From a virus: 58,956 bases of DNA. This document shows positions 1-58,956 of the stretch, piece by piece (within the stretch, counting starts at the first letter, position 1; every line of letters starts with the position of its first letter). The notes under the pieces are model-generated. The model did no database searches. It was not told the DNA's origin and was given only the letters and a program-made list of their open reading frames with translations. The position numbers and the translations under genes are program-made. The stretch is taken from IMG/VR virus record IMGVR_UViG_3300034073_000667, positions 1 through 58,956 of that record; one strand, given 5' to 3'.

Positions 1-76
1 TTATTCTAATCGCAACATTCGGCTAGGCACAGCCCGCGAAAGTTGTTTCGCTATATGCATTTATACGCGTAGCCGC

Positions 77-100
77 ATTCGGCAAAATCGAAAAGCCGAA
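77..100. repeat. Inverted repeat upstream of terminase
   Basis: TTCGGC at 78-83 and GCCGAA at 95-100 form a perfect 6-bp inverted repeat with an 11-base loop. A further ATTCGGC lies at 17-23. In lambda-like phages the cos region and the terminase small-subunit binding sites lie just upstream of the small-subunit gene. These repeats are in the right place for such sites, but they are short and no cos consensus is recognisable. Positions 1-155 hold no gene. Confidence 0.35.
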
Positions 101-117
101 CACTATACCACGAACTA

Positions 118-148
118 TTGACTCCTGGGCTACCTAGAACGATAGAAT
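118..148 (+). promoter_or_regulatory. Candidate sigma70-type promoter for late module A
   Basis: TTGACT at 118-123 is followed by GATAGA (141-146, 17-bp spacer) or TAGAAT (143-148, 19-bp spacer). A start site predicted from these boxes falls at about 153-156, on or next to the ATG at 156, so the transcript could be leaderless. No Shine-Dalgarno precedes that ATG. The promoter call is by eye only. Confidence 0.35.
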
Positions 149-155
149 CATTGAC

Positions 156-713
156 ATGGCAATGATCACAAGAGCGGAAGCTGCTCGAGCACTTGGTGTC
201 ACCAAAGAAGCCGTCTATGCAGCGGTCAAGACAGGGCGTCTAACCACCAAAACAGGCGTCGATGGTCGGATCCTTGTCAATTCCGAGACAATGAGGGATG
301 AATGGGCCCGAAACACCCAAAAGCGAGTGGGGATCGGCCCTAAGCCACCTGGCCCGGGTGCTGAGCGACCAGTTTTGCGACCTCTTTCAGAGCGTCAAGC
401 ACCGAGGGATCGACTGGGTCGGACGGAGGAAGGGATTCCCGAATATGACGAATCTCGAGCCAGAACAGAGCACCTAAAGGCCGAGCTGCTTGAGCTGGAA
501 CGCAAGCAAAAAGAAGGATTACTGGTAAAAGCAGAGGAAATCGAGGCAAAATGGATAGAAATTGTGACATTAGCACGAACAAAAATCTTAGGCATTCCAA
601 CAAAGGCAAAACAGCGTATTCCCGACCTCGATACGGACGCGATCACTGTTTTAGATGACATCGTTCGAGAAACGCTTGAAGATCTGGCCGCAGAAGGCGA
701 GGAGGAGGACTGA
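156..713 (+). CDS. Terminase small subunit, Nu1-like
   Basis: Likely DNA-recognition subunit of the packaging terminase. Residues 1-50 read as a winged/MerR-like helix-turn-helix (ITRAEAARALGVTKEAVYAA), as in lambda gpNu1. They are followed by a charged linker and a helical C-terminal half expected to bind the large subunit. At 185 residues it matches Nu1-type proteins. Its stop overlaps the ATG of the large subunit (TGATG), so the two are translationally coupled. An alternative ATG lies two codons downstream at 162, and neither start has a clear ribosome-binding site. It belongs to late module A. Confidence 0.8.
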   Translation: MAMITRAEAARALGVTKEAVYAAVKTGRLTTKTGVDGRILVNSETMRDEWARNTQKRVGIGPKPPGPGAERPVLRPLSERQAPRDRLGRTEEGIPEYDESRARTEHLKAELLELERKQKEGLLVKAEEIEAKWIEIVTLARTKILGIPTKAKQRIPDLDTDAITVLDDIVRETLEDLAAEGEEED

Positions 714-2566
714 TGGCTTCGATCGAATCAGTTGCGTGTTCGGCGCTTCGAGCGTTCAAGCCACCAGAGAAGCTGTCGCTGAGCGAGTGGGCGGATCGGT
801 ACGCCTACTTGAGCGTGGAGAGCAGCGCTGAGGGCGGCCGGTGGCGGACGCTGCCGTATCAGCGGGGGATCATGGACGCAATCACCGATCCCAAAATCGA
901 GCAGATAACGCTAATGAAATCTGCTCGCGTTGGCTACAGCAAAATCTTAAACCACACGATTGCTTTTCACATTCACCAGGACCCTTGTCCGATCATGTTG
1001 GTGCAGCCAACGATCGAAGACGCGCAGGGCTATTCGAAAGAGGAAATCGCGCCGATGCTGCGGGACACGCCATGCCTGCGCGGCCTGGTGAGCGAGGCGA
1101 AGGCGAAGGACGGGGCAAACACGATCCTGCAGAAGCAGTTCCCCGGCGGAACGCTGAGCATGGTTGGCGCCAACAGCCCGCGTGGCTTCAGGCGCGTCAG
1201 CCGCCGGATTGTGCTGTTCGACGAGACCGACGGCTACCCGCAATCGGCCGGTGCTGAGGGCGACCAGATCAAGCTGGGCATCCGGCGGACGGAGTACTAC
1301 TGGAACAGGACGATCGTGGCCGGGTCGACGCCAACGATCAAGGACTTCAGCAGGATCGAGAAGATGTTCCTGCAGGGCGACCAGCGTCGCTATTTCGTCC
1401 CATGCCCGGATTGCGGGCACATGCAGTATTTGAAATGGACAAACATGCGCTGGACCGACGGCGATCCGTCAACTGCTGCGTATTGCTGCGAAGGCTGTGG
1501 GGTGATGATCCCTCATGCGAAGAAGCGATGGATGGTGGAGCGCGGCGAGTGGCGGCCAACTGCTCCGGGTAATGGAAAGCATGTGAGCTTTCATATTTGG
1601 GCAGCGTATTCGTACAGCCCTAATGCAACGTGGTCGAATCTAGTCGAGGAATTCCTTGACGCGAAGAACGACGCGGAGCAATTGAAAACGTTCGTAAATA
1701 CCGTTTTGGGCGAGGTTTGGGAGGACGAGTACGCAAGCAAGATCGGCGCAGAAGCCTTGGCCGAGCGTGCATCCCAGGAGGATTATGAGCATCTTGTGGT
1801 GCCATCGCAGGTTTTGGCGCTGACGATCGGCTGTGACGTGCAGGACGACCGATTGAGTCTGAGTGTGTGGGGCTGGGGGCGCGACGAGGAGGCGTGGCTT
1901 ATCGACAGGTCGAAGCTCTATGGGGACCCTGCTCGAGCAGAGGTGTGGCAGCAGCTTGATGAGGTGATGGCGAAACCGTTCCTCACCGAAGACGGCGTGG
2001 ACATGAAGATCAGCGTCTGCGCGATCGACTCCGGCGGCCACCACACCGCTGAGGTGTATTCCTACGCCCGGGAGCGGATGGCGAATGGTGTGATCGCGAT
2101 CAAGGGCATGAGCACCAAAGGCAAACCGCCGCTGGGCAAGCCGTCGAAGGTGGACCTGAACCGCAAGGGCCAGGTGGTGAAGAAGGGCGCCCAGGTGTTC
2201 CCGGTCGGATCGGACACGGTGAAGTCACTGCTGTTCGGCAGGCTTAAGCATAATGAAAAAGGTGCAGGTTACTTGCATTTTTATCCGACTGTTGGAACAG
2301 AGTACTTCGAGGAGCTGACTGCGGAGAAACAGGTTCTGCGATACAAGAACGGGTATCCGCAGCGTGTGTGGATGAAGAAGAGCAGTGCTCGAAACGAGGC
2401 GCTTGACGAGCTCGTTTATGCGTACTCTGCATTGCACCGGTTGTACCAGCTCTACGACAGGCGCACGATCTGGGATCAGTTCGAGCGTGTGGTCAGGCCG
2501 ATCGAGGGCGAGCCGGTGATTGCGCCTGCCCGGAAGAGCCGCAAGGCGTTCAATGTTTTAGGTTGA
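713..2566 (+). CDS. Terminase large subunit, lambda GpA family
   Basis: ATPase-nuclease motor that cuts and packages DNA. The deviant Walker A KSARVGYSK (residues 69-77) is the same as the lambda gpA motif. Walker B is DETD (170-173). A zinc-finger-like set of cysteines lies at 231, 234, 258/259 and 262. The nuclease domain shows CDVQDDRL with D375 and a second acidic residue at D439. The 617 residues fit the family (lambda gpA has 641). It sits between the Nu1-like gene and a gpW-like connector, the lambda order. It is unrelated to the second large terminase at 42931. Confidence 0.95.
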   Translation: MASIESVACSALRAFKPPEKLSLSEWADRYAYLSVESSAEGGRWRTLPYQRGIMDAITDPKIEQITLMKSARVGYSKILNHTIAFHIHQDPCPIMLVQPTIEDAQGYSKEEIAPMLRDTPCLRGLVSEAKAKDGANTILQKQFPGGTLSMVGANSPRGFRRVSRRIVLFDETDGYPQSAGAEGDQIKLGIRRTEYYWNRTIVAGSTPTIKDFSRIEKMFLQGDQRRYFVPCPDCGHMQYLKWTNMRWTDGDPSTAAYCCEGCGVMIPHAKKRWMVERGEWRPTAPGNGKHVSFHIWAAYSYSPNATWSNLVEEFLDAKNDAEQLKTFVNTVLGEVWEDEYASKIGAEALAERASQEDYEHLVVPSQVLALTIGCDVQDDRLSLSVWGWGRDEEAWLIDRSKLYGDPARAEVWQQLDEVMAKPFLTEDGVDMKISVCAIDSGGHHTAEVYSYARERMANGVIAIKGMSTKGKPPLGKPSKVDLNRKGQVVKKGAQVFPVGSDTVKSLLFGRLKHNEKGAGYLHFYPTVGTEYFEELTAEKQVLRYKNGYPQRVWMKKSSARNEALDELVYAYSALHRLYQLYDRRTIWDQFERVVRPIEGEPVIAPARKSRKAFNVLG

Positions 2567-2599
2567 TAGGGCTAGACTTACGCAAAATCCAGCCTGGCA

Positions 2600-3148
2600 A
2601 TGGCATTTCCATCCGAAATACGCGCTGGAGACGCCGTTGAATGGACGGATGATCTTGCGCCGACTGCAGATAGCCTGTCGTATTACCTTAGAACAAACGC
2701 TGCAAGTGGCGCGACGGCATCGGGAACGCTGAGCTCTGGGATCTGGTCGTTCACGCTGAGTTCTGCGACCACGACTGCATTCACCAGCGGCCAGTGGTAC
2801 TACCAGGCTGTTGCTGTCACCACTGGTGCGCCGACCACAGTGCGCACTGGACAATTCACTGTTCTGCCGTCTCTTGTTTATAGCGGTTCTGCTACTGCTG
2901 TCGATCTTCGCAGTCAGGCCGAAATTGATCTGGCGAATGTCGAAGCAGCAATTCGTGCTCTGGCAGAAGGTGCGCAAGAATATCGAATCGGCACCGCATC
3001 AGGCGGCCGAATGGTCAAGCGTGCTGAGCTGTCCCAGCTGATTCAGTGGCGCGATCGGCTTAAGGCTGACGTGGCGCGGGAACAGCTCGCGCAGAACGTG
3101 GCCAATGGCAAAGGCGATGGTCGGTCGCTTTACATCCGCTTCCACTGA
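2600..3148 (+). CDS. gpW-like head-tail connector with extra N-terminal domain
   Basis: The last ~70 residues (roughly 110-182) resemble lambda gpW: an acidic helix, a basic beta-hairpin region (GGRMVKRAELSQLI) and a second helix. gpW is the head-tail joining protein encoded between terminase and portal, exactly this position. Lambda gpW has only 68 residues; here a Ser/Thr-rich, beta-predicted domain of ~100 residues precedes it. That domain may decorate the connector, but its role is unknown. The start ATG lies 34 bases after the terminase stop and the gene ends 3 bases before the portal start. Confidence 0.65.
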   Translation: MAFPSEIRAGDAVEWTDDLAPTADSLSYYLRTNAASGATASGTLSSGIWSFTLSSATTTAFTSGQWYYQAVAVTTGAPTTVRTGQFTVLPSLVYSGSATAVDLRSQAEIDLANVEAAIRALAEGAQEYRIGTASGGRMVKRAELSQLIQWRDRLKADVAREQLAQNVANGKGDGRSLYIRFH

Positions 3149-3151
3149 TCA

Positions 3152-4720
3152 ATGGGACTCCGCACCTGGATTTTGAAACGCCTCGGCGGTCGTCGCATGT
3201 ACGACGCGGCCAGGTGGAATCGCTTCACGGCTGATTTCCTCGCTCCGAACACCAGCGCTGATGCTGAGCTGCGTGGCAGCCTGAAGGTGCTGCGGAATCG
3301 CAGCCGAGCGCTGGTCAGGGATAACCCCTACGCCCGGCAGGCGAAGCGGACGACCCAGGTCAACGTGATCGGTCCGCGTGGCATCCAGATGCAGCCGCAG
3401 ATCATGCGGCCCGATGGGCGGGAGAAAGACGAGCGCCGCAACGTGGCGATGTCGGCCGGATGGCGGCAATGGTGCCGGGCCGATAGCTGCGACGTCACCG
3501 GGAAGATGAGCTTCCACGCGATCGAGATGGCGATCGTGGGCTCACTGCCTGAATCGGGTGAGGTGGGCGTGCGGCTGGTGCGGCAGCGGATGGGCAAGAG
3601 CAGGGTGCCACTGGCGCTCGAACTGATCGAAGCGGATCAGATCGATGACGATTACACCGGCTTCAGCGACCGGCCAGGGCATTACTGGCGGATGGGCGTC
3701 GAGCTGAATGAGTGGGGGCGGCCGACGCGCTACGCCCTGCTGGTGAAGCACCCGGGGGACGCTGAGCTCGGCACTTACCTGAACAGGACGGAGAAGCATC
3801 TGTTTATTGATGCTGAAGACTTCATTCATATTTATATGCCTGATCGCATTGGGCAGACGAGGGGTGTTCCCTGGTTCGCGCCGGTGATCACCACGAGCTG
3901 GAACCTCGGCAAGTACGAAGAGGCTCACTGGACCCGGAAGCGAGTGCAGGCAAACAGCCTGGGCTGGATCCAGACTTCGGACCCCGAGGATTTCGGCAGC
4001 CGTGAAAGCGATGGCTCACCGGCGCTTGAAGGCGACAAGCGGCTGTGGAACACCGAGCCTGGCAGTTACAACTTCCTGCTGCCAGGGGAGACGGCGATCC
4101 CGCCTGACTTCGGTCCCGATGACAACCAGTACGAGAACGTGGTCAGGAACCTGGCCAGGCGATTTGCTGCTGGTTTCGGCTGTAGTTACGAAACGTTAAG
4201 CAAGGATTTCAGTGAGTCGAATTACAGCAGCAGCCGGCTGAGCATCCTCGAAGACCGTGATCACTGGCGCGTGATCCAGTCGATGCTGATCCAGCAGTTC
4301 CACCAGCGCGTGTTCGAGGAGTGGCTGATGGCTGCCGCCCTCACCGACTTGCCGATGCCGATGTTCTCGGATGTGTGGACCAGGCCGGAGCGGTACAACG
4401 CGCCGCATTGGCAGGCCCGGGCATGGAGCTGGGTGGATCCGGCGAAGGAGATGAAGGCGCTCGAGATGGCGCGTGCACTGCAGCTTCAGACGCACGCGGA
4501 GCAAATCATGGAATACACCGGTAACGATTTCATGGAAACCGTTACTACGATTGCAAAAGAGAATGAAATCAAGGAGGAGCTCGGGCTGATGGCCGCAACT
4601 CCCGTGCCGGCGCCCGAGCCCGAGCCTCCGGTCAGCGATCCGTTGATCGATGATCTGGGCCAGCCGGTGCGGCTACGGTCTGATCTGTCCAACCTTGCTC
4701 GCGCACAGAAAGATGGCTGA
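3152..4720 (+). CDS. Portal protein, lambda gpB family
   Basis: Forms the dodecameric ring at the capsid vertex through which DNA passes. The 522 residues, the early segment DNPYARQAKRT and the central GIDFD-free lambda-portal pattern (SLPESGEVGVRLV, then IYMPDRIGQTRGVPWFAPVI) match lambda-family portals. A Pro/Glu-rich C-terminal stretch (about 490-505) is probably flexible. The stop codon overlaps the start of the protease-capsid gene by 8 bases. It is not related in sequence to the DUF4055-type portal at 45277. Confidence 0.92.
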   Translation: MGLRTWILKRLGGRRMYDAARWNRFTADFLAPNTSADAELRGSLKVLRNRSRALVRDNPYARQAKRTTQVNVIGPRGIQMQPQIMRPDGREKDERRNVAMSAGWRQWCRADSCDVTGKMSFHAIEMAIVGSLPESGEVGVRLVRQRMGKSRVPLALELIEADQIDDDYTGFSDRPGHYWRMGVELNEWGRPTRYALLVKHPGDAELGTYLNRTEKHLFIDAEDFIHIYMPDRIGQTRGVPWFAPVITTSWNLGKYEEAHWTRKRVQANSLGWIQTSDPEDFGSRESDGSPALEGDKRLWNTEPGSYNFLLPGETAIPPDFGPDDNQYENVVRNLARRFAAGFGCSYETLSKDFSESNYSSSRLSILEDRDHWRVIQSMLIQQFHQRVFEEWLMAAALTDLPMPMFSDVWTRPERYNAPHWQARAWSWVDPAKEMKALEMARALQLQTHAEQIMEYTGNDFMETVTTIAKENEIKEELGLMAATPVPAPEPEPPVSDPLIDDLGQPVRLRSDLSNLARAQKDG

Positions 4721-7469
4721 GGTCAACGGGGTCGAGATCGACCTGATGCCCACCGAGGGCATGCGCGAGGAGGCTGAGCGCTATCAGGCGTGGAAAGAAG
4801 AGGGCCGCGATGGTGGCACGGATGTGGCCGCCACCCGGGCCCGGCAGATCCTGAGCGGTGACGAGCTCAGCGCCGACACCGTGATCACCATGTCGGCATG
4901 GTTCGCCCGGCACGAGGTGGACAAGCAGGGCCAGGGGTTCAGTCCTGATGAGGATGGCTATCCCTCGCCAGGTCGCGTGGCTTGGGCCGCCTGGGGCGGT
5001 GATGCAGGTAAAAGGTGGAGTGATGCGAAGGCCGATAGCATCAAGGCAGCACAAGAACGCTCCATGGAACTTCGCGCCGCTCCCGACGAACTGAAAGAGG
5101 GAGATTTTGTCAGTTGGAACTCGAGCGGCGGTCGCGCTCGTGGGCGAATCGAACACATCATGCGCGAAGGCACTCTTGGCGTGCCTGACAGCGAATTCAG
5201 CATCGAGGCCACCGAAGAGGACCCGGCCGCGCTGATTCGGATCTACCGGGATGGTGAGCCGACTGAGGTGATGGTGGGCCACCGATTCAGCACGTTGACC
5301 AAGATCCAGCCGATTGATGGCGAGGAAGGTCGTCCCTACCCGAACGAGCACGCCGCTCGGCTGCTGGACCCGGGCATGTTTGAGCGGTTCCGCCGGGTGA
5401 ATGACGACCTTGGCGCAGGCGTTGATGCGATTTATGGCATCAATGAAGACGAACCGGTGCGACTGCAGGCAATTCGATTCGACGCCTCTCGCTTTAGCGT
5501 GTCAGAGGCAAGGGAGTGGTTGGATGACAACGACTACCAGCCGATCGAATTTGAGGAGGCCACCGGGGAGCGTGTCATGAAACTTGATCTGAAGCGGATC
5601 AACAAGGAGGGCCTGAAGCGCGAGGTCGCCCAGGGCATGCGTGTCGAGGAGAAGGCCGACGATCGGCTGACCTTCTCGTTCAGCTCCGAAGCTCCGGTGG
5701 AGCGCTGGTGGGGGCGTGAGGTGCTGGTGCACGACGCTGAGTCGATGGACCTGAGCCGCATGAATGACGGCGGCGCGTGGCTGTGGAACCACAATCGCGA
5801 CGTGGTGCTGGGCGTGGCCGAGAGGGCTTGGCTGGGCGACGATCGCCGGCTTTACGCGACCGTGATGTGGAGTCCTAACACGATGGAGAAGGGCACCGAG
5901 GAGTACAAGCGCCGCCGCGACATCGAAGCAGGAATCGTTCGCAATGTGTCTTTTGCGTACGAAATTGCAGATGTTCGCGAATCGTCAAACGGCGACTTTC
6001 TCGTTACAAAATGGAATGTACTTGAAGTATCATCTGTGAGCGTTCCGGCTGATCAATCGGTTGGCCTCGGACGTGCCCTTGATGTTGTAGAAGCTGCTGA
6101 CGTTATGCTTGACCACGAGCAGTCCGCCGAGCGCGGTACTGAAAAACAACCTGTGCCCTCAACAATGGAACAATCCATCGACATCAAAGAGGTGCAATCC
6201 GCCGCTCGGGCTGCTGAGCGTGATCGGGTCGCCACCATTCGCGCTATGTGCGAGCAGCATCAGGTCGGCGCTGAGCTGGCTGACAAGCTGATCAACGACG
6301 ACGCTTCTGTCGATCAGGCTCGCGAGGCCGTCCTGACCCAACTCGGCCGCAGCCGCAAGGAGTTCCAGGGCCGCATTCACGACGACGGCGCTGCTGCCAT
6401 CGGCCTGACCCAGCAAGAGGTCAAGCGCTACAGCCTGATGAACGTGATCCGTCACCTGGCTGACCCCACCGACCGCTCCGCTCGTGAAGCTGCTGCTTTC
6501 GAGATCGAGTGCTCTAAGGCCGCCGAAGGCAAGCTCGGCCGCGCTGCCAAGGGCGTTGTGATGCCCTGGGATGTGCTGTCCGCTCCTGCTGTTCGCTCCC
6601 AGAACGTCGGCACCGCTACCGCTGGTGGCTACCTGGTCGACACCCAACTGCTGACCGGTTCGTTCATCGACCTGGTTCGCAACCGCTCCGCTCTGCTGGG
6701 CCTGAATGTCACCACCCTGACCGGCCTGGTCGGCAACGTGGACATCCCCAAGAAGACTGGCGCCACCACTGCCTACTGGGTGGGTGAGGACGTCGCCGTC
6801 ACCGAGAGCGCAATGACTCTGGGTCAGATCTCGATGACCCCCAAGTCGCTCGGCGGTTTCGTTGACATCACCCGTCGCCTGATGCAGCAGGCCTCGATGG
6901 ATGTTGAGGCCATGGTCCGCGCTGACCTGGCTGAGTCCATCGCCCTGGCGATCGACTACTCCGGCATCTACGGCCTGGGTGGCTCCTCCGCTCTGCTGGG
7001 CATCAAGAACATCACCGGTGTTGGCTCAGAGACCCTGGCCAGCAACGCTGATACCAACAAGGCCATCGACGGCACCACCTACTACTTCGGCACCTTCGCC
7101 GACTACGTCAACATGGAGACCACCGTGTCGGTGGCCAACCTGGACGTGGATTCGATGTTCTATGTGGGCAACGCTCACGTTCGCGGTGCTCTGAAGCAGA
7201 CCCTGCGCAACACCAACAGCGAGCGCTTCATCTGGGAGAACAACGAGGTCAACGGTTACGGCGCTCGCGTGTCGAACCAGCTGATCGGCTCGAACGTGAT
7301 CTTCGGCGACTTCAGCCAGGCCATCTTCGGCTTCTGGTCCGGCGTCGACATCACCGTCGATCCCTACAGCAACAGCACCAAGGGCACCACTCGCATCGTG
7401 GCCTTCCAGGATGTGGACTTCGGTGTTCGCAACCCCGGTGCTTTCGTGTTCGGCTCCGGCAACGCCTGA
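4713..7469 (+). CDS. Fused prohead protease and HK97-fold major capsid protein
   Basis: One 918-residue frame carries several head functions. Residues ~1-125 are a module containing GYPSPGRVAWAAWGGDAG. Residues ~127-205 look like a DUF2945/Hva1-type TUDOR domain (EGDFVSWNSSGGRARGRI). Residues ~210-285 resemble the XkdF-like domain. Residues ~290-460 are an HK97-type prohead protease with probable catalytic H360, S413 and E438. Residues ~485-620 are a scaffold-like delta region, and ~633-918 are an HK97-fold major capsid protein. The ATG at 4713 overlaps the portal stop. Internal starts are possible at 5577 (GGGGAG six bases upstream), giving protease-capsid only, and at 6165. Maturation should release the capsid protein. 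Confidence 0.9.
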   Translation: MAEVNGVEIDLMPTEGMREEAERYQAWKEEGRDGGTDVAATRARQILSGDELSADTVITMSAWFARHEVDKQGQGFSPDEDGYPSPGRVAWAAWGGDAGKRWSDAKADSIKAAQERSMELRAAPDELKEGDFVSWNSSGGRARGRIEHIMREGTLGVPDSEFSIEATEEDPAALIRIYRDGEPTEVMVGHRFSTLTKIQPIDGEEGRPYPNEHAARLLDPGMFERFRRVNDDLGAGVDAIYGINEDEPVRLQAIRFDASRFSVSEAREWLDDNDYQPIEFEEATGERVMKLDLKRINKEGLKREVAQGMRVEEKADDRLTFSFSSEAPVERWWGREVLVHDAESMDLSRMNDGGAWLWNHNRDVVLGVAERAWLGDDRRLYATVMWSPNTMEKGTEEYKRRRDIEAGIVRNVSFAYEIADVRESSNGDFLVTKWNVLEVSSVSVPADQSVGLGRALDVVEAADVMLDHEQSAERGTEKQPVPSTMEQSIDIKEVQSAARAAERDRVATIRAMCEQHQVGAELADKLINDDASVDQAREAVLTQLGRSRKEFQGRIHDDGAAAIGLTQQEVKRYSLMNVIRHLADPTDRSAREAAAFEIECSKAAEGKLGRAAKGVVMPWDVLSAPAVRSQNVGTATAGGYLVDTQLLTGSFIDLVRNRSALLGLNVTTLTGLVGNVDIPKKTGATTAYWVGEDVAVTESAMTLGQISMTPKSLGGFVDITRRLMQQASMDVEAMVRADLAESIALAIDYSGIYGLGGSSALLGIKNITGVGSETLASNADTNKAIDGTTYYFGTFADYVNMETTVSVANLDVDSMFYVGNAHVRGALKQTLRNTNSERFIWENNEVNGYGARVSNQLIGSNVIFGDFSQAIFGFWSGVDITVDPYSNSTKGTTRIVAFQDVDFGVRNPGAFVFGSGNA

Positions 7470-7696
7470 TGAGCTGGTTCAAGCTGACCACTGACGTGAT
7501 GGTTCGCGGCACCTCCCGGGCAACCGGTGAGGTGCTCGACCTCTCCGAGAGTGAAGGCCAGCTCTTGGTTGGCCTCAGTCGAGCTGTGCGCTGCGAGGCA
7601 CCTGCGCCTCCAGAGCCTGTTTGCCCCATGCCCGCACCAGAGGCGAAGAAGCCTACTGTGCGTCGCACCATCAAACCACTTTCCCAGGAGGACTGA
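7469..7696 (+). CDS. Small hypothetical head-region protein
   Basis: This 75-residue protein has no recognised family. Residues 1-45 look folded (MSWFKLTTDVMVRG), followed by a Pro-rich middle (APAPPEPVCPMPAPEAKKP) and a basic tail. Its ATG overlaps the capsid stop by one base and AGGAGG before its own stop serves the next gene, so it is embedded in the operon. Module E has a similarly placed small Pro-containing protein at 51262, after its decoration protein. Confidence 0.6.
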   Translation: MSWFKLTTDVMVRGTSRATGEVLDLSESEGQLLVGLSRAVRCEAPAPPEPVCPMPAPEAKKPTVRRTIKPLSQED

Positions 7697-7699
7697 TCC

Positions 7700-8080
7700 A
7701 TGGCCCTGAGCCAACGCAATTTTGAAGCGCTGCAGCACTTCAGCGCTTATGCCCCCGCAACTGTGACGGCCACCGGCGCCGGCACCGGTGTGGATCTGAT
7801 GGGCTACGACGGCGACGTCGTGTTCGTGATGCAGGCAACCGCTGCTGGCGCTGATGCCGGCTTCTCGGTGCGCCTTGAGCACAGCGATGCGAGCGGCAGC
7901 GGCTACGAAGCCATCACCGGCGCAGCTTTCGACGACATCGAGAACGCTGCCTACTTGGATTCCGTGACCATCTCGAAGGACGATGTCAAGCGCTATGTGC
8001 GCGTAAACATCCACACCGAGACTGGCACCGCTAGCTCGATTATTTCGGTTACCGGTTTCGGCGCCAAGAAGTATCAGTGA
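7700..8080 (+). CDS. Probable head decoration or stabilisation protein
   Basis: 126 residues, beta-rich and free of long helices, encoded just after the capsid gene where lambda-like phages place gpD-type decoration proteins. It has a strong ribosome-binding site (AGGAGG, 8 bases before ATG). No recognisable family motif is visible, so the assignment rests on position and size. Module E has a positional counterpart of 139 residues at 50843 without obvious sequence similarity. Confidence 0.5.
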   Translation: MALSQRNFEALQHFSAYAPATVTATGAGTGVDLMGYDGDVVFVMQATAAGADAGFSVRLEHSDASGSGYEAITGAAFDDIENAAYLDSVTISKDDVKRYVRVNIHTETGTASSIISVTGFGAKKYQ

Positions 8081-8511
8081 TCGTAGACGATCCTGCTATT
8101 TATATGGCAGACTTTGGCGTCACTGTTGTCAGTGGCGCCATTTCTGGCCTCGGCATTTTTGATATGCCGAGTGAGATGATTATTGACAATCAGATTATTA
8201 CGACGGACTATACGCTGACCTGTGCAGCGTCAGAGTTTGGGCATTTGCTTTACGGCTCTAAGCTGACCGTAAATGGCGCCCTTTATAGCGTTAGAGCTAC
8301 GCAGTTAGTGCACGATGGGGTTTTTGTTCAAATAAGCCTGCAGCGAGACGTCGACACCCCGACCTCGATCAGCAGTGTATCACTTGATGGCAATAGCGCT
8401 AATTTACAGATAGACGACCTAGGTGTTGAGCAGCTTGATCCTGGGATCGATGGTGGATTGGCTGGGACCGATTACATTGATGGCAACGTCTTGGATGGTG
8501 GAGCGGCATGA
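8077..8511 (+). CDS. Probable head-tail joining protein (gpFII-like)
   Basis: 144 residues if translation begins at the GTG at 8077, which overlaps the preceding stop. An in-frame ATG at 8104 (MADFGVTVV) is an alternative that would resemble lambda gpFII, which also begins MADF. The core pattern, an N-terminal segment, then a small beta-barrel (LLYGSKLTVNGALYSVRA), fits head-completion proteins. The acidic Gly-rich tail (about 115-144) is extra. Its place between the decoration and tail-terminator genes supports the call, though similarity is weak. Confidence 0.5.
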   Translation: MIVDDPAIYMADFGVTVVSGAISGLGIFDMPSEMIIDNQIITTDYTLTCAASEFGHLLYGSKLTVNGALYSVRATQLVHDGVFVQISLQRDVDTPTSISSVSLDGNSANLQIDDLGVEQLDPGIDGGLAGTDYIDGNVLDGGAA

Positions 8512-9125
8512 GCAGCGTCGCGCAGTTCCAGATGCGGGGAGACACCGCAGCGAACTGGACAGCAGAAAATCCTGTTCTGCTGCTTCGAGAGTTGGGATTT
8601 GAGACTGACACCAGGAAGTTCAAGATCGGCGACGGCACGACCGCCTGGAACTCGCTGCTCTACGTCCAGGGCTACGACAATCCCACATTTACAACTCTTG
8701 CCTGCACTGGCATAGCAACTCTCCCTCATATTCACGGTGCCCTTGCCGGGCCTGTTTATATTCACTGCAGAAATGGGAGCGCCTCAACCCTTGCAAAAGG
8801 AACGCCTGTTTATATTACCGGAAACGTTGGAGACACATCAACAGTAATCGTGGAAGCGGCTGATGCTTCTAATCTTGCAAAGATGCCAGCGATTGGAATT
8901 CTGGATGCCGCAATTGCCGCCGGAGCTGATGGCCATCTTGTGATTTCTGGAGAGATCACCGCAATGAATACAAATGGTTATGCTGTCAACTCTGCATTAT
9001 ATGTCGCGGAAGGCGGTGGTTTTACGACTGCTCCACCCACTAACAAGCAGCCAATCGGTCGCGTCACCAGGGGCAACAGCAACACCGGCGCTTTGGTTGT
9101 CATGGGTCCAGGGGTTGTGCTGTGA
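8508..9125 (+). CDS. Virion protein with fibre-type N-terminal motif
   Basis: 205 residues. The N-terminal ~45 residues carry the pattern QFQMRGDTAANW ... ELGFETDTRKFKIGDG, common at the start of phage tail fibres and receptor-binding proteins (the Mtd-N/hyaluronidase-like repeat). The rest is a small beta-rich domain reminiscent of capsid-decorating proteins (GTPVYITGNVGD, IGILDAAI). It lies between neck genes rather than near the fibre locus, so a head or neck fibre is more likely than a tail fibre. ATGA overlap with the upstream gene; its stop overlaps the GTG of the next. Confidence 0.5.
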   Translation: MSSVAQFQMRGDTAANWTAENPVLLLRELGFETDTRKFKIGDGTTAWNSLLYVQGYDNPTFTTLACTGIATLPHIHGALAGPVYIHCRNGSASTLAKGTPVYITGNVGDTSTVIVEAADASNLAKMPAIGILDAAIAAGADGHLVISGEITAMNTNGYAVNSALYVAEGGGFTTAPPTNKQPIGRVTRGNSNTGALVVMGPGVVL

Positions 9126-9547
9126 GCACCAAACGCGAGCAGATCCTCGAGGCCATCAAGACTGCGTTGACCGGTTCGGCGACGCTGGGCGCCACCGTGT
9201 ATCGCAGCAGGGTTACGCCGCTGGCTCGGGGCGAGTCCCCGGCGGTGATTGTGGAGCCAGTGCGCAACGACGTCGAGCAAAACACCGCACTGCCGACGCT
9301 CGATCACTCGATGCAGGTAAGAGTTGCCGTCATTGTTCGCGGAGAGATTCCTGATCAGCTCGCAGATCCAGTTATCGCCGCAGCACATTCCGCCATCATG
9401 GCTGATCTCACTCTGGGTGGATTAGCAATTGACGTTCAGCCTGGAGAAACAGAATTCACAATGCAAGATGCCGACCAACCGGTTGGTGTTATCTTTTCTA
9501 TTTACATTGTTCGTTACCGCACTTCAGTGGGCGATCTTTCAACCTGA
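9122..9547 (+). CDS. Tail terminator, gpU-like
   Basis: 141 residues starting at GTG 9122. The pattern (KREQILEAIKTALTG, ... VEPVRNDVEQ, late IVRYRTSVGDL) is that of minor tail proteins that cap the tube and join it to the head. It sits immediately upstream of the tail-tube gene, as gpU sits before gpV in lambda. The positional counterpart in module E is at 52927. Confidence 0.65.
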   Translation: MSTKREQILEAIKTALTGSATLGATVYRSRVTPLARGESPAVIVEPVRNDVEQNTALPTLDHSMQVRVAVIVRGEIPDQLADPVIAAAHSAIMADLTLGGLAIDVQPGETEFTMQDADQPVGVIFSIYIVRYRTSVGDLST

Positions 9548-9557
9548 GGCGACTACC

Positions 9558-9797
9558 ATGATTGATGAGTTCCATGGGCAGGGTGGCTCCTACATCCTTG
9601 ATCCCGAAACTGGCGTCCGCGTCCTTGTTGAACGGACCGCTCCCCCTGAAACCCAAGAGGTAATTTCCAATGGCCCTTCTGACTCGCAAGCGTCTGATTC
9701 TGCTGGAGACGGAATCGAGCTACGGGACGGATCCGACTCCAGACGGCGCCGACGCGGTGCTGGTGAGGGATCTGAACATCACTCCTCTGCAGAGTGA
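9558..9797 (+). CDS. Small hypothetical protein before tail tube
   Basis: 79 residues beginning MIDEFHGQGGSYILDPETGV. The N-terminal half (DPETGVRVLVERT) vaguely recalls DUF2635, a short protein encoded just before tail tube or sheath genes in some phages. The frame runs 128 bases into the tail-tube gene, and that second half is low-complexity (Ser/Asp/Arg). Perhaps only the N-terminal part is meaningful. The start is 10 bases past the terminator stop. Confidence 0.4.
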   Translation: MIDEFHGQGGSYILDPETGVRVLVERTAPPETQEVISNGPSDSQASDSAGDGIELRDGSDSRRRRRGAGEGSEHHSSAE

Positions 9798-10605
9798 CGT
9801 TGTCAGCCGCGATCTGGTTCGTCCCTACCTGGGCGCGTCAGAGCAGCTCCTGGCCAACACCCGGGTGGAGTGCACCTTCAGCGTTGAACTGGCCGGCTCT
9901 GGTACTGCCGGGACCGCTCCTCGCTACGGCAAGGCCCTGAAGGCTTGTGGTCTGAGCGAAACGATCGTCGCCACCACAAGCGTCACCTACGCCCCGGTGA
10001 GCTCTTCCTTTAGCAGCGCAACCATCTATTACAACATTGATGGTGTTCTGCATAAGGTTACTGGTGCTCGTGGAACTTTTACCATCAATGGCACTGTTGG
10101 TCAGATTCCAACGATCGATTTCACTTTCACTGGCATTTACAACACGCCGACCGACACCGCTCTGCCGGCCGTGACCTATGCCAACCAGGCCACCCCTGTC
10201 GTGTTCAAGAACGGCAACACCACCGGCTTCGAGCTGCTGTCCTACGCCGGTTGTTTGCAGTCTGTAACGTTCGACGTGGGCAACACCCTGGTGTACCGCG
10301 AGCTCGTCGGTTGCACCAAAGAGGTGCTGCTGACCGATCGCGCCTCCACCGGCACGGTGGTTCTCGAGGCCGTCACCATGGCGACCAAGAACTACTTCAC
10401 TGCTGCTCTGAGCGACGGCAGCCTGGGCAACCTGCTGTTCCAGCACGGCCAGACCGCTGGCAACATCGTCGATTTCGCCTCCACCAGGATCGACATCGGC
10501 GACGTGTCCTACAGCGATCAGGACGGCATTCACATGCTGAACATTCCTTACACCGCTGTGCCTAGCACAAGCGGCAATGATGAATTCAGCATTGTTTATA
10601 CTTGA
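9670..10605 (+). CDS. Major tail tube protein
   Basis: 311 residues of the beta-sandwich tail-tube type (starts MALLTRKRLILLETESSYGT, later YTGIYNTPTDT-like hairpins). It forms the stacked hexamers of the non-contractile tail. It is encoded after the tail terminator and before a terminator hairpin and the frameshifting chaperone, the canonical position. It is about twice the size of, and not evidently related to, the two 138-139 residue tube proteins of module E. Confidence 0.8.
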   Translation: MALLTRKRLILLETESSYGTDPTPDGADAVLVRDLNITPLQSDVVSRDLVRPYLGASEQLLANTRVECTFSVELAGSGTAGTAPRYGKALKACGLSETIVATTSVTYAPVSSSFSSATIYYNIDGVLHKVTGARGTFTINGTVGQIPTIDFTFTGIYNTPTDTALPAVTYANQATPVVFKNGNTTGFELLSYAGCLQSVTFDVGNTLVYRELVGCTKEVLLTDRASTGTVVLEAVTMATKNYFTAALSDGSLGNLLFQHGQTAGNIVDFASTRIDIGDVSYSDQDGIHMLNIPYTAVPSTSGNDEFSIVYT

Positions 10606-10629
10606 TTCGGCAGGCAGGCCAATTCAAGA

Positions 10630-10658
10630 GGGGCGGCGCCATGGTCGCCCCTTTTTTA
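10630..10658 (+). terminator. Rho-independent terminator after tail tube gene
   Basis: GGGGCG (10630-10635) pairs with CGCCCC (10646-10651) around a 10-base loop, followed by six T (10652-10657). It lies 25 bases after the tail-tube stop and before the chaperone gene. Partial termination here would let the abundant tube protein be made in excess over the chaperone and tape measure. Confidence 0.75.
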
Positions 10659-10694
10659 TTGCGTGTATGATTGGTGAGCAGTGCCTTCCAATCA

Positions 10695-11021
10695 ATGGCG
10701 TTTGTCCGCAAAAAGGTCAAGACTTTCAAATGGCCCGTTACCGTCGAGGAGCCCAGCGACGGCGGCACCTTCGATTCCAGCACGTTTGACGTTGTATTTA
10801 AGCGCCTTGGACGCAGCGAATTTAGCAAGCTATCCGAAAAGGGCGACCTGCAGCTGTTGAAGTCTGTGGTGCTTGGGTGGGACGGGATTACCGATGAAGA
10901 TGGCAAAGAGGTGCCATTCTCGATGGAAGCGCTGAAAGAATTCTCGGACGATCCCTATTGGATTCGAGGCGTGCTTAAGGCATACACCGAAACCTTTGAT
11001 GGAGCAAAAGCGGGAAACTAA
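10695..11021 (+). CDS. Tail assembly chaperone, gpG-like
   Basis: 108 residues (MAFVRKKVKTFKWPV...). It corresponds to lambda gpG, the short chaperone that coats the tape measure during tail assembly. The start at 10695 was preferred to an in-frame TTG at 10671, which lies very near the terminator. The gene ends at TAA 11019-11021, directly after a slippery heptamer, and about 0.1 kb later a second frame continues to the tape measure. The counterpart in module E is at 54193. Confidence 0.7.
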   Translation: MAFVRKKVKTFKWPVTVEEPSDGGTFDSSTFDVVFKRLGRSEFSKLSEKGDLQLLKSVVLGWDGITDEDGKEVPFSMEALKEFSDDPYWIRGVLKAYTETFDGAKAGN

Positions 11022-11374
11022 AAGAGGCCGCTATTTTTTGGACGAAAGGCGGCAAGCGTGTAGAAGATAAAACCGGGGAGGATGCAGCCGCATTTGGCAT
11101 TGTTCTCCCCGTCGATCCAAAGGAGTACGAGGAAGAACAATTTGAAGTGTGGGACGAGAACTGGGATATTGTTATGATGTTTTTACGAATGCAGACACAA
11201 TGGAATACCACAATGGCGGGCTACCTCGGGCTGAAGTACGAGGTGCTTCTGATGCCAGGTGGGCTGTTGGATCTATACTCGGTGGGTGATCGCCTCGAGA
11301 TGATGGAGGGGCTGCGGGCAATGGAAGCAGCCGCTCTCACCGAGCTCGCCAAGGAGAACAAGGATGGCGCCTAG
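10695..11374 (+). CDS. gpGT-like chaperone made by -1 frameshift
   Basis: Ribosomes slipping back one base on GGGAAAC (11012-11018, reading G-GGA-AAC) leave the gpG frame just before its TAA. They continue in the -1 frame from 11018 to TAG 11372-11374. The added ~118 residues begin LKEAAIFWTKGGKR and end ALTELAKENKDGA. That frame is open with no start codon of its own until GTG 11147. In lambda the equivalent heptamer is GGGAAAG and the gpG-T fusion recruits tube subunits. The extension overlaps the tape-measure start (11364) by 11 bases, as in other siphoviruses. Confidence 0.75.
11012..11018 (+). promoter_or_regulatory. Slippery heptamer for programmed -1 frameshift
   Basis: GGGAAAC matches the X-XXY-YYZ rule in the zero frame (G GGA AAC) and is followed at once by TAA. 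Both tRNAs can re-pair with GGG and AAA after a -1 slip. A stop codon right after the slip site can favour slipping. Confidence 0.75.
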
Positions 11375-14300
11375 GCAGATCACCGACATCCTGGTCCGCC
11401 TTGGCATTGAAGGTCTGCAGGGCCTGGACAAGGTCAGCAGCGCTTTCAAGGATCTGCAGAAGACCCTCGATGGGCCAACTACTTCAGCCATTGAGCGAGT
11501 TCGTCGTAGTATTAACGAATATAGCGATGCTTCGGCTCGCAGCGAACAACTAATCAAGGGCCAGCTTGAAGCGTTACGCGGTCTCAAGACGCAGGCTGAC
11601 ATCAATAGCGCGACGTATAGACGACTTAATGACGACATAAATAGACTTGAAACTGAAATGCGCGGCACTACCGCCGCCATTGATCAGCAGCGTCAAGCCG
11701 TTCTTGCCTCCACGTCTGCGTCGGAGCGCAATGCAGACGCATTACGTCGTCAGATTCAGGCGTTTGGCGCCCTTCAGCAGCAGACCAGGCCCGGGTCTTC
11801 CGCATTCGCTCAGCTCGGCAGAGACATCGAGACCGCTCGCACCCGCCTGACCGGTCTCACCACCGAAGCCCAGCAGTTCAGTCGCACGCTGACCGCCGGC
11901 TTTGGCGCCACACCAGAAATTCTCGCGAGGCAAATTTCAGTTCTTCGCCGTAACGTGACGCAATTGCGTTTTGACTCGGAGAAATATCTAGAGACCCTGG
12001 AGAGAATCCAGCTTCTATCAATGACGCAGGCCGGCAGAACCGGTCGAGCAAATGTTATTGCAGGCTTTCGCGCATATCAAAGCAGCGAATTTGCCCGTGG
12101 CTATGCAGCTCCATCAAGGCTGCCTGATCTGCCCAATACAACTGCAGCGCTCGAGCAGCAGTTGTCTGAGCTATCTGCGCAACTTAATAACGTTGAAAGG
12201 GGAAGCGCCGATTACACCCGTGTTTCGATGCAAATGGCAGCAGTTCAGCGTGAGCTGCGAACTGAGTTGCTTGGCACCGCCGAAGCCTTCAATCGCCTGA
12301 ACATCGCTCAAGCTGGCGCAGAGCGTCGAGCGGCAAAGCTGGAAACGATCCAGGAGTACTACCGGACTCAGGGCCCGATGGCGCCCGGTGTTGGCGGCTT
12401 CCGAGATCCTGCCACTGGCGCAATGATCGCCCGTGGCGCTCGCACGCCAGATCGCATCCGCGTTCAAGAGCAGGCATACGCACGGCCGATCGGTCCAGAG
12501 CCTTTCCCTGAAGCTGCTCGCAGGGCAGAAGAAGCGATCGACAGGTCGCTAAATGACGTAAACAAGATTTACGAAAACGCTCGCATTCAGCGGGCAGAGA
12601 TACAGTCTAAATACGATAATTTGCATATTGAAAAACTGCTTGAAGGGCTAGACCTTGAAGGACGCCTTAGGCAAAAGTCTTTTGATGATGAGCTTGCTGC
12701 TTTTGATCGTCAACTCGAGGCTCGAGATCGCCGCCGTCGTGGTCGCATCACACCGGGCCAAGCGGTGCAAACTGCCGGCGCCGTGATCTCTGGCGGTATC
12801 TTCGGCGGCCCAGAGGGTTTCCTGGGCGGATTAGGTGGCGCTGCACTTGGTGCCAGTCGCGCAATTAAAGGTCTTGACATGGTCGGCGGTTCATTTGCGG
12901 GCATTGCTATCGGTGCCCAGCTTGGAATGTTCAGGCAGCAAATTGCTGATACCGCTAATTATGCTGCGGAAATTCAGGGATTGCAAATTGCGCTTCGTGG
13001 GATCCTCGGCGATCAAAAATCTTACAATACGGCTATTGCCGCCGCTGCTGCTGCCACTAAAGAACTGAATATCCCTCAGGCCGAAGCTACTGCAGGCTTG
13101 ACTCGTCTTAGTGCTGCCGTTATTGGGGCTGGCGGCAATGTGAACGATTCGGTATTTGCTTTTAGGGCGATTGCCGAAGCTATCAAGGCTACAAAGGGAA
13201 ATGCCCAACAGGTAGAAGGAGCATTGCTTGCCTTGACGCAGGTTTTTTCTAAAGGAAAAGTTAGCGCCGAGGAACTCAATCAAATTGCTGAAAGACTTCC
13301 TGGCACTTTCACTCTATTTGCGCAGGCCACCGGAAGAACCGGGCCTGAACTCCAAAAAGCCCTCGAACAAGGTCAGGTTGGACTTAATGATTTAATGAAA
13401 TTTCTTGAGCTTGCAAGCAGCAAATATGGGCAAACTTCATTAAAAATTGCGAAGTCATCCGAAGAGGCCGGGGCTCGATTAAATAATGCATTCAACGATA
13501 TGAGGTTAAATGTTGGCAAGGCGCTGCAGCCATTGGGCGCACAGTTGCAAGAGGTATTTACCGGTTTCCTGGTATCAATAACACCTGCTGTTACTGCAAT
13601 TGCCAGGGCGCTTCCTTCTTTGGTCGACGGCTTCCGCAAGGCTTATCAGCAGGGCGGAATTCTTAAGGGGGTTGTGGACGGGCTCGTGGGCTCACTCGTT
13701 GTGTTTGCCGGATTGCAAGTGTTCGGAGCGTTCATTGCTGGCGCTAGAGCTGCTATTACTGTTACAGGAGCGCTTATCAAGGCCTTAAAAGCTCTTACTG
13801 CCGCTAATTTGCTTGCGGGCGCAGCTGGTTTCATAAAAAGCAAGCCAGGCGTCATTGCAGCACTTGTTGCGGGTTTGGGCGTTGGAATTGATGCGGCTTT
13901 CAATCAGGGCAAAATCGTAAAAGGAATTGCATCTGGAATCACTGGCGCCATTGATCAGGCGTTTAGCGGCCTTGGCGCAATGATGCCCGAAATACCGGCG
14001 CTTGACCTTTCTGGCGGCAGGACAAACTTCCGTCAGGGAGCTGGCGGCGGCGGTCGCGATGACAAGGCGGCCGCACGCGAAAGAAAAGACTTGTTCAATG
14101 AATTGCTTAATCAACTTAATGCTCAAAATGAAGTTCTGGCAAAGCAAGGTCGCTTAAACGAGTCGGTAGCAGAAACCGAATGGGCAAAAGCCGGTGCCGC
14201 ATTGTTTAATGCAGAAGAAATTTTGCGCAATGAACAGGCCCAGCTTGATTTGCGCTTGAAGTTTGGAGAAGTAAGTAAAAAAGTTTACGATGAGCAACAG

Positions 14301-15341
14301 AAGGCTATCAAGCTCGAAGGACAAACTGTTCGCCAAGAATTCAATAAAACAGTTAAGAAATTAAAAGAAGAAGCCGATGCTCTCCTAAAAGGTGTGACCG
14401 GCCCTGGCGGCGTTGCCGGTCCGACCGAGACCCCCCTTCAGCGTGCTTCTCGCGAGACCACTGAAGACATTGCAGAGCGTCGTGCTCGAGCGCTGCAAAT
14501 TGGTGGCCTAGCAGGCCAGGCTGCATTTGAAGGCCTTGGCGCCCTCGATGTGCGTCAGATCGCCAGCCGTAAAGTCGCGGGAGGAGAAGTCGCTGACTTG
14601 GAAAAGCAAATACGAGGTTTGCAGCAAATGGGAAAAGAGTTGAGCACTCTGGATCAGCTTAAGGAAAAATATTTTGAGGATTGGGATAGCCTCGACCCCG
14701 TATTGCGTCGTCAACTGGAACTTCTTGCTGCGCAGAAAGACGCCCTTGTGAAGCAAACGCAGGCTGCAAAAGACATGAAACAACTGTATTCCGACATTGG
14801 CATGTCGATCAAAGACGGAGTCGTCAGCGCAATTCAAGGAGCGATCGACGGAACGAAGAGTTTGCAGCAGGTAGCGTCCGATCTTCTTAATTCAATTGCG
14901 AACAGACTGCTGGACGTAGCGATAAACTTTGCATTGTTTGGAGTAATGTCTGGTACTGGCACCGGTGGCGGTCTGCTTGGTGGGTTGTTTAAGCCAAACG
15001 CAATGGGCAACGCCTACGCCAAGAACGGCATCGTCCCATTCGCCTATGGCGGCGTGGTCAGTCGACCGACCCTGTTCCCATTCGCCAAGGGCATCGGCCT
15101 CATGGGTGAGGCGGGCCCGGAGGCGATTCTGCCGCTGCGGCGCGGATCCGATGGCAGACTGGGTGTGTCCAGCAGCGGTGGCGGCAGCACGGTCGTGAAT
15201 GTCAGCGTGGATGCCAGCGGAACTGCTGTTGAAGGCGATGGCCCCGGCGCCAATCAGATGGGCCGGATCATCGGTGCGGCCGTGCAGGCTGAGATTGTCA
15301 AAATGCAACGGCCTGGCGGCCTCCTCGCGAACACACGCTGA
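11364..15341 (+). CDS. Tail tape measure protein (module A)
   Basis: 1325 residues; its length sets tail length. Residues ~1-480 are mostly coiled coil. A tape-measure core domain occupies ~520-720 (TANYAAEIQGLQIALRGIL ... SAEELNQIAERLPGTF). Hydrophobic, probably membrane-active segments lie at ~755-850. Another helical region spans ~900-1160, and the C-terminus has lambda gpH-like features (LLNSIANRLLDVAINFALFG). The last ~55 residues, ending MQRPGGLLANTR, are nearly identical to the end of the otherwise different 760-residue tape measure of module E. This suggests that the end contacts the shared tail tip. Confidence 0.92.
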   Translation: MAPRQITDILVRLGIEGLQGLDKVSSAFKDLQKTLDGPTTSAIERVRRSINEYSDASARSEQLIKGQLEALRGLKTQADINSATYRRLNDDINRLETEMRGTTAAIDQQRQAVLASTSASERNADALRRQIQAFGALQQQTRPGSSAFAQLGRDIETARTRLTGLTTEAQQFSRTLTAGFGATPEILARQISVLRRNVTQLRFDSEKYLETLERIQLLSMTQAGRTGRANVIAGFRAYQSSEFARGYAAPSRLPDLPNTTAALEQQLSELSAQLNNVERGSADYTRVSMQMAAVQRELRTELLGTAEAFNRLNIAQAGAERRAAKLETIQEYYRTQGPMAPGVGGFRDPATGAMIARGARTPDRIRVQEQAYARPIGPEPFPEAARRAEEAIDRSLNDVNKIYENARIQRAEIQSKYDNLHIEKLLEGLDLEGRLRQKSFDDELAAFDRQLEARDRRRRGRITPGQAVQTAGAVISGGIFGGPEGFLGGLGGAALGASRAIKGLDMVGGSFAGIAIGAQLGMFRQQIADTANYAAEIQGLQIALRGILGDQKSYNTAIAAAAAATKELNIPQAEATAGLTRLSAAVIGAGGNVNDSVFAFRAIAEAIKATKGNAQQVEGALLALTQVFSKGKVSAEELNQIAERLPGTFTLFAQATGRTGPELQKALEQGQVGLNDLMKFLELASSKYGQTSLKIAKSSEEAGARLNNAFNDMRLNVGKALQPLGAQLQEVFTGFLVSITPAVTAIARALPSLVDGFRKAYQQGGILKGVVDGLVGSLVVFAGLQVFGAFIAGARAAITVTGALIKALKALTAANLLAGAAGFIKSKPGVIAALVAGLGVGIDAAFNQGKIVKGIASGITGAIDQAFSGLGAMMPEIPALDLSGGRTNFRQGAGGGGRDDKAAARERKDLFNELLNQLNAQNEVLAKQGRLNESVAETEWAKAGAALFNAEEILRNEQAQLDLRLKFGEVSKKVYDEQQKAIKLEGQTVRQEFNKTVKKLKEEADALLKGVTGPGGVAGPTETPLQRASRETTEDIAERRARALQIGGLAGQAAFEGLGALDVRQIASRKVAGGEVADLEKQIRGLQQMGKELSTLDQLKEKYFEDWDSLDPVLRRQLELLAAQKDALVKQTQAAKDMKQLYSDIGMSIKDGVVSAIQGAIDGTKSLQQVASDLLNSIANRLLDVAINFALFGVMSGTGTGGGLLGGLFKPNAMGNAYAKNGIVPFAYGGVVSRPTLFPFAKGIGLMGEAGPEAILPLRRGSDGRLGVSSSGGGSTVVNVSVDASGTAVEGDGPGANQMGRIIGAAVQAEIVKMQRPGGLLANTR

Positions 15342-15676
15342 TGGCGACCTTCGCTTATACGCCTAGCTTCAGCGCCGATCTCGAGGAGCAGCCTCGAGTC
15401 AAGTCCGTTCGGTTTGGTGACGGCTACGAGCAGCGGCTTGCCTATGGCCTGAACACGCAACCGAAAAAGTGGTCGCTGACCTTCTTGAACCGCACCGACA
15501 CCGAGCGGGACAACATCTTGGGATTCCTGCGGGCCCGGGGCGGCGTCGAGTCATTTGACTGGACTGACCCGGCCGGCTACGCAGGCAAATGGGTCTGCAA
15601 AGCATGGAACAATAGCCTGGTCAATTGTAATTTCAACAACATTACAGCTACATTCGAGGAAGTGTTCGAGCCCTGA
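15341..15676 (+). CDS. Minor tail protein, gpM-like
   Basis: 111 residues with the gpM signature FGDGYEQRLAYGLN and a late FDWTDPAGYAGKWVC. In lambda gpM is needed late in tail-tip assembly, after the tape measure. Start and stop codons overlap both neighbours (TGATG at each junction). The copy in module E (57011) keeps the same motifs but shares only about half its residues, in sharp contrast to the next gene. Confidence 0.85.
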   Translation: MATFAYTPSFSADLEEQPRVKSVRFGDGYEQRLAYGLNTQPKKWSLTFLNRTDTERDNILGFLRARGGVESFDWTDPAGYAGKWVCKAWNNSLVNCNFNNITATFEEVFEP

Positions 15677-16569
15677 TGGCCTACGCAGCTTGGCAAGCCA
15701 GCACCGCATACGTCGTCGGTGACATCGTCCGCGCCACGACCACGCAGGTCAGCGGGCTGGTGTTCCGCTGCACTGTGGCAGGCACCAGCGCCAGCACGCA
15801 ACCGGCATGGCCGACCGACATCGGCAGCACCATCGCAGACGGCGGCGTCACATGGGCGGCGATCAGCAGCGTTTACGAAGAGCTAGCAGTTCTGGGTCCG
15901 AACGCGATCATCGAGCTGTTTGAGCTGCAGCTTGACACCACGCTGCACGGCGCCAGCACCACCTACTACTGGCACAACGGCGTGAACGCAGCCGTCACCG
16001 GCAACATCGTGTTTGACGGCAACACCTACGTCAGGCTCCCGGTCGAGGCGACGGGCTTTGATTACACCAGCTCCGGCAGCCTGCCACGTCCGACGCTGCG
16101 AATCAGCAACCTGTTCAGCGACATGACCACGCTGCTGCTGCTGGTCAATGCGACCACGCCCGGCAACGACCTGGGGGGCGCCACAGTGCGGCGGATCCGC
16201 ACGCTAAAGAAGTTCCTGGATGGCGAGGCCAACGCCGACCCTAATGCCCGCTTCCCAACGGAGATCTGGTACGTCGACCGGAAGTCGAACGAGAACCGCG
16301 ATCTGGTGGAGTTCGAGCTGGCCAGCAAGTTTGACCTAGCCGGCGTCATGCTGCCCCAGCGGCAAATCATCGCCAACGTGTGCCAATGGAAGTATCGTGG
16401 CGCTGAGTGCGGGTACACCGGCAGCAATTACTGGAACGTGAACGATCAGGTCGTTAGCACGCTGGCGGCTGACGTGTGCGGCAAACGGGTGGAGAGCTGC
16501 AAGCTGCGGTTCGGTGCAACGGCTGAGTTGCCGTTCGGAAGTTTCCCGGGGGCTGGACTTACCGCCTAA
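15676..16569 (+). CDS. Tail tip protein gpL-like with Fe-S cysteines
   Basis: 297 residues. Residues ~68-297 match lambda gpL. Cysteines at 236, 245, 268 and 275 have spacing 9-23-7, the same as the four cluster-ligating cysteines of lambda gpL, so a [4Fe-4S] cluster is expected. Residues ~1-65 form an extra Trp-rich module (WQASTAYVVGDIVRA ... FRCTVAGTSAS ... PAWPT) that resembles small carbohydrate-binding domains seen in phage virion proteins. By eye the module E copy (57355) is about 96% identical in protein. In this copy gpK does not follow directly, because an HNH gene intervenes. Confidence 0.9.
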   Translation: MAYAAWQASTAYVVGDIVRATTTQVSGLVFRCTVAGTSASTQPAWPTDIGSTIADGGVTWAAISSVYEELAVLGPNAIIELFELQLDTTLHGASTTYYWHNGVNAAVTGNIVFDGNTYVRLPVEATGFDYTSSGSLPRPTLRISNLFSDMTTLLLLVNATTPGNDLGGATVRRIRTLKKFLDGEANADPNARFPTEIWYVDRKSNENRDLVEFELASKFDLAGVMLPQRQIIANVCQWKYRGAECGYTGSNYWNVNDQVVSTLAADVCGKRVESCKLRFGATAELPFGSFPGAGLTA

Positions 16570-16575
16570 GGTATC

Positions 16576-17244
16576 ATGATAGGGAGTCCGACTGGTTTTA
16601 TCGTGTCCTTCGGGAACAGGTTCGTCGACATCACTGGCTATCGCTGTGGCTTGCTGGTGGCAGTGAGGCCAACCGCAGGGCGGAGCGGCAGCAGCGTGAT
16701 TTGGGAATGTATTTGCGATTGCGGCAACAAAAAACTCGCGTCTCAGGCACATTTACGCGCAGGAACCCCAAAGTCGTGCGGATGCCTGCCCAACCCGCTT
16801 CCTCCAATTACAATCAAACATGGAATGTTTGGCCATCCTCTTTACAAAACTTGGGAAGGAATGATGGCTAGATGCTACAACGAAAACAATAAAGATTTTT
16901 ATTTATATGGAGGAAGGGGCATTAAGGTTTGCGACCGTTGGCATGATCCCAAGAACTTCGCCGAGGACATGAATCCGCGCCCTGACGGCCATACGCTTGA
17001 TCGCATCGACAATTCGCGTGGTTATAGCCCGGACAACTGCAGATGGGCTACGGCCATGCAGCAGCACGCGAACAAGCGAAGCAATAAGCTGTTCACTATC
17101 AACGGAGAGACACTGCATCAGCGCGAATGGTGTAGGCGCTACAGCATCCCAGTGAGCACATTTACGAATAGGCTGAATGAAGGACTTGAGCCGTTGACTG
17201 CGCTCACGATGCCTTCCCGTCGTCCAAGGCGTGTCGCCAAATGA
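16576..17244 (+). CDS. Homing-type HNH/AP2-like endonuclease inserted between L and K
   Basis: 222 residues. A zinc-finger-like region (CICDCGNKK ... SCGC, residues ~46-71) is followed by HG-type DNA-binding repeats (KTWEGMMARCYN, YGGRGIKVCDRW) and an HNH/AP2-class motif (LDRIDNSRGYSPDNCRWAT). Such free-standing phage nucleases are mobile. In the second copy of the region (58248-58255) gpL is followed directly by gpK, so this gene is a 665-bp insertion. Its ATG sits exactly where the gpK ATG would be (7 bases after the gpL stop), and its TGA overlaps the gpK ATG. Confidence 0.82.
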   Translation: MIGSPTGFIVSFGNRFVDITGYRCGLLVAVRPTAGRSGSSVIWECICDCGNKKLASQAHLRAGTPKSCGCLPNPLPPITIKHGMFGHPLYKTWEGMMARCYNENNKDFYLYGGRGIKVCDRWHDPKNFAEDMNPRPDGHTLDRIDNSRGYSPDNCRWATAMQQHANKRSNKLFTINGETLHQREWCRRYSIPVSTFTNRLNEGLEPLTALTMPSRRPRRVAK

Positions 17245-17954
17245 AGCTGACCGACACGCTCAAGGCTGACATCCTGGCGCACGCGCAGGCCGAGGATCCC
17301 CGCGAGTGCTGCGGCCTGATCCATGTGGTCAAAGGCCGGCGCCGCTACTACCCGTGCCGCAACATCGCCGCTACACCGGATGAGCATTTCGTCTTGGATC
17401 CGACCGACTACGCAACAGCCGAAGACCTGGGCGAGATCGTGGCCGTGGTCCATAGCCATCCGGTAACGCAGCCAGTGCCATCAGCAGCGGATCAGATCGG
17501 CTGCAATAACAGCGGCCTGCCGTGGGTGATCGTCAATCCAAAAACCGAAGCCTGGGGCGGCTGCGAGCCTGTAGCGTTTGAGCTGCCCTACGTCGGCCGT
17601 GAGTTTGTGTTCGGTGTGGTGGACTGCTATGCCCTAGTGCGGGACTGGTATAAACGCGAGTGGAGCTTGATGCTGGCAGATTTTGAGCGGCGTGATCGGT
17701 TCTGGGAGCGCGGCGAGAACCTGTACCTTGACGGCTATCGCTCGCAGGGGTTCAGGCCGGTGCCATTTGAGGAGTTGCAATACGGCGACGCGATCCTGAT
17801 GCAACTGTTGGCAGACCTGCCCAACCATGCTGCGGTCTACTTGGGCGACCAGCAAATCCTGCATCATGTGCAAGGGCGACTCAGTAGCCGCGACGTGTTT
17901 GGCGGTTACTATGTCAAGAGCACTGCCCTGGTCTTGCGGCATGAAAGTCGTTAA
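17241..17954 (+). CDS. Tail tip protease/hydrolase gpK-like (JAMM plus NlpC/P60)
   Basis: 237 residues with two enzyme domains, as in lambda gpK. The N-terminal JAMM/MPN+ metalloprotease has E22, H71, H73, S81 and D84 (HxHx7Sx2D). The C-terminal NlpC/P60 peptidase has C129 (VVDCYALV), H196 (NHAAVYLG) and a possible third residue at H208/H209. The NlpC domain probably helps the tail cross peptidoglycan, and the JAMM domain is thought to act in tail-tip processing. It overlaps gpI by 14 bases. The last 127 bases to 17942 recur exactly at the window end. Confidence 0.9.
   Translation: MKLTDTLKADILAHAQAEDPRECCGLIHVVKGRRRYYPCRNIAATPDEHFVLDPTDYATAEDLGEIVAVVHSHPVTQPVPSAADQIGCNNSGLPWVIVNPKTEAWGGCEPVAFELPYVGREFVFGVVDCYALVRDWYKREWSLMLADFERRDRFWERGENLYLDGYRSQGFRPVPFEELQYGDAILMQLLADLPNHAAVYLGDQQILHHVQGRLSSRDVFGGYYVKSTALVLRHESR
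17816..17942 (+). repeat. 127-bp exact repeat, internal copy
   Basis: This stretch of gpK is base-for-base identical to 58830-58956, the final 127 bases of the window; the preceding base differs (A17815 against G58829). Offset 41,014. See the findings for its meaning as an assembly overlap that closes a circle. Confidence 0.95.
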
Positions 17955-18591
17955 GGTCTACGGCGCACTCCGCAAGCGACTCGGCCAGTGCCGGTTCGAG
18001 TTCGAGGTGGACACGCCCGCACAGGCGATCAAAGCGCTGTGTGTCAATTTTCCGGGTTTGGACAAGTGGCTGATCGATTCTGAGCAGACCGGAATGGGCT
18101 TCCGCGTTACCGTCGGCAAGGAGCGCATCACGCCCGAGGATGCCAGCGTGGCCGTGTTGCCATGGTCTGAGCGGGATGTGTTCAGCATTGCGCCTGTGAT
18201 GACCGGCGCTGGGCAGGGATTCGGACAGGTGTTGGCTGGGATTGGTTTAGTGGCGCTGGCGATCATTGCTGGTCCTGCTGCTGGCGGCTTTCTTGGATTG
18301 GGCGCCCAGGCTTTTGCAGGCGCTGGTTTTGTTTTGGGTGGTGCCGCTGCTACCGCAATTGGCGGCATTGGCGCGGCACTGGTGCTCGGCGGCGTCGCTC
18401 AGATGCTGTCCCCGCAGCCGGACATCTCAGCCCTGCAGCGCGGCAAGGAAGCCGCACGTCTGGAATCGTTCAGCTTCAGCGGCATTGTTAATACCAGCCA
18501 GCAGGGGATGCCGGTGCCGATTGTCTATGGCCGGGCTTTTGTCGGTTCGGCTGTCCTGTCTAGTGGCCTTGACGTGGCACAACTGAAATGA
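17941..18591 (+). CDS. Tail assembly protein gpI-like
   Basis: 216 residues from the ATG at 17941. Residues ~1-85 form a beta-grasp-like domain (MKVVKVYGALRKRLGQCRFE). Gly/Ala-rich hydrophobic segments that could be membrane-active occupy ~90-165. The end (QQGMPVPIVYGRAFVGSAVL) is typical of gpI. In lambda gpI is required for tail-tip assembly but may be absent from the finished tail. The ATG overlaps the gpK end, and the stop overlaps the ATG of gpJ (ATGA). Only one copy is present in the window. Confidence 0.88.
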   Translation: MKVVKVYGALRKRLGQCRFEFEVDTPAQAIKALCVNFPGLDKWLIDSEQTGMGFRVTVGKERITPEDASVAVLPWSERDVFSIAPVMTGAGQGFGQVLAGIGLVALAIIAGPAAGGFLGLGAQAFAGAGFVLGGAAATAIGGIGAALVLGGVAQMLSPQPDISALQRGKEAARLESFSFSGIVNTSQQGMPVPIVYGRAFVGSAVLSSGLDVAQLK

Positions 18592-21500
18592 CAATGATTC
18601 AAGGTGCCAGCACAGGCGGCGGTTGCTTTCTTGGGCACACGATGGTGCGAACGCCTGACGGCGAACGTCGCATTGATGAGTTGCAGGTAGGCGATCAAGT
18701 CCTGAGTTTTGACGACAAGGGCGAGCTGCATACGGCAACAATTCTGAAGGTGCATGAGCACCCGAACGAGTGCGTCGTGCGTTATCAGCTTTGGGGAGGC
18801 GCCTTGCTGGATGCCACGCCAAACCACTGGGTGTTGAACCAGTTCAATGCTTTCGTTCCAATCGGGAGCCTTGGCAGTGATGACTGTCTGGTGGATGAGA
18901 ATAACCACTTGCGCCCAATTATCAACCGCGAAGACATAGGCACTGGCACTGTCTACAACTTGACCGTTAAAGGGCACCATACGTTTATCGCTGGTGGCAT
19001 CCGCGTTCATAACGCTGGTCTGGGTGTTGGCGCTATCCAGGGTGCTAGCACTGGCGGCGGCGGAAAGGGTGGCGGCGGCACAACTCACATCCCCTCAGAG
19101 GTTGATGACAGCCTGCAGTCGGTTCAATTTGCCAGCGTCCTCGACCTGATCAGCGAAGGCGAGATCGATGGCATTGAGGGCGGTGTGCAGGGCATCTACC
19201 TGGATGGCACGCCAGTCCAGAGCAGCGGCGGAATTGACAATTTCACGGGTTACACCGTCATCACCCGCACTGGCACGCAGGTTCAGAGCTACATCCCTAA
19301 CACCAACGGGATCGAATCAGAGCAGGCTGTGAACGTCGAGATCACGGCTGCTGCATCCGTCACCCGGCAGATCACTGATTCAGACGTTGATCGCGCTCGC
19401 ATTACGGTGCAGGTGCCAGCGCTGCAGATCATCGAGGATGACGGCGACATCGTTGGTCATAGCGTCAGCATCCGCTGCAGTGTGCAATACAACGGCGGCG
19501 GCTACACGACCGTTTTCGAGGACACGATCAGCGGCAAGACAACCAACGCCTATCAGCGCGACTACATCATCAGCCTGACCGGAGCATTTCCGGTTGACAT
19601 CCGCATGGAGCGGATCAGCGCTGATGAATCCAGTGCTCGTCGGCAAAATCGCACATTCTGGTTCAGCTACACCGAGATCATTGACGAGAAGTTCAGGTAT
19701 CCAAACAGCGCACTGGCCTTCCTGCGCTTCGACAGCCGCCAGTTCAAAGGCATCCCAGCCCGCAAGTACCTGGTGCGTGGCATCAAGGTGCAACTGCCAA
19801 GCAATGCCACGGTCGACACGACCACATACCTCGGCCGCGTTACCTACAGCGGCGTTTGGGATGGCACCTTCGGTGCTGCTACCTGGACCAACGACCCGGC
19901 ATGGTGCCTGTGGGATCTGCTGACGAACACCCGATACGGTGCAAGCATCCCGGCCAGCAGCCTGGATCGTTACGACTTCTACGCGATCAGCCAGTACTGC
20001 AACGAGCTGGTCAGCGACGGACGCGGCGGCCTAGAGCCACGGTTCAGTTGCAACATGCTGATCAACAGCAGGGACGAGGTTTACAACGTCATCCAGGAGT
20101 TCGTCGCCCTGTTCCGTGGTATTGCCTACTACGGCGCCGGCGCCATGGTAGTGCTGCAGGACAAGCCATCAGATCCGCAATACCTGTTGACCCCAGCCAA
20201 CGTGGTCGAGGGATTGTTTAACTACAGCGGTTCATCGCAGAAGGCACGGCACACGACTGCCACTGTTGCTTATCAGGATTATGACAACCTGGGCGAAGTG
20301 TCTTATGAGTATGTCGAGGATGCATCAGCCGTTGCCAAGTACGGCATCATCAACAAGGACATCAAGGCAGTCGGCTGCTACTCACAAGGGCAGGCGCACC
20401 GTGCTGGCAAGTGGGCGCTGCTGTCCGAGCAGAATCTAACCGAGACCGTCACTTTCTCAGTGTCGATCGACTCGGGCATCGTGCTGCGGCCTGGCATGGT
20501 GATCGACGTGGCCGATCCGGTCAAGGCTGGCAGCAGGCGCGGCGGCCGCATCGCAGCAGCCACAACCACAACCGTCACGCTGGACGACGCCACCGGCATC
20601 ACGCTCGGCACATCGCCCACGATCAGCGTCTTGCTGCCCACCGGCCTAGTCGAGACCCGCAGCGTCAGCACCCTGACTGCTGGTGTGATCACGGTCACGA
20701 GCGCGTTCAGCGAAGCGCCCAACCCCGAGAGCATCTGGGTCCTGCAGAACACCAGCCTGCAGACGCAGCAGTTCCGTGTCGTCAGTGTGGCTGAGGCCGA
20801 GGACGGCATCTACGGCGTGACTGCGCTGGCCTACAACAGCAGCATCTATGCCTCGATCGAGTCAGACATCAAGCTGCAGACACGAGACATCTCCAACCTG
20901 TCAGCTCTGCCTGCGTCGCCCACCGGCCTGACTGGCACGGAGCACCTGTACACCGACGGCCAGAACGTCCGCACCGCATTTGAGCTGAGCTGGGTACCGC
21001 CGACGCAATTGGTGCAGTCCTACCGGGTGATCTACCGGCTCGGCAACAACAACTGGTCGCAGATCGAGACCAATAGCCCCAGCACCCGCATCGAGGGCTT
21101 AGACGCTGGCACGCTGCAAGTCCGCGTCCAGTCGATCAACAGCCTCGGTGGTGTCAGTAATCCAGCTACAGCTACTTTCAACCTGATCGGCAAGACTGAG
21201 CCGCCTGGCAACGTCCAAAACCTGACGATCGAACCGATCAGCGCCAACAGCGCCCGCCTGCGGTGGGATGCCACGGTTGACCTGGACGTGCGTGTTGCTG
21301 GCCGTGTTCACATTCGCCACACCAACCGGACCAATGGCACCGGCACCTGGAGCAACAGCGTTGACTTAATCCCTGCAGTCGCCGGCTACAGCACCGAAGC
21401 CATCGTGCCGCTTGTCGAAGGCGAGATCCTAGTCAAGTTCGAGGATGACGGTGGCCGTCAGAGTCCGACCGAGGCGAGCGTGATCGTTGACTTCCCGGAT

Positions 21501-22322
21501 GCGCTCGGCAATCTGCTGGTGCAAAGCCGCCGAGAAGATGCAGACTCGCCGCCATTTCAAGGCAACAAAACAGATGTCTTTTACGACGAGGACTATGACG
21601 CGCTAACGCTTGACGGCAGCGACGAGCTAGATGATGTGCTTGATCTTGATTTGATCCCTGTGTTTGATCACATGGGACCAATCACCGGCTCTGGCACATA
21701 TGAGTTCCTTAATACCTTGGATTTGGGTGCGGTTTACGCATTGGACCTGTCACGGTTCTTTGTCACAAGCGGCTTCTATCCGAGTGATTTGATGGATAGC
21801 CGTACCGGCCTGGTCGATAGCTGGTCGGATTGGGATGGTGCCATTGTGGACAAGGTGAACAGCAAGCTGTACCTGAGACGCACTAACGACGATCCATCTG
21901 GGACGCCGACCTGGGCAAGCTGGCAGGAGTTCGTCAATGGCACGTTCTTGGGACGTGGCTTCCAGTTCAAAGCTGAGCTGATCAGCAACGACTCAGCGCA
22001 GAACATCCTGATCGATCAGCTCGGCTACGAAGCCACCTTCCAGCGCAGGACAGAGCAGTCGGTCGGTGCTGTCACCAGCGGCGCTGGCACCTACTCAGTG
22101 GCATTCGACAAAGCCTTCTTCACCGGCACTGCACTGCTTGGCGGCCTGAGCAGTAGCCTGCCCAGCATCGGCATCGTCGCGCAGAACATGGCGACAGGCG
22201 ATTACTTCAACGTGACCAACGTCACGAGCACCGGCTTTGACGTGACGTTCAGAAACAGCGCGGGCACTGCCGTCAGCAGGGATTTCCTATGGACTGCAGT
22301 GGGATTTGGCAAGGGCGCTTAA
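18588..22322 (+). CDS. Tail tip host-specificity protein gpJ-like with N-terminal Hint domain
   Basis: 1244 residues. After a Hint domain (residues 13-142, separate entry) and a Gly-rich linker, residue ~165 onward follows lambda gpJ closely: LDLISEGEIDGIEGG, NRTFWFSYTEIIDEKFRYPN, GVWDGTFG, WCLWDLLTNTRYG and QAHRAGKWALLSEQ. These form the hub and baseplate-like domains that bind the host receptor. Two fibronectin-III-like domains lie at ~785-970. The C-terminal third is unlike lambda and probably receptor-specific. An in-frame ATG at 18594 is an alternative start. The gene follows gpI with ATGA overlap. It likely serves both late modules. Confidence 0.9.
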   Translation: MTMIQGASTGGGCFLGHTMVRTPDGERRIDELQVGDQVLSFDDKGELHTATILKVHEHPNECVVRYQLWGGALLDATPNHWVLNQFNAFVPIGSLGSDDCLVDENNHLRPIINREDIGTGTVYNLTVKGHHTFIAGGIRVHNAGLGVGAIQGASTGGGGKGGGGTTHIPSEVDDSLQSVQFASVLDLISEGEIDGIEGGVQGIYLDGTPVQSSGGIDNFTGYTVITRTGTQVQSYIPNTNGIESEQAVNVEITAAASVTRQITDSDVDRARITVQVPALQIIEDDGDIVGHSVSIRCSVQYNGGGYTTVFEDTISGKTTNAYQRDYIISLTGAFPVDIRMERISADESSARRQNRTFWFSYTEIIDEKFRYPNSALAFLRFDSRQFKGIPARKYLVRGIKVQLPSNATVDTTTYLGRVTYSGVWDGTFGAATWTNDPAWCLWDLLTNTRYGASIPASSLDRYDFYAISQYCNELVSDGRGGLEPRFSCNMLINSRDEVYNVIQEFVALFRGIAYYGAGAMVVLQDKPSDPQYLLTPANVVEGLFNYSGSSQKARHTTATVAYQDYDNLGEVSYEYVEDASAVAKYGIINKDIKAVGCYSQGQAHRAGKWALLSEQNLTETVTFSVSIDSGIVLRPGMVIDVADPVKAGSRRGGRIAAATTTTVTLDDATGITLGTSPTISVLLPTGLVETRSVSTLTAGVITVTSAFSEAPNPESIWVLQNTSLQTQQFRVVSVAEAEDGIYGVTALAYNSSIYASIESDIKLQTRDISNLSALPASPTGLTGTEHLYTDGQNVRTAFELSWVPPTQLVQSYRVIYRLGNNNWSQIETNSPSTRIEGLDAGTLQVRVQSINSLGGVSNPATATFNLIGKTEPPGNVQNLTIEPISANSARLRWDATVDLDVRVAGRVHIRHTNRTNGTGTWSNSVDLIPAVAGYSTEAIVPLVEGEILVKFEDDGGRQSPTEASVIVDFPDALGNLLVQSRREDADSPPFQGNKTDVFYDEDYDALTLDGSDELDDVLDLDLIPVFDHMGPITGSGTYEFLNTLDLGAVYALDLSRFFVTSGFYPSDLMDSRTGLVDSWSDWDGAIVDKVNSKLYLRRTNDDPSGTPTWASWQEFVNGTFLGRGFQFKAELISNDSAQNILIDQLGYEATFQRRTEQSVGAVTSGAGTYSVAFDKAFFTGTALLGGLSSSLPSIGIVAQNMATGDYFNVTNVTSTGFDVTFRNSAGTAVSRDFLWTAVGFGKGA
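18594..18623 (+). repeat. Left flank repeat of Hint insertion
   Basis: Encodes MIQGASTGGG (residues 3-12 of the gpJ-like protein). The same nine residues IQGASTGGG recur directly after the Hint domain at 19032-19061 (residues 149-158). The codons are partly different, so this is an old or maintained duplication flanking the domain. Confidence 0.8.
18624..19013 (+). other. Hint (bacterial intein-like) domain within gpJ-like protein
   Basis: 130 residues, C13 to N142. Block A is CFLGHTMVRTPDGERRIDEL, followed by QVGDQVLSFD. The block-B-like motif is ATPNHW with T77 and H80. Blocks F/G are VYNLTVKGHHTFIAGG and end in VHN. There is no homing-endonuclease insert. The residue after the final Asn is Ala, not Cys/Ser/Thr, so classic class-1 splicing is not expected. 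This is the pattern of bacterial intein-like domains that self-cleave at one or both ends. Confidence 0.88.
19032..19061 (+). repeat. Right flank repeat of Hint insertion
   Basis: Encodes AIQGASTGGG, matching the left flank at 18594-18623 in nine residues. It is followed by a Gly/Lys linker that leads into the gpJ body. Confidence 0.8.
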
Positions 22323-22345
22323 ACTGGTAGCAAAGTGGCCTAGCT

Positions 22346-24109
22346 ATGGCTCAACACGATTACGTCATCGCTAACGGCACTGGTGCAGCCGTCCGATCTG
22401 ACCTGAACAATGCGCTGGCGGCGATCGTCAGCCAGAACAGCGGCGCCACTGCACCGACCACGACCTACGCCTACATGCCCTGGGCGGATACCGGCAGCAG
22501 CCCGCCGGTGTTCAAGATCCGAAACGCCGCCAACAACGGCTGGATCACGCTTTACCAGCTCGACGGCGAGTGGAGCACTATTGCCCTGGAGAACGGAACG
22601 GCTGGGGCGCCGTCCATTTACTTCAAAGACAGCGGCACCGATACCGGCATCTACAGCCCTGGCACTGACCAGGTTGCCATCAGCACGGGCGGCACCAGCA
22701 GGCTGACCATTGACGCCAGCGGCAACGTCAACATCGACAGCAATACGCTGTACGTTGATGCTTCGAATAATCGAGTAGGTCTGGGGACTAGCAGCGTTGG
22801 CTCGCTATTGCACTTGAAGCAAGACATTGCCGAGTCTGCAACACTCAACGCAGCCGGAAGTCATCTTCAAATCAACTCAGGTTCAGGATCTGGTACAAAC
22901 TATAGATCCACCATATTCTTTGCACCGCTAAATAGTTCCGGCAACGGAAGCCCTGCCGCCATATCTGCAATTGCTAGCGGCAACACCAATTCATCACTTG
23001 GATTCTATACAAATCCAGCCAATGACTACAGCGGCATTCCTGATCTAAGGATGCTTATTGACTCCTCGGGCAACGTAGGGATTGGCACTACGAGTCCTAG
23101 CGCAACACTTCACGTTGTTGGCGATGCGCTCTTTACTAATGCCAGCCCCATCATCAACTTGCCAGGCAGTGCAGTGAATCAAACTGCCAAGCTTAGAAAC
23201 GCCAACGGCGGTAGTAGTGTTTTGCAGCTTGAGTCTGCGTCACTAGTTTTTGCTAATGATTCTTCTATAGAACGCGCCCGCATCGACAGCTCGGGACGCC
23301 TGTTAGTTGGCACGTCTTCTGACTCTCAAACAAGCACTCTTGTCTTGAAAGGTAACAGTGCTGGAGTTGCCAACGCTGGAACATTGCGGATTGAAAGAGG
23401 TCAAGGTGCCGGAAACATTACGTCCAGCAATATAGAACTAGGCACCATTGCGCTCGGTGGTTCTGCTATTCCTAGCGCACTTGTCCAAGCATATAGCGAT
23501 GGAAATTGGACCGCTGGGACATCTTATCCAACTCGTCTAGTGTTCTCCGTTACTGCTGATGGTTCGGCATCACCAACTGAAGCCATGCGTATCAATAACG
23601 CAGGCGAGCTTCTGGTTGGCTACACATCAGACAACGGTGCCTACAAGCTCCAAGTCAACAGTCAGATCTTTGCCACCAGTGCCACCATCGCCACTTCTGA
23701 TGGTCGGTATAAAGAAAACGTTGCTACACTCGGCGGATGCTTGGATCTCGTCAAGGCCCTGCGTCCGGTTAGCTTCACCTGGAAACCCCAAGAGGACATC
23801 ACTCGTATTGATGACGAAGGCAATGAAGTGTTGGTGCGTGAGGGGCATAACTTTCCCGAAGGCATTCAAGTTGGCTTTATCGCTCAAGAAGTGCAAGAGG
23901 TTCTGGCAGATAAACCTTGGATGAGTAGTGTCATCAAGGAAAACGTCCGCCCTGTTGTCAAGGACAACGAGGGCAATGAGTTGGCGCCAGAGGAACAGTT
24001 CTACGGCATTGCCGAGGGGAATCTGATCGCTGTGCTGACCAACGCTTTACAGGAAGCTGTTACCGAGATCGAAAGTCTCAAGGCTCGTTTAGACGCGGCA
24101 AACCTCTGA
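22346..24109 (+). CDS. Tail fibre with C-terminal S74 intramolecular chaperone
   Basis: 587 residues. The N-terminal ~75 residues (MAQHDYVIANGTGAAVRSDL...) look like a virion-attachment domain. The middle consists of beta-rich repeats of the type IDSSGNVGIGTTSP and RIDSSGRLLVGTSS, typical of trimeric fibres. The C-terminal ~135 residues are a Peptidase_S74 chaperone: SDGRYKENV with predicted cleavage Ser451, then GFIAQEVQEVL and a final coiled coil (ALQEAVTEIESLKARLDA). The chaperone trimerises the fibre and then cuts itself off. It is encoded 24 bases after the gpJ-like gene. Confidence 0.9.
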   Translation: MAQHDYVIANGTGAAVRSDLNNALAAIVSQNSGATAPTTTYAYMPWADTGSSPPVFKIRNAANNGWITLYQLDGEWSTIALENGTAGAPSIYFKDSGTDTGIYSPGTDQVAISTGGTSRLTIDASGNVNIDSNTLYVDASNNRVGLGTSSVGSLLHLKQDIAESATLNAAGSHLQINSGSGSGTNYRSTIFFAPLNSSGNGSPAAISAIASGNTNSSLGFYTNPANDYSGIPDLRMLIDSSGNVGIGTTSPSATLHVVGDALFTNASPIINLPGSAVNQTAKLRNANGGSSVLQLESASLVFANDSSIERARIDSSGRLLVGTSSDSQTSTLVLKGNSAGVANAGTLRIERGQGAGNITSSNIELGTIALGGSAIPSALVQAYSDGNWTAGTSYPTRLVFSVTADGSASPTEAMRINNAGELLVGYTSDNGAYKLQVNSQIFATSATIATSDGRYKENVATLGGCLDLVKALRPVSFTWKPQEDITRIDDEGNEVLVREGHNFPEGIQVGFIAQEVQEVLADKPWMSSVIKENVRPVVKDNEGNELAPEEQFYGIAEGNLIAVLTNALQEAVTEIESLKARLDAANL

Positions 24110-24187
24110 GTCCTACTCACATCGAGGTCTGGCTCAACTATCTGGAATCTCCGAATGGCTGGGCTTGACGCCGTGTGGTAGTGTGTT

Positions 24188-24216
24188 GGGGCAGCGGTGC
24201 GTCAACACCCTGCCCC
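24188..24216 (+). other. RNA stem-loop ahead of accessory gene
   Basis: GGGGCAG (24188-24194) pairs with CTGCCCC (24210-24216), and GGTG (24196-24199) with CACC (24206-24209), giving about 11 paired bases with one bulge and a 6-base loop. There is no T-run, so it is not a standard terminator. It ends 22 bases before the ATG at 24239 and may act on the leader of that mRNA. A TTGACG lies just upstream (about 24165) but no well-spaced -10 box is evident. Confidence 0.45.
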
Positions 24217-24238
24217 TGGCCACGATCCCCTGGAGACC

Positions 24239-24598
24239 ATGACCCAAGAAGACTACAGGCATCCCATTGCCCCGCCGCCGGAGCTGGTGCGTCAATGGAT
24301 GGAGCGTACCGAGTACGACGAGCACACATGGTTTTACGAGAGCTACATAGCGGAGCAAGCCGCCCAATGGGGCGCAGACCAAGAGCTGGAGGCGTGCCTA
24401 AGGCTGGTTGAGATTGACGCAGGTGAGGATGCTTATGACTTTGCTCGCTACATCCGCGCCGCTCGCCGCCCCGAGCCTAAGCAGCCGAGCTTGAAGGAAC
24501 AGGCGCTGCTGGCCATTGACACCGCTGTCGCTGATGATCGTTTGTCAGCAGATGTTGCCAACGTTGTCCGCCGCGCACTGGAGCAGCTCGATGACTGA
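24239..24598 (+). CDS. Small accessory protein, cyanophage type
   Basis: 119 residues from MTQEDYRHP at 24239. The layout is an acidic N-terminus, EQAAQWGADQELEACLRL in the middle, and KQPSLKEQALLAIDTA ... VVRRALEQLDD at the end. I associate this layout with small proteins of Synechococcus phages, from memory and unchecked. Helical and soluble. No function can be assigned. It overlaps the next gene by 8 bases. Confidence 0.7.
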   Translation: MTQEDYRHPIAPPPELVRQWMERTEYDEHTWFYESYIAEQAAQWGADQELEACLRLVEIDAGEDAYDFARYIRAARRPEPKQPSLKEQALLAIDTAVADDRLSADVANVVRRALEQLDD

Positions 24599-24860
24599 CT
24601 TTCGTGCGCTGTGCGCTGAGCTTGTTGACGAACTTGAAGACTGGATTGCTTACGGCGATTATGGCGACTGCGCCGATGCACATGCGGTTGTAGACCGCGC
24701 CCGCGCCGCCCTGGCCCAGCCCGAGCCGCAGGGGCCGACGCTTGCCGAGGTAGATGATCTGTGCGCAGAGCACAGCTTTATGTACGACGGTGGTGACGAA
24801 GGGCTGGAGTGCGTACATGCTCTAATCGTTGACGCCCTCGCTCTCTGGGGGTGCCAATGA
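24591..24860 (+). CDS. Small hypothetical protein
   Basis: 89 residues beginning MTDFRALCAELVDELEDW, acidic and helical. The ending shares the style of its neighbours. ATG overlaps the end of the preceding gene and its own end overlaps the next start by 4 bases, so the three genes 24239-25096 form one translationally coupled unit. Function unknown. Confidence 0.65.
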   Translation: MTDFRALCAELVDELEDWIAYGDYGDCADAHAVVDRARAALAQPEPQGPTLAEVDDLCAEHSFMYDGGDEGLECVHALIVDALALWGCQ

Positions 24861-25096
24861 CTGACCGCACCCTTTCTCCCGCCGCCCAAGCGGTGTTGAC
24901 TGCCGTTATGCAGTACGAGATCAACCCTGAGTGTTGCTCACGGGAGATTGCCGCCGCCGCCCTGCGAGTTGCTGCAGATCAGGTATTAGCTGCTCAGTGG
25001 GAAGGACGAATACAACCCGATGCAGCGCACAGTCTCGGCATCAATTGGACCCGCGATGCGCTGCACGCCATCGCTGCCGAGCTTGAAGCCCAGTAG
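24857..25096 (+). CDS. Small hypothetical protein, cyanophage type
   Basis: 79 residues beginning MTDRTLSPAAQAVLTAVM and ending in a helix DALHAIAAELEAQ. The start MTDRTLSPAAQAV and the RVAADQVL core recur, as I recall, in small proteins from Synechococcus phages. Last gene of the coupled trio. Function unknown. Confidence 0.65.
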   Translation: MTDRTLSPAAQAVLTAVMQYEINPECCSREIAAAALRVAADQVLAAQWEGRIQPDAAHSLGINWTRDALHAIAAELEAQ

Positions 25097-25114
25097 CCAT
25101 TCCCACTAAAAATC

Positions 25115-25289
25115 ATGACCACAAAATGGTACTGCGTCGTGCCCCACACACCCTGGGCTAAAGACGGAAAAGTCTTTTTATCCAACGACGAAGACAGTTT
25201 CTACACCCAAGAGTTCCAAAAACCGCGAAGAGCTGGAAGCTTTTATCCAGCAGTTGCGTGCCGCCGCTGATGAGGCGTGGCCAAGCTGA
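25115..25289 (+). pseudogene. Small gene broken by a one-base frameshift
   Basis: From ATG 25115 the frame reads MTTKWYCVVPHTPWAKDGKV ... SFYTQEFQ, then turns to Pro/Arg-rich text and stops early. From the five-A run at 25218-25222 another frame continues NREELEAFIQQLRAAADEAW to TGA 25287-25289, which looks like a normal helical end. Removing one A joins them into a ~57-residue protein. It could be a sequencing error in the homopolymer, a genuine null, or a +1 recoding site. Confidence 0.6.
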
Positions 25290-25343
25290 GTAGTCACCTT
25301 CACTAGACACCCGTCCTACACTTACACAGTCACCCACCGACCC

Positions 25344-25667
25344 ATGTCCGACACCACCTTTACCTGGGCCATCGCCAACCTGGAGCGCGAGACCAGCGAC
25401 GGCTTCGTTTTCACCGTCCACTACACCGTCAATGCCGCCGACGGCACCTACACCAGCGGCGCATACGGCAGCCTCGGCCTGGAACGCCCCGAGGATGACA
25501 TGGTGCCGTTTGCCGAGCTGACCGAAGAAATGGTCATCGGCTGGGTCAAGGATGCCTTTGGTGCCGAGAAAGTCACCGAAATCGAAGCCGCCCTGCAGGC
25601 GCAGCTCGACGAGCAGCACCATCCAAGCAAGGCCAGCGGGATGCCATGGCAGCAGGCGCTAACCTGA
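25344..25667 (+). CDS. Small conserved phage protein (DUF7936-like)
   Basis: 107 residues. The pattern TFTWAIANLERETSDGFVFT ... VNAADGTYTSGAYGS ... VPFAELTEEMVIGWVKDAFG resembles a family of small beta-rich phage proteins that I recall as DUF7936. The name is from memory. The late helix (EIEAALQAQLDEQ) and C-terminal PW fit too. Function unknown. It lies before the lysis genes. Confidence 0.6.
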   Translation: MSDTTFTWAIANLERETSDGFVFTVHYTVNAADGTYTSGAYGSLGLERPEDDMVPFAELTEEMVIGWVKDAFGAEKVTEIEAALQAQLDEQHHPSKASGMPWQQALT

Positions 25668-25671
25668 GTGC

Positions 25672-25920
25672 ATGATCGAGCTGGTCGCTGCTGTTGCTGG
25701 GGCATCCATCAGCGTGGCTGCGATGGGTGCCATGGGGTTCAGCCGTCGCAATGACGAGGCCCGTGATGCAGTGATCCGGCTCACCGCTGCAGTGGAGCAC
25801 ATCGCCACGCAACTGGAGGTGCTCCACGGCGACATCCGCAGCGATCGTCAGGAAACGTTCAAGCGGTTGAATGGCGTCGAGCAGCGGGTGGCTACGCTAG
25901 AGGCACGCCCACACCGTTAG
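25672..25920 (+). CDS. Small membrane-anchored coiled-coil protein
   Basis: 82 residues: one hydrophobic segment at 2-22 (IELVAAVAGASISVAAMGAM), then a charged helix predicted as coiled coil (VEHIATQLEVLHGDIRSD, VEQRVATLEAR). It lies just upstream of a second tiny membrane protein and the endolysin, so a holin- or spanin-like role in lysis is possible, but no family is recognised. Confidence 0.6.
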   Translation: MIELVAAVAGASISVAAMGAMGFSRRNDEARDAVIRLTAAVEHIATQLEVLHGDIRSDRQETFKRLNGVEQRVATLEARPHR

Positions 25921-25922
25921 TC

Positions 25923-26063
25923 ATGGACTTCCTGTCCCATCCTGCTTTTTGGATTGTTGTTGCTGCAGCCAGTGAGCTGATTGCACTGTCGCCGCTTAAG
26001 AGCAACAGTGTTGTTCAGCTTGTATTCCAAATCCTGAACCTGCTGAAAGTAAAGAAGGGCTAG
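25923..26063 (+). CDS. 46-residue membrane protein near endolysin
   Basis: Begins MDFLSHPAFWIVVAAASELI. Hydrophobic through about residue 40, with a short polar turn (SPLKSNS) that separates two possible membrane segments, and a basic end (LLKVKKG). Position directly before the lysin and two-helix hydrophobicity fit a small holin. The ATG is two bases after the preceding stop. Confidence 0.55.
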   Translation: MDFLSHPAFWIVVAAASELIALSPLKSNSVVQLVFQILNLLKVKKG

Positions 26064-26260
26064 AGCTTGGCTGGCGGCGTTGGTGGTTTGAGCTGACTTT
26101 GCCTGCCAAGCTGGATACGGCTGAGGCGGATTGGCACGCGGCTCAACCTGCCGCGCCAGAGCCAATCATCACGCATGAGCCAATTGACGATGAGCTGCAG
26201 ACCGGCGACAGTCGGCTGCTAGGTGGTCCCATGAGCATCAAATCACCATGGTCAAACTGA
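26000..26260 (+). other. Open frame without visible start, ends on endolysin start
   Basis: From 26000 to TGA 26258-26260 one frame encodes protein-like text: GLELGWRRWWFELTLPAKLD, DWHAAQPAAPEPII, HEPIDDELQTGDSRL. It overlaps the endolysin ATG by 13 bases, as a coupled gene would. No ATG, GTG or TTG start lies in its first part. It is in the -1 frame relative to the 46-residue membrane protein, so it may be a frameshifted extension of it or a gene that lost its start. Confidence 0.4.
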
Positions 26261-27306
26261 CCGATCTGTTCCGGTACTACAAGCACGGCACGCCACACCA
26301 GATGGCGGCCATCTCTGAATTGGAAGCCGAACTATTAAAGGTTGCGCCGGAGCTGTTTAATAAGGATCAGCCGTGGTACAAAACCTGGCAGCAAGGCGGC
26401 AAGCTGCACGACTATGAAGCGGCAGCCAAGCTGATCAAAGAGTTCGAGGGCTGCCACCTGTCGGCTTACCCGGATCCGCTTAGCGGCGGCGATCCGTGGA
26501 CCATCGGCTATGGCACCACCAGGTACAGCGACGGCCGCAAGGTGCAGCGTGGTGACAAGATCACCGTCATCGAAGCGGCCAAGCTGTTGAACTTGGAGAT
26601 TGAGCGCATTGTCGAGAAGCTGCGCGCAACGGTGCCGTATTGGAACGCCATGAATGGCGACAAGCAGTCAGCACTGATCAGCTTTGCCTACAACCTAGGC
26701 AGCGGCTTCTACGGCAATCCTGGATTCGAGACGATCAGCAAGCGGTTGAAAGATAAAGACTGGAACGGCGTCCCCGAGGCCATGCTGCTGTACCGCAATC
26801 CTGGTACTAACGTCGAGGCTGGCCTGCTGCGCAGGCGGCAGGCTGAAGGCCGGCTATGGGGTGAAGGTGCGCAACAGTTGCCGTACAAGGTAAAGCCAAG
26901 CGATCCGTTCGGCACCAAGCTGTCGGCGCATTTCACCCTTGGCGAGTTTGCGTTAGGTGATCCTGCCCGCCGGTTTGTTGCCCAGCATCAGGTTGACACC
27001 GCAGCCGAGCTGTCGGCGTTCTTGGAGCGCGTCCGCACCGCATTTGGCGGCAAGCGCATCACGATCACCAGTGGTTACCGGCCAGCAGCGATTAACCGCG
27101 CTGTTGGCGGCGCCTCGGGCAGTGAGCACCTATATGACGCGCTTGGTGTCGGAGCCGTGGATTTTTACGTCGATGGCGTGGACATTAACAAGGTGCAGGC
27201 ATGGGTTGATCGGGAATGGCCATATAGCGTTGGCTATGGCGCACCAAAGGGATTCGTTCATCTAGGCATACGCAAAGGCCGGCCGCGCGTGCGCTGGGTC
27301 TATTAG
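26248..27306 (+). CDS. Two-domain endolysin: GH24 lysozyme plus M15-type peptidase
   Basis: 352 residues. After ~55 leader residues comes a T4-type lysozyme domain: FEGCHLSAYPD ... WTIGYGT with E67, D76 and T85, the E-D-T triad with typical spacing, then SFAYNLG. From ~228 an M15_3-like peptidase domain follows (HFTLGEFALGDPARRF, ITSGYRPAAINRAVGG) with likely zinc ligands H294, D305 and H338. The enzyme would cut both the glycan strands and peptide cross-links of peptidoglycan. No signal peptide is seen, so export by a holin is expected. Confidence 0.9.
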   Translation: MVKLTDLFRYYKHGTPHQMAAISELEAELLKVAPELFNKDQPWYKTWQQGGKLHDYEAAAKLIKEFEGCHLSAYPDPLSGGDPWTIGYGTTRYSDGRKVQRGDKITVIEAAKLLNLEIERIVEKLRATVPYWNAMNGDKQSALISFAYNLGSGFYGNPGFETISKRLKDKDWNGVPEAMLLYRNPGTNVEAGLLRRRQAEGRLWGEGAQQLPYKVKPSDPFGTKLSAHFTLGEFALGDPARRFVAQHQVDTAAELSAFLERVRTAFGGKRITITSGYRPAAINRAVGGASGSEHLYDALGVGAVDFYVDGVDINKVQAWVDREWPYSVGYGAPKGFVHLGIRKGRPRVRWVY

Positions 27307-27334
27307 ACTTGCTGTGTAAGCCGCTACCAACGGC

Positions 27335-28186
27335 ATGGCGATTACTGCTTCAAGAGTATCGCCAGAATTATTGGAGATACGGATACCGTACAGCAGTACA
27401 AAGGAAGAAGCAACCTTTCTGCTTCTTTCTGACATCCACCTTGACAATCCAAAATGCAACCGCAAGTTGCTGCTGCAGCACCTTGAGGAGTGCAAAGCGA
27501 TTGGCGGTCATGTGCTGATGTTTGGCGATGTGCTATGCCTGATGCAAGGCAAAAAGGACAGGCGCGGCAGCAAAGGCGACATCAGGCCAGAGCACCTAGG
27601 CGGCAACTATTTTGATCTGGTGTTCCGTGAGTCGGCAGATTTGCTCAAGCCATACGGCGACATGATTTTGATGATGGGCGACGGCAACCACGAGACCGCC
27701 GTGCTCAACAATCAAGAGATCGACCCGCTAGAGAATGTGGTGCGGCTCATGCGCAACGACGGCGCCGTCACCGAGCACATGGGCTATCAGGGCTTTATAC
27801 GGTTTGCGTTCCGGCAGTCGGCTGGTCGTACACGCCGCTGCACGTTGTTCTTCCATCATGGTGCATGGGGCGGCATCGTCACCAAAGGCACTATGGGCGG
27901 TGGCCGGTATGCGCAGATTGCGCCTGATGCTGACATCATGGTCAATGGCCACAACCATGAACGCAGCATCGTTGCACACCCGTGCTACCGCATCGCAGAG
28001 AATGGCAAGGCATGGATTGAGCAGCGTTGGCACCTGCAAACTGGCACCTACAAGCAAGAGTTTGGCGCTACAGGCGGTTGGGCAATTGAGCGCATCGTGA
28101 TGCCTAAGTCACTTGGCGGCATCTGGCTAACGCTGCGACCACGGGAACGCGGCGGCGTTGACATCACCTGCAGGCCAACCGTATGA
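27335..28186 (+). CDS. Calcineurin-like metallophosphoesterase
   Basis: 283 residues with the full two-metal signature: D33-x-H35 (SDIHLD), D65 (FGD), N118-H119 (GDGNHE), H174/H175 (FFHHG) and GHNH with H206 and H208. Such phage enzymes can be nucleases or phosphatases. The substrate is not evident. It lies between the endolysin and a small gene whose ATG overlaps its stop, near an HNH gene, so a DNA-processing role is plausible. Confidence 0.85.
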   Translation: MAITASRVSPELLEIRIPYSSTKEEATFLLLSDIHLDNPKCNRKLLLQHLEECKAIGGHVLMFGDVLCLMQGKKDRRGSKGDIRPEHLGGNYFDLVFRESADLLKPYGDMILMMGDGNHETAVLNNQEIDPLENVVRLMRNDGAVTEHMGYQGFIRFAFRQSAGRTRRCTLFFHHGAWGGIVTKGTMGGGRYAQIAPDADIMVNGHNHERSIVAHPCYRIAENGKAWIEQRWHLQTGTYKQEFGATGGWAIERIVMPKSLGGIWLTLRPRERGGVDITCRPTV

Positions 28187-28365
28187 GGCAATACGTCCTT
28201 GAGATTGAATACACCATTGTGGTGGAAAGCGACAGCGATGACCCGGAGGCGGTATCGGATGACTTTGTGGCGCGACTCAGTGAGTTAGCGCCGTCCAATA
28301 ATCACATCCTGGGCTTATCGGTCCAGGTGCTACCAATCCCCGAATTGCGTGGATCACTCGATTGA
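28183..28365 (+). CDS. Small acidic hypothetical protein
   Basis: 60 residues ([20 protein letters not shown]...), a mixed alpha/beta pattern with an acidic patch. It is coupled to the phosphoesterase by ATGA overlap and its end overlaps the HNH gene start by 17 bases. No family recognised. Confidence 0.6.
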
Positions 28366-28669
28366 TGGCTCGAACCTCGTATCAAAACGCAGTGCAAAGC
28401 ATCAATTCAGGCAGCAAATTTTTGAAGCATGGGGACATCAATGCGCCTATTGTGGCGTGCCGGCTGACACGTTAGACCACGTCAAGCCACGCCATAAAGG
28501 TGGTGCCACAGTTGCTAGCAATCTTGTCCCGGCATGCAAGAATTGCAACCGTCGCAAGGGCAGCGAAGAATGGCGCGAGTGGTTCAGTCGCCAAGAATCG
28601 TGGACCGTCGATCGCGTTCTAAAGATTCAGGACTGGTCGATTGATTCAGCATCTGATGATAGAAAATGA
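28349..28669 (+). CDS. HNH endonuclease
   Basis: 106 residues from GTG 28349. A compact zinc-binding HNH fold: [26 protein letters not shown] and KG, giving CxxC...CxxC around the DHV catalytic histidine. This is the minimal nuclease kind often found near phage termini or as mobile genes. It has a basic N-terminus ([12 protein letters not shown]). It is the last gene on this strand before the opposing early operon. Confidence 0.85.
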
Positions 28670-28757
28670 TCGCCTGCCAGTCCTGCGCGTGATCCTTGCA
28701 CATGCCGTTGAGGCATACACGCCATACATCACCGTGCCTTTCTATTGTTGGTTCCAA
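28584..28757 (-). CDS. Possible 57-residue protein after sigma gene
   Basis: From TTG 28757 the minus strand reads through [20 protein letters not shown] and [13 protein letters not shown] to TGA 28584-28586. The Trp/Tyr-containing middle looks protein-like. It overlaps the end of the sigma gene by 29 bases and the end of the HNH gene on the other strand by 86 bases. Start codon and reality are uncertain. Confidence 0.35.
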
Positions 28758-29631
28758 GTGGGGTATCCGCCAGCGGATTGCTCATCAGCATACGAAGGCG
28801 CATGATGCCTCGTTGCTGGATGGTGTACAGGCGCGTTTTGCTGATACCAGTCATCTCTTCAAGCTCTCCCCATGTCATCGGCTGACAAATAAGGCGCGCC
28901 CTAAGGACTGCTTGTGTTGTCTCGTCAAGGTACTTGCCAAAATACTCCATCATCTCTTGTATATCTTGCCTGACTGACAAATCATCATCATTGCAGCTAG
29001 GGTCTGCAATTGTTTCTGTGATGGTATTGCCATCTGAATCAGAAATGTACTGATCAAGGCTGGTCACGCGGTAGCTTTGCCGCAGCAACATGGACAGCTC
29101 TTTGGGGTCCATGTCCAAGTGCGCCGCTACCTGATTGGTGCTAGGAGCTTCGCCTAGCTCATGGCCAAGGTCTTGGATGGTGCGGTTGATTTTATACAGC
29201 ATCTCATGGACACCGATTGGCAGCCTGATAATGGCGTCATAGGTGATCAATGCCCTAGTGATGCCCTGGCGGATCCACCAGTAGGCGTAGGTCGAGAACT
29301 TGTAGCCGCGGGTGGGGTCAAACAGGTCCACAGCGCGCGACAGGCCGATATTGCCCTCTTGGATCAGGTCCATGAACTCGAGTGTCTTGTTTTGCCGCTT
29401 GTCGTACTTGCGGGCGATATGCACCACAAGTTGCAAGTTGGACTGAATAAACCGCTGCCGGGCGCGTTCACCGCTGCGGACTTCCCGCTGTTCATCTTTT
29501 GTTAATGGCCTTTCAAGTTGTTGCAGCTCTTTAAGTCTTGCGACACGTCTGCCAAGTTGTATCTCTTGCTGCGGCGTCAGCAATGGATATTTGGCGATAC
29601 TGTTGAGATAGTCCTTGATAGAGTCCGACAT
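28729..29631 (-). CDS. RNA polymerase sigma factor, cyanobacterial sigma70-like
   Basis: 300 residues. Region 1.2: DSIKDYLNSIAKYPLLTPQQ (residues 3-22). Region 2: FIQSNLQLVVHIARKY, LIQEGNIGLSRAVDLFDP, FSTYAYWWIRQGITRAL (61-128), with the -10-binding helix intact. Region 3 about 140-205. Region 4 (about 225-285: MTWGELEEMTGISKTRLYTI) is divergent, so -35 recognition may differ from host sigmas. It lacks a long region 1.1, like group 2 or 3 sigmas. It probably redirects host RNA polymerase to late phage promoters. Its ATG overlaps, head to head, the ATG of the gene on the other strand. Confidence 0.93.
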   Translation of the reverse strand: MSDSIKDYLNSIAKYPLLTPQQEIQLGRRVARLKELQQLERPLTKDEQREVRSGERARQRFIQSNLQLVVHIARKYDKRQNKTLEFMDLIQEGNIGLSRAVDLFDPTRGYKFSTYAYWWIRQGITRALITYDAIIRLPIGVHEMLYKINRTIQDLGHELGEAPSTNQVAAHLDMDPKELSMLLRQSYRVTSLDQYISDSDGNTITETIADPSCNDDDLSVRQDIQEMMEYFGKYLDETTQAVLRARLICQPMTWGELEEMTGISKTRLYTIQQRGIMRLRMLMSNPLADTPLGTNNRKAR

Positions 29632-29872
29632 GATGAATCCGTTGGTTCATACGATAGAAGCACAATTTCACGGCGCTGCCAACGCAAGCATGTTGCGCGC
29701 ATTACATCAACAGCAGGACTGGAACGCCCTGCTGGAGTATGCGCTGCTACTGGCCGAGCAAGAAGCCAGCCAGCGATCGCAGATCAACTGGCTAGTCCGT
29801 GAGTCAATGCGCTCATGCAGCGTTGAACCGTGGCATCTGGCTGCGGCGCGCGACCTTACTGGCCGTGACTAG
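29630..29872 (+). CDS. Small helical hypothetical protein opposite the early operon
   Basis: 80 residues starting MMNPLVHTIEAQFHG (a second ATG at 29633 is equally possible). Helix-rich: LRALHQQQDWNALLEYALLL, then MRSC. It runs against its neighbours: its start overlaps the sigma start on the other strand and its last 60 bases overlap the dCTP deaminase end. The sequence looks coding and resembles, as I recall, small cyanophage proteins. Its promoter would have to lie inside the sigma gene. Confidence 0.5.
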   Translation: MMNPLVHTIEAQFHGAANASMLRALHQQQDWNALLEYALLLAEQEASQRSQINWLVRESMRSCSVEPWHLAAARDLTGRD

Positions 29873-30361
29873 CTTGTCGTTGTTGTAGTGGCCAACGGCG
29901 GCATAGCTCAGTGCCGGCCGCTGACTCATGCGAAAAAATACCATCTGGCCGATCTTGAGCCCTGGGTAGATCGACAGCGGCTGCAGTTGCCGCTGGTTCT
30001 TCAGCTCCAGCGTTAGCGCGCTGCCATGCCACCCTGGGTCGGCATAACCGGCGTGCAAGTTCTCGTAGCCTTCACGGGCTCGGCTGGACTTGAGAAAGAA
30101 CAACCCAGCCACGTCCTCGGGCATGTTGAACACTTCCATCGTCTGCGCAAGGATGAACTGCCCTGGCACCAGCTCATATGGGTGATCAGCGGTGTAATCC
30201 TTGATCGACAGCGGAATCATCTGGTGGGATTCCACTGACTCAAGCATGATCAGGTCGCCCAACCGCAGGTCAAGGCTGGCAGGGTTGACCAGCTCAGGTT
30301 GGGAATGCTGCACCATGCCCTGCTGAATCAGGTCATGGATTTCGGTGTCAGATAAGATCAC
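29813..30361 (-). CDS. dcd: dCTP deaminase
   Basis: 182 residues from GTG 30361, which gives the family's usual length. Motifs in order: NPASLDLRLGD, FILAQTMEVFNMP, the trimer active-site loop FLKSSRAREGY, YADPGWHG and ALTLELKN with the probable catalytic glutamate, then GLKIGQM. It converts dCTP to dUTP, the first step to dTTP, and would raise thymidylate supply during replication. The frame extends upstream of GTG but that part overlaps the zinc-ribbon gene and does not look like Dcd. Confidence 0.9.
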   Translation of the reverse strand: MILSDTEIHDLIQQGMVQHSQPELVNPASLDLRLGDLIMLESVESHQMIPLSIKDYTADHPYELVPGQFILAQTMEVFNMPEDVAGLFFLKSSRAREGYENLHAGYADPGWHGSALTLELKNQRQLQPLSIYPGLKIGQMVFFRMSQRPALSYAAVGHYNNDKLVTASKVARRSQMPRFNAA

Positions 30362-30572
30362 TGTTGCGGATGGCGATAATGTGTTTGTCGCTTGACCATT
30401 GCAGTAAGCAGCGTGGCACTTGCAGTTCACCAGGTTGCTGCGTATACCAACGATGTGCGCAGGCTTTGCAGCAGCGGCGTCTAACAATAGTGCCGTCGTC
30501 AAGCTGGTTTGTCATGACGACATAAGTCTGCCTAGATGCACAGTTAGGGCATTGAACTTGAATCGCGGGCAT
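30348..30572 (-). CDS. Small zinc-ribbon protein
   Basis: 74 residues from ATG 30572. Two cysteine pairs, CPNC (residues 8-11) and CKAC (about 35-38), in the layout QVQCPNCASRQTYVV ... VRRRCCKACAHRWYT, resemble the zinc ribbon of NrdR or Ogr-type regulators. It overlaps Dcd by 14 bases and its own start lies inside the preceding gene. A regulator of transcription or of nucleotide genes is possible. Confidence 0.65.
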   Translation of the reverse strand: MPAIQVQCPNCASRQTYVVMTNQLDDGTIVRRRCCKACAHRWYTQQPGELQVPRCLLQWSSDKHIIAIRNSDLI

Positions 30573-30798
30573 CTTCTAGGTCTTTTGCCATGACTGCTGC
30601 GCTACGCAGCATTGTGCTGAGTTTGATTGGGCGCATGTTCTTCCAACAGGCATACCGGATGGCATGGCGGAAACCCATACTAATGTTGCCGTCGCCTAGC
30701 TTGCGTGCGGCTTCGATCTCTTCACGGCTCATGCGGATGTTGACCGTGAAGTTGCGGCCTTTAGCATCAGGCCTGAGATTGCTTAACCGATCAGCCAC
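30544..30798 (-). CDS. Ribbon-helix-helix-like small protein
   Basis: 84 residues if GTG 30798 is used; TTG 30810 is another in-frame option and neither has a good ribosome-binding site. The segment RNFTVNIRMSREEIEAARKL followed by FRHAIRYACWK has the strand-helix-helix rhythm of RHH DNA-binding proteins. It overlaps the genes on both sides in the leftward operon. Confidence 0.5.
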   Translation of the reverse strand: MADRLSNLRPDAKGRNFTVNIRMSREEIEAARKLGDGNISMGFRHAIRYACWKNMRPIKLSTMLRSAAVMAKDLEDARDSSSMP

Positions 30799-30989
30799 TG
30801 CATGTACCAATTAGCTTTGCGCAGGTCTTCGTCATAATTGCCTTTGTGATTAGATCTCCAGATGTACTTAAAGACTTGACCCTTGCAGTAACCCCGGAAC
30901 TCTTCCGGGGTTAGTGCTGCTTGGATAGCTTCGATGCACTCAATGCCGCCTTGTGTGTAGTGCGGTGGGTGATTAACTGGGTCGGTCAT
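30783..30989 (-). CDS. DUF3310 family protein
   Basis: 68 residues with the hallmarks of DUF3310: VNHPPHYTQGGIECIEAI at the start, FRGYCKGQVFKYIWRS in the middle and DLRKANWYMQWLI at the end. The family is common in tailed phages near nucleotide-metabolism genes and has been called a nucleotide-kinase-like protein; its function is not established. Confidence 0.85.
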   Translation of the reverse strand: MTDPVNHPPHYTQGGIECIEAIQAALTPEEFRGYCKGQVFKYIWRSNHKGNYDEDLRKANWYMQWLIG

Positions 30990-31125
30990 TCTCTACCAAC
31001 TCCATCAGCTTGAGGATGTGCTCTGCGAAAGCAACATGGGTCATGACGGCATGGGTGCCCGGAGGCACCCCATAGCTGTCACGCCACCATGCATCAAACG
31101 CTGCTTTGATTGATGTGCTGTTCAT
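30973..31125 (-). CDS. Small hypothetical protein
   Basis: 50 residues from ATG 31125 (MNSTSIKAAFDAWWRDSYGV...). Amphipathic helices with several aromatics; no known family. It overlaps both the 47-residue gene upstream and DUF3310 downstream, as expected in this tightly packed operon. Confidence 0.55.
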   Translation of the reverse strand: MNSTSIKAAFDAWWRDSYGVPPGTHAVMTHVAFAEHILKLMELVENDRPS

Positions 31126-31237
31126 AAAGCCCCGTGTAAAGTGCATGCATTGGGTGGTCGGGTTTATCCCGGCCATGCTCGTGGTATAAACGCTCAAGCA
31201 TTGCCTGGCGCTCGTTGTCCTGCTTGATATCACTCAT
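31094..31237 (-). CDS. 47-residue hypothetical protein
   Basis: From ATG 31237 to TGA 31094-31096. It begins MSDIKQDNERQAMLERLYHE and ends YEQHINQSSV. The ATG overlaps the SSB stop (TGATG), indicating coupling, and the tail overlaps the next gene by 32 bases. The motif HGRDKPDHPMHALYTGL looks conserved-phage-like, from memory. Function unknown. Confidence 0.6.
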   Translation of the reverse strand: MSDIKQDNERQAMLERLYHEHGRDKPDHPMHALYTGLYEQHINQSSV

Positions 31238-31578
31238 CAGAATGCAGCCTCCTCAGACTTAGCGCGTGGCAGGTACTCAAACCGCTGCACGTTAAGCACA
31301 TGCTTGCTGCGTTTGGTGCCGGTCTCCTTATCGTTCCAGTCTTGGCGGCGGATGGCGCCAGTGACCATGATGCTGTCGCCTTTCTTGCAGTTGTCGGCAA
31401 TCATCTGGCCGCCTTTGCCCCAGACCTCGACATCAATTGCATTGTTAATGTAATTGCCGTCTTTGTCTTTGCCTTCGCTGATGCCGCCACCGAAGTTGCA
31501 AACACAAGTGCCAGAATCAAAAAATTTAATCTGCGGTTCGCTAATAATACGAACGACGCCGGAAGCATAAAGGCTCAT
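31237..31578 (-). CDS. ssb: Single-stranded DNA-binding protein
   Basis: 113 residues with an SSB-type OB fold: GVVRIISEPQIKFFDSGTCV, the central IDVEVWGKGGQMIADNCKKG, and GAIRRQDWNDKETG. It is shorter than bacterial SSB and lacks the acidic DDDIPF tail, ending EEAAF. It would coat ssDNA during replication and for the Bet-type annealase encoded just upstream. It is linked by 4-base overlap to the HTH gene and by TGATG to the next gene. Confidence 0.85.
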   Translation of the reverse strand: MSLYASGVVRIISEPQIKFFDSGTCVCNFGGGISEGKDKDGNYINNAIDVEVWGKGGQMIADNCKKGDSIMVTGAIRRQDWNDKETGTKRSKHVLNVQRFEYLPRAKSEEAAF

Positions 31579-31778
31579 GGATTGATCGGGGTAATGGAAT
31601 GGGATTCTTCAAAGGCCAGCACATCCGCTATGGGATACCTGACCCGCGACTCACCCAAGGGCAAGCCGAACCGTGGGACCGTGTAATAAGACGGTCCCTG
31701 GTTACGCAGCCGCTGGGATTTGATAGTGCTTGGCTTCAAACCCCAGCGTGCTGCTAGTTGTTCAGTCGTCAGATACAA
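31575..31778 (-). CDS. Small HTH DNA-binding protein (excisionase/MerR-like)
   Basis: 67 residues. The TTG at 31778 is chosen because AAGGAGG lies seven bases upstream; an upstream TTG at 31796 would put the Shine-Dalgarno inside the gene. [20 protein letters not shown] is a winged-helix recognition motif as in excisionase or AlpA-like proteins, followed by [20 protein letters not shown], the typical wing and C-terminal helix. It probably regulates early genes. It overlaps the end of the Bet-like gene. Confidence 0.7.
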
Positions 31779-32514
31779 GGTCAGCCTCCTTCTCAAGCAT
31801 CTGTTGCAAGAGTTTGTCGTGTTGCTCTTGCGTCAGGTCGCCGTCTTCCAGCCGCTTTGCCATGCGCGGTTGCAGGTCTTCGAGGTCCTGCAGGCTCTTG
31901 GCCTTGGCAATGGCTGCAGCACCAGCGGTGAAGAACTTGCTGGTGTCTTTGGCCTTGACCGCAGGCAATGCCGGCGCTGCCTCAGTGGTGACGGTTACAG
32001 ACTCAGCGGCCTGGTCCATCTCGTCGGTGGTGTAGACACCGGACATGTCAGCCGGGAACGCTTTGCGCAATGCCAATGCCTCGGAGCATTTGGCGATCAT
32101 CGCGGCGGGCATTTTGGACCACAGCCCTTGGCCGGCGTTGTAGTCCGCAAAGCGGGCAACGCCAACAAAGGCATGATTGCTGCCTTTGCGATGGACAATG
32201 GTCTTAGCTGCAGCGGGCGGCTTAGACGAGAGCCATACGTCCCTCCAGTCGCCCTCTTCACCGCACCAATAGGTCTCACTGCCGTCAAGCTGGCCAGTGC
32301 GCTCGGCAATGGCACGCAGGCCGTCAATGCCGGCTTGGATGGTTAGTTTGCCGCCACGCTTGATGGCGTAGATCTGCTTGCTGAACGGATCAAGGCCAGT
32401 GCGCTGGCAGGCATAGGCAAACAGCCGCAACTCGTCGTTGGTGCAGCCCGGTGCAATGGTGCTGCTAATCAATTGGACCTGATCGGGGGTCCAAGTGGTA
32501 ATTGCTGTTGACAT
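31762..32514 (-). CDS. Phage recombination annealase, Bet/RecT type
   Basis: 250 residues. The core matches the Bet family: [55 protein letters not shown], then [16 protein letters not shown]. Lambda Bet anneals complementary single strands made by an exonuclease. Here the RecE-like nuclease is encoded directly upstream with one-base overlap and SSB two genes downstream, a complete single-strand annealing set. The C-terminal ~80 residues are variable and helical. Confidence 0.92.
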
Positions 32515-33305
32515 TAGAAGGTCTCAGTTTCGATGGGATTTGTCGCCCACTTAGGCAGGCTGATGGTCTGGATGTTCGTGTCGCCATAGCCCGGCCATAC
32601 GTCAACCGCATGGCAAGCAGCGATCACGTCCATGCCATTGTCCCGCATGGTCCGCCCTAATGCAAGGGCTTCAGCGTCGAGTTCATAAACCGCAACAGCA
32701 TGCGGGTATGTCTTCTCGACCGCAACGAACACAAACCGCTGGCAGCGGTCTGACAGTCCTTCGAGGTAGTGCGCCGCTTGGATGTGGTAGCCGAAGGTAG
32801 CCACGCTGCGGGCGAATGCCTGCGGGCTGGCATCGGTGGTGGTCTTAATGTCCACGATGGTGCTGCCCTGATACCAGTCAGGGCGGCACTTGCAGCGCAT
32901 CCCGGTGGCGGTATCAGTCCACCAGAACGACTGCTCGGCCTTGCCGTTAGCCAGCAATGCAGCCGCTGCACGGTGATTACGGACTGCAGCGCTCATGCCA
33001 AGCGCTAGCGCCATGTCGCTTGCGGTGACGGCTTCTATGCCCTCGGCGGCCATGCGCTCGGCTTGCTCCTTGCCGGCCTTGGTGTTGCGTGGTGCGCACA
33101 CGCCGTAGCGGTTCAGCAGCTCCTTTGGTTCAAGGATGGCGCAATGGGCAAGGCTGCCCAGCTTCATCGCAGCAGTCGGCTCGACCGGCTTGCGGTTGGG
33201 GTCAACGTACCGGCTCCAATAGTGGTAAGGCGATTGCATTACCGCTTTGAGATGGCTGGCGCTGACGGCTGGATCGGCGTGGTACTTCTCGTTTGTGATG
33301 GTCAT
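32514..33305 (-). CDS. RecE-like PD-(D/E)XK exonuclease
   Basis: 263 residues. Nuclease residues follow the RecE/exonuclease VIII C-terminal pattern: H54 (GSLAHCAIL), E124, D143 (CRPDW), D152-x-K154 (VDIKTT), and the QAAHYLEG helix. It should resect double-stranded ends for Bet-mediated annealing. Only the ~260-residue nuclease domain is present, unlike full-length E. coli RecE. One-base overlap with Bet. Confidence 0.88.
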
Positions 33306-33490
33306 TTCTGCCTCAGTTGGCGGTGGATCAGGGTCTGCGGTCCGAAGCAGTGCAACAGTTGCGGGAATGCCTGCAGCAGGGCTTGACGGTTGCTGGGGTC
33401 AGCAACCAGCCCGGCATCAGCAAGGCGTGAGATAAACCCGCCGCCGTGCTGTTTGGCGGTCTGAAATGTCCAGAAGTCGTCTGATGTCAT
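33302..33490 (-). CDS. Small hypothetical protein
   Basis: 62 residues (MTSDDFWTFQTAKQHGGGFI...). It has an N-terminal helix, a Gly-rich turn and a helical end (RQALLQAFPQLLHCFG). Coupled by ATGA overlap to the RecE-like gene. Proteins of this look often precede recombination genes in phages; no function assigned. Confidence 0.6.
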   Translation of the reverse strand: MTSDDFWTFQTAKQHGGGFISRLADAGLVADPSNRQALLQAFPQLLHCFGPQTLIHRQLRQK

Positions 33491-33516
33491 GGGTAGGATT
33501 CAGTCGGTAGGGTTTT

Positions 33517-33539
33517 GACGGGGGTGTGGCGCCCCCGTC
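33517..33539. other. Strong GC hairpin between small genes
   Basis: GACGGGGG (33517-33524) and CCCCCGTC (33532-33539) form a perfect 8-bp stem with a 7-base loop. Short T runs flank it on the plus strand and A runs on the minus strand, so it is not a clear terminator for the leftward operon. It may be an mRNA processing or stability element between 33545 and 33490. Confidence 0.5.
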
Positions 33540-33544
33540 GTTTT

Positions 33545-33724
33545 CTATGCCAGTGCTAAGCGGACGCGGTAGCGGCTGATGTGCATGTGCTCCGCAATGC
33601 GGCGCTGCGACCAGCCATAGCCCCGCAGCCGCTTGGCGCGTTGCTCAGTGCTCTCCGTTGCCCATAGCAGCACCAGCAACGGCAGCAGCAACAGGGCAAG
33701 GATCAGGGTCAGTGTGGTTGTCAT
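33545..33724 (-). CDS. 59-residue membrane-anchored HTH-like protein
   Basis: From ATG 33724 to TAG 33545-33547. Residues 4-22 are a hydrophobic segment (TLTLILALLLLPLLVLLWA). Residues ~28-57 (QRAKRLRGYGWSQRRIAEHM and then ISRYRVRLAL) read as a helix-turn-helix. A DNA-binding motif directly after a single membrane span is unusual. The gene sits in the leftward operon, 20 bases upstream of the hairpin on that strand. Confidence 0.6.
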   Translation of the reverse strand: MTTTLTLILALLLLPLLVLLWATESTEQRAKRLRGYGWSQRRIAEHMHISRYRVRLALA

Positions 33725-33751
33725 TTGCTTAAAGCGGGTGGAATGATGGGC

Positions 33752-33952
33752 TCAGTCGAGCCCGTAGACCCGACATAGGCGGCTGAACTCCGCCATGTCG
33801 AATTGAGGATGCGACATCCAGCGGTCAAGGCTGGCGCTCCAGCGGTCCCATGCCTCCATGTCTGACCCGACCGATGCGATGCAGGCCGACTGGCAGCGCA
33901 CAGCCATGTTGGTGGCGCCGGAGGGGAGCATGGCGAGAGGTGTGCGGGTCAT
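33752..33952 (-). CDS. Small hypothetical protein
   Basis: 66 residues from ATG 33952 (MTRTPLAMLPSGATNMAVRC...). The C-terminal half (EAWDRWSASLDRWMSHPQFD, MAEFSRLCRVYGLD) is helical and Trp-rich and looks coding. An upstream in-frame ATG at 34006 exists but lies inside the candidate promoter. No family recognised. Confidence 0.5.
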   Translation of the reverse strand: MTRTPLAMLPSGATNMAVRCQSACIASVGSDMEAWDRWSASLDRWMSHPQFDMAEFSRLCRVYGLD

Positions 33953-33978
33953 GGGTGGGATCCGTTTGGGACCCCCAA

Positions 33979-34006
33979 ATCCTACACCATGCGCCGCCGT
34001 GGTCAA
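33979..34006 (-). promoter_or_regulatory. Candidate leftward promoter
   Basis: On the minus strand TTGACC (34006-34001) and TAGGAT (33984-33979) are separated by 16 bases, pointing to a start at about 33971, upstream of ATG 33952. Fourteen bases from the -35 box onward are the same as in the candidate promoter at 45028. The -35 box overlaps the end of the VRR-NUC gene, so this would be an internal operon promoter. Confidence 0.45.
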
Positions 34007-34350
34007 GCGTGGTCAGTCACAATCCGTAACGCGTCCTCAACGCTGCGCGCCACGCCTGCAATGCCGCCGGCAGCCTGCACCGCATCCAGCCACTGCTGCT
34101 GCTCTGGCCGCAACCTGCCGGTGGGGGTCTTGACCTCGATGCTGAGGAACACAGCCACCTGGGTGCCGACCATCTCAGGCGTGACCGTGACCGTGCGCCA
34201 TCCGATCAGGTCGGCGCTGCCCTTGCACAGCCCAAACTGCACCGGGCGGCCGCTGGCGTCCTTGAGTGTGCCGGTGTTATTGCGGAACACCTTGATGTCG
34301 CCGTGGCTGATGGCTAGCCGGATTTCCTGCTGGATGCGCTGCTCGCTCAC
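34003..34350 (-). CDS. VRR-NUC domain nuclease
   Basis: 115 residues, essentially a stand-alone VRR-NUC fold: FRNNTGTLKDASGRPVQFGL, GSADLIGW with D47, SIEVKTP with E72 and K74, and QQQWLDAVQAAGG. These small phage nucleases cut branched or flapped DNA. It sits directly after a helicase gene (adjacent start and stop), so resolution of replication or recombination intermediates is a likely task. Confidence 0.88.
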   Translation of the reverse strand: MSEQRIQQEIRLAISHGDIKVFRNNTGTLKDASGRPVQFGLCKGSADLIGWRTVTVTPEMVGTQVAVFLSIEVKTPTGRLRPEQQQWLDAVQAAGGIAGVARSVEDALRIVTDHA

Positions 34351-35904
34351 TCATAGCCCATGCCGCTTGGCCAACCTAGCCTGATACACGCGCTCTGCCC
34401 AGCCGCGTTTGTAGCCGCGTTGCTGCGCCAGCTTGCGGAGGTCATCGAGGGTCTGCGCGCTGCCTTGCTCGCGGCGATCAGCCCGAATCGATTCTGATTT
34501 GGGTATCCGAATGTCATCAATTGACACGCTCCATCCCTTCCCCGATGGGTCATAACATTTCGCACGGCCATGATTTTTTTCTTCCTCGTATAGCTTTTCA
34601 AATTTCCAGCCTTTTATCCAAGGCTTACCATTAACCGCAAACGCTCTAACCTCAATCGCATCCCCAGGCTTTAAAGTTTGCTGTCGCCGCATCTCTACAA
34701 GCTCACCGTCAACCACCTTTAGCTCCTTGGTCTCCTGCGGGGCAAACACATGCCCGCAATCGCGGCACACCTGTGCAGCACTCATGCTGGTGCTAAAGCA
34801 CACCGGGCATACCTTGACACTCGGGGCTTGCTCGCGGTCGCGCTTTTGGGCGCCGTCAAGTGTCCAGTCGCGGTCCTCCAGGTGATGCCCTAGCCGCAGC
34901 GTGTTGCCGACGTGGTCTAAGACCACGGCAACCTTGTCTCCCGATGGCCTCAGGCAACGGCCGATCATCTGCAGGTGCAGGCTGACTGACTGCGTTGGCC
35001 TGAGCAGGATGCACCCGCCGACGCTGGGCACGTCCACGCCTTCACCGATCAGGCTGCAACTGGTCAGCACCTTGATGCGACCAGTCCCGAGTGCTGTCAG
35101 CAGATCCCTGCGCTGGTCGGCTGTCATGGTGCCGTCAATGCTGGCGGCTGGGATGCCTTGAGACAGGAACAGCGCCGCAACCGCCTCGGCATGCGCCACG
35201 CTGCAGCAGAAAGCTATCGCCGTCTGACCTGGCAGATGCTTGCGGTAGTGGCTCACGCAGTCGCCCATGATGGTGCCGACGCGCTGCTCGGCGTCCTTGG
35301 TGTCGAAGTCACCCATCCGCTTGCGCAGACCGGCGCTGTCGAACCCCGGTGGTGCCAGGACACGGGCACTGGCCAGGTAGCCGTTATCAGTCAGCCAAGC
35401 AGCGCTGGGTCCTTGCACCATGACCTCATAGTGGTCGCCAAGGCCGCGGCCGTCGCCACGGCATGGGGTTGCAGTTACGCCCAAGACATGCGCCTGCTGG
35501 AAATGCTGCAGCACCGTGGACCAGGTGTTGCTATTGGTGTGGTGCGCCTCGTCCACCACCAGCAACTGAAAGAACCCAGCCGGCAACTTGTGCAGCCTGC
35601 GAGCCAGGGTCTGCACTGAGGCCACCTGCACCGCATGGCTCAGGTCCATGCTGCGGCCTGCAGCAATGCGGCCATGGGTGACGCCCATGGCCATGAGGCT
35701 GCGGCTGGCCTGGTCCAGCAGCTCAGCCCTATGCACCAAGATGCAGACGCGGTTGCCCTTGCGGGCAGCAGCTTGGGCGATGTAGCTGAAGCAGACCGTC
35801 TTGCCGCCGCCGGTCGGTAGTACTGCCAGGACTCTGTGGTGCCCTAGCTGGTATTGCAGTCGGATGTCGGTGATGAGCTGCTGTTGGTAGGGGCGGAGTT
35901 GCAT
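34351..35904 (-). CDS. SF2 DEAH-box helicase
   Basis: 517 residues from ATG 35904, which overlaps the stop of the upstream gene (TGATG); a GTG one codon earlier is possible. Q-motif-like LRPYQQQLI, Walker A PTGGGKT (residues 30-36), DEAH (118-121), motif III VTATPCRGDG, motif VI QMIGRCLRPSG. After the helicase core a zinc-finger-like CPVC ... CRDCG is followed by a ~120-residue C-terminal domain. It resembles the UvsW/RecG-like class of phage ATP-dependent helicases, acting in branch migration, recombination or origin melting. Confidence 0.9.
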   Translation of the reverse strand: MQLRPYQQQLITDIRLQYQLGHHRVLAVLPTGGGKTVCFSYIAQAAARKGNRVCILVHRAELLDQASRSLMAMGVTHGRIAAGRSMDLSHAVQVASVQTLARRLHKLPAGFFQLLVVDEAHHTNSNTWSTVLQHFQQAHVLGVTATPCRGDGRGLGDHYEVMVQGPSAAWLTDNGYLASARVLAPPGFDSAGLRKRMGDFDTKDAEQRVGTIMGDCVSHYRKHLPGQTAIAFCCSVAHAEAVAALFLSQGIPAASIDGTMTADQRRDLLTALGTGRIKVLTSCSLIGEGVDVPSVGGCILLRPTQSVSLHLQMIGRCLRPSGDKVAVVLDHVGNTLRLGHHLEDRDWTLDGAQKRDREQAPSVKVCPVCFSTSMSAAQVCRDCGHVFAPQETKELKVVDGELVEMRRQQTLKPGDAIEVRAFAVNGKPWIKGWKFEKLYEEEKNHGRAKCYDPSGKGWSVSIDDIRIPKSESIRADRREQGSAQTLDDLRKLAQQRGYKRGWAERVYQARLAKRHGL

Positions 35905-38162
35905 CACACCAGCTCCCCCTGTTTGTGCGACTCGACGGTTTGCAGATTCTTAACTGCGCAGTTGAAGTAGCTGGGCTTGAGCTCAAATCCAACGAAGCGG
36001 CGACCCATCTGCAGGCTGACGTAACCCTCGCTGCCGATGCCAGCGAATGGGCTGAGCACAAGATCGCCTGGATTGCTCCACAGCTGCAGGCCGCGGCGGA
36101 TCACCTCAAGCTGCAGCGGGCAGATGTGGCGTTCGTCGTCATTGGCGCGGGCGCTGCGGTATTGCAAGGTGTCGGATGGGTTGATGTCCATCCACACCGG
36201 GCTGGCGTAGCGCTGCCAGATGTTGATGCTGTCCTTGATGGCGTCGCCGGTCTTAGCTGGTGGGTTCTCGCCAGCAAACTCGGTGAACGGGCCAGCGCAT
36301 GGCTCAGGGTTGTCGCCCAGCTTGCGCACCGTCACCAGGTAGTCAGGGATGCCCTGACGGCTCAGAGCTGAGTCCTTGCGGATCTGTTTGTGCAGCAGAC
36401 CGATCGCTTTGGTGCGCTGCATGGCGGTGACGGGGTCCTTCCAAATGCAGACCTCTGAATGGAAGACAAAGCCTGCTGCCTGAAAGATGCGCAGCATGTC
36501 ACCGCGGAAGTCCTTGACGCCGATGAAGCCGTCGCGCTCTTTGCTGCTGGGCAGATTCATGCAGTGGAAGCTGATTAACCGGCCGGGCATCAGCACGCGA
36601 TGCAGCTCTTTGGCTAGGTAGACGAAGTGATCAAAGAACTCCTGATCGTTGCGGCTGTTGCCCATGTCCCGATCGCTGTTGGAGTAGGTGTACAGCGACG
36701 CGAATGGTGGGCTAAAGATGCTGTAGTGAATGCTGTCCGAGTCGAGCTGCTTGATGCTCTCAACGCAATCGCCCATGTACAGGTCCCAGCTGTCGCCGGA
36801 CTTGTGCTCAGTGATGTGTGGCGCTACTTGGCGCTGGATCTTTTTGAGTTGTTCCATGGTGGTTTGCTTCATGATGGTGACCATTGATTCAGCCATTGCG
36901 ATGCTGTCCGCTTCCTTGCGGCGGATGTTCTCGATCACGCGACCCTCAGCCACGTCGTAGATGATGTGCGCATTGACCGGATGCTGCTGGCCGAAGCGCC
37001 AGCACCGGCGGATGGCCTGATAGAACGCCTCGTAGCTGTGGGATAGGCCAACGAAGGCGACGTTGTGACAGCCCTGGAAGTTGAGACCGAATCCGAAGAT
37101 GCTGGGCTTGCTGACCAGCACGCGGATCTTGCCATTTTGGAAGTCAATAGCAGCCTTGCGCTTGTGATCGTCGCTGTCGCTGCCTGAGACCTCGACCGCG
37201 CCATCGATAGCAGCGGTAAGCGCCTTGGATTCGTCGTTGAGATCACACCAGATCAGCCATTGCTCGGCGCTGTCGTTGGCCAGGGCTGCAGCTGCATCGA
37301 CGCGCATCTGCAGCGATGCCTTGCGGACGTGCCGCTGATCGCTCAGGGTGCGGGCTTCCATGGCGAACAGCGCCATCTGGCCTGCGTCATCGGCCATGGC
37401 CTCGCGTGGTGTCTCGACGGTGCAGTCCTGAATGGATAGCTCGGGCAGAATGAAGCTGCCGTCCTCATAGCCCAAATCTGACGGCTTGCGGATGGTGACA
37501 GCCCAACTGCAGACCCATTCCCAGAACTTGTCTTTGGCGTGACCCTTGAGCCGCCACTTGCTGGTGTCGCCGCCGTCATGGACGAAGAACATGGCCAGCA
37601 TTTCGGTCCTGGTCATCACGCCAATGAACTCAGCGTGATTCCCCAGCTCCATGTGATCGTTGGGCGCCGGGGTGGCTGAGCAGGCCAGACGAAATGGCGT
37701 CTGGCTGAATGACTCGATGATCTGGTTGCGGATCTTGCCGGTGTACGCCTTAAGGATGCTGCTCTCGTCGAGCACCACACCATCGAAGGCGGCGGGGTCG
37801 AAGTGGCTGAGCTTTTCGTAGTTGGTGATCGTGGTGCCGCGGCGCACGTCGGCCTGGGTTGCAGCGAACACGCATGGGATGCCGAACTTGGCGCCTTCGC
37901 GGACGGTTTGATGCGCCACAGCCAGTGGCGCTAGGACCAGCACGTTGCCGCCAGTGTGTTGATGCACCTGATGCGCCCACTCAAGCTGCATGGCGGTTTT
38001 ACCCATGCCGCAGTCAGCCCAGATGCAGAATCTGCCAACGCGGCAGGCCATGGTGACGATGTCCCGCTGAAACGGGAACAGCGGCGCCGTGAACTGCTGC
38101 GGGTCAAAGCCAGCAGCAGGGCAGGCGGTGGATTTGGAGGCTAGGAAATCTTTGTAGGTCAT
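35904..38162 (-). CDS. SNF2-like helicase fused to DNA methyltransferase
   Basis: 752 residues from ATG 38162; an upstream TTG would add seven. Residues ~1-450 are a SNF2/SF2 ATPase: FPFQRDIV, Walker A GMGKT (about 52-56), DESS box (132-135), CSATPAPN and the late AIRRCWRFGQQ arginine finger. Residues ~470-752 are a beta-class amino-methyltransferase with catalytic SPPF (IFSPPFASL) before the AdoMet-binding motif (LVLSPFAGIGSEG) and ending GRRFVGFELKPSYF. It probably modifies phage DNA while translocating, possibly against restriction. It is the first gene of the leftward operon. Confidence 0.9.
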   Translation of the reverse strand: MTYKDFLASKSTACPAAGFDPQQFTAPLFPFQRDIVTMACRVGRFCIWADCGMGKTAMQLEWAHQVHQHTGGNVLVLAPLAVAHQTVREGAKFGIPCVFAATQADVRRGTTITNYEKLSHFDPAAFDGVVLDESSILKAYTGKIRNQIIESFSQTPFRLACSATPAPNDHMELGNHAEFIGVMTRTEMLAMFFVHDGGDTSKWRLKGHAKDKFWEWVCSWAVTIRKPSDLGYEDGSFILPELSIQDCTVETPREAMADDAGQMALFAMEARTLSDQRHVRKASLQMRVDAAAALANDSAEQWLIWCDLNDESKALTAAIDGAVEVSGSDSDDHKRKAAIDFQNGKIRVLVSKPSIFGFGLNFQGCHNVAFVGLSHSYEAFYQAIRRCWRFGQQHPVNAHIIYDVAEGRVIENIRRKEADSIAMAESMVTIMKQTTMEQLKKIQRQVAPHITEHKSGDSWDLYMGDCVESIKQLDSDSIHYSIFSPPFASLYTYSNSDRDMGNSRNDQEFFDHFVYLAKELHRVLMPGRLISFHCMNLPSSKERDGFIGVKDFRGDMLRIFQAAGFVFHSEVCIWKDPVTAMQRTKAIGLLHKQIRKDSALSRQGIPDYLVTVRKLGDNPEPCAGPFTEFAGENPPAKTGDAIKDSINIWQRYASPVWMDINPSDTLQYRSARANDDERHICPLQLEVIRRGLQLWSNPGDLVLSPFAGIGSEGYVSLQMGRRFVGFELKPSYFNCAVKNLQTVESHKQGELV

Positions 38163-38227
38163 AGCTGCCGTGTGGCCTTGCAACCCTAGCGCAACCCTCT
38201 AGACTGCGCAAGTATCCGCTAGGACCC
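38163..38227. promoter_or_regulatory. Divergent promoter/operator region
   Basis: 65 bases separate the leftward early operon (ATG 38162) from the rightward replication genes (GTG 38228). Rightward: TTGCAA (38179-38184), 16-base spacer, TAGACT (38201-38206). Leftward, on the minus strand: TTGCGC, 17-base spacer, TAGGGT. GCAACCCT occurs at 38180-38187 and again at 38191-38198, exactly 11 bp apart, one helical turn, overlapping both promoters. This suggests an operator for a regulator such as the RHH protein encoded next door. Confidence 0.5.
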
Positions 38228-38401
38228 GTGGCCTTATCGCATCCGTTGGCAGTCCAGCTCACGCCGGAGCAGATGGCATGGCTTGATGCCCGTCGCGTCG
38301 CTGGCCTGTCCCGTAGCGCCGTGCTCAGGCTTGTCGTTGAGCAGGCCATGCGGCTTGACAAGCAAGGTCTTCTGCCCGCTACCGGACGGCGCGAGTCATG
38401 A
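38228..38401 (+). CDS. 57-residue RHH (CopG/MetJ-like) protein
   Basis: GTG start. VQLTPEQMAWLDARRVAGLS then RSAVLRLVVEQAMR is a clear strand-helix-helix pattern of a ribbon-helix-helix DNA-binding protein. Its TGA overlaps the primase ATG (ATGA), so it is coupled to it. As the first gene of the rightward operon next to a repeat-bearing divergent promoter, it may regulate that promoter. Confidence 0.7.
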   Translation: MALSHPLAVQLTPEQMAWLDARRVAGLSRSAVLRLVVEQAMRLDKQGLLPATGRRES

Positions 38402-40890
38402 CCATCCTCGACGCAGCACGCGGCAGGTGGCCAGACCTGCTGCAGCAACTTACTGGCTTGGCGCCAGAGCAACTCATCGACAAGCACCAGCCGTGCCCGC
38501 TTTGTGGCGGCAAAGATCGTTATCGCTTTGACGACCAAGACGGCTCGGGCTCATGGTTTTGCAACAAGTGCGGCGGCAAGGCCGGCACCGGCGGAGCAGG
38601 CAGCGGCATGGACATGCTGATGCGTCGCACGGGCTTGAGCTTTGCCGAAGCAGCGCAGCGGGTTGAGCAGCATCTCGGCCTAGCCAAGCCAATACCAGCA
38701 CCCCCTCTCAAGGGCTGGGATTCGCACTGGCGGTACACAGACACCTTTTATGTACTGCGCCGCAATTTGCCGGATGGAAGCAAAGAAATCCGCCCTCTCT
38801 GGTTTGACGGTGAGGCATGGCGGCGCAAGGCACCACCGTCACCACGTCCCCTTTACTGGGCGCGTCGTGATGCAAACCTGCCGCTGCTGATCGTCGAAGG
38901 CGAAAAGACCGCCGATGCAGCCGCTGCATTGTTTCCCGGACATGCCGTATTGACCTGGGCCTCAGGTTGCCAAGCCATTGACAAGGCCGATTGGTCCCCC
39001 ATCACCGGCCGCCGTTGCGTGTTATGGCCTGATGCGGACATGCCAGGCCGTGAGGCAATGGCCAAGCTAGCGCCACGGTTGCTTGCTGCTGGTGCCGCAC
39101 AAGTGCGCATTGTCCATCCGCCAGAAGGTGTGCCTGAAGGATGGGACCTCGCTGATGCGGACTGGTCGTCTGCTCAGGCTGCAGCGCATCTCATGTCAAA
39201 CCGCTCAGCGCCTGTTGAGCTGCCGGATCCTGTGGCCGAGCCCTTACTAGCCGAGCCGCTGCCGGAGCCCGATCCAATACCGCAGGCTCATAGCTGTTTC
39301 ACCTGCCTTGGCTTTGACAATGACAGCTTCTACTACCAGCCGCACAGCACCGGTCAGGTGACCCGCTTGTCACGCAGCAGCCACACCGGGACAAATCTGG
39401 TATCACTGGCGCCTCTTAGTTACTGGGAGACCCTGTACCCATCCAAGACTGGTGTCAACTGGACAGCAGCAGCAAGCAGCTTGTTTGAACGCCAAGCCGC
39501 TGTTGGTGTCTACAGTCCAGACCGCATCCGTGGCCGTGGCGCTTGGTGGGATAAGCGCGTCAGTGTGCTGCACCTTGGTGATCGCCTGGTCGTTGACGGT
39601 GATCCGCGTGATGTCAGCGCAGGTGTGCCCGGGAGCGCCTACCTGTATCAGCGCCTTGCACGCCTGCGTGGTCCAGCAGATGCCAAGCCGCTAGCCGATG
39701 ATGAGGCCTTTGTCCTGGCCGAGCTAGCCGAGCGGTTCCATTGGGAGGTCCCGGCATCTGGCCTGCTGCTTGCCGGCTGGGCAGCACTCGCCCCGATCTG
39801 CGGTGCGCTGGACTGGCGTCCTCATGCTTGGCTTACCGCAGGCGCCGGCTCCGGCAAATCCGCCATTCTTGACCGTTACATCTCGCCGCTGCTAGGCGAC
39901 ATGGGCTTGGTCGTGGCTGGCAACACCACAGAACCAGGTATCCGGCAAGCCCTACGAGCCGATGCCCTGCCGGTGGTCTTTGACGAAGCCGAATCCAATG
40001 AACGCACCGACCAGCAGCGGATGCAGGCCATCCTCGGCCTGGCGCGGGTTGCCAGCTCGGAGTCCAAAGCGCACACACTTAAGGGCAGCCCTGAAGGTGA
40101 CACCCAGCGTTACACCATCCGGTCAATGTTTCTGATGAGCAGCATTGCAACTGCGCTCAAACAAGGCGCTGATAAGTCACGCTTTGCTCAGCTTACTTTG
40201 CGCAATCCAAATGAGCTACCAAAAGCTGAACGTATTGCGCACTGGGAAGCCTTAGACCGCGACCTTGACAAGCATATATCTGAAGCGATTGGCCAGCGAT
40301 TGCAGGCGCGGACCATTGCGCTTATACCCGTAATCCGCGCCAGTGTGCGCATTTTCACTCGTGCAGCCGCTGAGGCATTTGATAGCCAACGGCTTGGTGA
40401 TCAATACGGCACGTTATTAGCAGGCGCGTGGTCTTTGCAGTCCAGCGAAGTCGTCACCCGAGATCAGGCATGGCAACTAATTGAACAGAACAACTGGGAA
40501 CCCTACTCCCAGTCGATTGAAATACCAGATGAAAAGCGCTGTTTACAGCGCATCCTGCAGCATCAAATCCGCGTTGAAGGTGATAAAACAGTCACCCGAA
40601 CGATTGGCGAACTTGTAGATCTTGCGTTGCACCATGGTCATGACATGGTTGTAACAACCGAGCTAGCAGTGGCCACCCTCGGGCGTAATGGCATCAAGGC
40701 TGAGCAGGGCGCCATCTGCGTGTCCAACACCGCCAACGCCATTGCCGCCATCCTCTCGGACACGCCATGGAGCAACTGCTGGTCAACCGTGCTGGCGCGT
40801 TTGCCGGGCGCCGAGAAGGTGGGCGTTATTTGGTTCAAAGGTTCAGGCGGTAACAGTCGAGCCACCAAAATCCCCCTCGAAGCCGCCTGA
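38398..40890 (+). CDS. Primase-helicase, P4-alpha-like zinc-binding and TOPRIM
   Basis: 830 residues. A P4-type primase zinc finger comes first: C33/C36 (CPLCGGKDRYRF) and C55/C58 (CNKCGG). It is followed by a TOPRIM domain with E167 (LLIVEGEKTADA) and D212/D214 (WPDAD). A DUF927/helicase-like ATPase in the C-terminal half shows Walker A GAGSGKS (482-488), Walker B VVFDEAES (D529, E530) and LKGSPEGDT. It would both prime and unwind the phage origin. It is directly upstream of a repeat-rich non-coding region. Confidence 0.9.
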   Translation: MTILDAARGRWPDLLQQLTGLAPEQLIDKHQPCPLCGGKDRYRFDDQDGSGSWFCNKCGGKAGTGGAGSGMDMLMRRTGLSFAEAAQRVEQHLGLAKPIPAPPLKGWDSHWRYTDTFYVLRRNLPDGSKEIRPLWFDGEAWRRKAPPSPRPLYWARRDANLPLLIVEGEKTADAAAALFPGHAVLTWASGCQAIDKADWSPITGRRCVLWPDADMPGREAMAKLAPRLLAAGAAQVRIVHPPEGVPEGWDLADADWSSAQAAAHLMSNRSAPVELPDPVAEPLLAEPLPEPDPIPQAHSCFTCLGFDNDSFYYQPHSTGQVTRLSRSSHTGTNLVSLAPLSYWETLYPSKTGVNWTAAASSLFERQAAVGVYSPDRIRGRGAWWDKRVSVLHLGDRLVVDGDPRDVSAGVPGSAYLYQRLARLRGPADAKPLADDEAFVLAELAERFHWEVPASGLLLAGWAALAPICGALDWRPHAWLTAGAGSGKSAILDRYISPLLGDMGLVVAGNTTEPGIRQALRADALPVVFDEAESNERTDQQRMQAILGLARVASSESKAHTLKGSPEGDTQRYTIRSMFLMSSIATALKQGADKSRFAQLTLRNPNELPKAERIAHWEALDRDLDKHISEAIGQRLQARTIALIPVIRASVRIFTRAAAEAFDSQRLGDQYGTLLAGAWSLQSSEVVTRDQAWQLIEQNNWEPYSQSIEIPDEKRCLQRILQHQIRVEGDKTVTRTIGELVDLALHHGHDMVVTTELAVATLGRNGIKAEQGAICVSNTANAIAAILSDTPWSNCWSTVLARLPGAEKVGVIWFKGSGGNSRATKIPLEAA

Positions 40891-40934
40891 CCGTTCGGAG
40901 GCGTTCGGCCGAGAACCCTTGGTATGACTGGAAA

Positions 40935-41138
40935 CTAACGGTCCTAACGGTCCTAACGCTTTTTCGGAAGAGCCCCCCTTTAAGAGAGAGGGTGTAAGTG
41001 TGTGGGTGGGTGGGGTGTTCTCTCTTGTATGTATATGTCTTTTTTAGCGTTAGGAGTGTTAGGTTAGGGGTTCAGCCCAGTGGTGGCGGGCGATTTGCGC
41101 CGAACGCCCACCGTTAGGCGACCGTTAGGACCGTTATG
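40935..41138. repeat. Repeat cluster, candidate origin or operator
   Basis: This 245-base gap (40891-41135) holds no gene. CTAACGGTC occurs tandemly at 40935 and 40944, with CTAACGCT at 40953. The inverted 9-mers AGCGTTAGG (41046-41054), AGTGTTAGG (41055-41063) and TTAGG follow. A third set, ACCGTTAGG at 41110 and 41121 plus ACCGTTATG at 41130, runs into the ATG of the RHH gene. Between them AAGAGAGA (40982-40989) pairs with TCTCTCTT (41019-41026) around a G-rich stretch (three to four GGG runs, 40990-41015), followed by an AT-rich segment (41026-41045). The layout resembles an iteron-type origin, or an autoregulatory operator. Confidence 0.65.
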
Positions 41139-41408
41139 AAAGAAGTCAAAGTCCGGTTTGAGCCTGCAGACCTGGTGGCACTGGACCAGCAGGCGGCCAT
41201 GGCAGGTGTCAGCCGGTCGGAACTGATCCGGTCGCGGGCACTTGTTGCAAACTGTGACGCAGGACTCAGCGTTGCCGGCTATCACCGTTTAGTGTCGGAT
41301 GCGCTCGCCAATGTGCGCGGGGACATCCCGCGCCGCATGGTCGAGCAGCTTGTTGCATATGTCATCACATGGATCTCATCAACATCTCAGCCAAGCAGCA
41401 ACCCGTGA
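41136..41408 (+). CDS. RHH-type DNA-binding protein beside repeats
   Basis: 90 residues. Residues 1-35 (KEVKVRFEPADLVALDQQAA, then GVSRSELIRSRAL) are a ribbon-helix-helix motif, followed by a helical C-terminal domain of unknown role. The ATG lies in the last copy of the upstream 9-bp repeat, so the protein could bind those repeats and control its own synthesis or replication, like plasmid CopG. Confidence 0.75.
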   Translation: MKEVKVRFEPADLVALDQQAAMAGVSRSELIRSRALVANCDAGLSVAGYHRLVSDALANVRGDIPRRMVEQLVAYVITWISSTSQPSSNP

Positions 41409-41569
41409 TCAACCGGCTCCACGACGCCATGGAGCATGCGCTTGCCTACGCCGCTGCTATCCGCGACAATGCCCAAGATGACCAGCAGCCCATCCCGGCT
41501 GAACTGGTTGCATCATTCGCCGCTGATTACGAGCGGATTGTTTCCATCCTTACCGACGCCGCCACATGA
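41369..41569 (+). CDS. Small helical hypothetical protein
   Basis: 66 residues (MDLINISAKQQPVINRLHDA...). Amphipathic helices with an acidic middle (NAQDDQQPIPAEL). It overlaps the end of the RHH gene by 40 bases and the start of the clamp gene by 4, so it sits inside the replication operon. Function unknown. Confidence 0.55.
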   Translation: MDLINISAKQQPVINRLHDAMEHALAYAAAIRDNAQDDQQPIPAELVASFAADYERIVSILTDAAT

Positions 41570-42606
41570 AACTCATCACCACGCAGGCTGATCTCAGTCA
41601 TGCACTGCGCACCATTGCCCCAGCCGTTGGCACCGGCAACAGCCACCCGATCCTGAGCTGCTGCCTGATCGCCGCTGATGCTGGCGTCATGACCGTTACC
41701 GGCTTCAACCTGGACCTCGGCATCACCGTGTCCGTACCGGCAGCCGTGGATACCCCTGGCACCGTGGCGCTGCCGTATCGGCTGCTGGCGGGCCTCGTCA
41801 GCCGCATGGATGATGGCGAGCCTGTGACGCTGTCAGATGGATCTGTGAGCGCCTCCAGCGGCTCTTATGGGCTTGCGGTGCAGGATGCAGCCGATTATCC
41901 CTCCATGCCCGTTGTGGAGGCTCCTAGCGCTGAGCTGGACCTGACCGCTGGTGTGCGTGCCTGCATGGCAGCCGTCAGCACCGACAGCAGCAAGCAGATC
42001 CTGCAGGGCATCCACATGGCAGCCGGCTTCATGGAGGCCACTGACGGCCACCGGCTCATGCGTGTGCCCGTAGCACTGCCCGATGGCATTGATCTGGTGC
42101 TACCAGCCAGCACGATGAAGCTGCTGCAGGACCGCACCGTCACCGTGGCAGCAGCAGCCGGGCAAGCCGTGATCGATGCAGGCGATGGCATCACCATCTA
42201 CAGCCGCATCCTTGACGGCAAGTACCCCGACGTGGCAGCGCTGGTGCCCAAGTCCTTTAAGCACGCCATGACCCTTGACCGGCACCGCTTTGCCCGGTGC
42301 CTGGAGCGTGTCGCCCTGATTGCAGAGGCGCATAACTCCGTCGTTAAGCTCACCGCCGGTTCAGGCGCACTGGCCATCACCGCCGAGGCCGATGCCAACA
42401 ACGGCAAAGAGCTGATCACCTACGAAGGCGCGGCCGCTGGCACCTGGGCGTTCAATGTGCATTACCTGCTCGATGGGCTAAAGGCCATGCGGCAGTCGGA
42501 TACTGTTACACTGTCGGCCAATAGTGCAACAACACCGGTCGTGCTAAGGCCGACTAGCATGACAGAGCAGACGTATCTCATCATGCCAATTCAAATCCGG
42601 GAGTAA
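41566..42606 (+). CDS. dnaN: DNA polymerase III beta-like sliding clamp
   Basis: 346 residues, close to the ~370 of bacterial DnaN. The three-domain clamp pattern is visible: domain 1 LSHALRTIAPAVGTGNSHPI and LPYRLLAGLVSRM; domain 2 TDSSKQILQGIHMAAGFMEA, TDGHRLMRVP; domain 3 RILDGKYPDVAALVPKSFKH, LERVALIAEAHNSVVKLT, and a final RPTSMTEQTYLIMPIQIRE where bacterial clamps end with VMPMRL. It would tether polymerase to phage DNA. No polymerase gene is visible in the window. Confidence 0.92.
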   Translation: MKLITTQADLSHALRTIAPAVGTGNSHPILSCCLIAADAGVMTVTGFNLDLGITVSVPAAVDTPGTVALPYRLLAGLVSRMDDGEPVTLSDGSVSASSGSYGLAVQDAADYPSMPVVEAPSAELDLTAGVRACMAAVSTDSSKQILQGIHMAAGFMEATDGHRLMRVPVALPDGIDLVLPASTMKLLQDRTVTVAAAAGQAVIDAGDGITIYSRILDGKYPDVAALVPKSFKHAMTLDRHRFARCLERVALIAEAHNSVVKLTAGSGALAITAEADANNGKELITYEGAAAGTWAFNVHYLLDGLKAMRQSDTVTLSANSATTPVVLRPTSMTEQTYLIMPIQIRE

Positions 42607-42610
42607 TACA

Positions 42611-42934
42611 ATGGCGCGCAAGTGCAACAATACAGAGTCTGACCAGCGCGTAAATGCTGTCTACAGCTTGCTCTTGCGTGCACATAGTAGAAGGCAAATC
42701 ATACAATTTGCAGCGGAGAACTGGGGAATAGGCGAGCGCCAAGCTGATGCTTACATTGCTCGTGCTCGCCAACTCCTATCGCTTGATGCAGAGATAGAGC
42801 GGCCTCAATGGCTAGAAGCTGCTGTTGCCAGACTGCAAGAATATGAGCGTCGTGCATCAGACAAAGAGCAACTCGGCACTGCACTAATGGCGCTTGAGAA
42901 GCAAGCCCGGCTATTGCGGTTTGAGATGTCGTGA
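42611..42934 (+). CDS. Terminase small subunit (module E)
   Basis: 107 residues. N-terminal HTH-like region (RRQIIQFAAENWGIGERQAD, AYIARARQLL) followed by an oligomerisation-type helix (EAAVARLQEYERRASDKEQL). Placed directly before a large terminase with a 4-base overlap. Unlike the Nu1-type small subunit at 156. It follows the clamp gene by four bases, so it may be transcribed with the replication genes. Confidence 0.75.
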   Translation: MARKCNNTESDQRVNAVYSLLLRAHSRRQIIQFAAENWGIGERQADAYIARARQLLSLDAEIERPQWLEAAVARLQEYERRASDKEQLGTALMALEKQARLLRFEMS

Positions 42935-44283
42935 GCCTGCTGTCTGGCATTTGCGAACCAGTGCCGCTGTTGTCATTCCTGCAGCAGCAGACGCCTGAGG
43001 ATACTGACGACCTGCTAGCCCGCATCCGTGCTGACTTGCACCCTGGCCAGCTTGCGTTTGTGGATGACACCGCAACCCAGATCCTTGGCATCAGCGCAGG
43101 CTATGGCGCTGGCAAGACCAGGGCATTGTGCGCTAAAGCCGTGATGCTGGCAGCAGTTAATCAGGGCTTTATCGGCTGCGTGATGGAGCCAACCGGACCG
43201 CTGATCCGCGACATCTGGCAGACGGACTTCGAGGCATTCCTTGAGGCGTACGACATCCCGTACACCTTCCGCGCTAGTCCACTGCCGGAGTACATGCTGC
43301 ACCTGCCGGGCGGTGACACCAAGATCCTGTGCCGCAGCTTTGAGAACTGGAGCCGCATCATTGGCTTGAACCTTGCTTGGGTGCTCGCCGACGAGATTGA
43401 CACCGTGACGCCCAGCATTGCTAATAAGGCATTTCCTAAGATCCTCGGCCGACTCCGCAGCGGCAATGTCCGGCAGTTTGGTGCGGCATCGACACCGGAG
43501 GGGTTCCGGTTTCTCTGGCAGACATTTGCCAGTGACGACGCGCAATTGCGACCGGATAGGCGGCTTATCAAAATGCGGACCTATGACAATCCGCATTTGC
43601 CGGAGGACTTTATTGAGCGCTTACGAGCTAATTACGATCCAACGCTCCTTAAAAGCTATTTGGAGGGAGAGTTTGTAAATCTAACCACTGGTTGTGTTTA
43701 TGACAGGTTTGATCGTGCTAAGCATGTTTTTGCAGCATTGCCGGACATTGGCCGCGAGGCGCTGCGGATAGGCATTGACTTCAATATCGGCAACACCAAC
43801 GCGATCATCGGCATCCGCATTGGCGATCGGGCTGTTGTCATTGATGAGGTCGCTGGCGCAAACGACACAGATTCTCTTGCGCAAGAAATCCGCCGCCGCT
43901 ACCCAGACCACAAGATCTACGGCTACCCAGACGCATCAGGCGGCAACCGCTCGACAAATGCCACACGCACGGACATCCAGATTTTGGAAAGCTACGGCAT
44001 CAGCAACCAATCGCCGCAGTCAAATCCGCCGATCCGCGATCGCGTCAACAACGTGCAGGCCATGCTTGAAAACGGCAAAGGTGAAAACCGCTTGCAGATT
44101 TACCAAGGCTGCAAGCGGTTGATCGAATGCTTGGAGCTGCAGTGCTGGGATCAAAAGACGCAACTGCCGGATAAGCAGTCCAATTTTGATCACATGAATG
44201 ACTGCCTTGGCTACTGGCTGCACCGCGACTTCTCGATGCTGCACAAGACTGCTGGACGCAGCACGGGCATTCGGCTATATTGA
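42931..44283 (+). CDS. Terminase large subunit (module E)
   Basis: 450 residues from GTG 42931. Walker A GYGAGKT (57-63), Walker B WVLADEID with D154-E155, coupling motif GAASTPEGFRF, then an RNase-H-like nuclease with D283 (GIDFNIG) and D334 (GYPDASGG). The NPPIRDRVNNVQAML stretch is typical of this terminase type. It powers DNA packaging for the second head module and is not homologous over its length with the GpA-type enzyme at 713. Confidence 0.92.
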   Translation: MSLLSGICEPVPLLSFLQQQTPEDTDDLLARIRADLHPGQLAFVDDTATQILGISAGYGAGKTRALCAKAVMLAAVNQGFIGCVMEPTGPLIRDIWQTDFEAFLEAYDIPYTFRASPLPEYMLHLPGGDTKILCRSFENWSRIIGLNLAWVLADEIDTVTPSIANKAFPKILGRLRSGNVRQFGAASTPEGFRFLWQTFASDDAQLRPDRRLIKMRTYDNPHLPEDFIERLRANYDPTLLKSYLEGEFVNLTTGCVYDRFDRAKHVFAALPDIGREALRIGIDFNIGNTNAIIGIRIGDRAVVIDEVAGANDTDSLAQEIRRRYPDHKIYGYPDASGGNRSTNATRTDIQILESYGISNQSPQSNPPIRDRVNNVQAMLENGKGENRLQIYQGCKRLIECLELQCWDQKTQLPDKQSNFDHMNDCLGYWLHRDFSMLHKTAGRSTGIRLY

Positions 44284-44338
44284 TTGGCGCAGCGAGGCGG
44301 CAACCTCCTGCGCCCGGCCACCTGAGTCACCAGGCAAC

Positions 44339-45031
44339 ATGGACATCATTACACGGGCAGAGGCTCTTGAGCAGGGTCTGCGCCACTACTTCACAGGCAA
44401 GCCGTGCCGCAACGGCCACATTTCAATTCGTGGCGTGCGCAAATGGAATTGCCTTGAATGCGACCGGAACCACAAGGCGGAAGAGCGAAAACGCGATCCT
44501 GAACGAGTGCGCGCAAATGAAAGGCGTACCGCAGCAAAGCATCGGGAATCCAAGCGGCAGTCAACCCGCCGATGGCGCGAGCGTAATCGGGATCGGCTAA
44601 GTGCTTATGGCCAAGCATTTCGCATCCGCTACAGAACTGACGCGACATTCAGGGCGCAAAAGCAGGCTGCTTACAGGCTTCACGCCCAGAAACAGAGAGA
44701 CCTAAAAACCAATAGAGCCATTAGCCTGAACTTGAGAAATCGTATTTATTACGCATTATTAAGCTGTGGCGTTTGCAAGACTCAAGCAAGCGCTGACTTG
44801 ATTGGCTGCACCGTCGAAGAACTCCGCCAGCACTTGCAAGCGCAGTTTACTGATGGCATGAGCTGGGACAACTATGGCCGGGACGGCTGGCACATCGACC
44901 ACATCCGCCCGTGCGCGAGCTTTGACTTGGCCGACCCAGAGCAGCAGCGACAGTGCTTCCACTACAGCAACTTACAGCCGCTGTGGGCTGCGGACAACAT
45001 CCGCAAGGGCGCCAAGCATGAGAAGGGTTGA
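44339..45031 (+). CDS. HNH endonuclease next to terminase
   Basis: 230 residues from ATG 44339. An N-terminal zinc-finger-like part (GKPCRNGHISIRG, WNCLECDRNHK), then a long basic helical region, then an HNH motif WHIDHIRPCASFDL ... FHYSNLQPLWAADN. Free-standing HNH genes near terminases are frequent: some are homing genes, others assist DNA-end cutting. The 55-base gap from the terminase stop and the different style suggest a mobile gene. Confidence 0.85.
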   Translation: MDIITRAEALEQGLRHYFTGKPCRNGHISIRGVRKWNCLECDRNHKAEERKRDPERVRANERRTAAKHRESKRQSTRRWRERNRDRLSAYGQAFRIRYRTDATFRAQKQAAYRLHAQKQRDLKTNRAISLNLRNRIYYALLSCGVCKTQASADLIGCTVEELRQHLQAQFTDGMSWDNYGRDGWHIDHIRPCASFDLADPEQQRQCFHYSNLQPLWAADNIRKGAKHEKG

Positions 45032-45056
45032 CCACGGCGGCAAACGCTGGTATCTT
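45028..45056 (+). promoter_or_regulatory. Candidate promoter for module E head genes
   Basis: TTGACC (45028-45033), 17-base spacer, TATCTT (45051-45056): close to sigma70 spacing. It would start transcription at about 45063, before the small membrane gene and the portal. TTGACC and the eight following bases are shared with the candidate promoter at 34006 on the other strand. The -35 box overlaps the end of the HNH gene. Confidence 0.5.
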
Positions 45057-45103
45057 GTGCGCACGGCCGCCAAGGCCGCCCTACCACCACCACCCACAAC
45101 ACC

Positions 45104-45247
45104 ATGGTCACCAATCCCTGGATCAACCGCTTCGCAGCCCTGACGCTGCTGTTCATGATGTACGCCGTCGGCATCAGCGTCGGCCGTGATCAAGCCGCTG
45201 AGGCGCATCACAATCACCCGGCCTGTCATCAGGGGCTGAAGCCGTAA
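45104..45247 (+). CDS. 47-residue membrane protein
   Basis: MVTNPWINRFAALTLLFMMY begins a single hydrophobic span (about residues 10-26), followed by a His-rich hydrophilic tail (AEAHHNHPACHQ). It is encoded 29 bases before the portal. It could be a small virion-assembly or superinfection factor. No family recognised. Confidence 0.5.
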   Translation: MVTNPWINRFAALTLLFMMYAVGISVGRDQAAEAHHNHPACHQGLKP

Positions 45248-45276
45248 ACTGACACCATTGTCAGCAGCTAGCGGTC

Positions 45277-46722
45277 GTGTATACCGGCTATTCGTTCTAT
45301 GACCGGCCGCTAGCGCAGCGCACCGTTTCTAGGGTCAATGACCCCAACACTGCTTGGTACGCGCAAGAGCCGCACTGGATCTTGATCGAGGATCTGCTGC
45401 AGGGCACCTACGGGATGCGCAAAAAGCATCGCCGTTACCTGCCGCAAGAGCCACGCGAGCTGGACGAGTCCTACGACAACCGCCTAGCCCGTAGCGTCTG
45501 CCCGCCGTATTACATCCGCCTTGAGCGCATGCTGGCCGGCATGCTCACCCGCAAGCCTGTCCGGCTGGATGACACCGCCGACGCAATCCGCGAGCAACTG
45601 TTTGACGTAGACCTGCAAGGCAATGACCTCAACGTCTGGACCTATGAAGCCGCCCGCAAAATGGTCCGTTATGGCCATGTTGGTACATTGGTGGATGCAC
45701 CTGCTAATGGGGGTCGCCCCTATTGGGTGACATACACACCCCGACAGATCCTTGGCTGGCGCACCGAGACGCAAGAGGGCCGGCAGGTCTTGACACAGCT
45801 CCGGCTGGCGGAAGTGGTCACCGTCCCTGATGGTGAGTTTGGTGAGAAGGCGGTCGAGCAGGTGCGTGTGCTGACGCCTGGTGAGTACCGCATCCACCGC
45901 AAGCAGGACAGCGGTGAGTTCACGGTGGTCGATGAAGGCCGCACCAGCCTTAGCGAGATTCCGTTCACCATCGCCTACGCGCAGCGGCATGGCTTCATGG
46001 AGTCACGCCCGCCGCTGGAGGACATCGCAGAGCTCAACCTCAAGACCTATCAAGTGCAGTCGGACCTTGACAACCAACTGCATATCTCAGCGGTGCCGAT
46101 GCTGGCGTTTTACGGGTTCCCGTCAGCAGCGGAAGAAGTATCAGCAGGACCTGGCGAGGCGATCGCATTCCCAGCCGAAGGCCGCGCCGAGTACATCGAG
46201 CCTGCAGGCCGCAGCTTCGAGGCGCAATTCCGCCGGCTTGAGCAGCTTGCGTTGCAGATCAATGAGCTAGGGCTGTCGGCAGTGCTAGGCCAGAAGCTGA
46301 GCGCTGAGACCGCTGAGGCAAAGCGCATTGACCGCAGTCAAGGCGATAGCACCATGATGGTGATCGCGCAGAACATGCAGGACATGATCGACAACTGCCT
46401 GCAGTGGCATGCCACTTACCTCGGCAATGCAACTGCTGCTGGCAGCGCTTATGTGAACCGCGATTTCCTCGGCGCACGCCTTGAACCGCAGGATATTGCT
46501 GCGTTGCTGTCGCTGTACACCGCTGGCACCATCAGCCAAGAGACCCTGTTGCGTGAGCTGGCCGAGGGCGATGTACTGGGCGATAACTTTGATGTAGACG
46601 AGGAGCTGGAGGCCACATCCAATGCAGGGCTTGATCTACCGTCTGCTGGACAAGCTGACAGACTGGCTAGTGGAACTGATGATCTGGATGGAGCCGAAGA
46701 AGCCCAGGAAGCAGGAGCTTGA
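45277..46722 (+). CDS. Portal protein, DUF4055 type
   Basis: 481 residues from GTG 45277. It matches the DUF4055 portal-like family: AQEPHWILIEDLLQGTYGMR, ESYDNRLARSVCPPYYIRLE, YGHVGTLVDAPANGGRPYWV, LLSLYTAGTISQETLLREL. It forms the packaging ring of the second head type. The terminal ~40 residues are acidic and probably flexible. Encoded before a MuF-type minor head protein, the usual order. Confidence 0.9.
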   Translation: MYTGYSFYDRPLAQRTVSRVNDPNTAWYAQEPHWILIEDLLQGTYGMRKKHRRYLPQEPRELDESYDNRLARSVCPPYYIRLERMLAGMLTRKPVRLDDTADAIREQLFDVDLQGNDLNVWTYEAARKMVRYGHVGTLVDAPANGGRPYWVTYTPRQILGWRTETQEGRQVLTQLRLAEVVTVPDGEFGEKAVEQVRVLTPGEYRIHRKQDSGEFTVVDEGRTSLSEIPFTIAYAQRHGFMESRPPLEDIAELNLKTYQVQSDLDNQLHISAVPMLAFYGFPSAAEEVSAGPGEAIAFPAEGRAEYIEPAGRSFEAQFRRLEQLALQINELGLSAVLGQKLSAETAEAKRIDRSQGDSTMMVIAQNMQDMIDNCLQWHATYLGNATAAGSAYVNRDFLGARLEPQDIAALLSLYTAGTISQETLLRELAEGDVLGDNFDVDEELEATSNAGLDLPSAGQADRLASGTDDLDGAEEAQEAGA

Positions 46723-46939
46723 TTACACCGTTTGCGATTTGCCTGATGAAGTGCTAGCTGTCATCCGGCTGACATGGTACAAAAACGGCAAGGCTGATGA
46801 AGTGGATGAGCTGCGCATTATGGAAGACGGCCAGAACGGTTACGACGCCTTCGCTGCAGCAGTGCAGGGTGCATTAACCCGTGGCGCTAATGTCAGTATC
46901 AGGTCGCAGTATCGCCCTGAGCAACTTGGTGTCATCTAA
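46622..46939 (+). CDS. Small hypothetical protein between portal and MuF
   Basis: 105 residues if ATG 46622 is used. ATG 46679 (residue 20) is an alternative and would shorten the 101-base overlap with the portal gene. The middle (LDYTVCDLPDEVLAVIRLTW) and end (LTRGANVSIRSQYRPEQLGV) look coding. Its stop overlaps the next ATG by one base. No family recognised. Confidence 0.55.
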   Translation: MQGLIYRLLDKLTDWLVELMIWMEPKKPRKQELDYTVCDLPDEVLAVIRLTWYKNGKADEVDELRIMEDGQNGYDAFAAAVQGALTRGANVSIRSQYRPEQLGVI

Positions 46940-48138
46940 TGGCTACACCAGAGGCGCTATACCGCAATGCGATCGACCTAAACAGGTTCAGCAATAGCGT
47001 TGCGCGGCGCATCATTAATGCCTACAACGACATCATCATTGATGCAGTCAATCAACTGCGGACTATTGATGAGCTAGCCGCACCAGTTAAAGCTGCCAGG
47101 TTGCGGGCGATCCTTGCGCAACTCAAGGACAGCCTTGGCACCTGGGCGGGTGATGCAACCGAAATAACCGCAACCGAACTGCAAGGCATTGCGCAGTTGC
47201 AGTCTGAGTTTGTGGCCGAGCAGCTACGGCGTGCATTGCCTGCCGGTGCTCGTGACGCAGTGCGCACCGTTGAGATCAGCCCGCAGTTTGCGCAAAGCGT
47301 GGTCACAACCGACCCGACACAGCTCAACGTGGTAGCGCTCAGTGATGACCTGTTTGCTGCAGTGCAGGGCGCACCAACGACATTCAACCTGACCGCTGCG
47401 CAGGGTGCCACGATCACGCTGCCCAATGGTGAGGTAGTTACCAAGGCATTCCGTGGCATCGCCGTCGATCAGGCCGAGCGGTTCTCGCAGGTGGTGCGGC
47501 AAGGGCTGCTGACCGGTGAGACAACGCCAGCCATTGCTAAGCGACTGATCGGCAGCCTGCAGTTTGGCGAGGAGGCTAAGACTGTCAAACAGCTCATCGC
47601 CGCAGGCGGGCAGGCAACAGCAGTAGCCGACAACCAGGTCATCGCGCTAGTGCGCACCAGCATCAACCAAGTGGCAAATACCGCCAGCCAGCAGGTGTAT
47701 GAGGCGAACCAGGACATCACCAAGAAATACAGATACGTCGCCACGCTTGACACCCGCACCAGCGCGATCTGCCGAGCGCTTGATGGCCGTGAGTTTGAAT
47801 ACGGCAAAGGCCCATTGCCGCCGCTTCATTTTGGATGCCGCAGCACGACCGTGCCGGTCATTGACTACAAAGCCCTAGGTTTTACGCCACCGCCAGCAGG
47901 CACCCGCGCCAGCGCTGACGGGCAGGTGCCGGTTAACGAGTCCTACGGCCAGTGGCTGGCCAAGCAGCCGCTGGCGGTCAAGGCAAAGGCACTTGGCGCC
48001 AACAAGGTTGCATACTTCGACAAGCTATCGGCTAAGTACGGACCCAAGGACGCCATCGCCAAACTGGTACGCGACGACGGGTCAGAGCTAACCTTAGATC
48101 AGTTGCGGGCTCGATACGGTGCCGTTAAAGAAAGGTAG
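46939..48138 (+). CDS. Head morphogenesis protein, SPP1 gp7 / Mu F type
   Basis: 399 residues. A helical N-terminal half is followed by the conserved MuF domain: [20 protein letters not shown], then [20 protein letters not shown] and the signature [16 protein letters not shown]. Such proteins join the portal and capsid during assembly and are sometimes injected. A long C-terminal extension (about 315-399) follows. No separate toxin domain is evident. Confidence 0.9.
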
Positions 48139-48262
48139 CTCGCAGAAGACCATCTCAGCCAACATCAAAGCTGAGATGAAGGCCGGCAAGCCGCAAAAGC
48201 AAGCCGTCGCCATCGCCCTGTCCAAAGCCGGCAAAACCCGTAAACCCAAAGGTAAAAAGTGA
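48119..48262 (+). CDS. Small basic protein, DUF6496-like
   Basis: 47 residues from GTG 48119. [20 protein letters not shown] followed by [19 protein letters not shown] is a pattern I know from small cyanophage proteins (DUF6496, name from memory). Strongly basic and probably DNA- or capsid-interacting. It overlaps the end of the MuF gene by 20 bases and the next ATG by one. Confidence 0.7.
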
Positions 48263-48330
48263 TGCCTAAGTACACCGGACCTGCCAAGCCTCAAAAGCCC
48301 ATGCCCAAGAAAGGAGGCAAGAAGAAATGA
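48262..48330 (+). CDS. 22-residue Lys/Pro-rich microprotein
   Basis: ATG 48262 to TGA 48328-48330. [13 protein letters not shown] then MPKKGGKKK. Its ATG overlaps the upstream stop and its stop overlaps the downstream ATG (ATGA), and GGAGG within it serves as the ribosome-binding site for the next gene. Translation through it would couple its neighbours. Whether the peptide itself has a function is unknown. Confidence 0.45.
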   Translation: MPKYTGPAKPQKPMPKKGGKKK

Positions 48331-48548
48331 AACGCGGCGACCGGGTTAGCTGGAACTACCAAGGCACCCGCACCTTTGGCGTGATCACCAGCATTGGCGG
48401 CGAGCGGGCGACCATACCCACGCAGGGCGGTGGTAGCGTCACCCGCGTTGGCAGCATGGACGATCCGATCGTGCGGATCAAGTCCGAGTCAACCGGCAAC
48501 GCGGTGATTAAGAAGCGGTCAGAGCTGAAGCCTGCACCAAGGCGATGA
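48327..48548 (+). CDS. Hva1/DUF2945 TUDOR-like protein
   Basis: 73 residues: MKRGDRVSWNYQGTRTFGVI, then IVRIKSESTGNAVIKKRSEL. This small beta-barrel fold (DUF2945, hypervirulence-associated TUDOR) also appears fused in the capsid-protease protein of module A (residues ~127-205: EGDFVSWNSSGGRARGRI). The two forms, free and fused, suggest a role in head assembly. It overlaps both neighbours by 4 bases. Confidence 0.75.
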   Translation: MKRGDRVSWNYQGTRTFGVITSIGGERATIPTQGGGSVTRVGSMDDPIVRIKSESTGNAVIKKRSELKPAPRR

Positions 48549-48817
48549 TCACCTATCGCGGCGAGCAGTTTGAGGGTTACAACAAACCCAAGCGCACGCC
48601 AAACCATCCGACCAAATCCCACGCGGTACTAGCCAAGGAAGGCGAGACCGTCAAGCTGATCCGGTTCGGGCAGCAAGGCGTCAGCGGCAGCCCACCGCGT
48701 AAAGGCGAGTCAGCAGCAGCCAAGGCCAGGCGGGCATCTTTCAAGGCAAGGCACGCCAGTAACATTGCTCGCGGGAAGATGTCCCCGGCTTGGTGGTCAA
48801 GCCAGGTGAAGTGGTAG
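48545..48817 (+). CDS. Small conserved cyanophage protein (DUF6321-like)
   Basis: 90 residues: FEGYNKPKRTPNHPTKSHAV, LIRFGQQGVSGSPPRKGESA, FKARHASNIARGKMSPAWWS. I recognise this as a DUF6321-type protein seen in cyanophages and podovirus-like phages (name from memory). Basic, with a histidine/arginine pattern that could bind nucleic acid or metal. Its end overlaps the end of a gene on the opposite strand. Confidence 0.75.
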   Translation: MITYRGEQFEGYNKPKRTPNHPTKSHAVLAKEGETVKLIRFGQQGVSGSPPRKGESAAAKARRASFKARHASNIARGKMSPAWWSSQVKW

Positions 48818-49004
48818 CCGCTTCCTGCCGGTGAATCCAGTCCTTTAGTTCAGCGACGTACCACCGCAGATCTTGCGCTTTGGCTGCATGCCAGCCGTTG
48901 CCGGTGCTGCGGTACAGGTGCTCATGGTGATCTATCGCATTGAGGCACGCCTTGATGACCGGATTCCACGGCTCACGAGTTGGTGTATCCCACTCCCTTG
49001 CCAT
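48741..49004 (-). CDS. Small minus-strand hypothetical protein within late genes
   Basis: 87 residues from ATG 49004 (MAREWDTPTREPWNPVIKAC...). The part outside overlap (IDHHEHLYRSTGNGWHAAKA, QDLRWYVAELKDWIHRQEA) looks like a real helical protein. The last 25 residues overlap the DUF6321-like gene tail to tail. It is the only minus-strand gene in 38228-58956, so its expression must be separate from the late operon. Confidence 0.6.
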   Translation of the reverse strand: MAREWDTPTREPWNPVIKACLNAIDHHEHLYRSTGNGWHAAKAQDLRWYVAELKDWIHRQEAATTSPGLTTKPGTSSREQCYWRALP

Positions 49005-49053
49005 AACCGTAGGGCTGATACGATGGCAGCGTAATTAAGCCTGCGGCTTATCC

Positions 49054-49734
49054 ATGTCTGATGAAACACAAACCCAAGAGCCTGCGGCTACCGGGGGTGA
49101 CAATACCGAAGTGCTGCAGCGCAGCGTCGAGGCACTTGAGCGCAAAAATAAAGAATTGATTTCAGAGTTGCGTGCTGCCAAAAAGGCGCCAGCATTGCCT
49201 GATGGCGTTGATGTCAACGAGCTGCTTGAGTTCAAGCGCAACTACGAGCAGCAGCAGCTTGAATCACAAGGCAAGTACCAAGAGGCACGGCAAGCGCTAG
49301 AGCAGCAGTTCCGTGAGGCGACAACCGAGAAGGACCATCGCATTGCTGCCTTGGAAAGCCGCGTCCGTGAGCTGGAGCTGGTCACGCCTGCAGTGACTGC
49401 GTTGGCTGACATCGTGCATGACCCTGACCTGGTGCTAAAAACCAAGCTGAGCGCTGATCAGATCGAACGCGATGCAGACGGCACTGTTGTAGTTGTCGAT
49501 GGCTACCAGCGCACACCCGTCAGCGAGTGGGCAAAAACCCTGCCGGCATGGATGCAAAAGCAACCCAAGCCGCAGGGCAGTGGCGCACCATCAGCCGGTG
49601 CCAGCACTGGCGGCATTCCGGCAGGGATGGCCAACCCATTTAGCCGTGAATCATTCAATCTGACTGAACAAGCGCGACTGTTCCGTACAGACCGTGATTT
49701 GTATGATCGCATGAAGGCAGCAGCTAACCGTTAA
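49054..49734 (+). CDS. Scaffold protein
   Basis: 226 residues, acidic with a long predicted coiled coil (VLQRSVEALERKNKELISEL ... RIAALESRVRELEL, residues ~25-110). It ends in a basic, flexible tail (FRTDRDLYDRMKAAANR), which commonly docks to the capsid. It lies directly before the capsid gene. It guides capsid assembly and is then lost. Confidence 0.8.
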   Translation: MSDETQTQEPAATGGDNTEVLQRSVEALERKNKELISELRAAKKAPALPDGVDVNELLEFKRNYEQQQLESQGKYQEARQALEQQFREATTEKDHRIAALESRVRELELVTPAVTALADIVHDPDLVLKTKLSADQIERDADGTVVVVDGYQRTPVSEWAKTLPAWMQKQPKPQGSGAPSAGASTGGIPAGMANPFSRESFNLTEQARLFRTDRDLYDRMKAAANR

Positions 49735-49805
49735 GCTGCCTGCAACCGGCTGCGCTGGTGCTTTGGGTTGCGCCCACACCGTAAACCATTCCCCCGAGAT
49801 GAATC

Positions 49806-50831
49806 ATGGCGACTCTTCGCTCTGACATCATCATCCCAGAGGTTTTTACGCCTTACGTCATCGAGCAAACCACGCAGCGTGATGCCTTCCTGGCTAGCGG
49901 TGTGGTCCAGCCGATGGCTGAGCTGAATGCTACTGAGGGTGGTGACTTTATCAACGTCCCTTTCTGGAAAGCAAACCTTTCCGGTGACTTCGAGGTGCTG
50001 ACCGACAGCAGCTCGCTGACCCCCGGCAAGATCACTGCTGACAAGCAAGTTGGCGTCATCCTGCACCGTGGCCGTGCCTTTGAGGCTCGTGACCTGGCAG
50101 CTCTCGCTGCTGGTGCCGATCCCATGGCCGCTATCGGCGCCAAGATCGCTGACTACGTTGCCAACCAGCGCCAAAAGGACCTGCTGTCCTGCTTGGCCGG
50201 TGTGTTCGGCGCCCTGGGCAACAACGCGACTGCTCCCTTTGTGGACCTGTCGATTGACGGCCTGAGCGCTGACACCCCCACCGTGCTGAGCCCCCGTCAC
50301 GTCGCTGAAGCCCGCAGCCTGCTGGGCGATCAAGGCGACAAGCTGACCGCCGTGTGCATGCACTCCAAGGTCTACTACGACCTGGTTGAGCGTCGTGCTA
50401 TCGATTATGTCAGCACCGCTGAGGCTCGTGGCACCACCACCACCCAGTCGGGCGGTTCGATGGTTGCTGCTTACGGCGGTGAAGTGAACGTGCCGACCTA
50501 CATGGGTCTGCGCGTGATCGTGTCTGACGATGTGCAGACCGACGGCAGCGGCTCGACTACTGAGTACGCCACCTACTTCTTCACCCAGGGCGCTGTCGCT
50601 TCCGGCGAACAGCTCGCAATGCAGACTGAAACCGACCGTGACATCCTCGCCAAGAGCGATGCCATGTCGATCGACCTGCACTACTGCTACCACCCTGTTG
50701 GTGCCAAGTGGGGCGTCACCACGGTCAACCCGACTCGCGCTCAACTGGAGACCATCACTAACTGGTCGAAGGTGTACGAGACCAAGAACATTGGCATCGT
50801 GCGCGCCACCAACACCTCTAACTTCGATTGA
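49806..50831 (+). CDS. Major capsid protein (module E)
   Basis: 341 residues, HK97-fold type of the smaller coat-protein families: RSDIIIPEVFTPYVIEQTTQ, GGDFINVPFWKANLSGDFEV, LLGDQGDKLTAVCMHSKVYY, then a C-terminal IDLHYCYHPVGAKWGVTTVN. No protease domain is fused and none is encoded nearby, in contrast to module A. A Shine-Dalgarno-like CGAGATG precedes the ATG. It is encoded after scaffold and before a decoration protein. Confidence 0.88.
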   Translation: MATLRSDIIIPEVFTPYVIEQTTQRDAFLASGVVQPMAELNATEGGDFINVPFWKANLSGDFEVLTDSSSLTPGKITADKQVGVILHRGRAFEARDLAALAAGADPMAAIGAKIADYVANQRQKDLLSCLAGVFGALGNNATAPFVDLSIDGLSADTPTVLSPRHVAEARSLLGDQGDKLTAVCMHSKVYYDLVERRAIDYVSTAEARGTTTTQSGGSMVAAYGGEVNVPTYMGLRVIVSDDVQTDGSGSTTEYATYFFTQGAVASGEQLAMQTETDRDILAKSDAMSIDLHYCYHPVGAKWGVTTVNPTRAQLETITNWSKVYETKNIGIVRATNTSNFD

Positions 50832-50842
50832 GGTAACTAACC

Positions 50843-51262
50843 ATGGCTCAACCTTCCCAGTTTGAACTGTCCAACGAGCAGTACATCGTTGCTGACCACT
50901 ACATCGCCTCCTCGGTGGCTGATGTGCAGTTCTTTACCGCTCCGGTGAAGTGCGAAGTGGTCAGCATCCGCGAAGTGCATGCCGTTGCTGGTGATGACGC
51001 TGGCGCCGTTAGCGGCACCATCCGTCGTTGCCAAGGCACCGAAGCCGCCACTGCTGGCGACGACCTGCTCGGCACCACCAAAATCAACTTCAAGGGCACT
51101 GCTCTGACCGAGCAGAAGTTCGATGCTGCTGATTCTGGTGAGCTGACCAGCACCACCGCCAACCTGACCCTGGAGGCTGGCGATCGTCTGTCTCTGGACG
51201 TGACCGGCACCACCACCACCCTGGCTGGTGTGATCCTCAGCGTGCTGCTCAAGCGCGTCTGA
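50843..51262 (+). CDS. Probable head decoration protein (module E)
   Basis: 139 residues, beta-rich with Thr runs (LTSTTANLTLEAGDRLSLDV), typical of jelly-roll-like decorating proteins. Starts 11 bases after the capsid stop with GAGGTAA upstream. No known family motif; the call rests on position and predicted fold. Confidence 0.55.
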   Translation: MAQPSQFELSNEQYIVADHYIASSVADVQFFTAPVKCEVVSIREVHAVAGDDAGAVSGTIRRCQGTEAATAGDDLLGTTKINFKGTALTEQKFDAADSGELTSTTANLTLEAGDRLSLDVTGTTTTLAGVILSVLLKRV

Positions 51263-51456
51263 TGGGGCTGTTCGCTTTCCGGCGACTGCGTGAAAAGGAG
51301 GCTGCTGCTAACGCGGCGGCCTCTCTTTCTATGCCAGAGCCAACTCCTACACTGACCCCAGAGGTCCAGACCGATGGCAGTAGTAATCGACGCAACAGTG
51401 GGCGGCGCAAACGCCAACAGCTACCTGACGCTGGCGGAAGCGACAGCGATTATTGA
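51262..51456 (+). CDS. Small hypothetical protein after decoration gene
   Basis: 64 residues: MGLFAFRRLREKEAAANAAA, a Pro-rich middle, then a low-complexity end that overlaps the next gene by 83 bases. Only the N-terminal half may be meaningful. The first part also contains a possible terminator hairpin. It sits where module A has its 75-residue Pro-rich protein relative to the capsid genes. Confidence 0.4.
   Translation: MGLFAFRRLREKEAAANAAASLSMPEPTPTLTPEVQTDGSSNRRNSGRRKRQQLPDAGGSDSDY
51298..51330 (+). terminator. Possible terminator after capsid/decoration genes
   Basis: GAGGCTGC (51298-51305) pairs with GCGGCCTC (51316-51323), one G-U wobble, 10-base loop, followed by a T-rich TCTTTCT. 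The hairpin could lower transcription of neck and tail genes relative to capsid. The T tract is weak. Confidence 0.35.
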
Positions 51457-51937
51457 TGGCTTTGTCGAGGACGCTGACGTTCAGCATTGGAACACAGGCA
51501 ACACTGATAGCCGCAACCGGGCGCTGTTTACTGCAACGCAACGGCTAGACCGCGAGCGGTTTCTTGGCGCACGGGCGACCGATACGCAGGCACTGCAGTG
51601 GCCACGTACGGGTGTGCGCAAGCCGGATACCTACATCAACACCTATGCGGTTGGGTTTCCGTTTCGCATCACGACGGACTACTTTACCGATACCGAGATT
51701 CCAACGCAGATCAAATACGCGCAGGCCGTGCTGGCGGTGTTCCTGCATAACAACACCAGCGCATTGGGGCTAAGCGGGCTTGAGGACTACAAAAACGTCA
51801 AAATCGGCAGCCTTGACGTGACGCCTAACCTTGGCTATGGCGCCGTTGGTGCGGATAAGGTGCCGCCGCTGATGGAGCGATACCTGATAGGGCTTAGAAT
51901 CAGTGGACCAGGCAACGTTTCCATCCGCAGGAGCTGA
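51374..51937 (+). CDS. Neck protein, DnaT-like domain family
   Basis: 187 residues: GGANANSYLTLAEATAIIDG, LFTATQRLDRERFLGARATD, then QIKYAQAVLAVFLHNN. This is the phage protein often labelled DnaT-like ssDNA-binding, encoded just after capsid genes and now regarded as a head-tail connector. The start follows GAGG. I favour the connector role because of gene order. Confidence 0.75.
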   Translation: MAVVIDATVGGANANSYLTLAEATAIIDGFVEDADVQHWNTGNTDSRNRALFTATQRLDRERFLGARATDTQALQWPRTGVRKPDTYINTYAVGFPFRITTDYFTDTEIPTQIKYAQAVLAVFLHNNTSALGLSGLEDYKNVKIGSLDVTPNLGYGAVGADKVPPLMERYLIGLRISGPGNVSIRRS

Positions 51938-51939
51938 TC

Positions 51940-52167
51940 ATGGGTTACGCCTACCCCGGCGCTGAGTTCATTGATGACACCTCAGCCCATACTGGGCGGT
52001 TTGGCAAGATCGTTGCCCTTGAGGATTCGGTGATCGCCAGCCTGACTGCACTGGACTACACCGGCAACACGCTGAGCGCCATTCCCTTTAATGCAAGCTG
52101 CGAAATGGAAGGCGTGTTTACCAGCATCACACTGACCAGCGGCACTGTCGTTGCTTACAAGCTCTGA
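51940..52167 (+). CDS. Small hypothetical neck-region protein
   Basis: 75 residues, beta-rich (MGYAYPGAEFIDDTSAHTGR ... AIPFNASCEMEGVFTSITLT). Short proteins of this style, probably small trimeric virion spikes, recur between connector genes in phages. Its stop overlaps the next ATG by one base. Confidence 0.6.
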   Translation: MGYAYPGAEFIDDTSAHTGRFGKIVALEDSVIASLTALDYTGNTLSAIPFNASCEMEGVFTSITLTSGTVVAYKL

Positions 52168-52526
52168 TGGCACTGGCCTTATCGCTACAGAACGTTGCCA
52201 GCAAGATCATGGCAAAGCTGGGCGGTGAGGTCACGATCCGCCACATCACGCTGAGCAGCTACGACACCACAACCGGCGCTGTCACCGAGACCAATACGGA
52301 TGTTGGTGTCAGAGGCGTGCTGGAAGATGTCAATATCCGCGAGGTGAACGAACTGGTGCAGGCCGGCGATAAGCGGCTGATCGTGGCGGCAAAAGACCTG
52401 AACGGCACGGTGCCGACCACGGTTGATAAGGTGCTCATCAACAGCGTCGTGCATCAGATCATCCGCATCCAGACGATCGAGCAGGACAACACTGCGATTA
52501 CCTACGAGATGATCCTAAGAGCATGA
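52167..52526 (+). CDS. Head closure / head-tail adaptor protein
   Basis: 119 residues with the adaptor-type beta-barrel pattern: MAKLGGEVTIRHITLSSYDT, GVRGVLEDVNIREVNELVQA, GDKRLIVAAKDLNG and a terminal ITYEMILRA. It closes the portal channel after packaging. Order connector, adaptor, gp10-like, terminator is canonical. 4-base overlap with the next gene. Confidence 0.7.
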   Translation: MALALSLQNVASKIMAKLGGEVTIRHITLSSYDTTTGAVTETNTDVGVRGVLEDVNIREVNELVQAGDKRLIVAAKDLNGTVPTTVDKVLINSVVHQIIRIQTIEQDNTAITYEMILRA

Positions 52527-52927
52527 GTAACCTGCCCATCCGCGATATTGGCAACTACATGGGCGATCAGCTTGAGAAGTTGTTGCGTGTGACGGTGCTG
52601 GAGACTGATAGCAGGCTTAAGCAGCAAAGCCCGGTTGATACCGGCAGGTTCCGCTTTAGCTGGCAGATTGGCCAAAACGCAGCCGATGGCGTCCCTGCAC
52701 CTGAAGGCACCTACGGCGCAGGCATCACGCCGCCCAAAGGCAGCAATTACCAGCCAGGACAGGAGAAGCTAGGCAACTACTACAGCGTGCACAACAACCT
52801 GCCGTATGCTGAGTCCTTGGCGCAGGGCAGCAGCAAGCAGGCGCCGGCAGGATGGGTAGACCGCACAGCCCGTGAGATGCAAAACTTTGTCAACACGAAC
52901 TGGGAGCGCATCAGGAGGCAAGGCTGA
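52523..52927 (+). CDS. Tail completion protein, HK97 gp10-like
   Basis: 134 residues: DTGRFRFSWQIGQNAADGVP after an N-terminal helix, then YYSVHNNLPYAESLAQGSSK and WVDRTAREMQNFVNTNWERI. The PVDTGR-F/W pattern is typical of HK97 gp10-type neck/tail completion proteins. Its stop overlaps the tail terminator ATG. Confidence 0.75.
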   Translation: MSNLPIRDIGNYMGDQLEKLLRVTVLETDSRLKQQSPVDTGRFRFSWQIGQNAADGVPAPEGTYGAGITPPKGSNYQPGQEKLGNYYSVHNNLPYAESLAQGSSKQAPAGWVDRTAREMQNFVNTNWERIRRQG

Positions 52928-53352
52928 TGGCTGCTGCAAACCTCAACACCATCCGTGCCACCATCGAGGCACGGCTTGCCACTGAGCTAGCGTTGTCGCC
53001 CGTGCTGCCGGTCGTGTTTCACAACCAGCCCTATGTACCGACGCCCAACAGCTCATGGGTGCAATGCCTGGTCAGCTTTGGGGCCAATGAGTACCTGACA
53101 CTTGGCGGGACCGCCGGCAGCAGCAACAGCATTATCGGCGTGGTAGCCATCAATATCTTCACGCCACTTGGCGTCGGACCTGGCGCTAACTTGACGATCG
53201 GTAAACGGATCAGGGACCTTTACAATAGGGTCATAGTCAGCGGTGTTCATTTTGACCCGCCGATCGGACCCGAGGTAGTGGCCGCGCCAGCACCGGAGGG
53301 TTTCTTCCAAACACAGGTCAGACTGACCTTTGAAACCTTCGAGGACCTCTAG
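52927..53352 (+). CDS. Tail terminator protein (module E)
   Basis: 141 residues: IRATIEARLATELALSPVLP, VQCLVSFGANEYLTLGGTAG, VVAINIFTPLGVGPGANLTI, late FQTQVRLTFETFEDL. This is the alpha/beta pattern of gpU-like terminators (DUF4128-type, from memory). It lies directly before the tail tube genes. Confidence 0.72.
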   Translation: MAAANLNTIRATIEARLATELALSPVLPVVFHNQPYVPTPNSSWVQCLVSFGANEYLTLGGTAGSSNSIIGVVAINIFTPLGVGPGANLTIGKRIRDLYNRVIVSGVHFDPPIGPEVVAAPAPEGFFQTQVRLTFETFEDL

Positions 53353-53354
53353 CC

Positions 53355-53771
53355 ATGGCTTTTTACCGAGGGCAGCAAGGCAGCGTCAAGTTTGATGATG
53401 CCGGTGCAACTGCCGCAGCAATCACCAGCACCCGTTCCTGGTCTCTGACCCTTGAGAAAGAGTCGCTGGACACCACCGCACTGGGCGCTACCTATCGTGC
53501 AAATGTCGGCGGCCTGATCAGCGGCAGCGGCACCTGCGAAGTGCTGTACACCGCCAGCAGTGCTGACGAGACCAACGTGTTCATCGAGCACGTCAACACC
53601 GTCAACGATGACGGCAGCGCCTTGTTTGAGCTGTACCTCGACACCACGGGCACCAAAAAGATCAGCTTTGATGGTGTGATCACCTCGGCCGAATACTCAG
53701 CTACCGTGGGTGAAATCGAAGTCATCACCCTGAACTTCGTTACCAACGGCACCGTCACCCTCGACATCTGA
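53355..53771 (+). CDS. Tail tube protein, copy 1
   Basis: 138 residues of the single-domain tail-tube type. MAFYRGQQGSVKFDDAGATA, SLTLEKESLDTTALGATYRA, ISGSGTCEVLYTASSADETN, SAEYSATVGEIEVITLNFVT. Its neighbour at 53774 is a clear paralogue with the same start and the same landmarks. Two tube subunits could alternate in the tail, or one may be a minor or tip-adjacent form. Confidence 0.8.
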   Translation: MAFYRGQQGSVKFDDAGATAAAITSTRSWSLTLEKESLDTTALGATYRANVGGLISGSGTCEVLYTASSADETNVFIEHVNTVNDDGSALFELYLDTTGTKKISFDGVITSAEYSATVGEIEVITLNFVTNGTVTLDI

Positions 53772-53773
53772 TC

Positions 53774-54193
53774 ATGGCTTTTTATCGCGGGCAACAAGGC
53801 ACTGTCTTCTTTGATAAAGCTGGCAGTGGCGGCCTGTCTGAGATCGCTGCAGTGCGGTCTTGGACCATGACCGTTGAGAAGGAATCTCTTGATACTACAT
53901 CCCATGGCGCCACTTACCGCGCCAACGTGGGCGGGCTGATCAGCGGCACAGGCACCATTGAGGTGATGTACGACGCCCCCGGCGCTGGTGACAAGCTGGA
54001 CCTGATCAAAGATGCTAACCAGGCCACCGACGAGGCTGACGCAGCCGTTGAGCTGTATCTGGACGAAACCGGCGGCAAGAAGATCACCGGCACCATTGTG
54101 GTGACAAGTACTGAGTACTCCGCTACTGTTGGCGAGATCGAGATCATCACGATCAACTTCGTCTCCAGTGGAACCCTTACCCTGAGCATCTGA
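53774..54193 (+). CDS. Tail tube protein, copy 2 (tandem paralogue)
   Basis: 139 residues: MAFYRGQQGTVFFDKAGSGG, TMTVEKESLDTTSHGATYRA, ISGTGTIEVMYDAPGAGDKL, STEYSATVGEIEIITINFVS. By eye roughly 55-60% of residues match copy 1, so this is an older tandem duplication. It lies two bases downstream of copy 1 and its stop overlaps the chaperone start. Confidence 0.8.
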   Translation: MAFYRGQQGTVFFDKAGSGGLSEIAAVRSWTMTVEKESLDTTSHGATYRANVGGLISGTGTIEVMYDAPGAGDKLDLIKDANQATDEADAAVELYLDETGGKKITGTIVVTSTEYSATVGEIEIITINFVSSGTLTLSI

Positions 54194-54549
54194 TGCCCGC
54201 CGCACAACGCCCGGTTGACCTGCTCGCCGGTGCATTTGACCTCAACCAGCGCCGAAAGTTCAGCATCAAGAATGATGCTGGTGATACGGTGCTGGACCTT
54301 TACTTTAAACCGATCACCCGCGCAGACCGCAAGCGGGCTAACAGCTTGGCAGGTTCTGATGAGGCACTGGAGATCAGCACCTACATGCTGTGCCAGATTG
54401 CCGAGTTGGAGAATGGCACCAAGGCATTCGCGCCGGCTGACGCAGCCAAACTGCAACGTGAGCTGCCTGAGCGCGTGCTGAACGAGCTGGAGCTGTTCCT
54501 GTTTGGTCTTGGCGACAGCAGCGGCATTGAGGAAGCAAAAAAAAGCTAG
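54193..54549 (+). CDS. Tail assembly chaperone (module E), short form
   Basis: 118 residues (MPAAQRPVDLLAGAFDLNQR...). The tail-assembly-chaperone type: RKFSIKNDAGDTVLDLYFKP, RADRKRANSL. It ends at TAG 54547-54549, just past a run of eight A (54537-54544). It is equivalent to gpG. Confidence 0.72.
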   Translation: MPAAQRPVDLLAGAFDLNQRRKFSIKNDAGDTVLDLYFKPITRADRKRANSLAGSDEALEISTYMLCQIAELENGTKAFAPADAAKLQRELPERVLNELELFLFGLGDSSGIEEAKKS

Positions 54550-54719
54550 GCCAGGACAGCCTGCTCTTCTTTGAGTTCTTCCTGGCCACTGAGCTTGGTA
54601 TGACAGTCAGCCGGTTACGGACTGAGCTGACCGATGCTGAGTTTATCCATTTTGCAGCGTTTTACGAGATCAAAGGCGAGCGCGAGAAGGAAGCAATGGA
54701 CAAAGCCCGCCGCCGGTAA
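54193..54719 (+). CDS. Tail assembly chaperone (module E), -1 frameshift form
   Basis: A -1 slip on A-AAA-AAA (54537-54543) bypasses the TAG and continues to TAA 54717-54719. It adds about 58 residues: KLGQDSLLFFEFFLATELGM, LRTELTDAEFIHFAAFYEIK. That frame has no upstream start and would be an otherwise empty 170-base gap before the tape measure. Same arrangement as lambda gpG/gpGT, with a poly-A slip site. Confidence 0.72.
54537..54543 (+). promoter_or_regulatory. Poly-A slippery heptamer
   Basis: AAAAAAA read A-AAA-AAA in the zero frame, within a run of eight A, six bases before the TAG codon ends the short chaperone. A-AAA-AAA is among the most efficient bacterial -1 slip sequences. Confidence 0.7.
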
Positions 54720-54728
54720 ACTGGTGCC

Positions 54729-57011
54729 ATGGCAGTCTCCAACGTTGAGCTAAGGGTTGACGCACGCAATGCGATTGCCGCGTTGCAGCGCGTTAACAGC
54801 GCATCAGCTCAGGCCGAGGCCGCTACTCAAAAGCTAAAGTCTGCCTTTGCAACTGCCGGGCAGGTCCAGTCTGTTTTTGGCGCAAAAGTAGCCAATACAG
54901 AATCAGCAATACGCAAACAGATCGCAGCTTTGCAGGATGTGCAAAGCCGGGTTCAACTTGGTGGCGCTCTTTATCAAAAGGCCGCAAAGCAGATTGAGGA
55001 ATACGAAGCTCGATTGCGGGGTGCCAGCCGAGCGACATCAGATGCCGCTACGGCTTTGACCGGGTTGGCCGCTGGAGCAGCAGCTTTCAATGCTCAGCGT
55101 ATCGCCACGGCGTTTATTACCGCCGCTAACGCTGCCGATGGCGCCGAACGACGCATCAAGCTGGTTAGCCAAGGATTTGACGATTACAGGCTTGTTCTGC
55201 AAGTGGCAGAGGGGGCTGCTAAACGGTTTGGTTTATCGCAGATTCAGGCGTCAACAGCTATCGCAGACGTTTATACAAGGCTGCGCCCGGTAGGTTTTCA
55301 ACTCAATGAAATCAACGCGATTTATGAAGGTTTCAATACGGTAGTGAAGCTAAGCGGCGTTAGCGCTGAAGCTGCGAATGCTGCATTCTTGCAACTGTCG
55401 CAGGGTCTTGGTAGTGGCACTTTACAGGGTGATGAGCTGAGATCAGTTCTTGAGCAGATGCCTGCTATTGCTCAGGCAATTGCCAAGGAGATGGATATTA
55501 ATGTTGGCAGCATTAAGAAGTTTGGCTCGGAAGGAAAGATTACCGCTGAGGTTATTGTTAGAGCGCTTGATCGGGTGCGCACCGAAGGCGCCGCCAAATT
55601 AGCGCAAGCATTGGACACGCCCCAGCAAAGAGTCATTGATCTTCAGAATGCTTTTGAAGATTTCAAGGTTGAAGTAGGTGGCGCGGTGGCGCCGATTGTG
55701 ATTGCCTCAATTAAAGAAATTACAAAGGCACTTCAAGAAGCCACCAAGTTCACAGTGGATCTAAAAGCTGGTTTCATGGTGATGGGTGATGCGTTTGGTG
55801 GCATCAACCTAGGCATCGGATCAATGAATGAGGGATTGCTGGGTACTATTCTGCGACTAAATGAAATTGGCAGAAATAAAGGCTTGATAGCGCTGATGGA
55901 TATAATGACGCTTGGCGGCGCATCAACACTGGGCGGCATTGCCAGGCTTGGTAAGAAGCGTCGCGCAGGCGAGGGGTATGCAGCACCAGCAGGACCCGAA
56001 ATGCCAATTCGGCTTTCAATGCAAGGCCGGGCACTGGGCGGCGGCGGCGCTGCTAGCAAAGGCGCAGGAAACAAGGCGGCTCGTGAAGCCGCAGGTGGTG
56101 GTGGCGGCAAAACGCCCAAGACCAAGCAAGCCAAAGAAATTAAAGACATCACTGCGCAAGAGTTAGAGCTGCGGTTGCGGCTTGGCATTGCGCAGCAGAC
56201 ACAAAACAAACAACAAGATGCCTATTACACCAAGCAGCTCGCGTTGCTTGAGATTTCAAAGCAAGAGATCGGACCTAATAAGCGCAGAGCTCAGATCATG
56301 GCGGCTGTTGTTGAATATGCCACAACGCTTAAAGAGATTAACGAAGCCGAAGCAAAAGTCACACTGCCGACGATCGTTGAGCGGATTGCCGACATGGCCG
56401 CAGGTTACAGCAAAGCGCTTGACTTCACTGTTCAGCTAACGGAGCAGCAAAAGCAGCAAAAGGCATTAGCTGATGGCCTTGCCGGCACTATTGGCGAAGG
56501 GCTGGCGTCGTCCTTTAACGCATTGATCCAAGGCAGCGAGGACTTTGGCACTAGCTTGCGGCGCATTGCCTCTGGCGTGCTGATTGACATTGCCAACCAA
56601 CTGCTGCGGGTGTTCGTCATCCAAAAGGCAATCAACGCCCTTAGCGGATTGTTTGGCGGTGTGACTGGCGGCGGCGGCGGCTTTGCGCCTGGCGTTGGAT
56701 TTAACCCCAATGTGTTCTCCATGCCATCACTGCTTGGACGCGCCAAGGGCGGCAGCGTCATGGCAGGCCAGCCTTATCTAGTTGGCGAACGTGGTCCTGA
56801 GCTGTTTATGCCAGGCCGCAGTGGCGGCATTGCACCGACCGGCAGCTTTGGCGGTGCCGTTAGCGTGGTGGTCAACGTAGACGCAGGCGGCACCAGCGTG
56901 GAAGGTAACGAGCCGAATGCCAATCAGCTCGGTAGGATCGTCGGTGCTGCAGTGCAGGCTGAGATCGTCAAGATGCAACGTCCCGGCGGCCTGCTCGCCA
57001 ATACCCGCTAA
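54729..57011 (+). CDS. Tail tape measure protein (module E)
   Basis: 760 residues. Coiled-coil N-terminus (LQRVNSASAQAEAATQKLKS), then a tape-measure core domain about 130-320 (GAERRIKLVSQGFDDYRLVL, LQGDELRSVLEQMPAIAQAI). A low-complexity Gly/Ala/Lys stretch lies at ~430-470. The C-terminal part (RIASGVLIDIANQLLRVFVI, GGSVMAGQPYLVGERGPELF) ends with the same MQRPGGLLANTR as module A. The much shorter length predicts a shorter tail than module A (760 against 1325 residues). Confidence 0.92.
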   Translation: MAVSNVELRVDARNAIAALQRVNSASAQAEAATQKLKSAFATAGQVQSVFGAKVANTESAIRKQIAALQDVQSRVQLGGALYQKAAKQIEEYEARLRGASRATSDAATALTGLAAGAAAFNAQRIATAFITAANAADGAERRIKLVSQGFDDYRLVLQVAEGAAKRFGLSQIQASTAIADVYTRLRPVGFQLNEINAIYEGFNTVVKLSGVSAEAANAAFLQLSQGLGSGTLQGDELRSVLEQMPAIAQAIAKEMDINVGSIKKFGSEGKITAEVIVRALDRVRTEGAAKLAQALDTPQQRVIDLQNAFEDFKVEVGGAVAPIVIASIKEITKALQEATKFTVDLKAGFMVMGDAFGGINLGIGSMNEGLLGTILRLNEIGRNKGLIALMDIMTLGGASTLGGIARLGKKRRAGEGYAAPAGPEMPIRLSMQGRALGGGGAASKGAGNKAAREAAGGGGGKTPKTKQAKEIKDITAQELELRLRLGIAQQTQNKQQDAYYTKQLALLEISKQEIGPNKRRAQIMAAVVEYATTLKEINEAEAKVTLPTIVERIADMAAGYSKALDFTVQLTEQQKQQKALADGLAGTIGEGLASSFNALIQGSEDFGTSLRRIASGVLIDIANQLLRVFVIQKAINALSGLFGGVTGGGGGFAPGVGFNPNVFSMPSLLGRAKGGSVMAGQPYLVGERGPELFMPGRSGGIAPTGSFGGAVSVVVNVDAGGTSVEGNEPNANQLGRIVGAAVQAEIVKMQRPGGLLANTR

Positions 57012-57355
57012 TGGCTACCTTTCCCGCGATCAGTCCTACCTATGGCGCCGAGAAGCGCAGCGCCCCGAAGCGGCGTGTGGTGCAGTTTGGCGATGGCTAC
57101 GAGCAACGATTGACCTATGGACTGAACCAGAATCCAAAAGAGTGGTCATTGACCTGGAACAACATCACCGAGGCCAACGCGGACACCATCGAGACCTTCC
57201 TTGATGCCCGTGCTGCTGATGCGGCTGCATTTGACTGGACACCACCAGATGAGGCAACCGCTTACAAGTGGGTCTGTGATAGCTGGAGCAAGTCCATTCC
57301 GTACAACGGCAGGGCGATAATTAATGCCACCTTCCGCCAAGTGTTCGAGCCCTGA
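57011..57355 (+). CDS. Minor tail protein gpM-like (module E)
   Basis: 114 residues, FGDGYEQRLTYGLNQNPKEW, late FDWTPPDEATAYKWVCDSW and ending FRQVFEP. It has the same role as the gene at 15341 but roughly half the residues differ. Coupled to both neighbours by TAATG and TGATG junctions. Confidence 0.85.
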   Translation: MATFPAISPTYGAEKRSAPKRRVVQFGDGYEQRLTYGLNQNPKEWSLTWNNITEANADTIETFLDARAADAAAFDWTPPDEATAYKWVCDSWSKSIPYNGRAIINATFRQVFEP

Positions 57356-58248
57356 TGGCCTACACCGCCTGGCAAGCCAGCACGAGCTACGCGGTCGGCG
57401 CCATCGTCCGCGCCACGACCACACAGGCCAGCGGGCTGGTGTTCCGTTGCACTGTGGCAGGCACCAGCGCTAGCACGGAACCAGCATGGCCGACCGACAT
57501 CGGCAGCACGATCACAGATGGCGGCGTCACATGGGCAGCGATCAGCAGCGTCTACGAAGAGCTGGCGGTCCTAGGTCCGAACGCCATTATCGAGCTGTTC
57601 GAGCTGCAGCTTGACACCACGCTGCACGGCGCCAGCACCACCTACTACTGGCACAACGGCGTCAATGCCGACGTCACCGGCAACATCGTGTTTGACGGCA
57701 ACACCTACGTCAGGCTCCCGGTCGAGGCGACGGGCTTTGATTACACCAGCTCCGGCAGCCTGCCGCGTCCGACGCTGCGAATCAGCAACCTGTTCAGCGA
57801 CATGACCACGCTGCTGCTGCTGGTCAACGCGACCACACCCGGCAACGACCTGGGCGGCGCCACAGTGCGGCGGATCCGCACGCTAAAGAAGTTCCTCGAT
57901 GGCGAGGCCAACGCCGACCCTAATGCCCGCTTCCCAACGGAGATATGGTACGTCGATCGGAAGTCGAACGAGAACCGCGATCTGGTTGAGTTCGAGCTGG
58001 CCAGCAAGTTCGACCTGGCCGGCGTCATGCTGCCACAGCGGCAGATCATCGCCAACGTCTGCCAATGGAAGTATCGTGGCGCTGAGTGCGGCTACACCGG
58101 CAGCAACTACTGGAACGTGAACGATCAGGTCGTTGGCACCTTGGCGGCTGATGTATGCGGCAAGCGGGTGGAGAGCTGCAAGCTGCGGTTTGGTGCCACT
58201 GCTGAGTTGCCGTTCGGAAGCTACCCGGGGGCGGGACTTACGACCTAG
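57355..58248 (+). CDS. Tail tip protein gpL-like, second copy
   Basis: 297 residues, about 96% identical by eye to the copy at 15676, with substitutions concentrated in the Trp-rich N-terminal ~55 residues (for example V13A, D16A, Q42E) and few afterwards. Cysteines 236, 245, 268 and 275 are conserved with gpL spacing. gpK follows after six bases with no HNH gene, which shows the ancestral arrangement. Confidence 0.9.
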   Translation: MAYTAWQASTSYAVGAIVRATTTQASGLVFRCTVAGTSASTEPAWPTDIGSTITDGGVTWAAISSVYEELAVLGPNAIIELFELQLDTTLHGASTTYYWHNGVNADVTGNIVFDGNTYVRLPVEATGFDYTSSGSLPRPTLRISNLFSDMTTLLLLVNATTPGNDLGGATVRRIRTLKKFLDGEANADPNARFPTEIWYVDRKSNENRDLVEFELASKFDLAGVMLPQRQIIANVCQWKYRGAECGYTGSNYWNVNDQVVGTLAADVCGKRVESCKLRFGATAELPFGSYPGAGLTT

Positions 58249-58254
58249 GGCACG

Positions 58255-58956
58255 ATGAAGCTGACCGACACGCTCAAGGCTGACATCCTGGCGCACGCGC
58301 AGGCCGAGGATCCCCGCGAGTGCTGCGGATTGATCCATGTGGTCAAAGGCCGGCGCCGCTACTACCCGTGCCGCAACATCGCCGCTACACCGGATGAGCA
58401 TTTCGTCTTGGATCCGACCGACTACGCAACAGCCGAAGACCTGGGCGAGATCGTGGCCGTGGTGCATAGCCATCCGGTAACGCAGCCAGTGCCATCAGCA
58501 GCGGATCAAATCGGCTGCAACAACAGCGGCCTGCCGTGGGTGATCGTCAACCCCAAAACTGAGGCATGGGGCGGCTGCGAGCCTGTAGCGTTTGAGCTGC
58601 CATACGTCGGCCGTGAGTTCGTGTTCGGTGTGGTGGACTGCTATGCCCTAGTGCGGGACTGGTACAAACGCGAGTGGGGCTTGATGCTGGCAGATTTTGA
58701 GCGGCGTGATCGGTTCTGGGAGCGCGGCGAGAACCTGTACCTTGACGGCTATCGCTCGCAGGGATTCAGGCCGGTGCCATTTGAGGAGTTGCAATACGGC
58801 GACGCGATCCTGATGCAACTGTTGGCAGGCCTGCCCAACCATGCTGCGGTCTACTTGGGCGACCAGCAAATCCTGCATCATGTGCAAGGGCGACTCAGTA
58901 GCCGCGACGTGTTTGGCGGTTACTATGTCAAGAGCACTGCCCTGGTCTTGCGGCAT
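58255..58956 (+). CDS. gpK-like tail tip hydrolase, second copy, cut by window end
   Basis: The first 234 codons of gpK. It differs from the copy at 17241 by only two residues by eye (S142G, D192G), and all catalytic residues (E22, H71, H73, S81, D84, C129, H196) are kept. The window ends three codons before the stop expected from the other copy. The final 127 bases are identical to 17816-17942. Confidence 0.92.
   Translation, partial: MKLTDTLKADILAHAQAEDPRECCGLIHVVKGRRRYYPCRNIAATPDEHFVLDPTDYATAEDLGEIVAVVHSHPVTQPVPSAADQIGCNNSGLPWVIVNPKTEAWGGCEPVAFELPYVGREFVFGVVDCYALVRDWYKREWGLMLADFERRDRFWERGENLYLDGYRSQGFRPVPFEELQYGDAILMQLLAGLPNHAAVYLGDQQILHHVQGRLSSRDVFGGYYVKSTALVLRH
58830..58956 (+). repeat. 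127-bp exact repeat, terminal copy
   Basis: Identical to 17816-17942. It reaches exactly to the last base of the window, and the base before it differs, so the match is 127 bases and no more at its left edge. Confidence 0.95.

Follow-up and report, generated by a model that had tools for sequence, protein, structure and literature searches.

What is a self-processing domain doing at the very start of a phage tail-tip protein, and does it stay there once the protein has been made? In phages, such self-processing Hint domains are familiar chiefly as inteins of enzymes (terminase, helicase, RNR). The locus that raises the question lies in a virus record of 58,956 nucleotides, the whole of which is termed the window. 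A gpJ-like tail-tip/central fiber gene is present on the plus strand at positions 18588–22322 and encodes 1244 amino acids; its ATG overlaps the stop codon of the gpI-like gene (ATGA). A first-pass annotation had identified the gene correctly but placed its start at 18594, which is the second in-frame ATG. Profile matches are to central tail fiber J (phrog_31, E 1.6e-248), FNIII-A_GpJ (PF24801) and lambda TipJ (NF049904). Homology to gpJ starts at about residues 157–160, which correspond to lambda gpJ residue 3, and the solved gpJ chains 8iyk and 9e7m align from residue 160 onward. The gpJ body thus defined occupies positions 19065–22322.

The segment that precedes the body consists of several parts, all on the plus strand. 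A 12-amino-acid N-terminal flank, MTMIQGASTGGG (18588–18623), resembles a gpJ start, carries a Gly run at its end and has similar counterparts in Hint-less gpJs. It is followed by a 130-amino-acid Hint domain, C13 to N142 (18624–19013), which displays a block A motif CFLGHT starting with the catalytic Cys1 (C13, 18624–18626), a block B motif TPNH (residues 77–80, 18816–18827), a block F motif HHTF with His131 (18978–18980) and the block G terminal His-Asn (residues 141–142, 19008–19013). The C-terminal flank opens with AGLG (residues 143–146, 19014–19025), so that the +1 residue is Ala143. The nonapeptide IQGASTGGG is found on both sides, at residues 4–12 (18597–18623) and at residues 150–158 (19035–19061); the second copy is the start-like motif on the C side of the domain. 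In the N-terminal 196 amino acids, Pfam detects Hint (PF01079, 35.0 bits, cutoff 29.7) and PT-HINT (PF07591, 31.2 bits, cutoff 27.7), and TIGR01443 intein_Cterm also scores above its cutoff on the window gpJ. The domain proposed by the first-pass annotation, 12 residues into gpJ and with these motifs, is borne out by the Pfam and TIGR matches and by its recurrence in viral contigs. As it recurs in 451 such contigs with invariant catalytic residues, it is not a chance resemblance.

The predicted fold agrees. An AlphaFold model of the gpJ N-terminus, made from 35 relatives, has pLDDT values above 90 over residues ∼11–143, the Hint domain, and below 50 in both flanks. The best Foldseek match is BIL2 (6y75, E 5e-12), and a BIL (2lwy, E 2e-10) and inteins are matched as well. 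VIA-align superposes the modelled domain on inteins, a BIL and hedgehog with Z scores of 20–22 and an rmsd of ∼1.5 Å over ∼130 residues. The anticipated Hint horseshoe is therefore found in the model, and on its evidence the gpJ domain is a member of the Hint superfamily over its whole length.

Upstream, the gpI-like tail tip plug/assembly gene (17827–18591, phrog_32 tail assembly protein, E 9e-49) and a gpK-like gene with JAB and NlpC/P60 domains (17241–17954; PF14464, PF00877, phrog_30) precede gpJ on the same strand. A free-standing HNH endonuclease gene (16576–17244, plus strand, phrog_374) lies between gpL and gpK, where most close relatives have a gap of only 0–10 bases. Collaborative homing of the Hint domain by this nearby HNH enzyme was considered and rejected: 4 of 94 loci with Hint and 2 of 30 without have an HNH gene between L and K, which shows no association.

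The window record itself looks, from its sequence, like a chimera or a recombinant of two related phages (1–18388 versus 18388–58956). It holds two sets of TerL, portal, capsid and tape-measure genes, and after the second set its right end repeats gpL and gpK (93.5% and 97.7% nucleotide identity) without the HNH gene. A second record of 41,137 bp matches window positions 53572–58956 at 100% and then 18388–25175 at 99.985%, and thus corresponds to the right part of the window (18388–58956) in circularly permuted order. Since gpJ with its Hint domain lies in the part common to both records, its presence cannot be put down to the join.

A single search with the N-terminal 196 amino acids matched 451 uncultured viral contigs. 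All 80 contigs retrieved from these matches carry the Hint domain together with gpJ. A DNA-pattern scan for the end of the Hint domain, in which gpJ was not required, added 76 loci, every one a gpJ N-terminus, of which two were assigned by eye (one test was limited by the contig end, one by a variant motif). Two divergent Hint domains, at L354 (3451–4128) and L355 (4001–4411), have 41–45% identity to that of L274 and are also located at gpJ N-termini; their junction reads HN/GGLG, with Gly at +1. Their position suggests that the association of Hint with gpJ is old. No Hint-plus-gpJ-like match was detected in 50,697 records of isolate phages, whose matches were either hypothetical proteins or inteins of genes other than gpJ. 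Species genomes yielded a single match, a 7-kb contig (L082) binned with a cyanobacterial metagenome-assembled genome (MAG), so prophages are of no help here. The closest isolate TerL to that of the window is from Synechococcus phage S-LBS1 (47%), the window TerL belonging to the portion that possibly stems from a different phage, and cyanophage gpJs are among the closest gpJ relatives. Together with the binning of L082, these likenesses point indirectly to a cyanobacterium as the probable host. A literature search found no report of a Hint domain or intein in gpJ, in keeping with the annotation's view that none is known in this protein position, and a survey of cryoconite phages names no intein for the variable regions of tail fibres (PMC7468147).

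The domain is strongly conserved wherever it is present. Among 175 distinct alleles, Cys1, Thr65 and His119 (Hint numbering) are invariant, as are the terminal His129 and Asn130, a count that is partly the result of selection as the domains were located via an RVHN-type motif. The block B His68 is present in 174 of 175. The length is 130 amino acids in all loci of two sets (110/110 and 77/77). The median dN/dS is 0.048 in Hint and 0.070 in gpJ. A further cysteine, in a DDC motif (18885–18887; Hint residue 88, gpJ Cys100), is found in 175 of 175 main-family alleles and is absent from L354 and L355; it might perhaps exert redox control with Cys1. One copy, in L272, has an in-frame loss of ∼15 residues before block F, and is possibly decaying or misassembled.

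The residues at the junction vary little. The AGLG that follows the domain is nearly fixed as protein with varied codons, and all four Ala codons are in use at +1. In the loci chosen without any pattern that contains the +1 position, Ala was found in 104 of 104, as the first-pass annotation had noted for the window. The −1 residue is Gly in 174 of 175 alleles. Scanning for HS-type codons at +1 (Ser, Thr, Cys, Pro, Arg and some more) detected only three contigs with two independent alleles, all Ser. These alleles (L345, L346 and L347; HN/SGLG) could splice classically. Cleavage at the C-terminal end alone would not need Cys1 or TxxH. As these N-side residues are kept as strictly as those of the C side, selection appears to act on both half-reactions.

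Not every gpJ carries the domain. Of the loci recovered by searches with the gpJ body only, 25 near the window have Hint and 34 lack it; in a second clade the numbers are 43 and 21. Hint-less gpJs that are 92–96% identical to Hint-bearing ones occur in the same clade and show clean absence, their start being M..VQGAGGGGGGGGKGGGG. In a gpJ tree of 118 rows, 16 changes of Hint state are found, and well supported branches require at least 10 of these, though the sampling is biased to Hint-bearing rows and this affects the count of gains and losses. The Hint tree conflicts with the gpJ tree. Comparison of empty and occupied alleles in four pairs defines the insert as Hint, AGLG and a second start-like motif, with the flanks joined inside a Gly run. 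By its sequence distribution, then, the domain is an optional cassette in gpJ.

Exchange of the cassette between phages can be read at the DNA level. The Hint DNA of L208 is 94–95% identical to that of L326 and L146 (94.6% at a gpJ identity of 58%), whereas the gpJ proteins are 58–60% identical. DNA identity rises from about 50% to more than 90% inside the upstream run of Gly codons and drops to about 60% past the downstream run. A longer segment has been exchanged between L200 and L178, where the Hint domains are 98.7% and the gpJs 73% identical. The alignments indicate that the cassette is exchanged by recombination within the Gly-codon runs that flank it.

These borders also bear on the repeated IQGASTGGG, which had been read either as a duplication made upon insertion or as a repeat kept so that cleavage leaves the natural gpJ start. 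The two window copies differ at five DNA sites, all at third codon positions and with zero amino-acid change, and consequently do not represent a fresh DNA duplication. Target-site duplication is rejected as the origin, in that the equivalent of the C-side copy travels with Hint (L208 versus L326 and L146) and each border falls within a Gly run. The repeat would rather be a gpJ-start-like segment borne by the cassette, as its movement with Hint implies. As to the other proposal, the Gly-rich start does resemble those of Hint-less gpJs, but the similarity of the N and C flanks within alleles (22) is barely above that of shuffled sequences (mean 13.7, maximum 25). Restoration of a natural start is thus an impression and not a proven constraint, and the identity of the copies is not claimed here as selected.

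Taken together, the gpJ Hint domain is probably a mobile element akin to a type A BIL, without an endonuclease, that removes itself after translation, with cleavage likelier than splicing. Type A BILs end in HN, do not have a +1 nucleophile and mostly cleave, but in part splice when the freed amine attacks the thioester (PMC4031507). In gpJ, Cys13 would form the upstream thioester, and cyclisation of Asn142 would free gpJ from Ala143, with a start AGLG..IQGASTGGGGKGGGG that resembles the Gly-rich start of Hint-less gpJs. All catalytic residues are present, and N- and C-terminal cleavage, suggested in the first-pass annotation, is chemically plausible. The two cleavages would probably predominate, and some of the protein might instead have its 12-residue N-peptide ligated to Ala143 by splicing. 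This should yield a free peptide of 12 residues, a Hint of 130 residues, gpJ from Ala143 and some spliced gpJ. The cassette, which comprises Hint, AGLG and the gpJ-start-like Gly-rich segment and lacks a homing endonuclease, would be gained, lost and exchanged by homologous recombination in the flanking Gly-codon tracts. It would persist because active copies are harmless, with selection maintaining both half-reactions wherever it is present. The N-terminal region of lambda gpJ is bordered in the tip by gpI and by the gpL iron-sulfur domain (PMC10721106), so an unremoved Hint domain could disturb assembly, which would account for how strongly activity is selected. Fold, catalytic residues, constraint, presence and absence, and transfer with its borders are sequence-based; cleavage or splicing, its products and harmlessness are what we infer. 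Near-uniform purifying selection across Hint could equally reflect a beneficial function. An internal start that yields Hint-free gpJ was also considered and is not general, as 118 of 176 alleles do not have an ATG, GTG or TTG between HN and the gpJ core.

Other fates of the domain may be weighed against self-removal by cleavage. Full splicing would excise Hint and join the N-peptide to Ala143, such that gpJ begins MTMIQGASTGGG-AGLGVGAIQGASTGGGG; the freed Ala143 amine would aminolyse the Cys13 thioester, in the manner put forward for type A BILs. Both Cys1 and the TxxH of block B, which serve the N-terminal reaction only, are as invariant as HN, the residue at −1 is almost always Gly, type A BILs are capable of this reaction (PMC4031507), and the two independent Ser+1 alleles could take the classical route. 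The annotation had judged splicing by the usual route unlikely with Ala in place of a +1 nucleophile, and the nucleophile is indeed absent, but in view of BIL aminolysis and the Ser+1 alleles a verdict against splicing is too strong. Full splicing as the regular outcome is still rather unlikely: Ala is universal at +1 in the unselected loci even though Ser is one base away, and cleavage products dominate in characterised BILs (PMC4031507). At the opposite end, Hint might stay unprocessed as a structural domain of the tail tip, and the long flexible flanks could tolerate an extra domain. This is scarcely credible, since the residues for both half-reactions are all, or nearly all, invariant and a binding domain needs no Cys1, TxxH or HN.

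Processing might also serve the phage. As a maturation switch, Hint would block gpJ until it cleaves itself, e.g. by keeping the gpJ N-terminus from docking near gpL/gpI, and so time tip assembly. The strong constraint, the deep conservation of the Hint-gpJ pairing and the contacts of the lambda gpJ N-terminal region with gpL and gpI (PMC10721106) are consistent with such a role. We nevertheless regard it as distinctly unlikely. The near-identical Hint-less gpJs manage without Hint, which makes its timing non-essential and leaves unsupported the annotation's suggestion that cleavage could time or gate tail-tip assembly; frequent gain, loss and transfer suit a mobile passenger better; and no cue or partner was found. 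A variant, which is highly improbable, makes Hint a working device of maturation and no passenger: a tail-tip amine (e.g. that of Lys160 in the Gly-rich flank, or of a partner) would take over the thioester of the N flank, as a lysine does with BIL2, whereby gpJ would be cross-linked or switched on during tail assembly. Self-removal chiefly by cleavage remains the preferred reading. Here a Hint domain belongs to a structural protein of the virion and keeps a single position in hundreds of environmental phages. The many natural BIL-like domains with a fixed Ala at +1 are material for studies of cleavage versus splicing. Alleles with and without the domain occur in near-identical gpJs with borders readable in DNA, and these natural pairs make testable both the spread of an intein-like element that lacks an endonuclease and its effect on tail assembly.

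Several known systems share the fold. Phage mini-inteins (gp41-1, 6qaz) and the TerL, RNR and DnaB inteins are likewise inserted in phage genes and vary in presence among relatives. They have a +1 nucleophile and occupy conserved enzyme sites, whereas the gpJ domain sits in a variable, Gly-rich, low-complexity leader before the gpJ homology of a structural protein; the Cys, Ser or Thr expected at +1 of a class 1 intein is replaced by Ala143 in the window and found only in rare relatives. PT-HINT pretoxin domains of polymorphic toxins share the PF07591 match, but the gpJ body and not a toxin domain comes after Hint. BIL2 of the Tetrahymena BUBL1 polyubiquitin locus (6y75/6tmm) is the top Foldseek match and a Hint domain with unusual ligation chemistry; it is eukaryotic, lies between ubiquitin-like domains and conjugates its flank to a lysine (PMC8616854), a setting unlike that of gpJ. 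'Putative gp62' of an uncultured virus (UniProt A0A218MKA3, 39% identity in a predicted-structure match) is possibly a further Hint-bearing gpJ; only a sequence record, with no description of the domain, was found for it. In sequence, the closest likeness is to type A BILs such as that of Clostridium thermocellum, 2lwy, which is the top PDB sequence-profile match (E 1.2e-8), although the structural scores tie with inteins. These BILs share with the window domain the Hint fold, a length of ∼130–140 amino acids, Cys1, TxxH, a terminal HN and the absence of both a +1 Cys, Ser or Thr and an endonuclease. Unlike them, the gpJ Hint domain is located in a phage virion tail-tip protein, 12 amino acids from its start, as an optional cassette that is swapped by recombination in Gly-codon runs and has a nearly fixed AGLG C flank.
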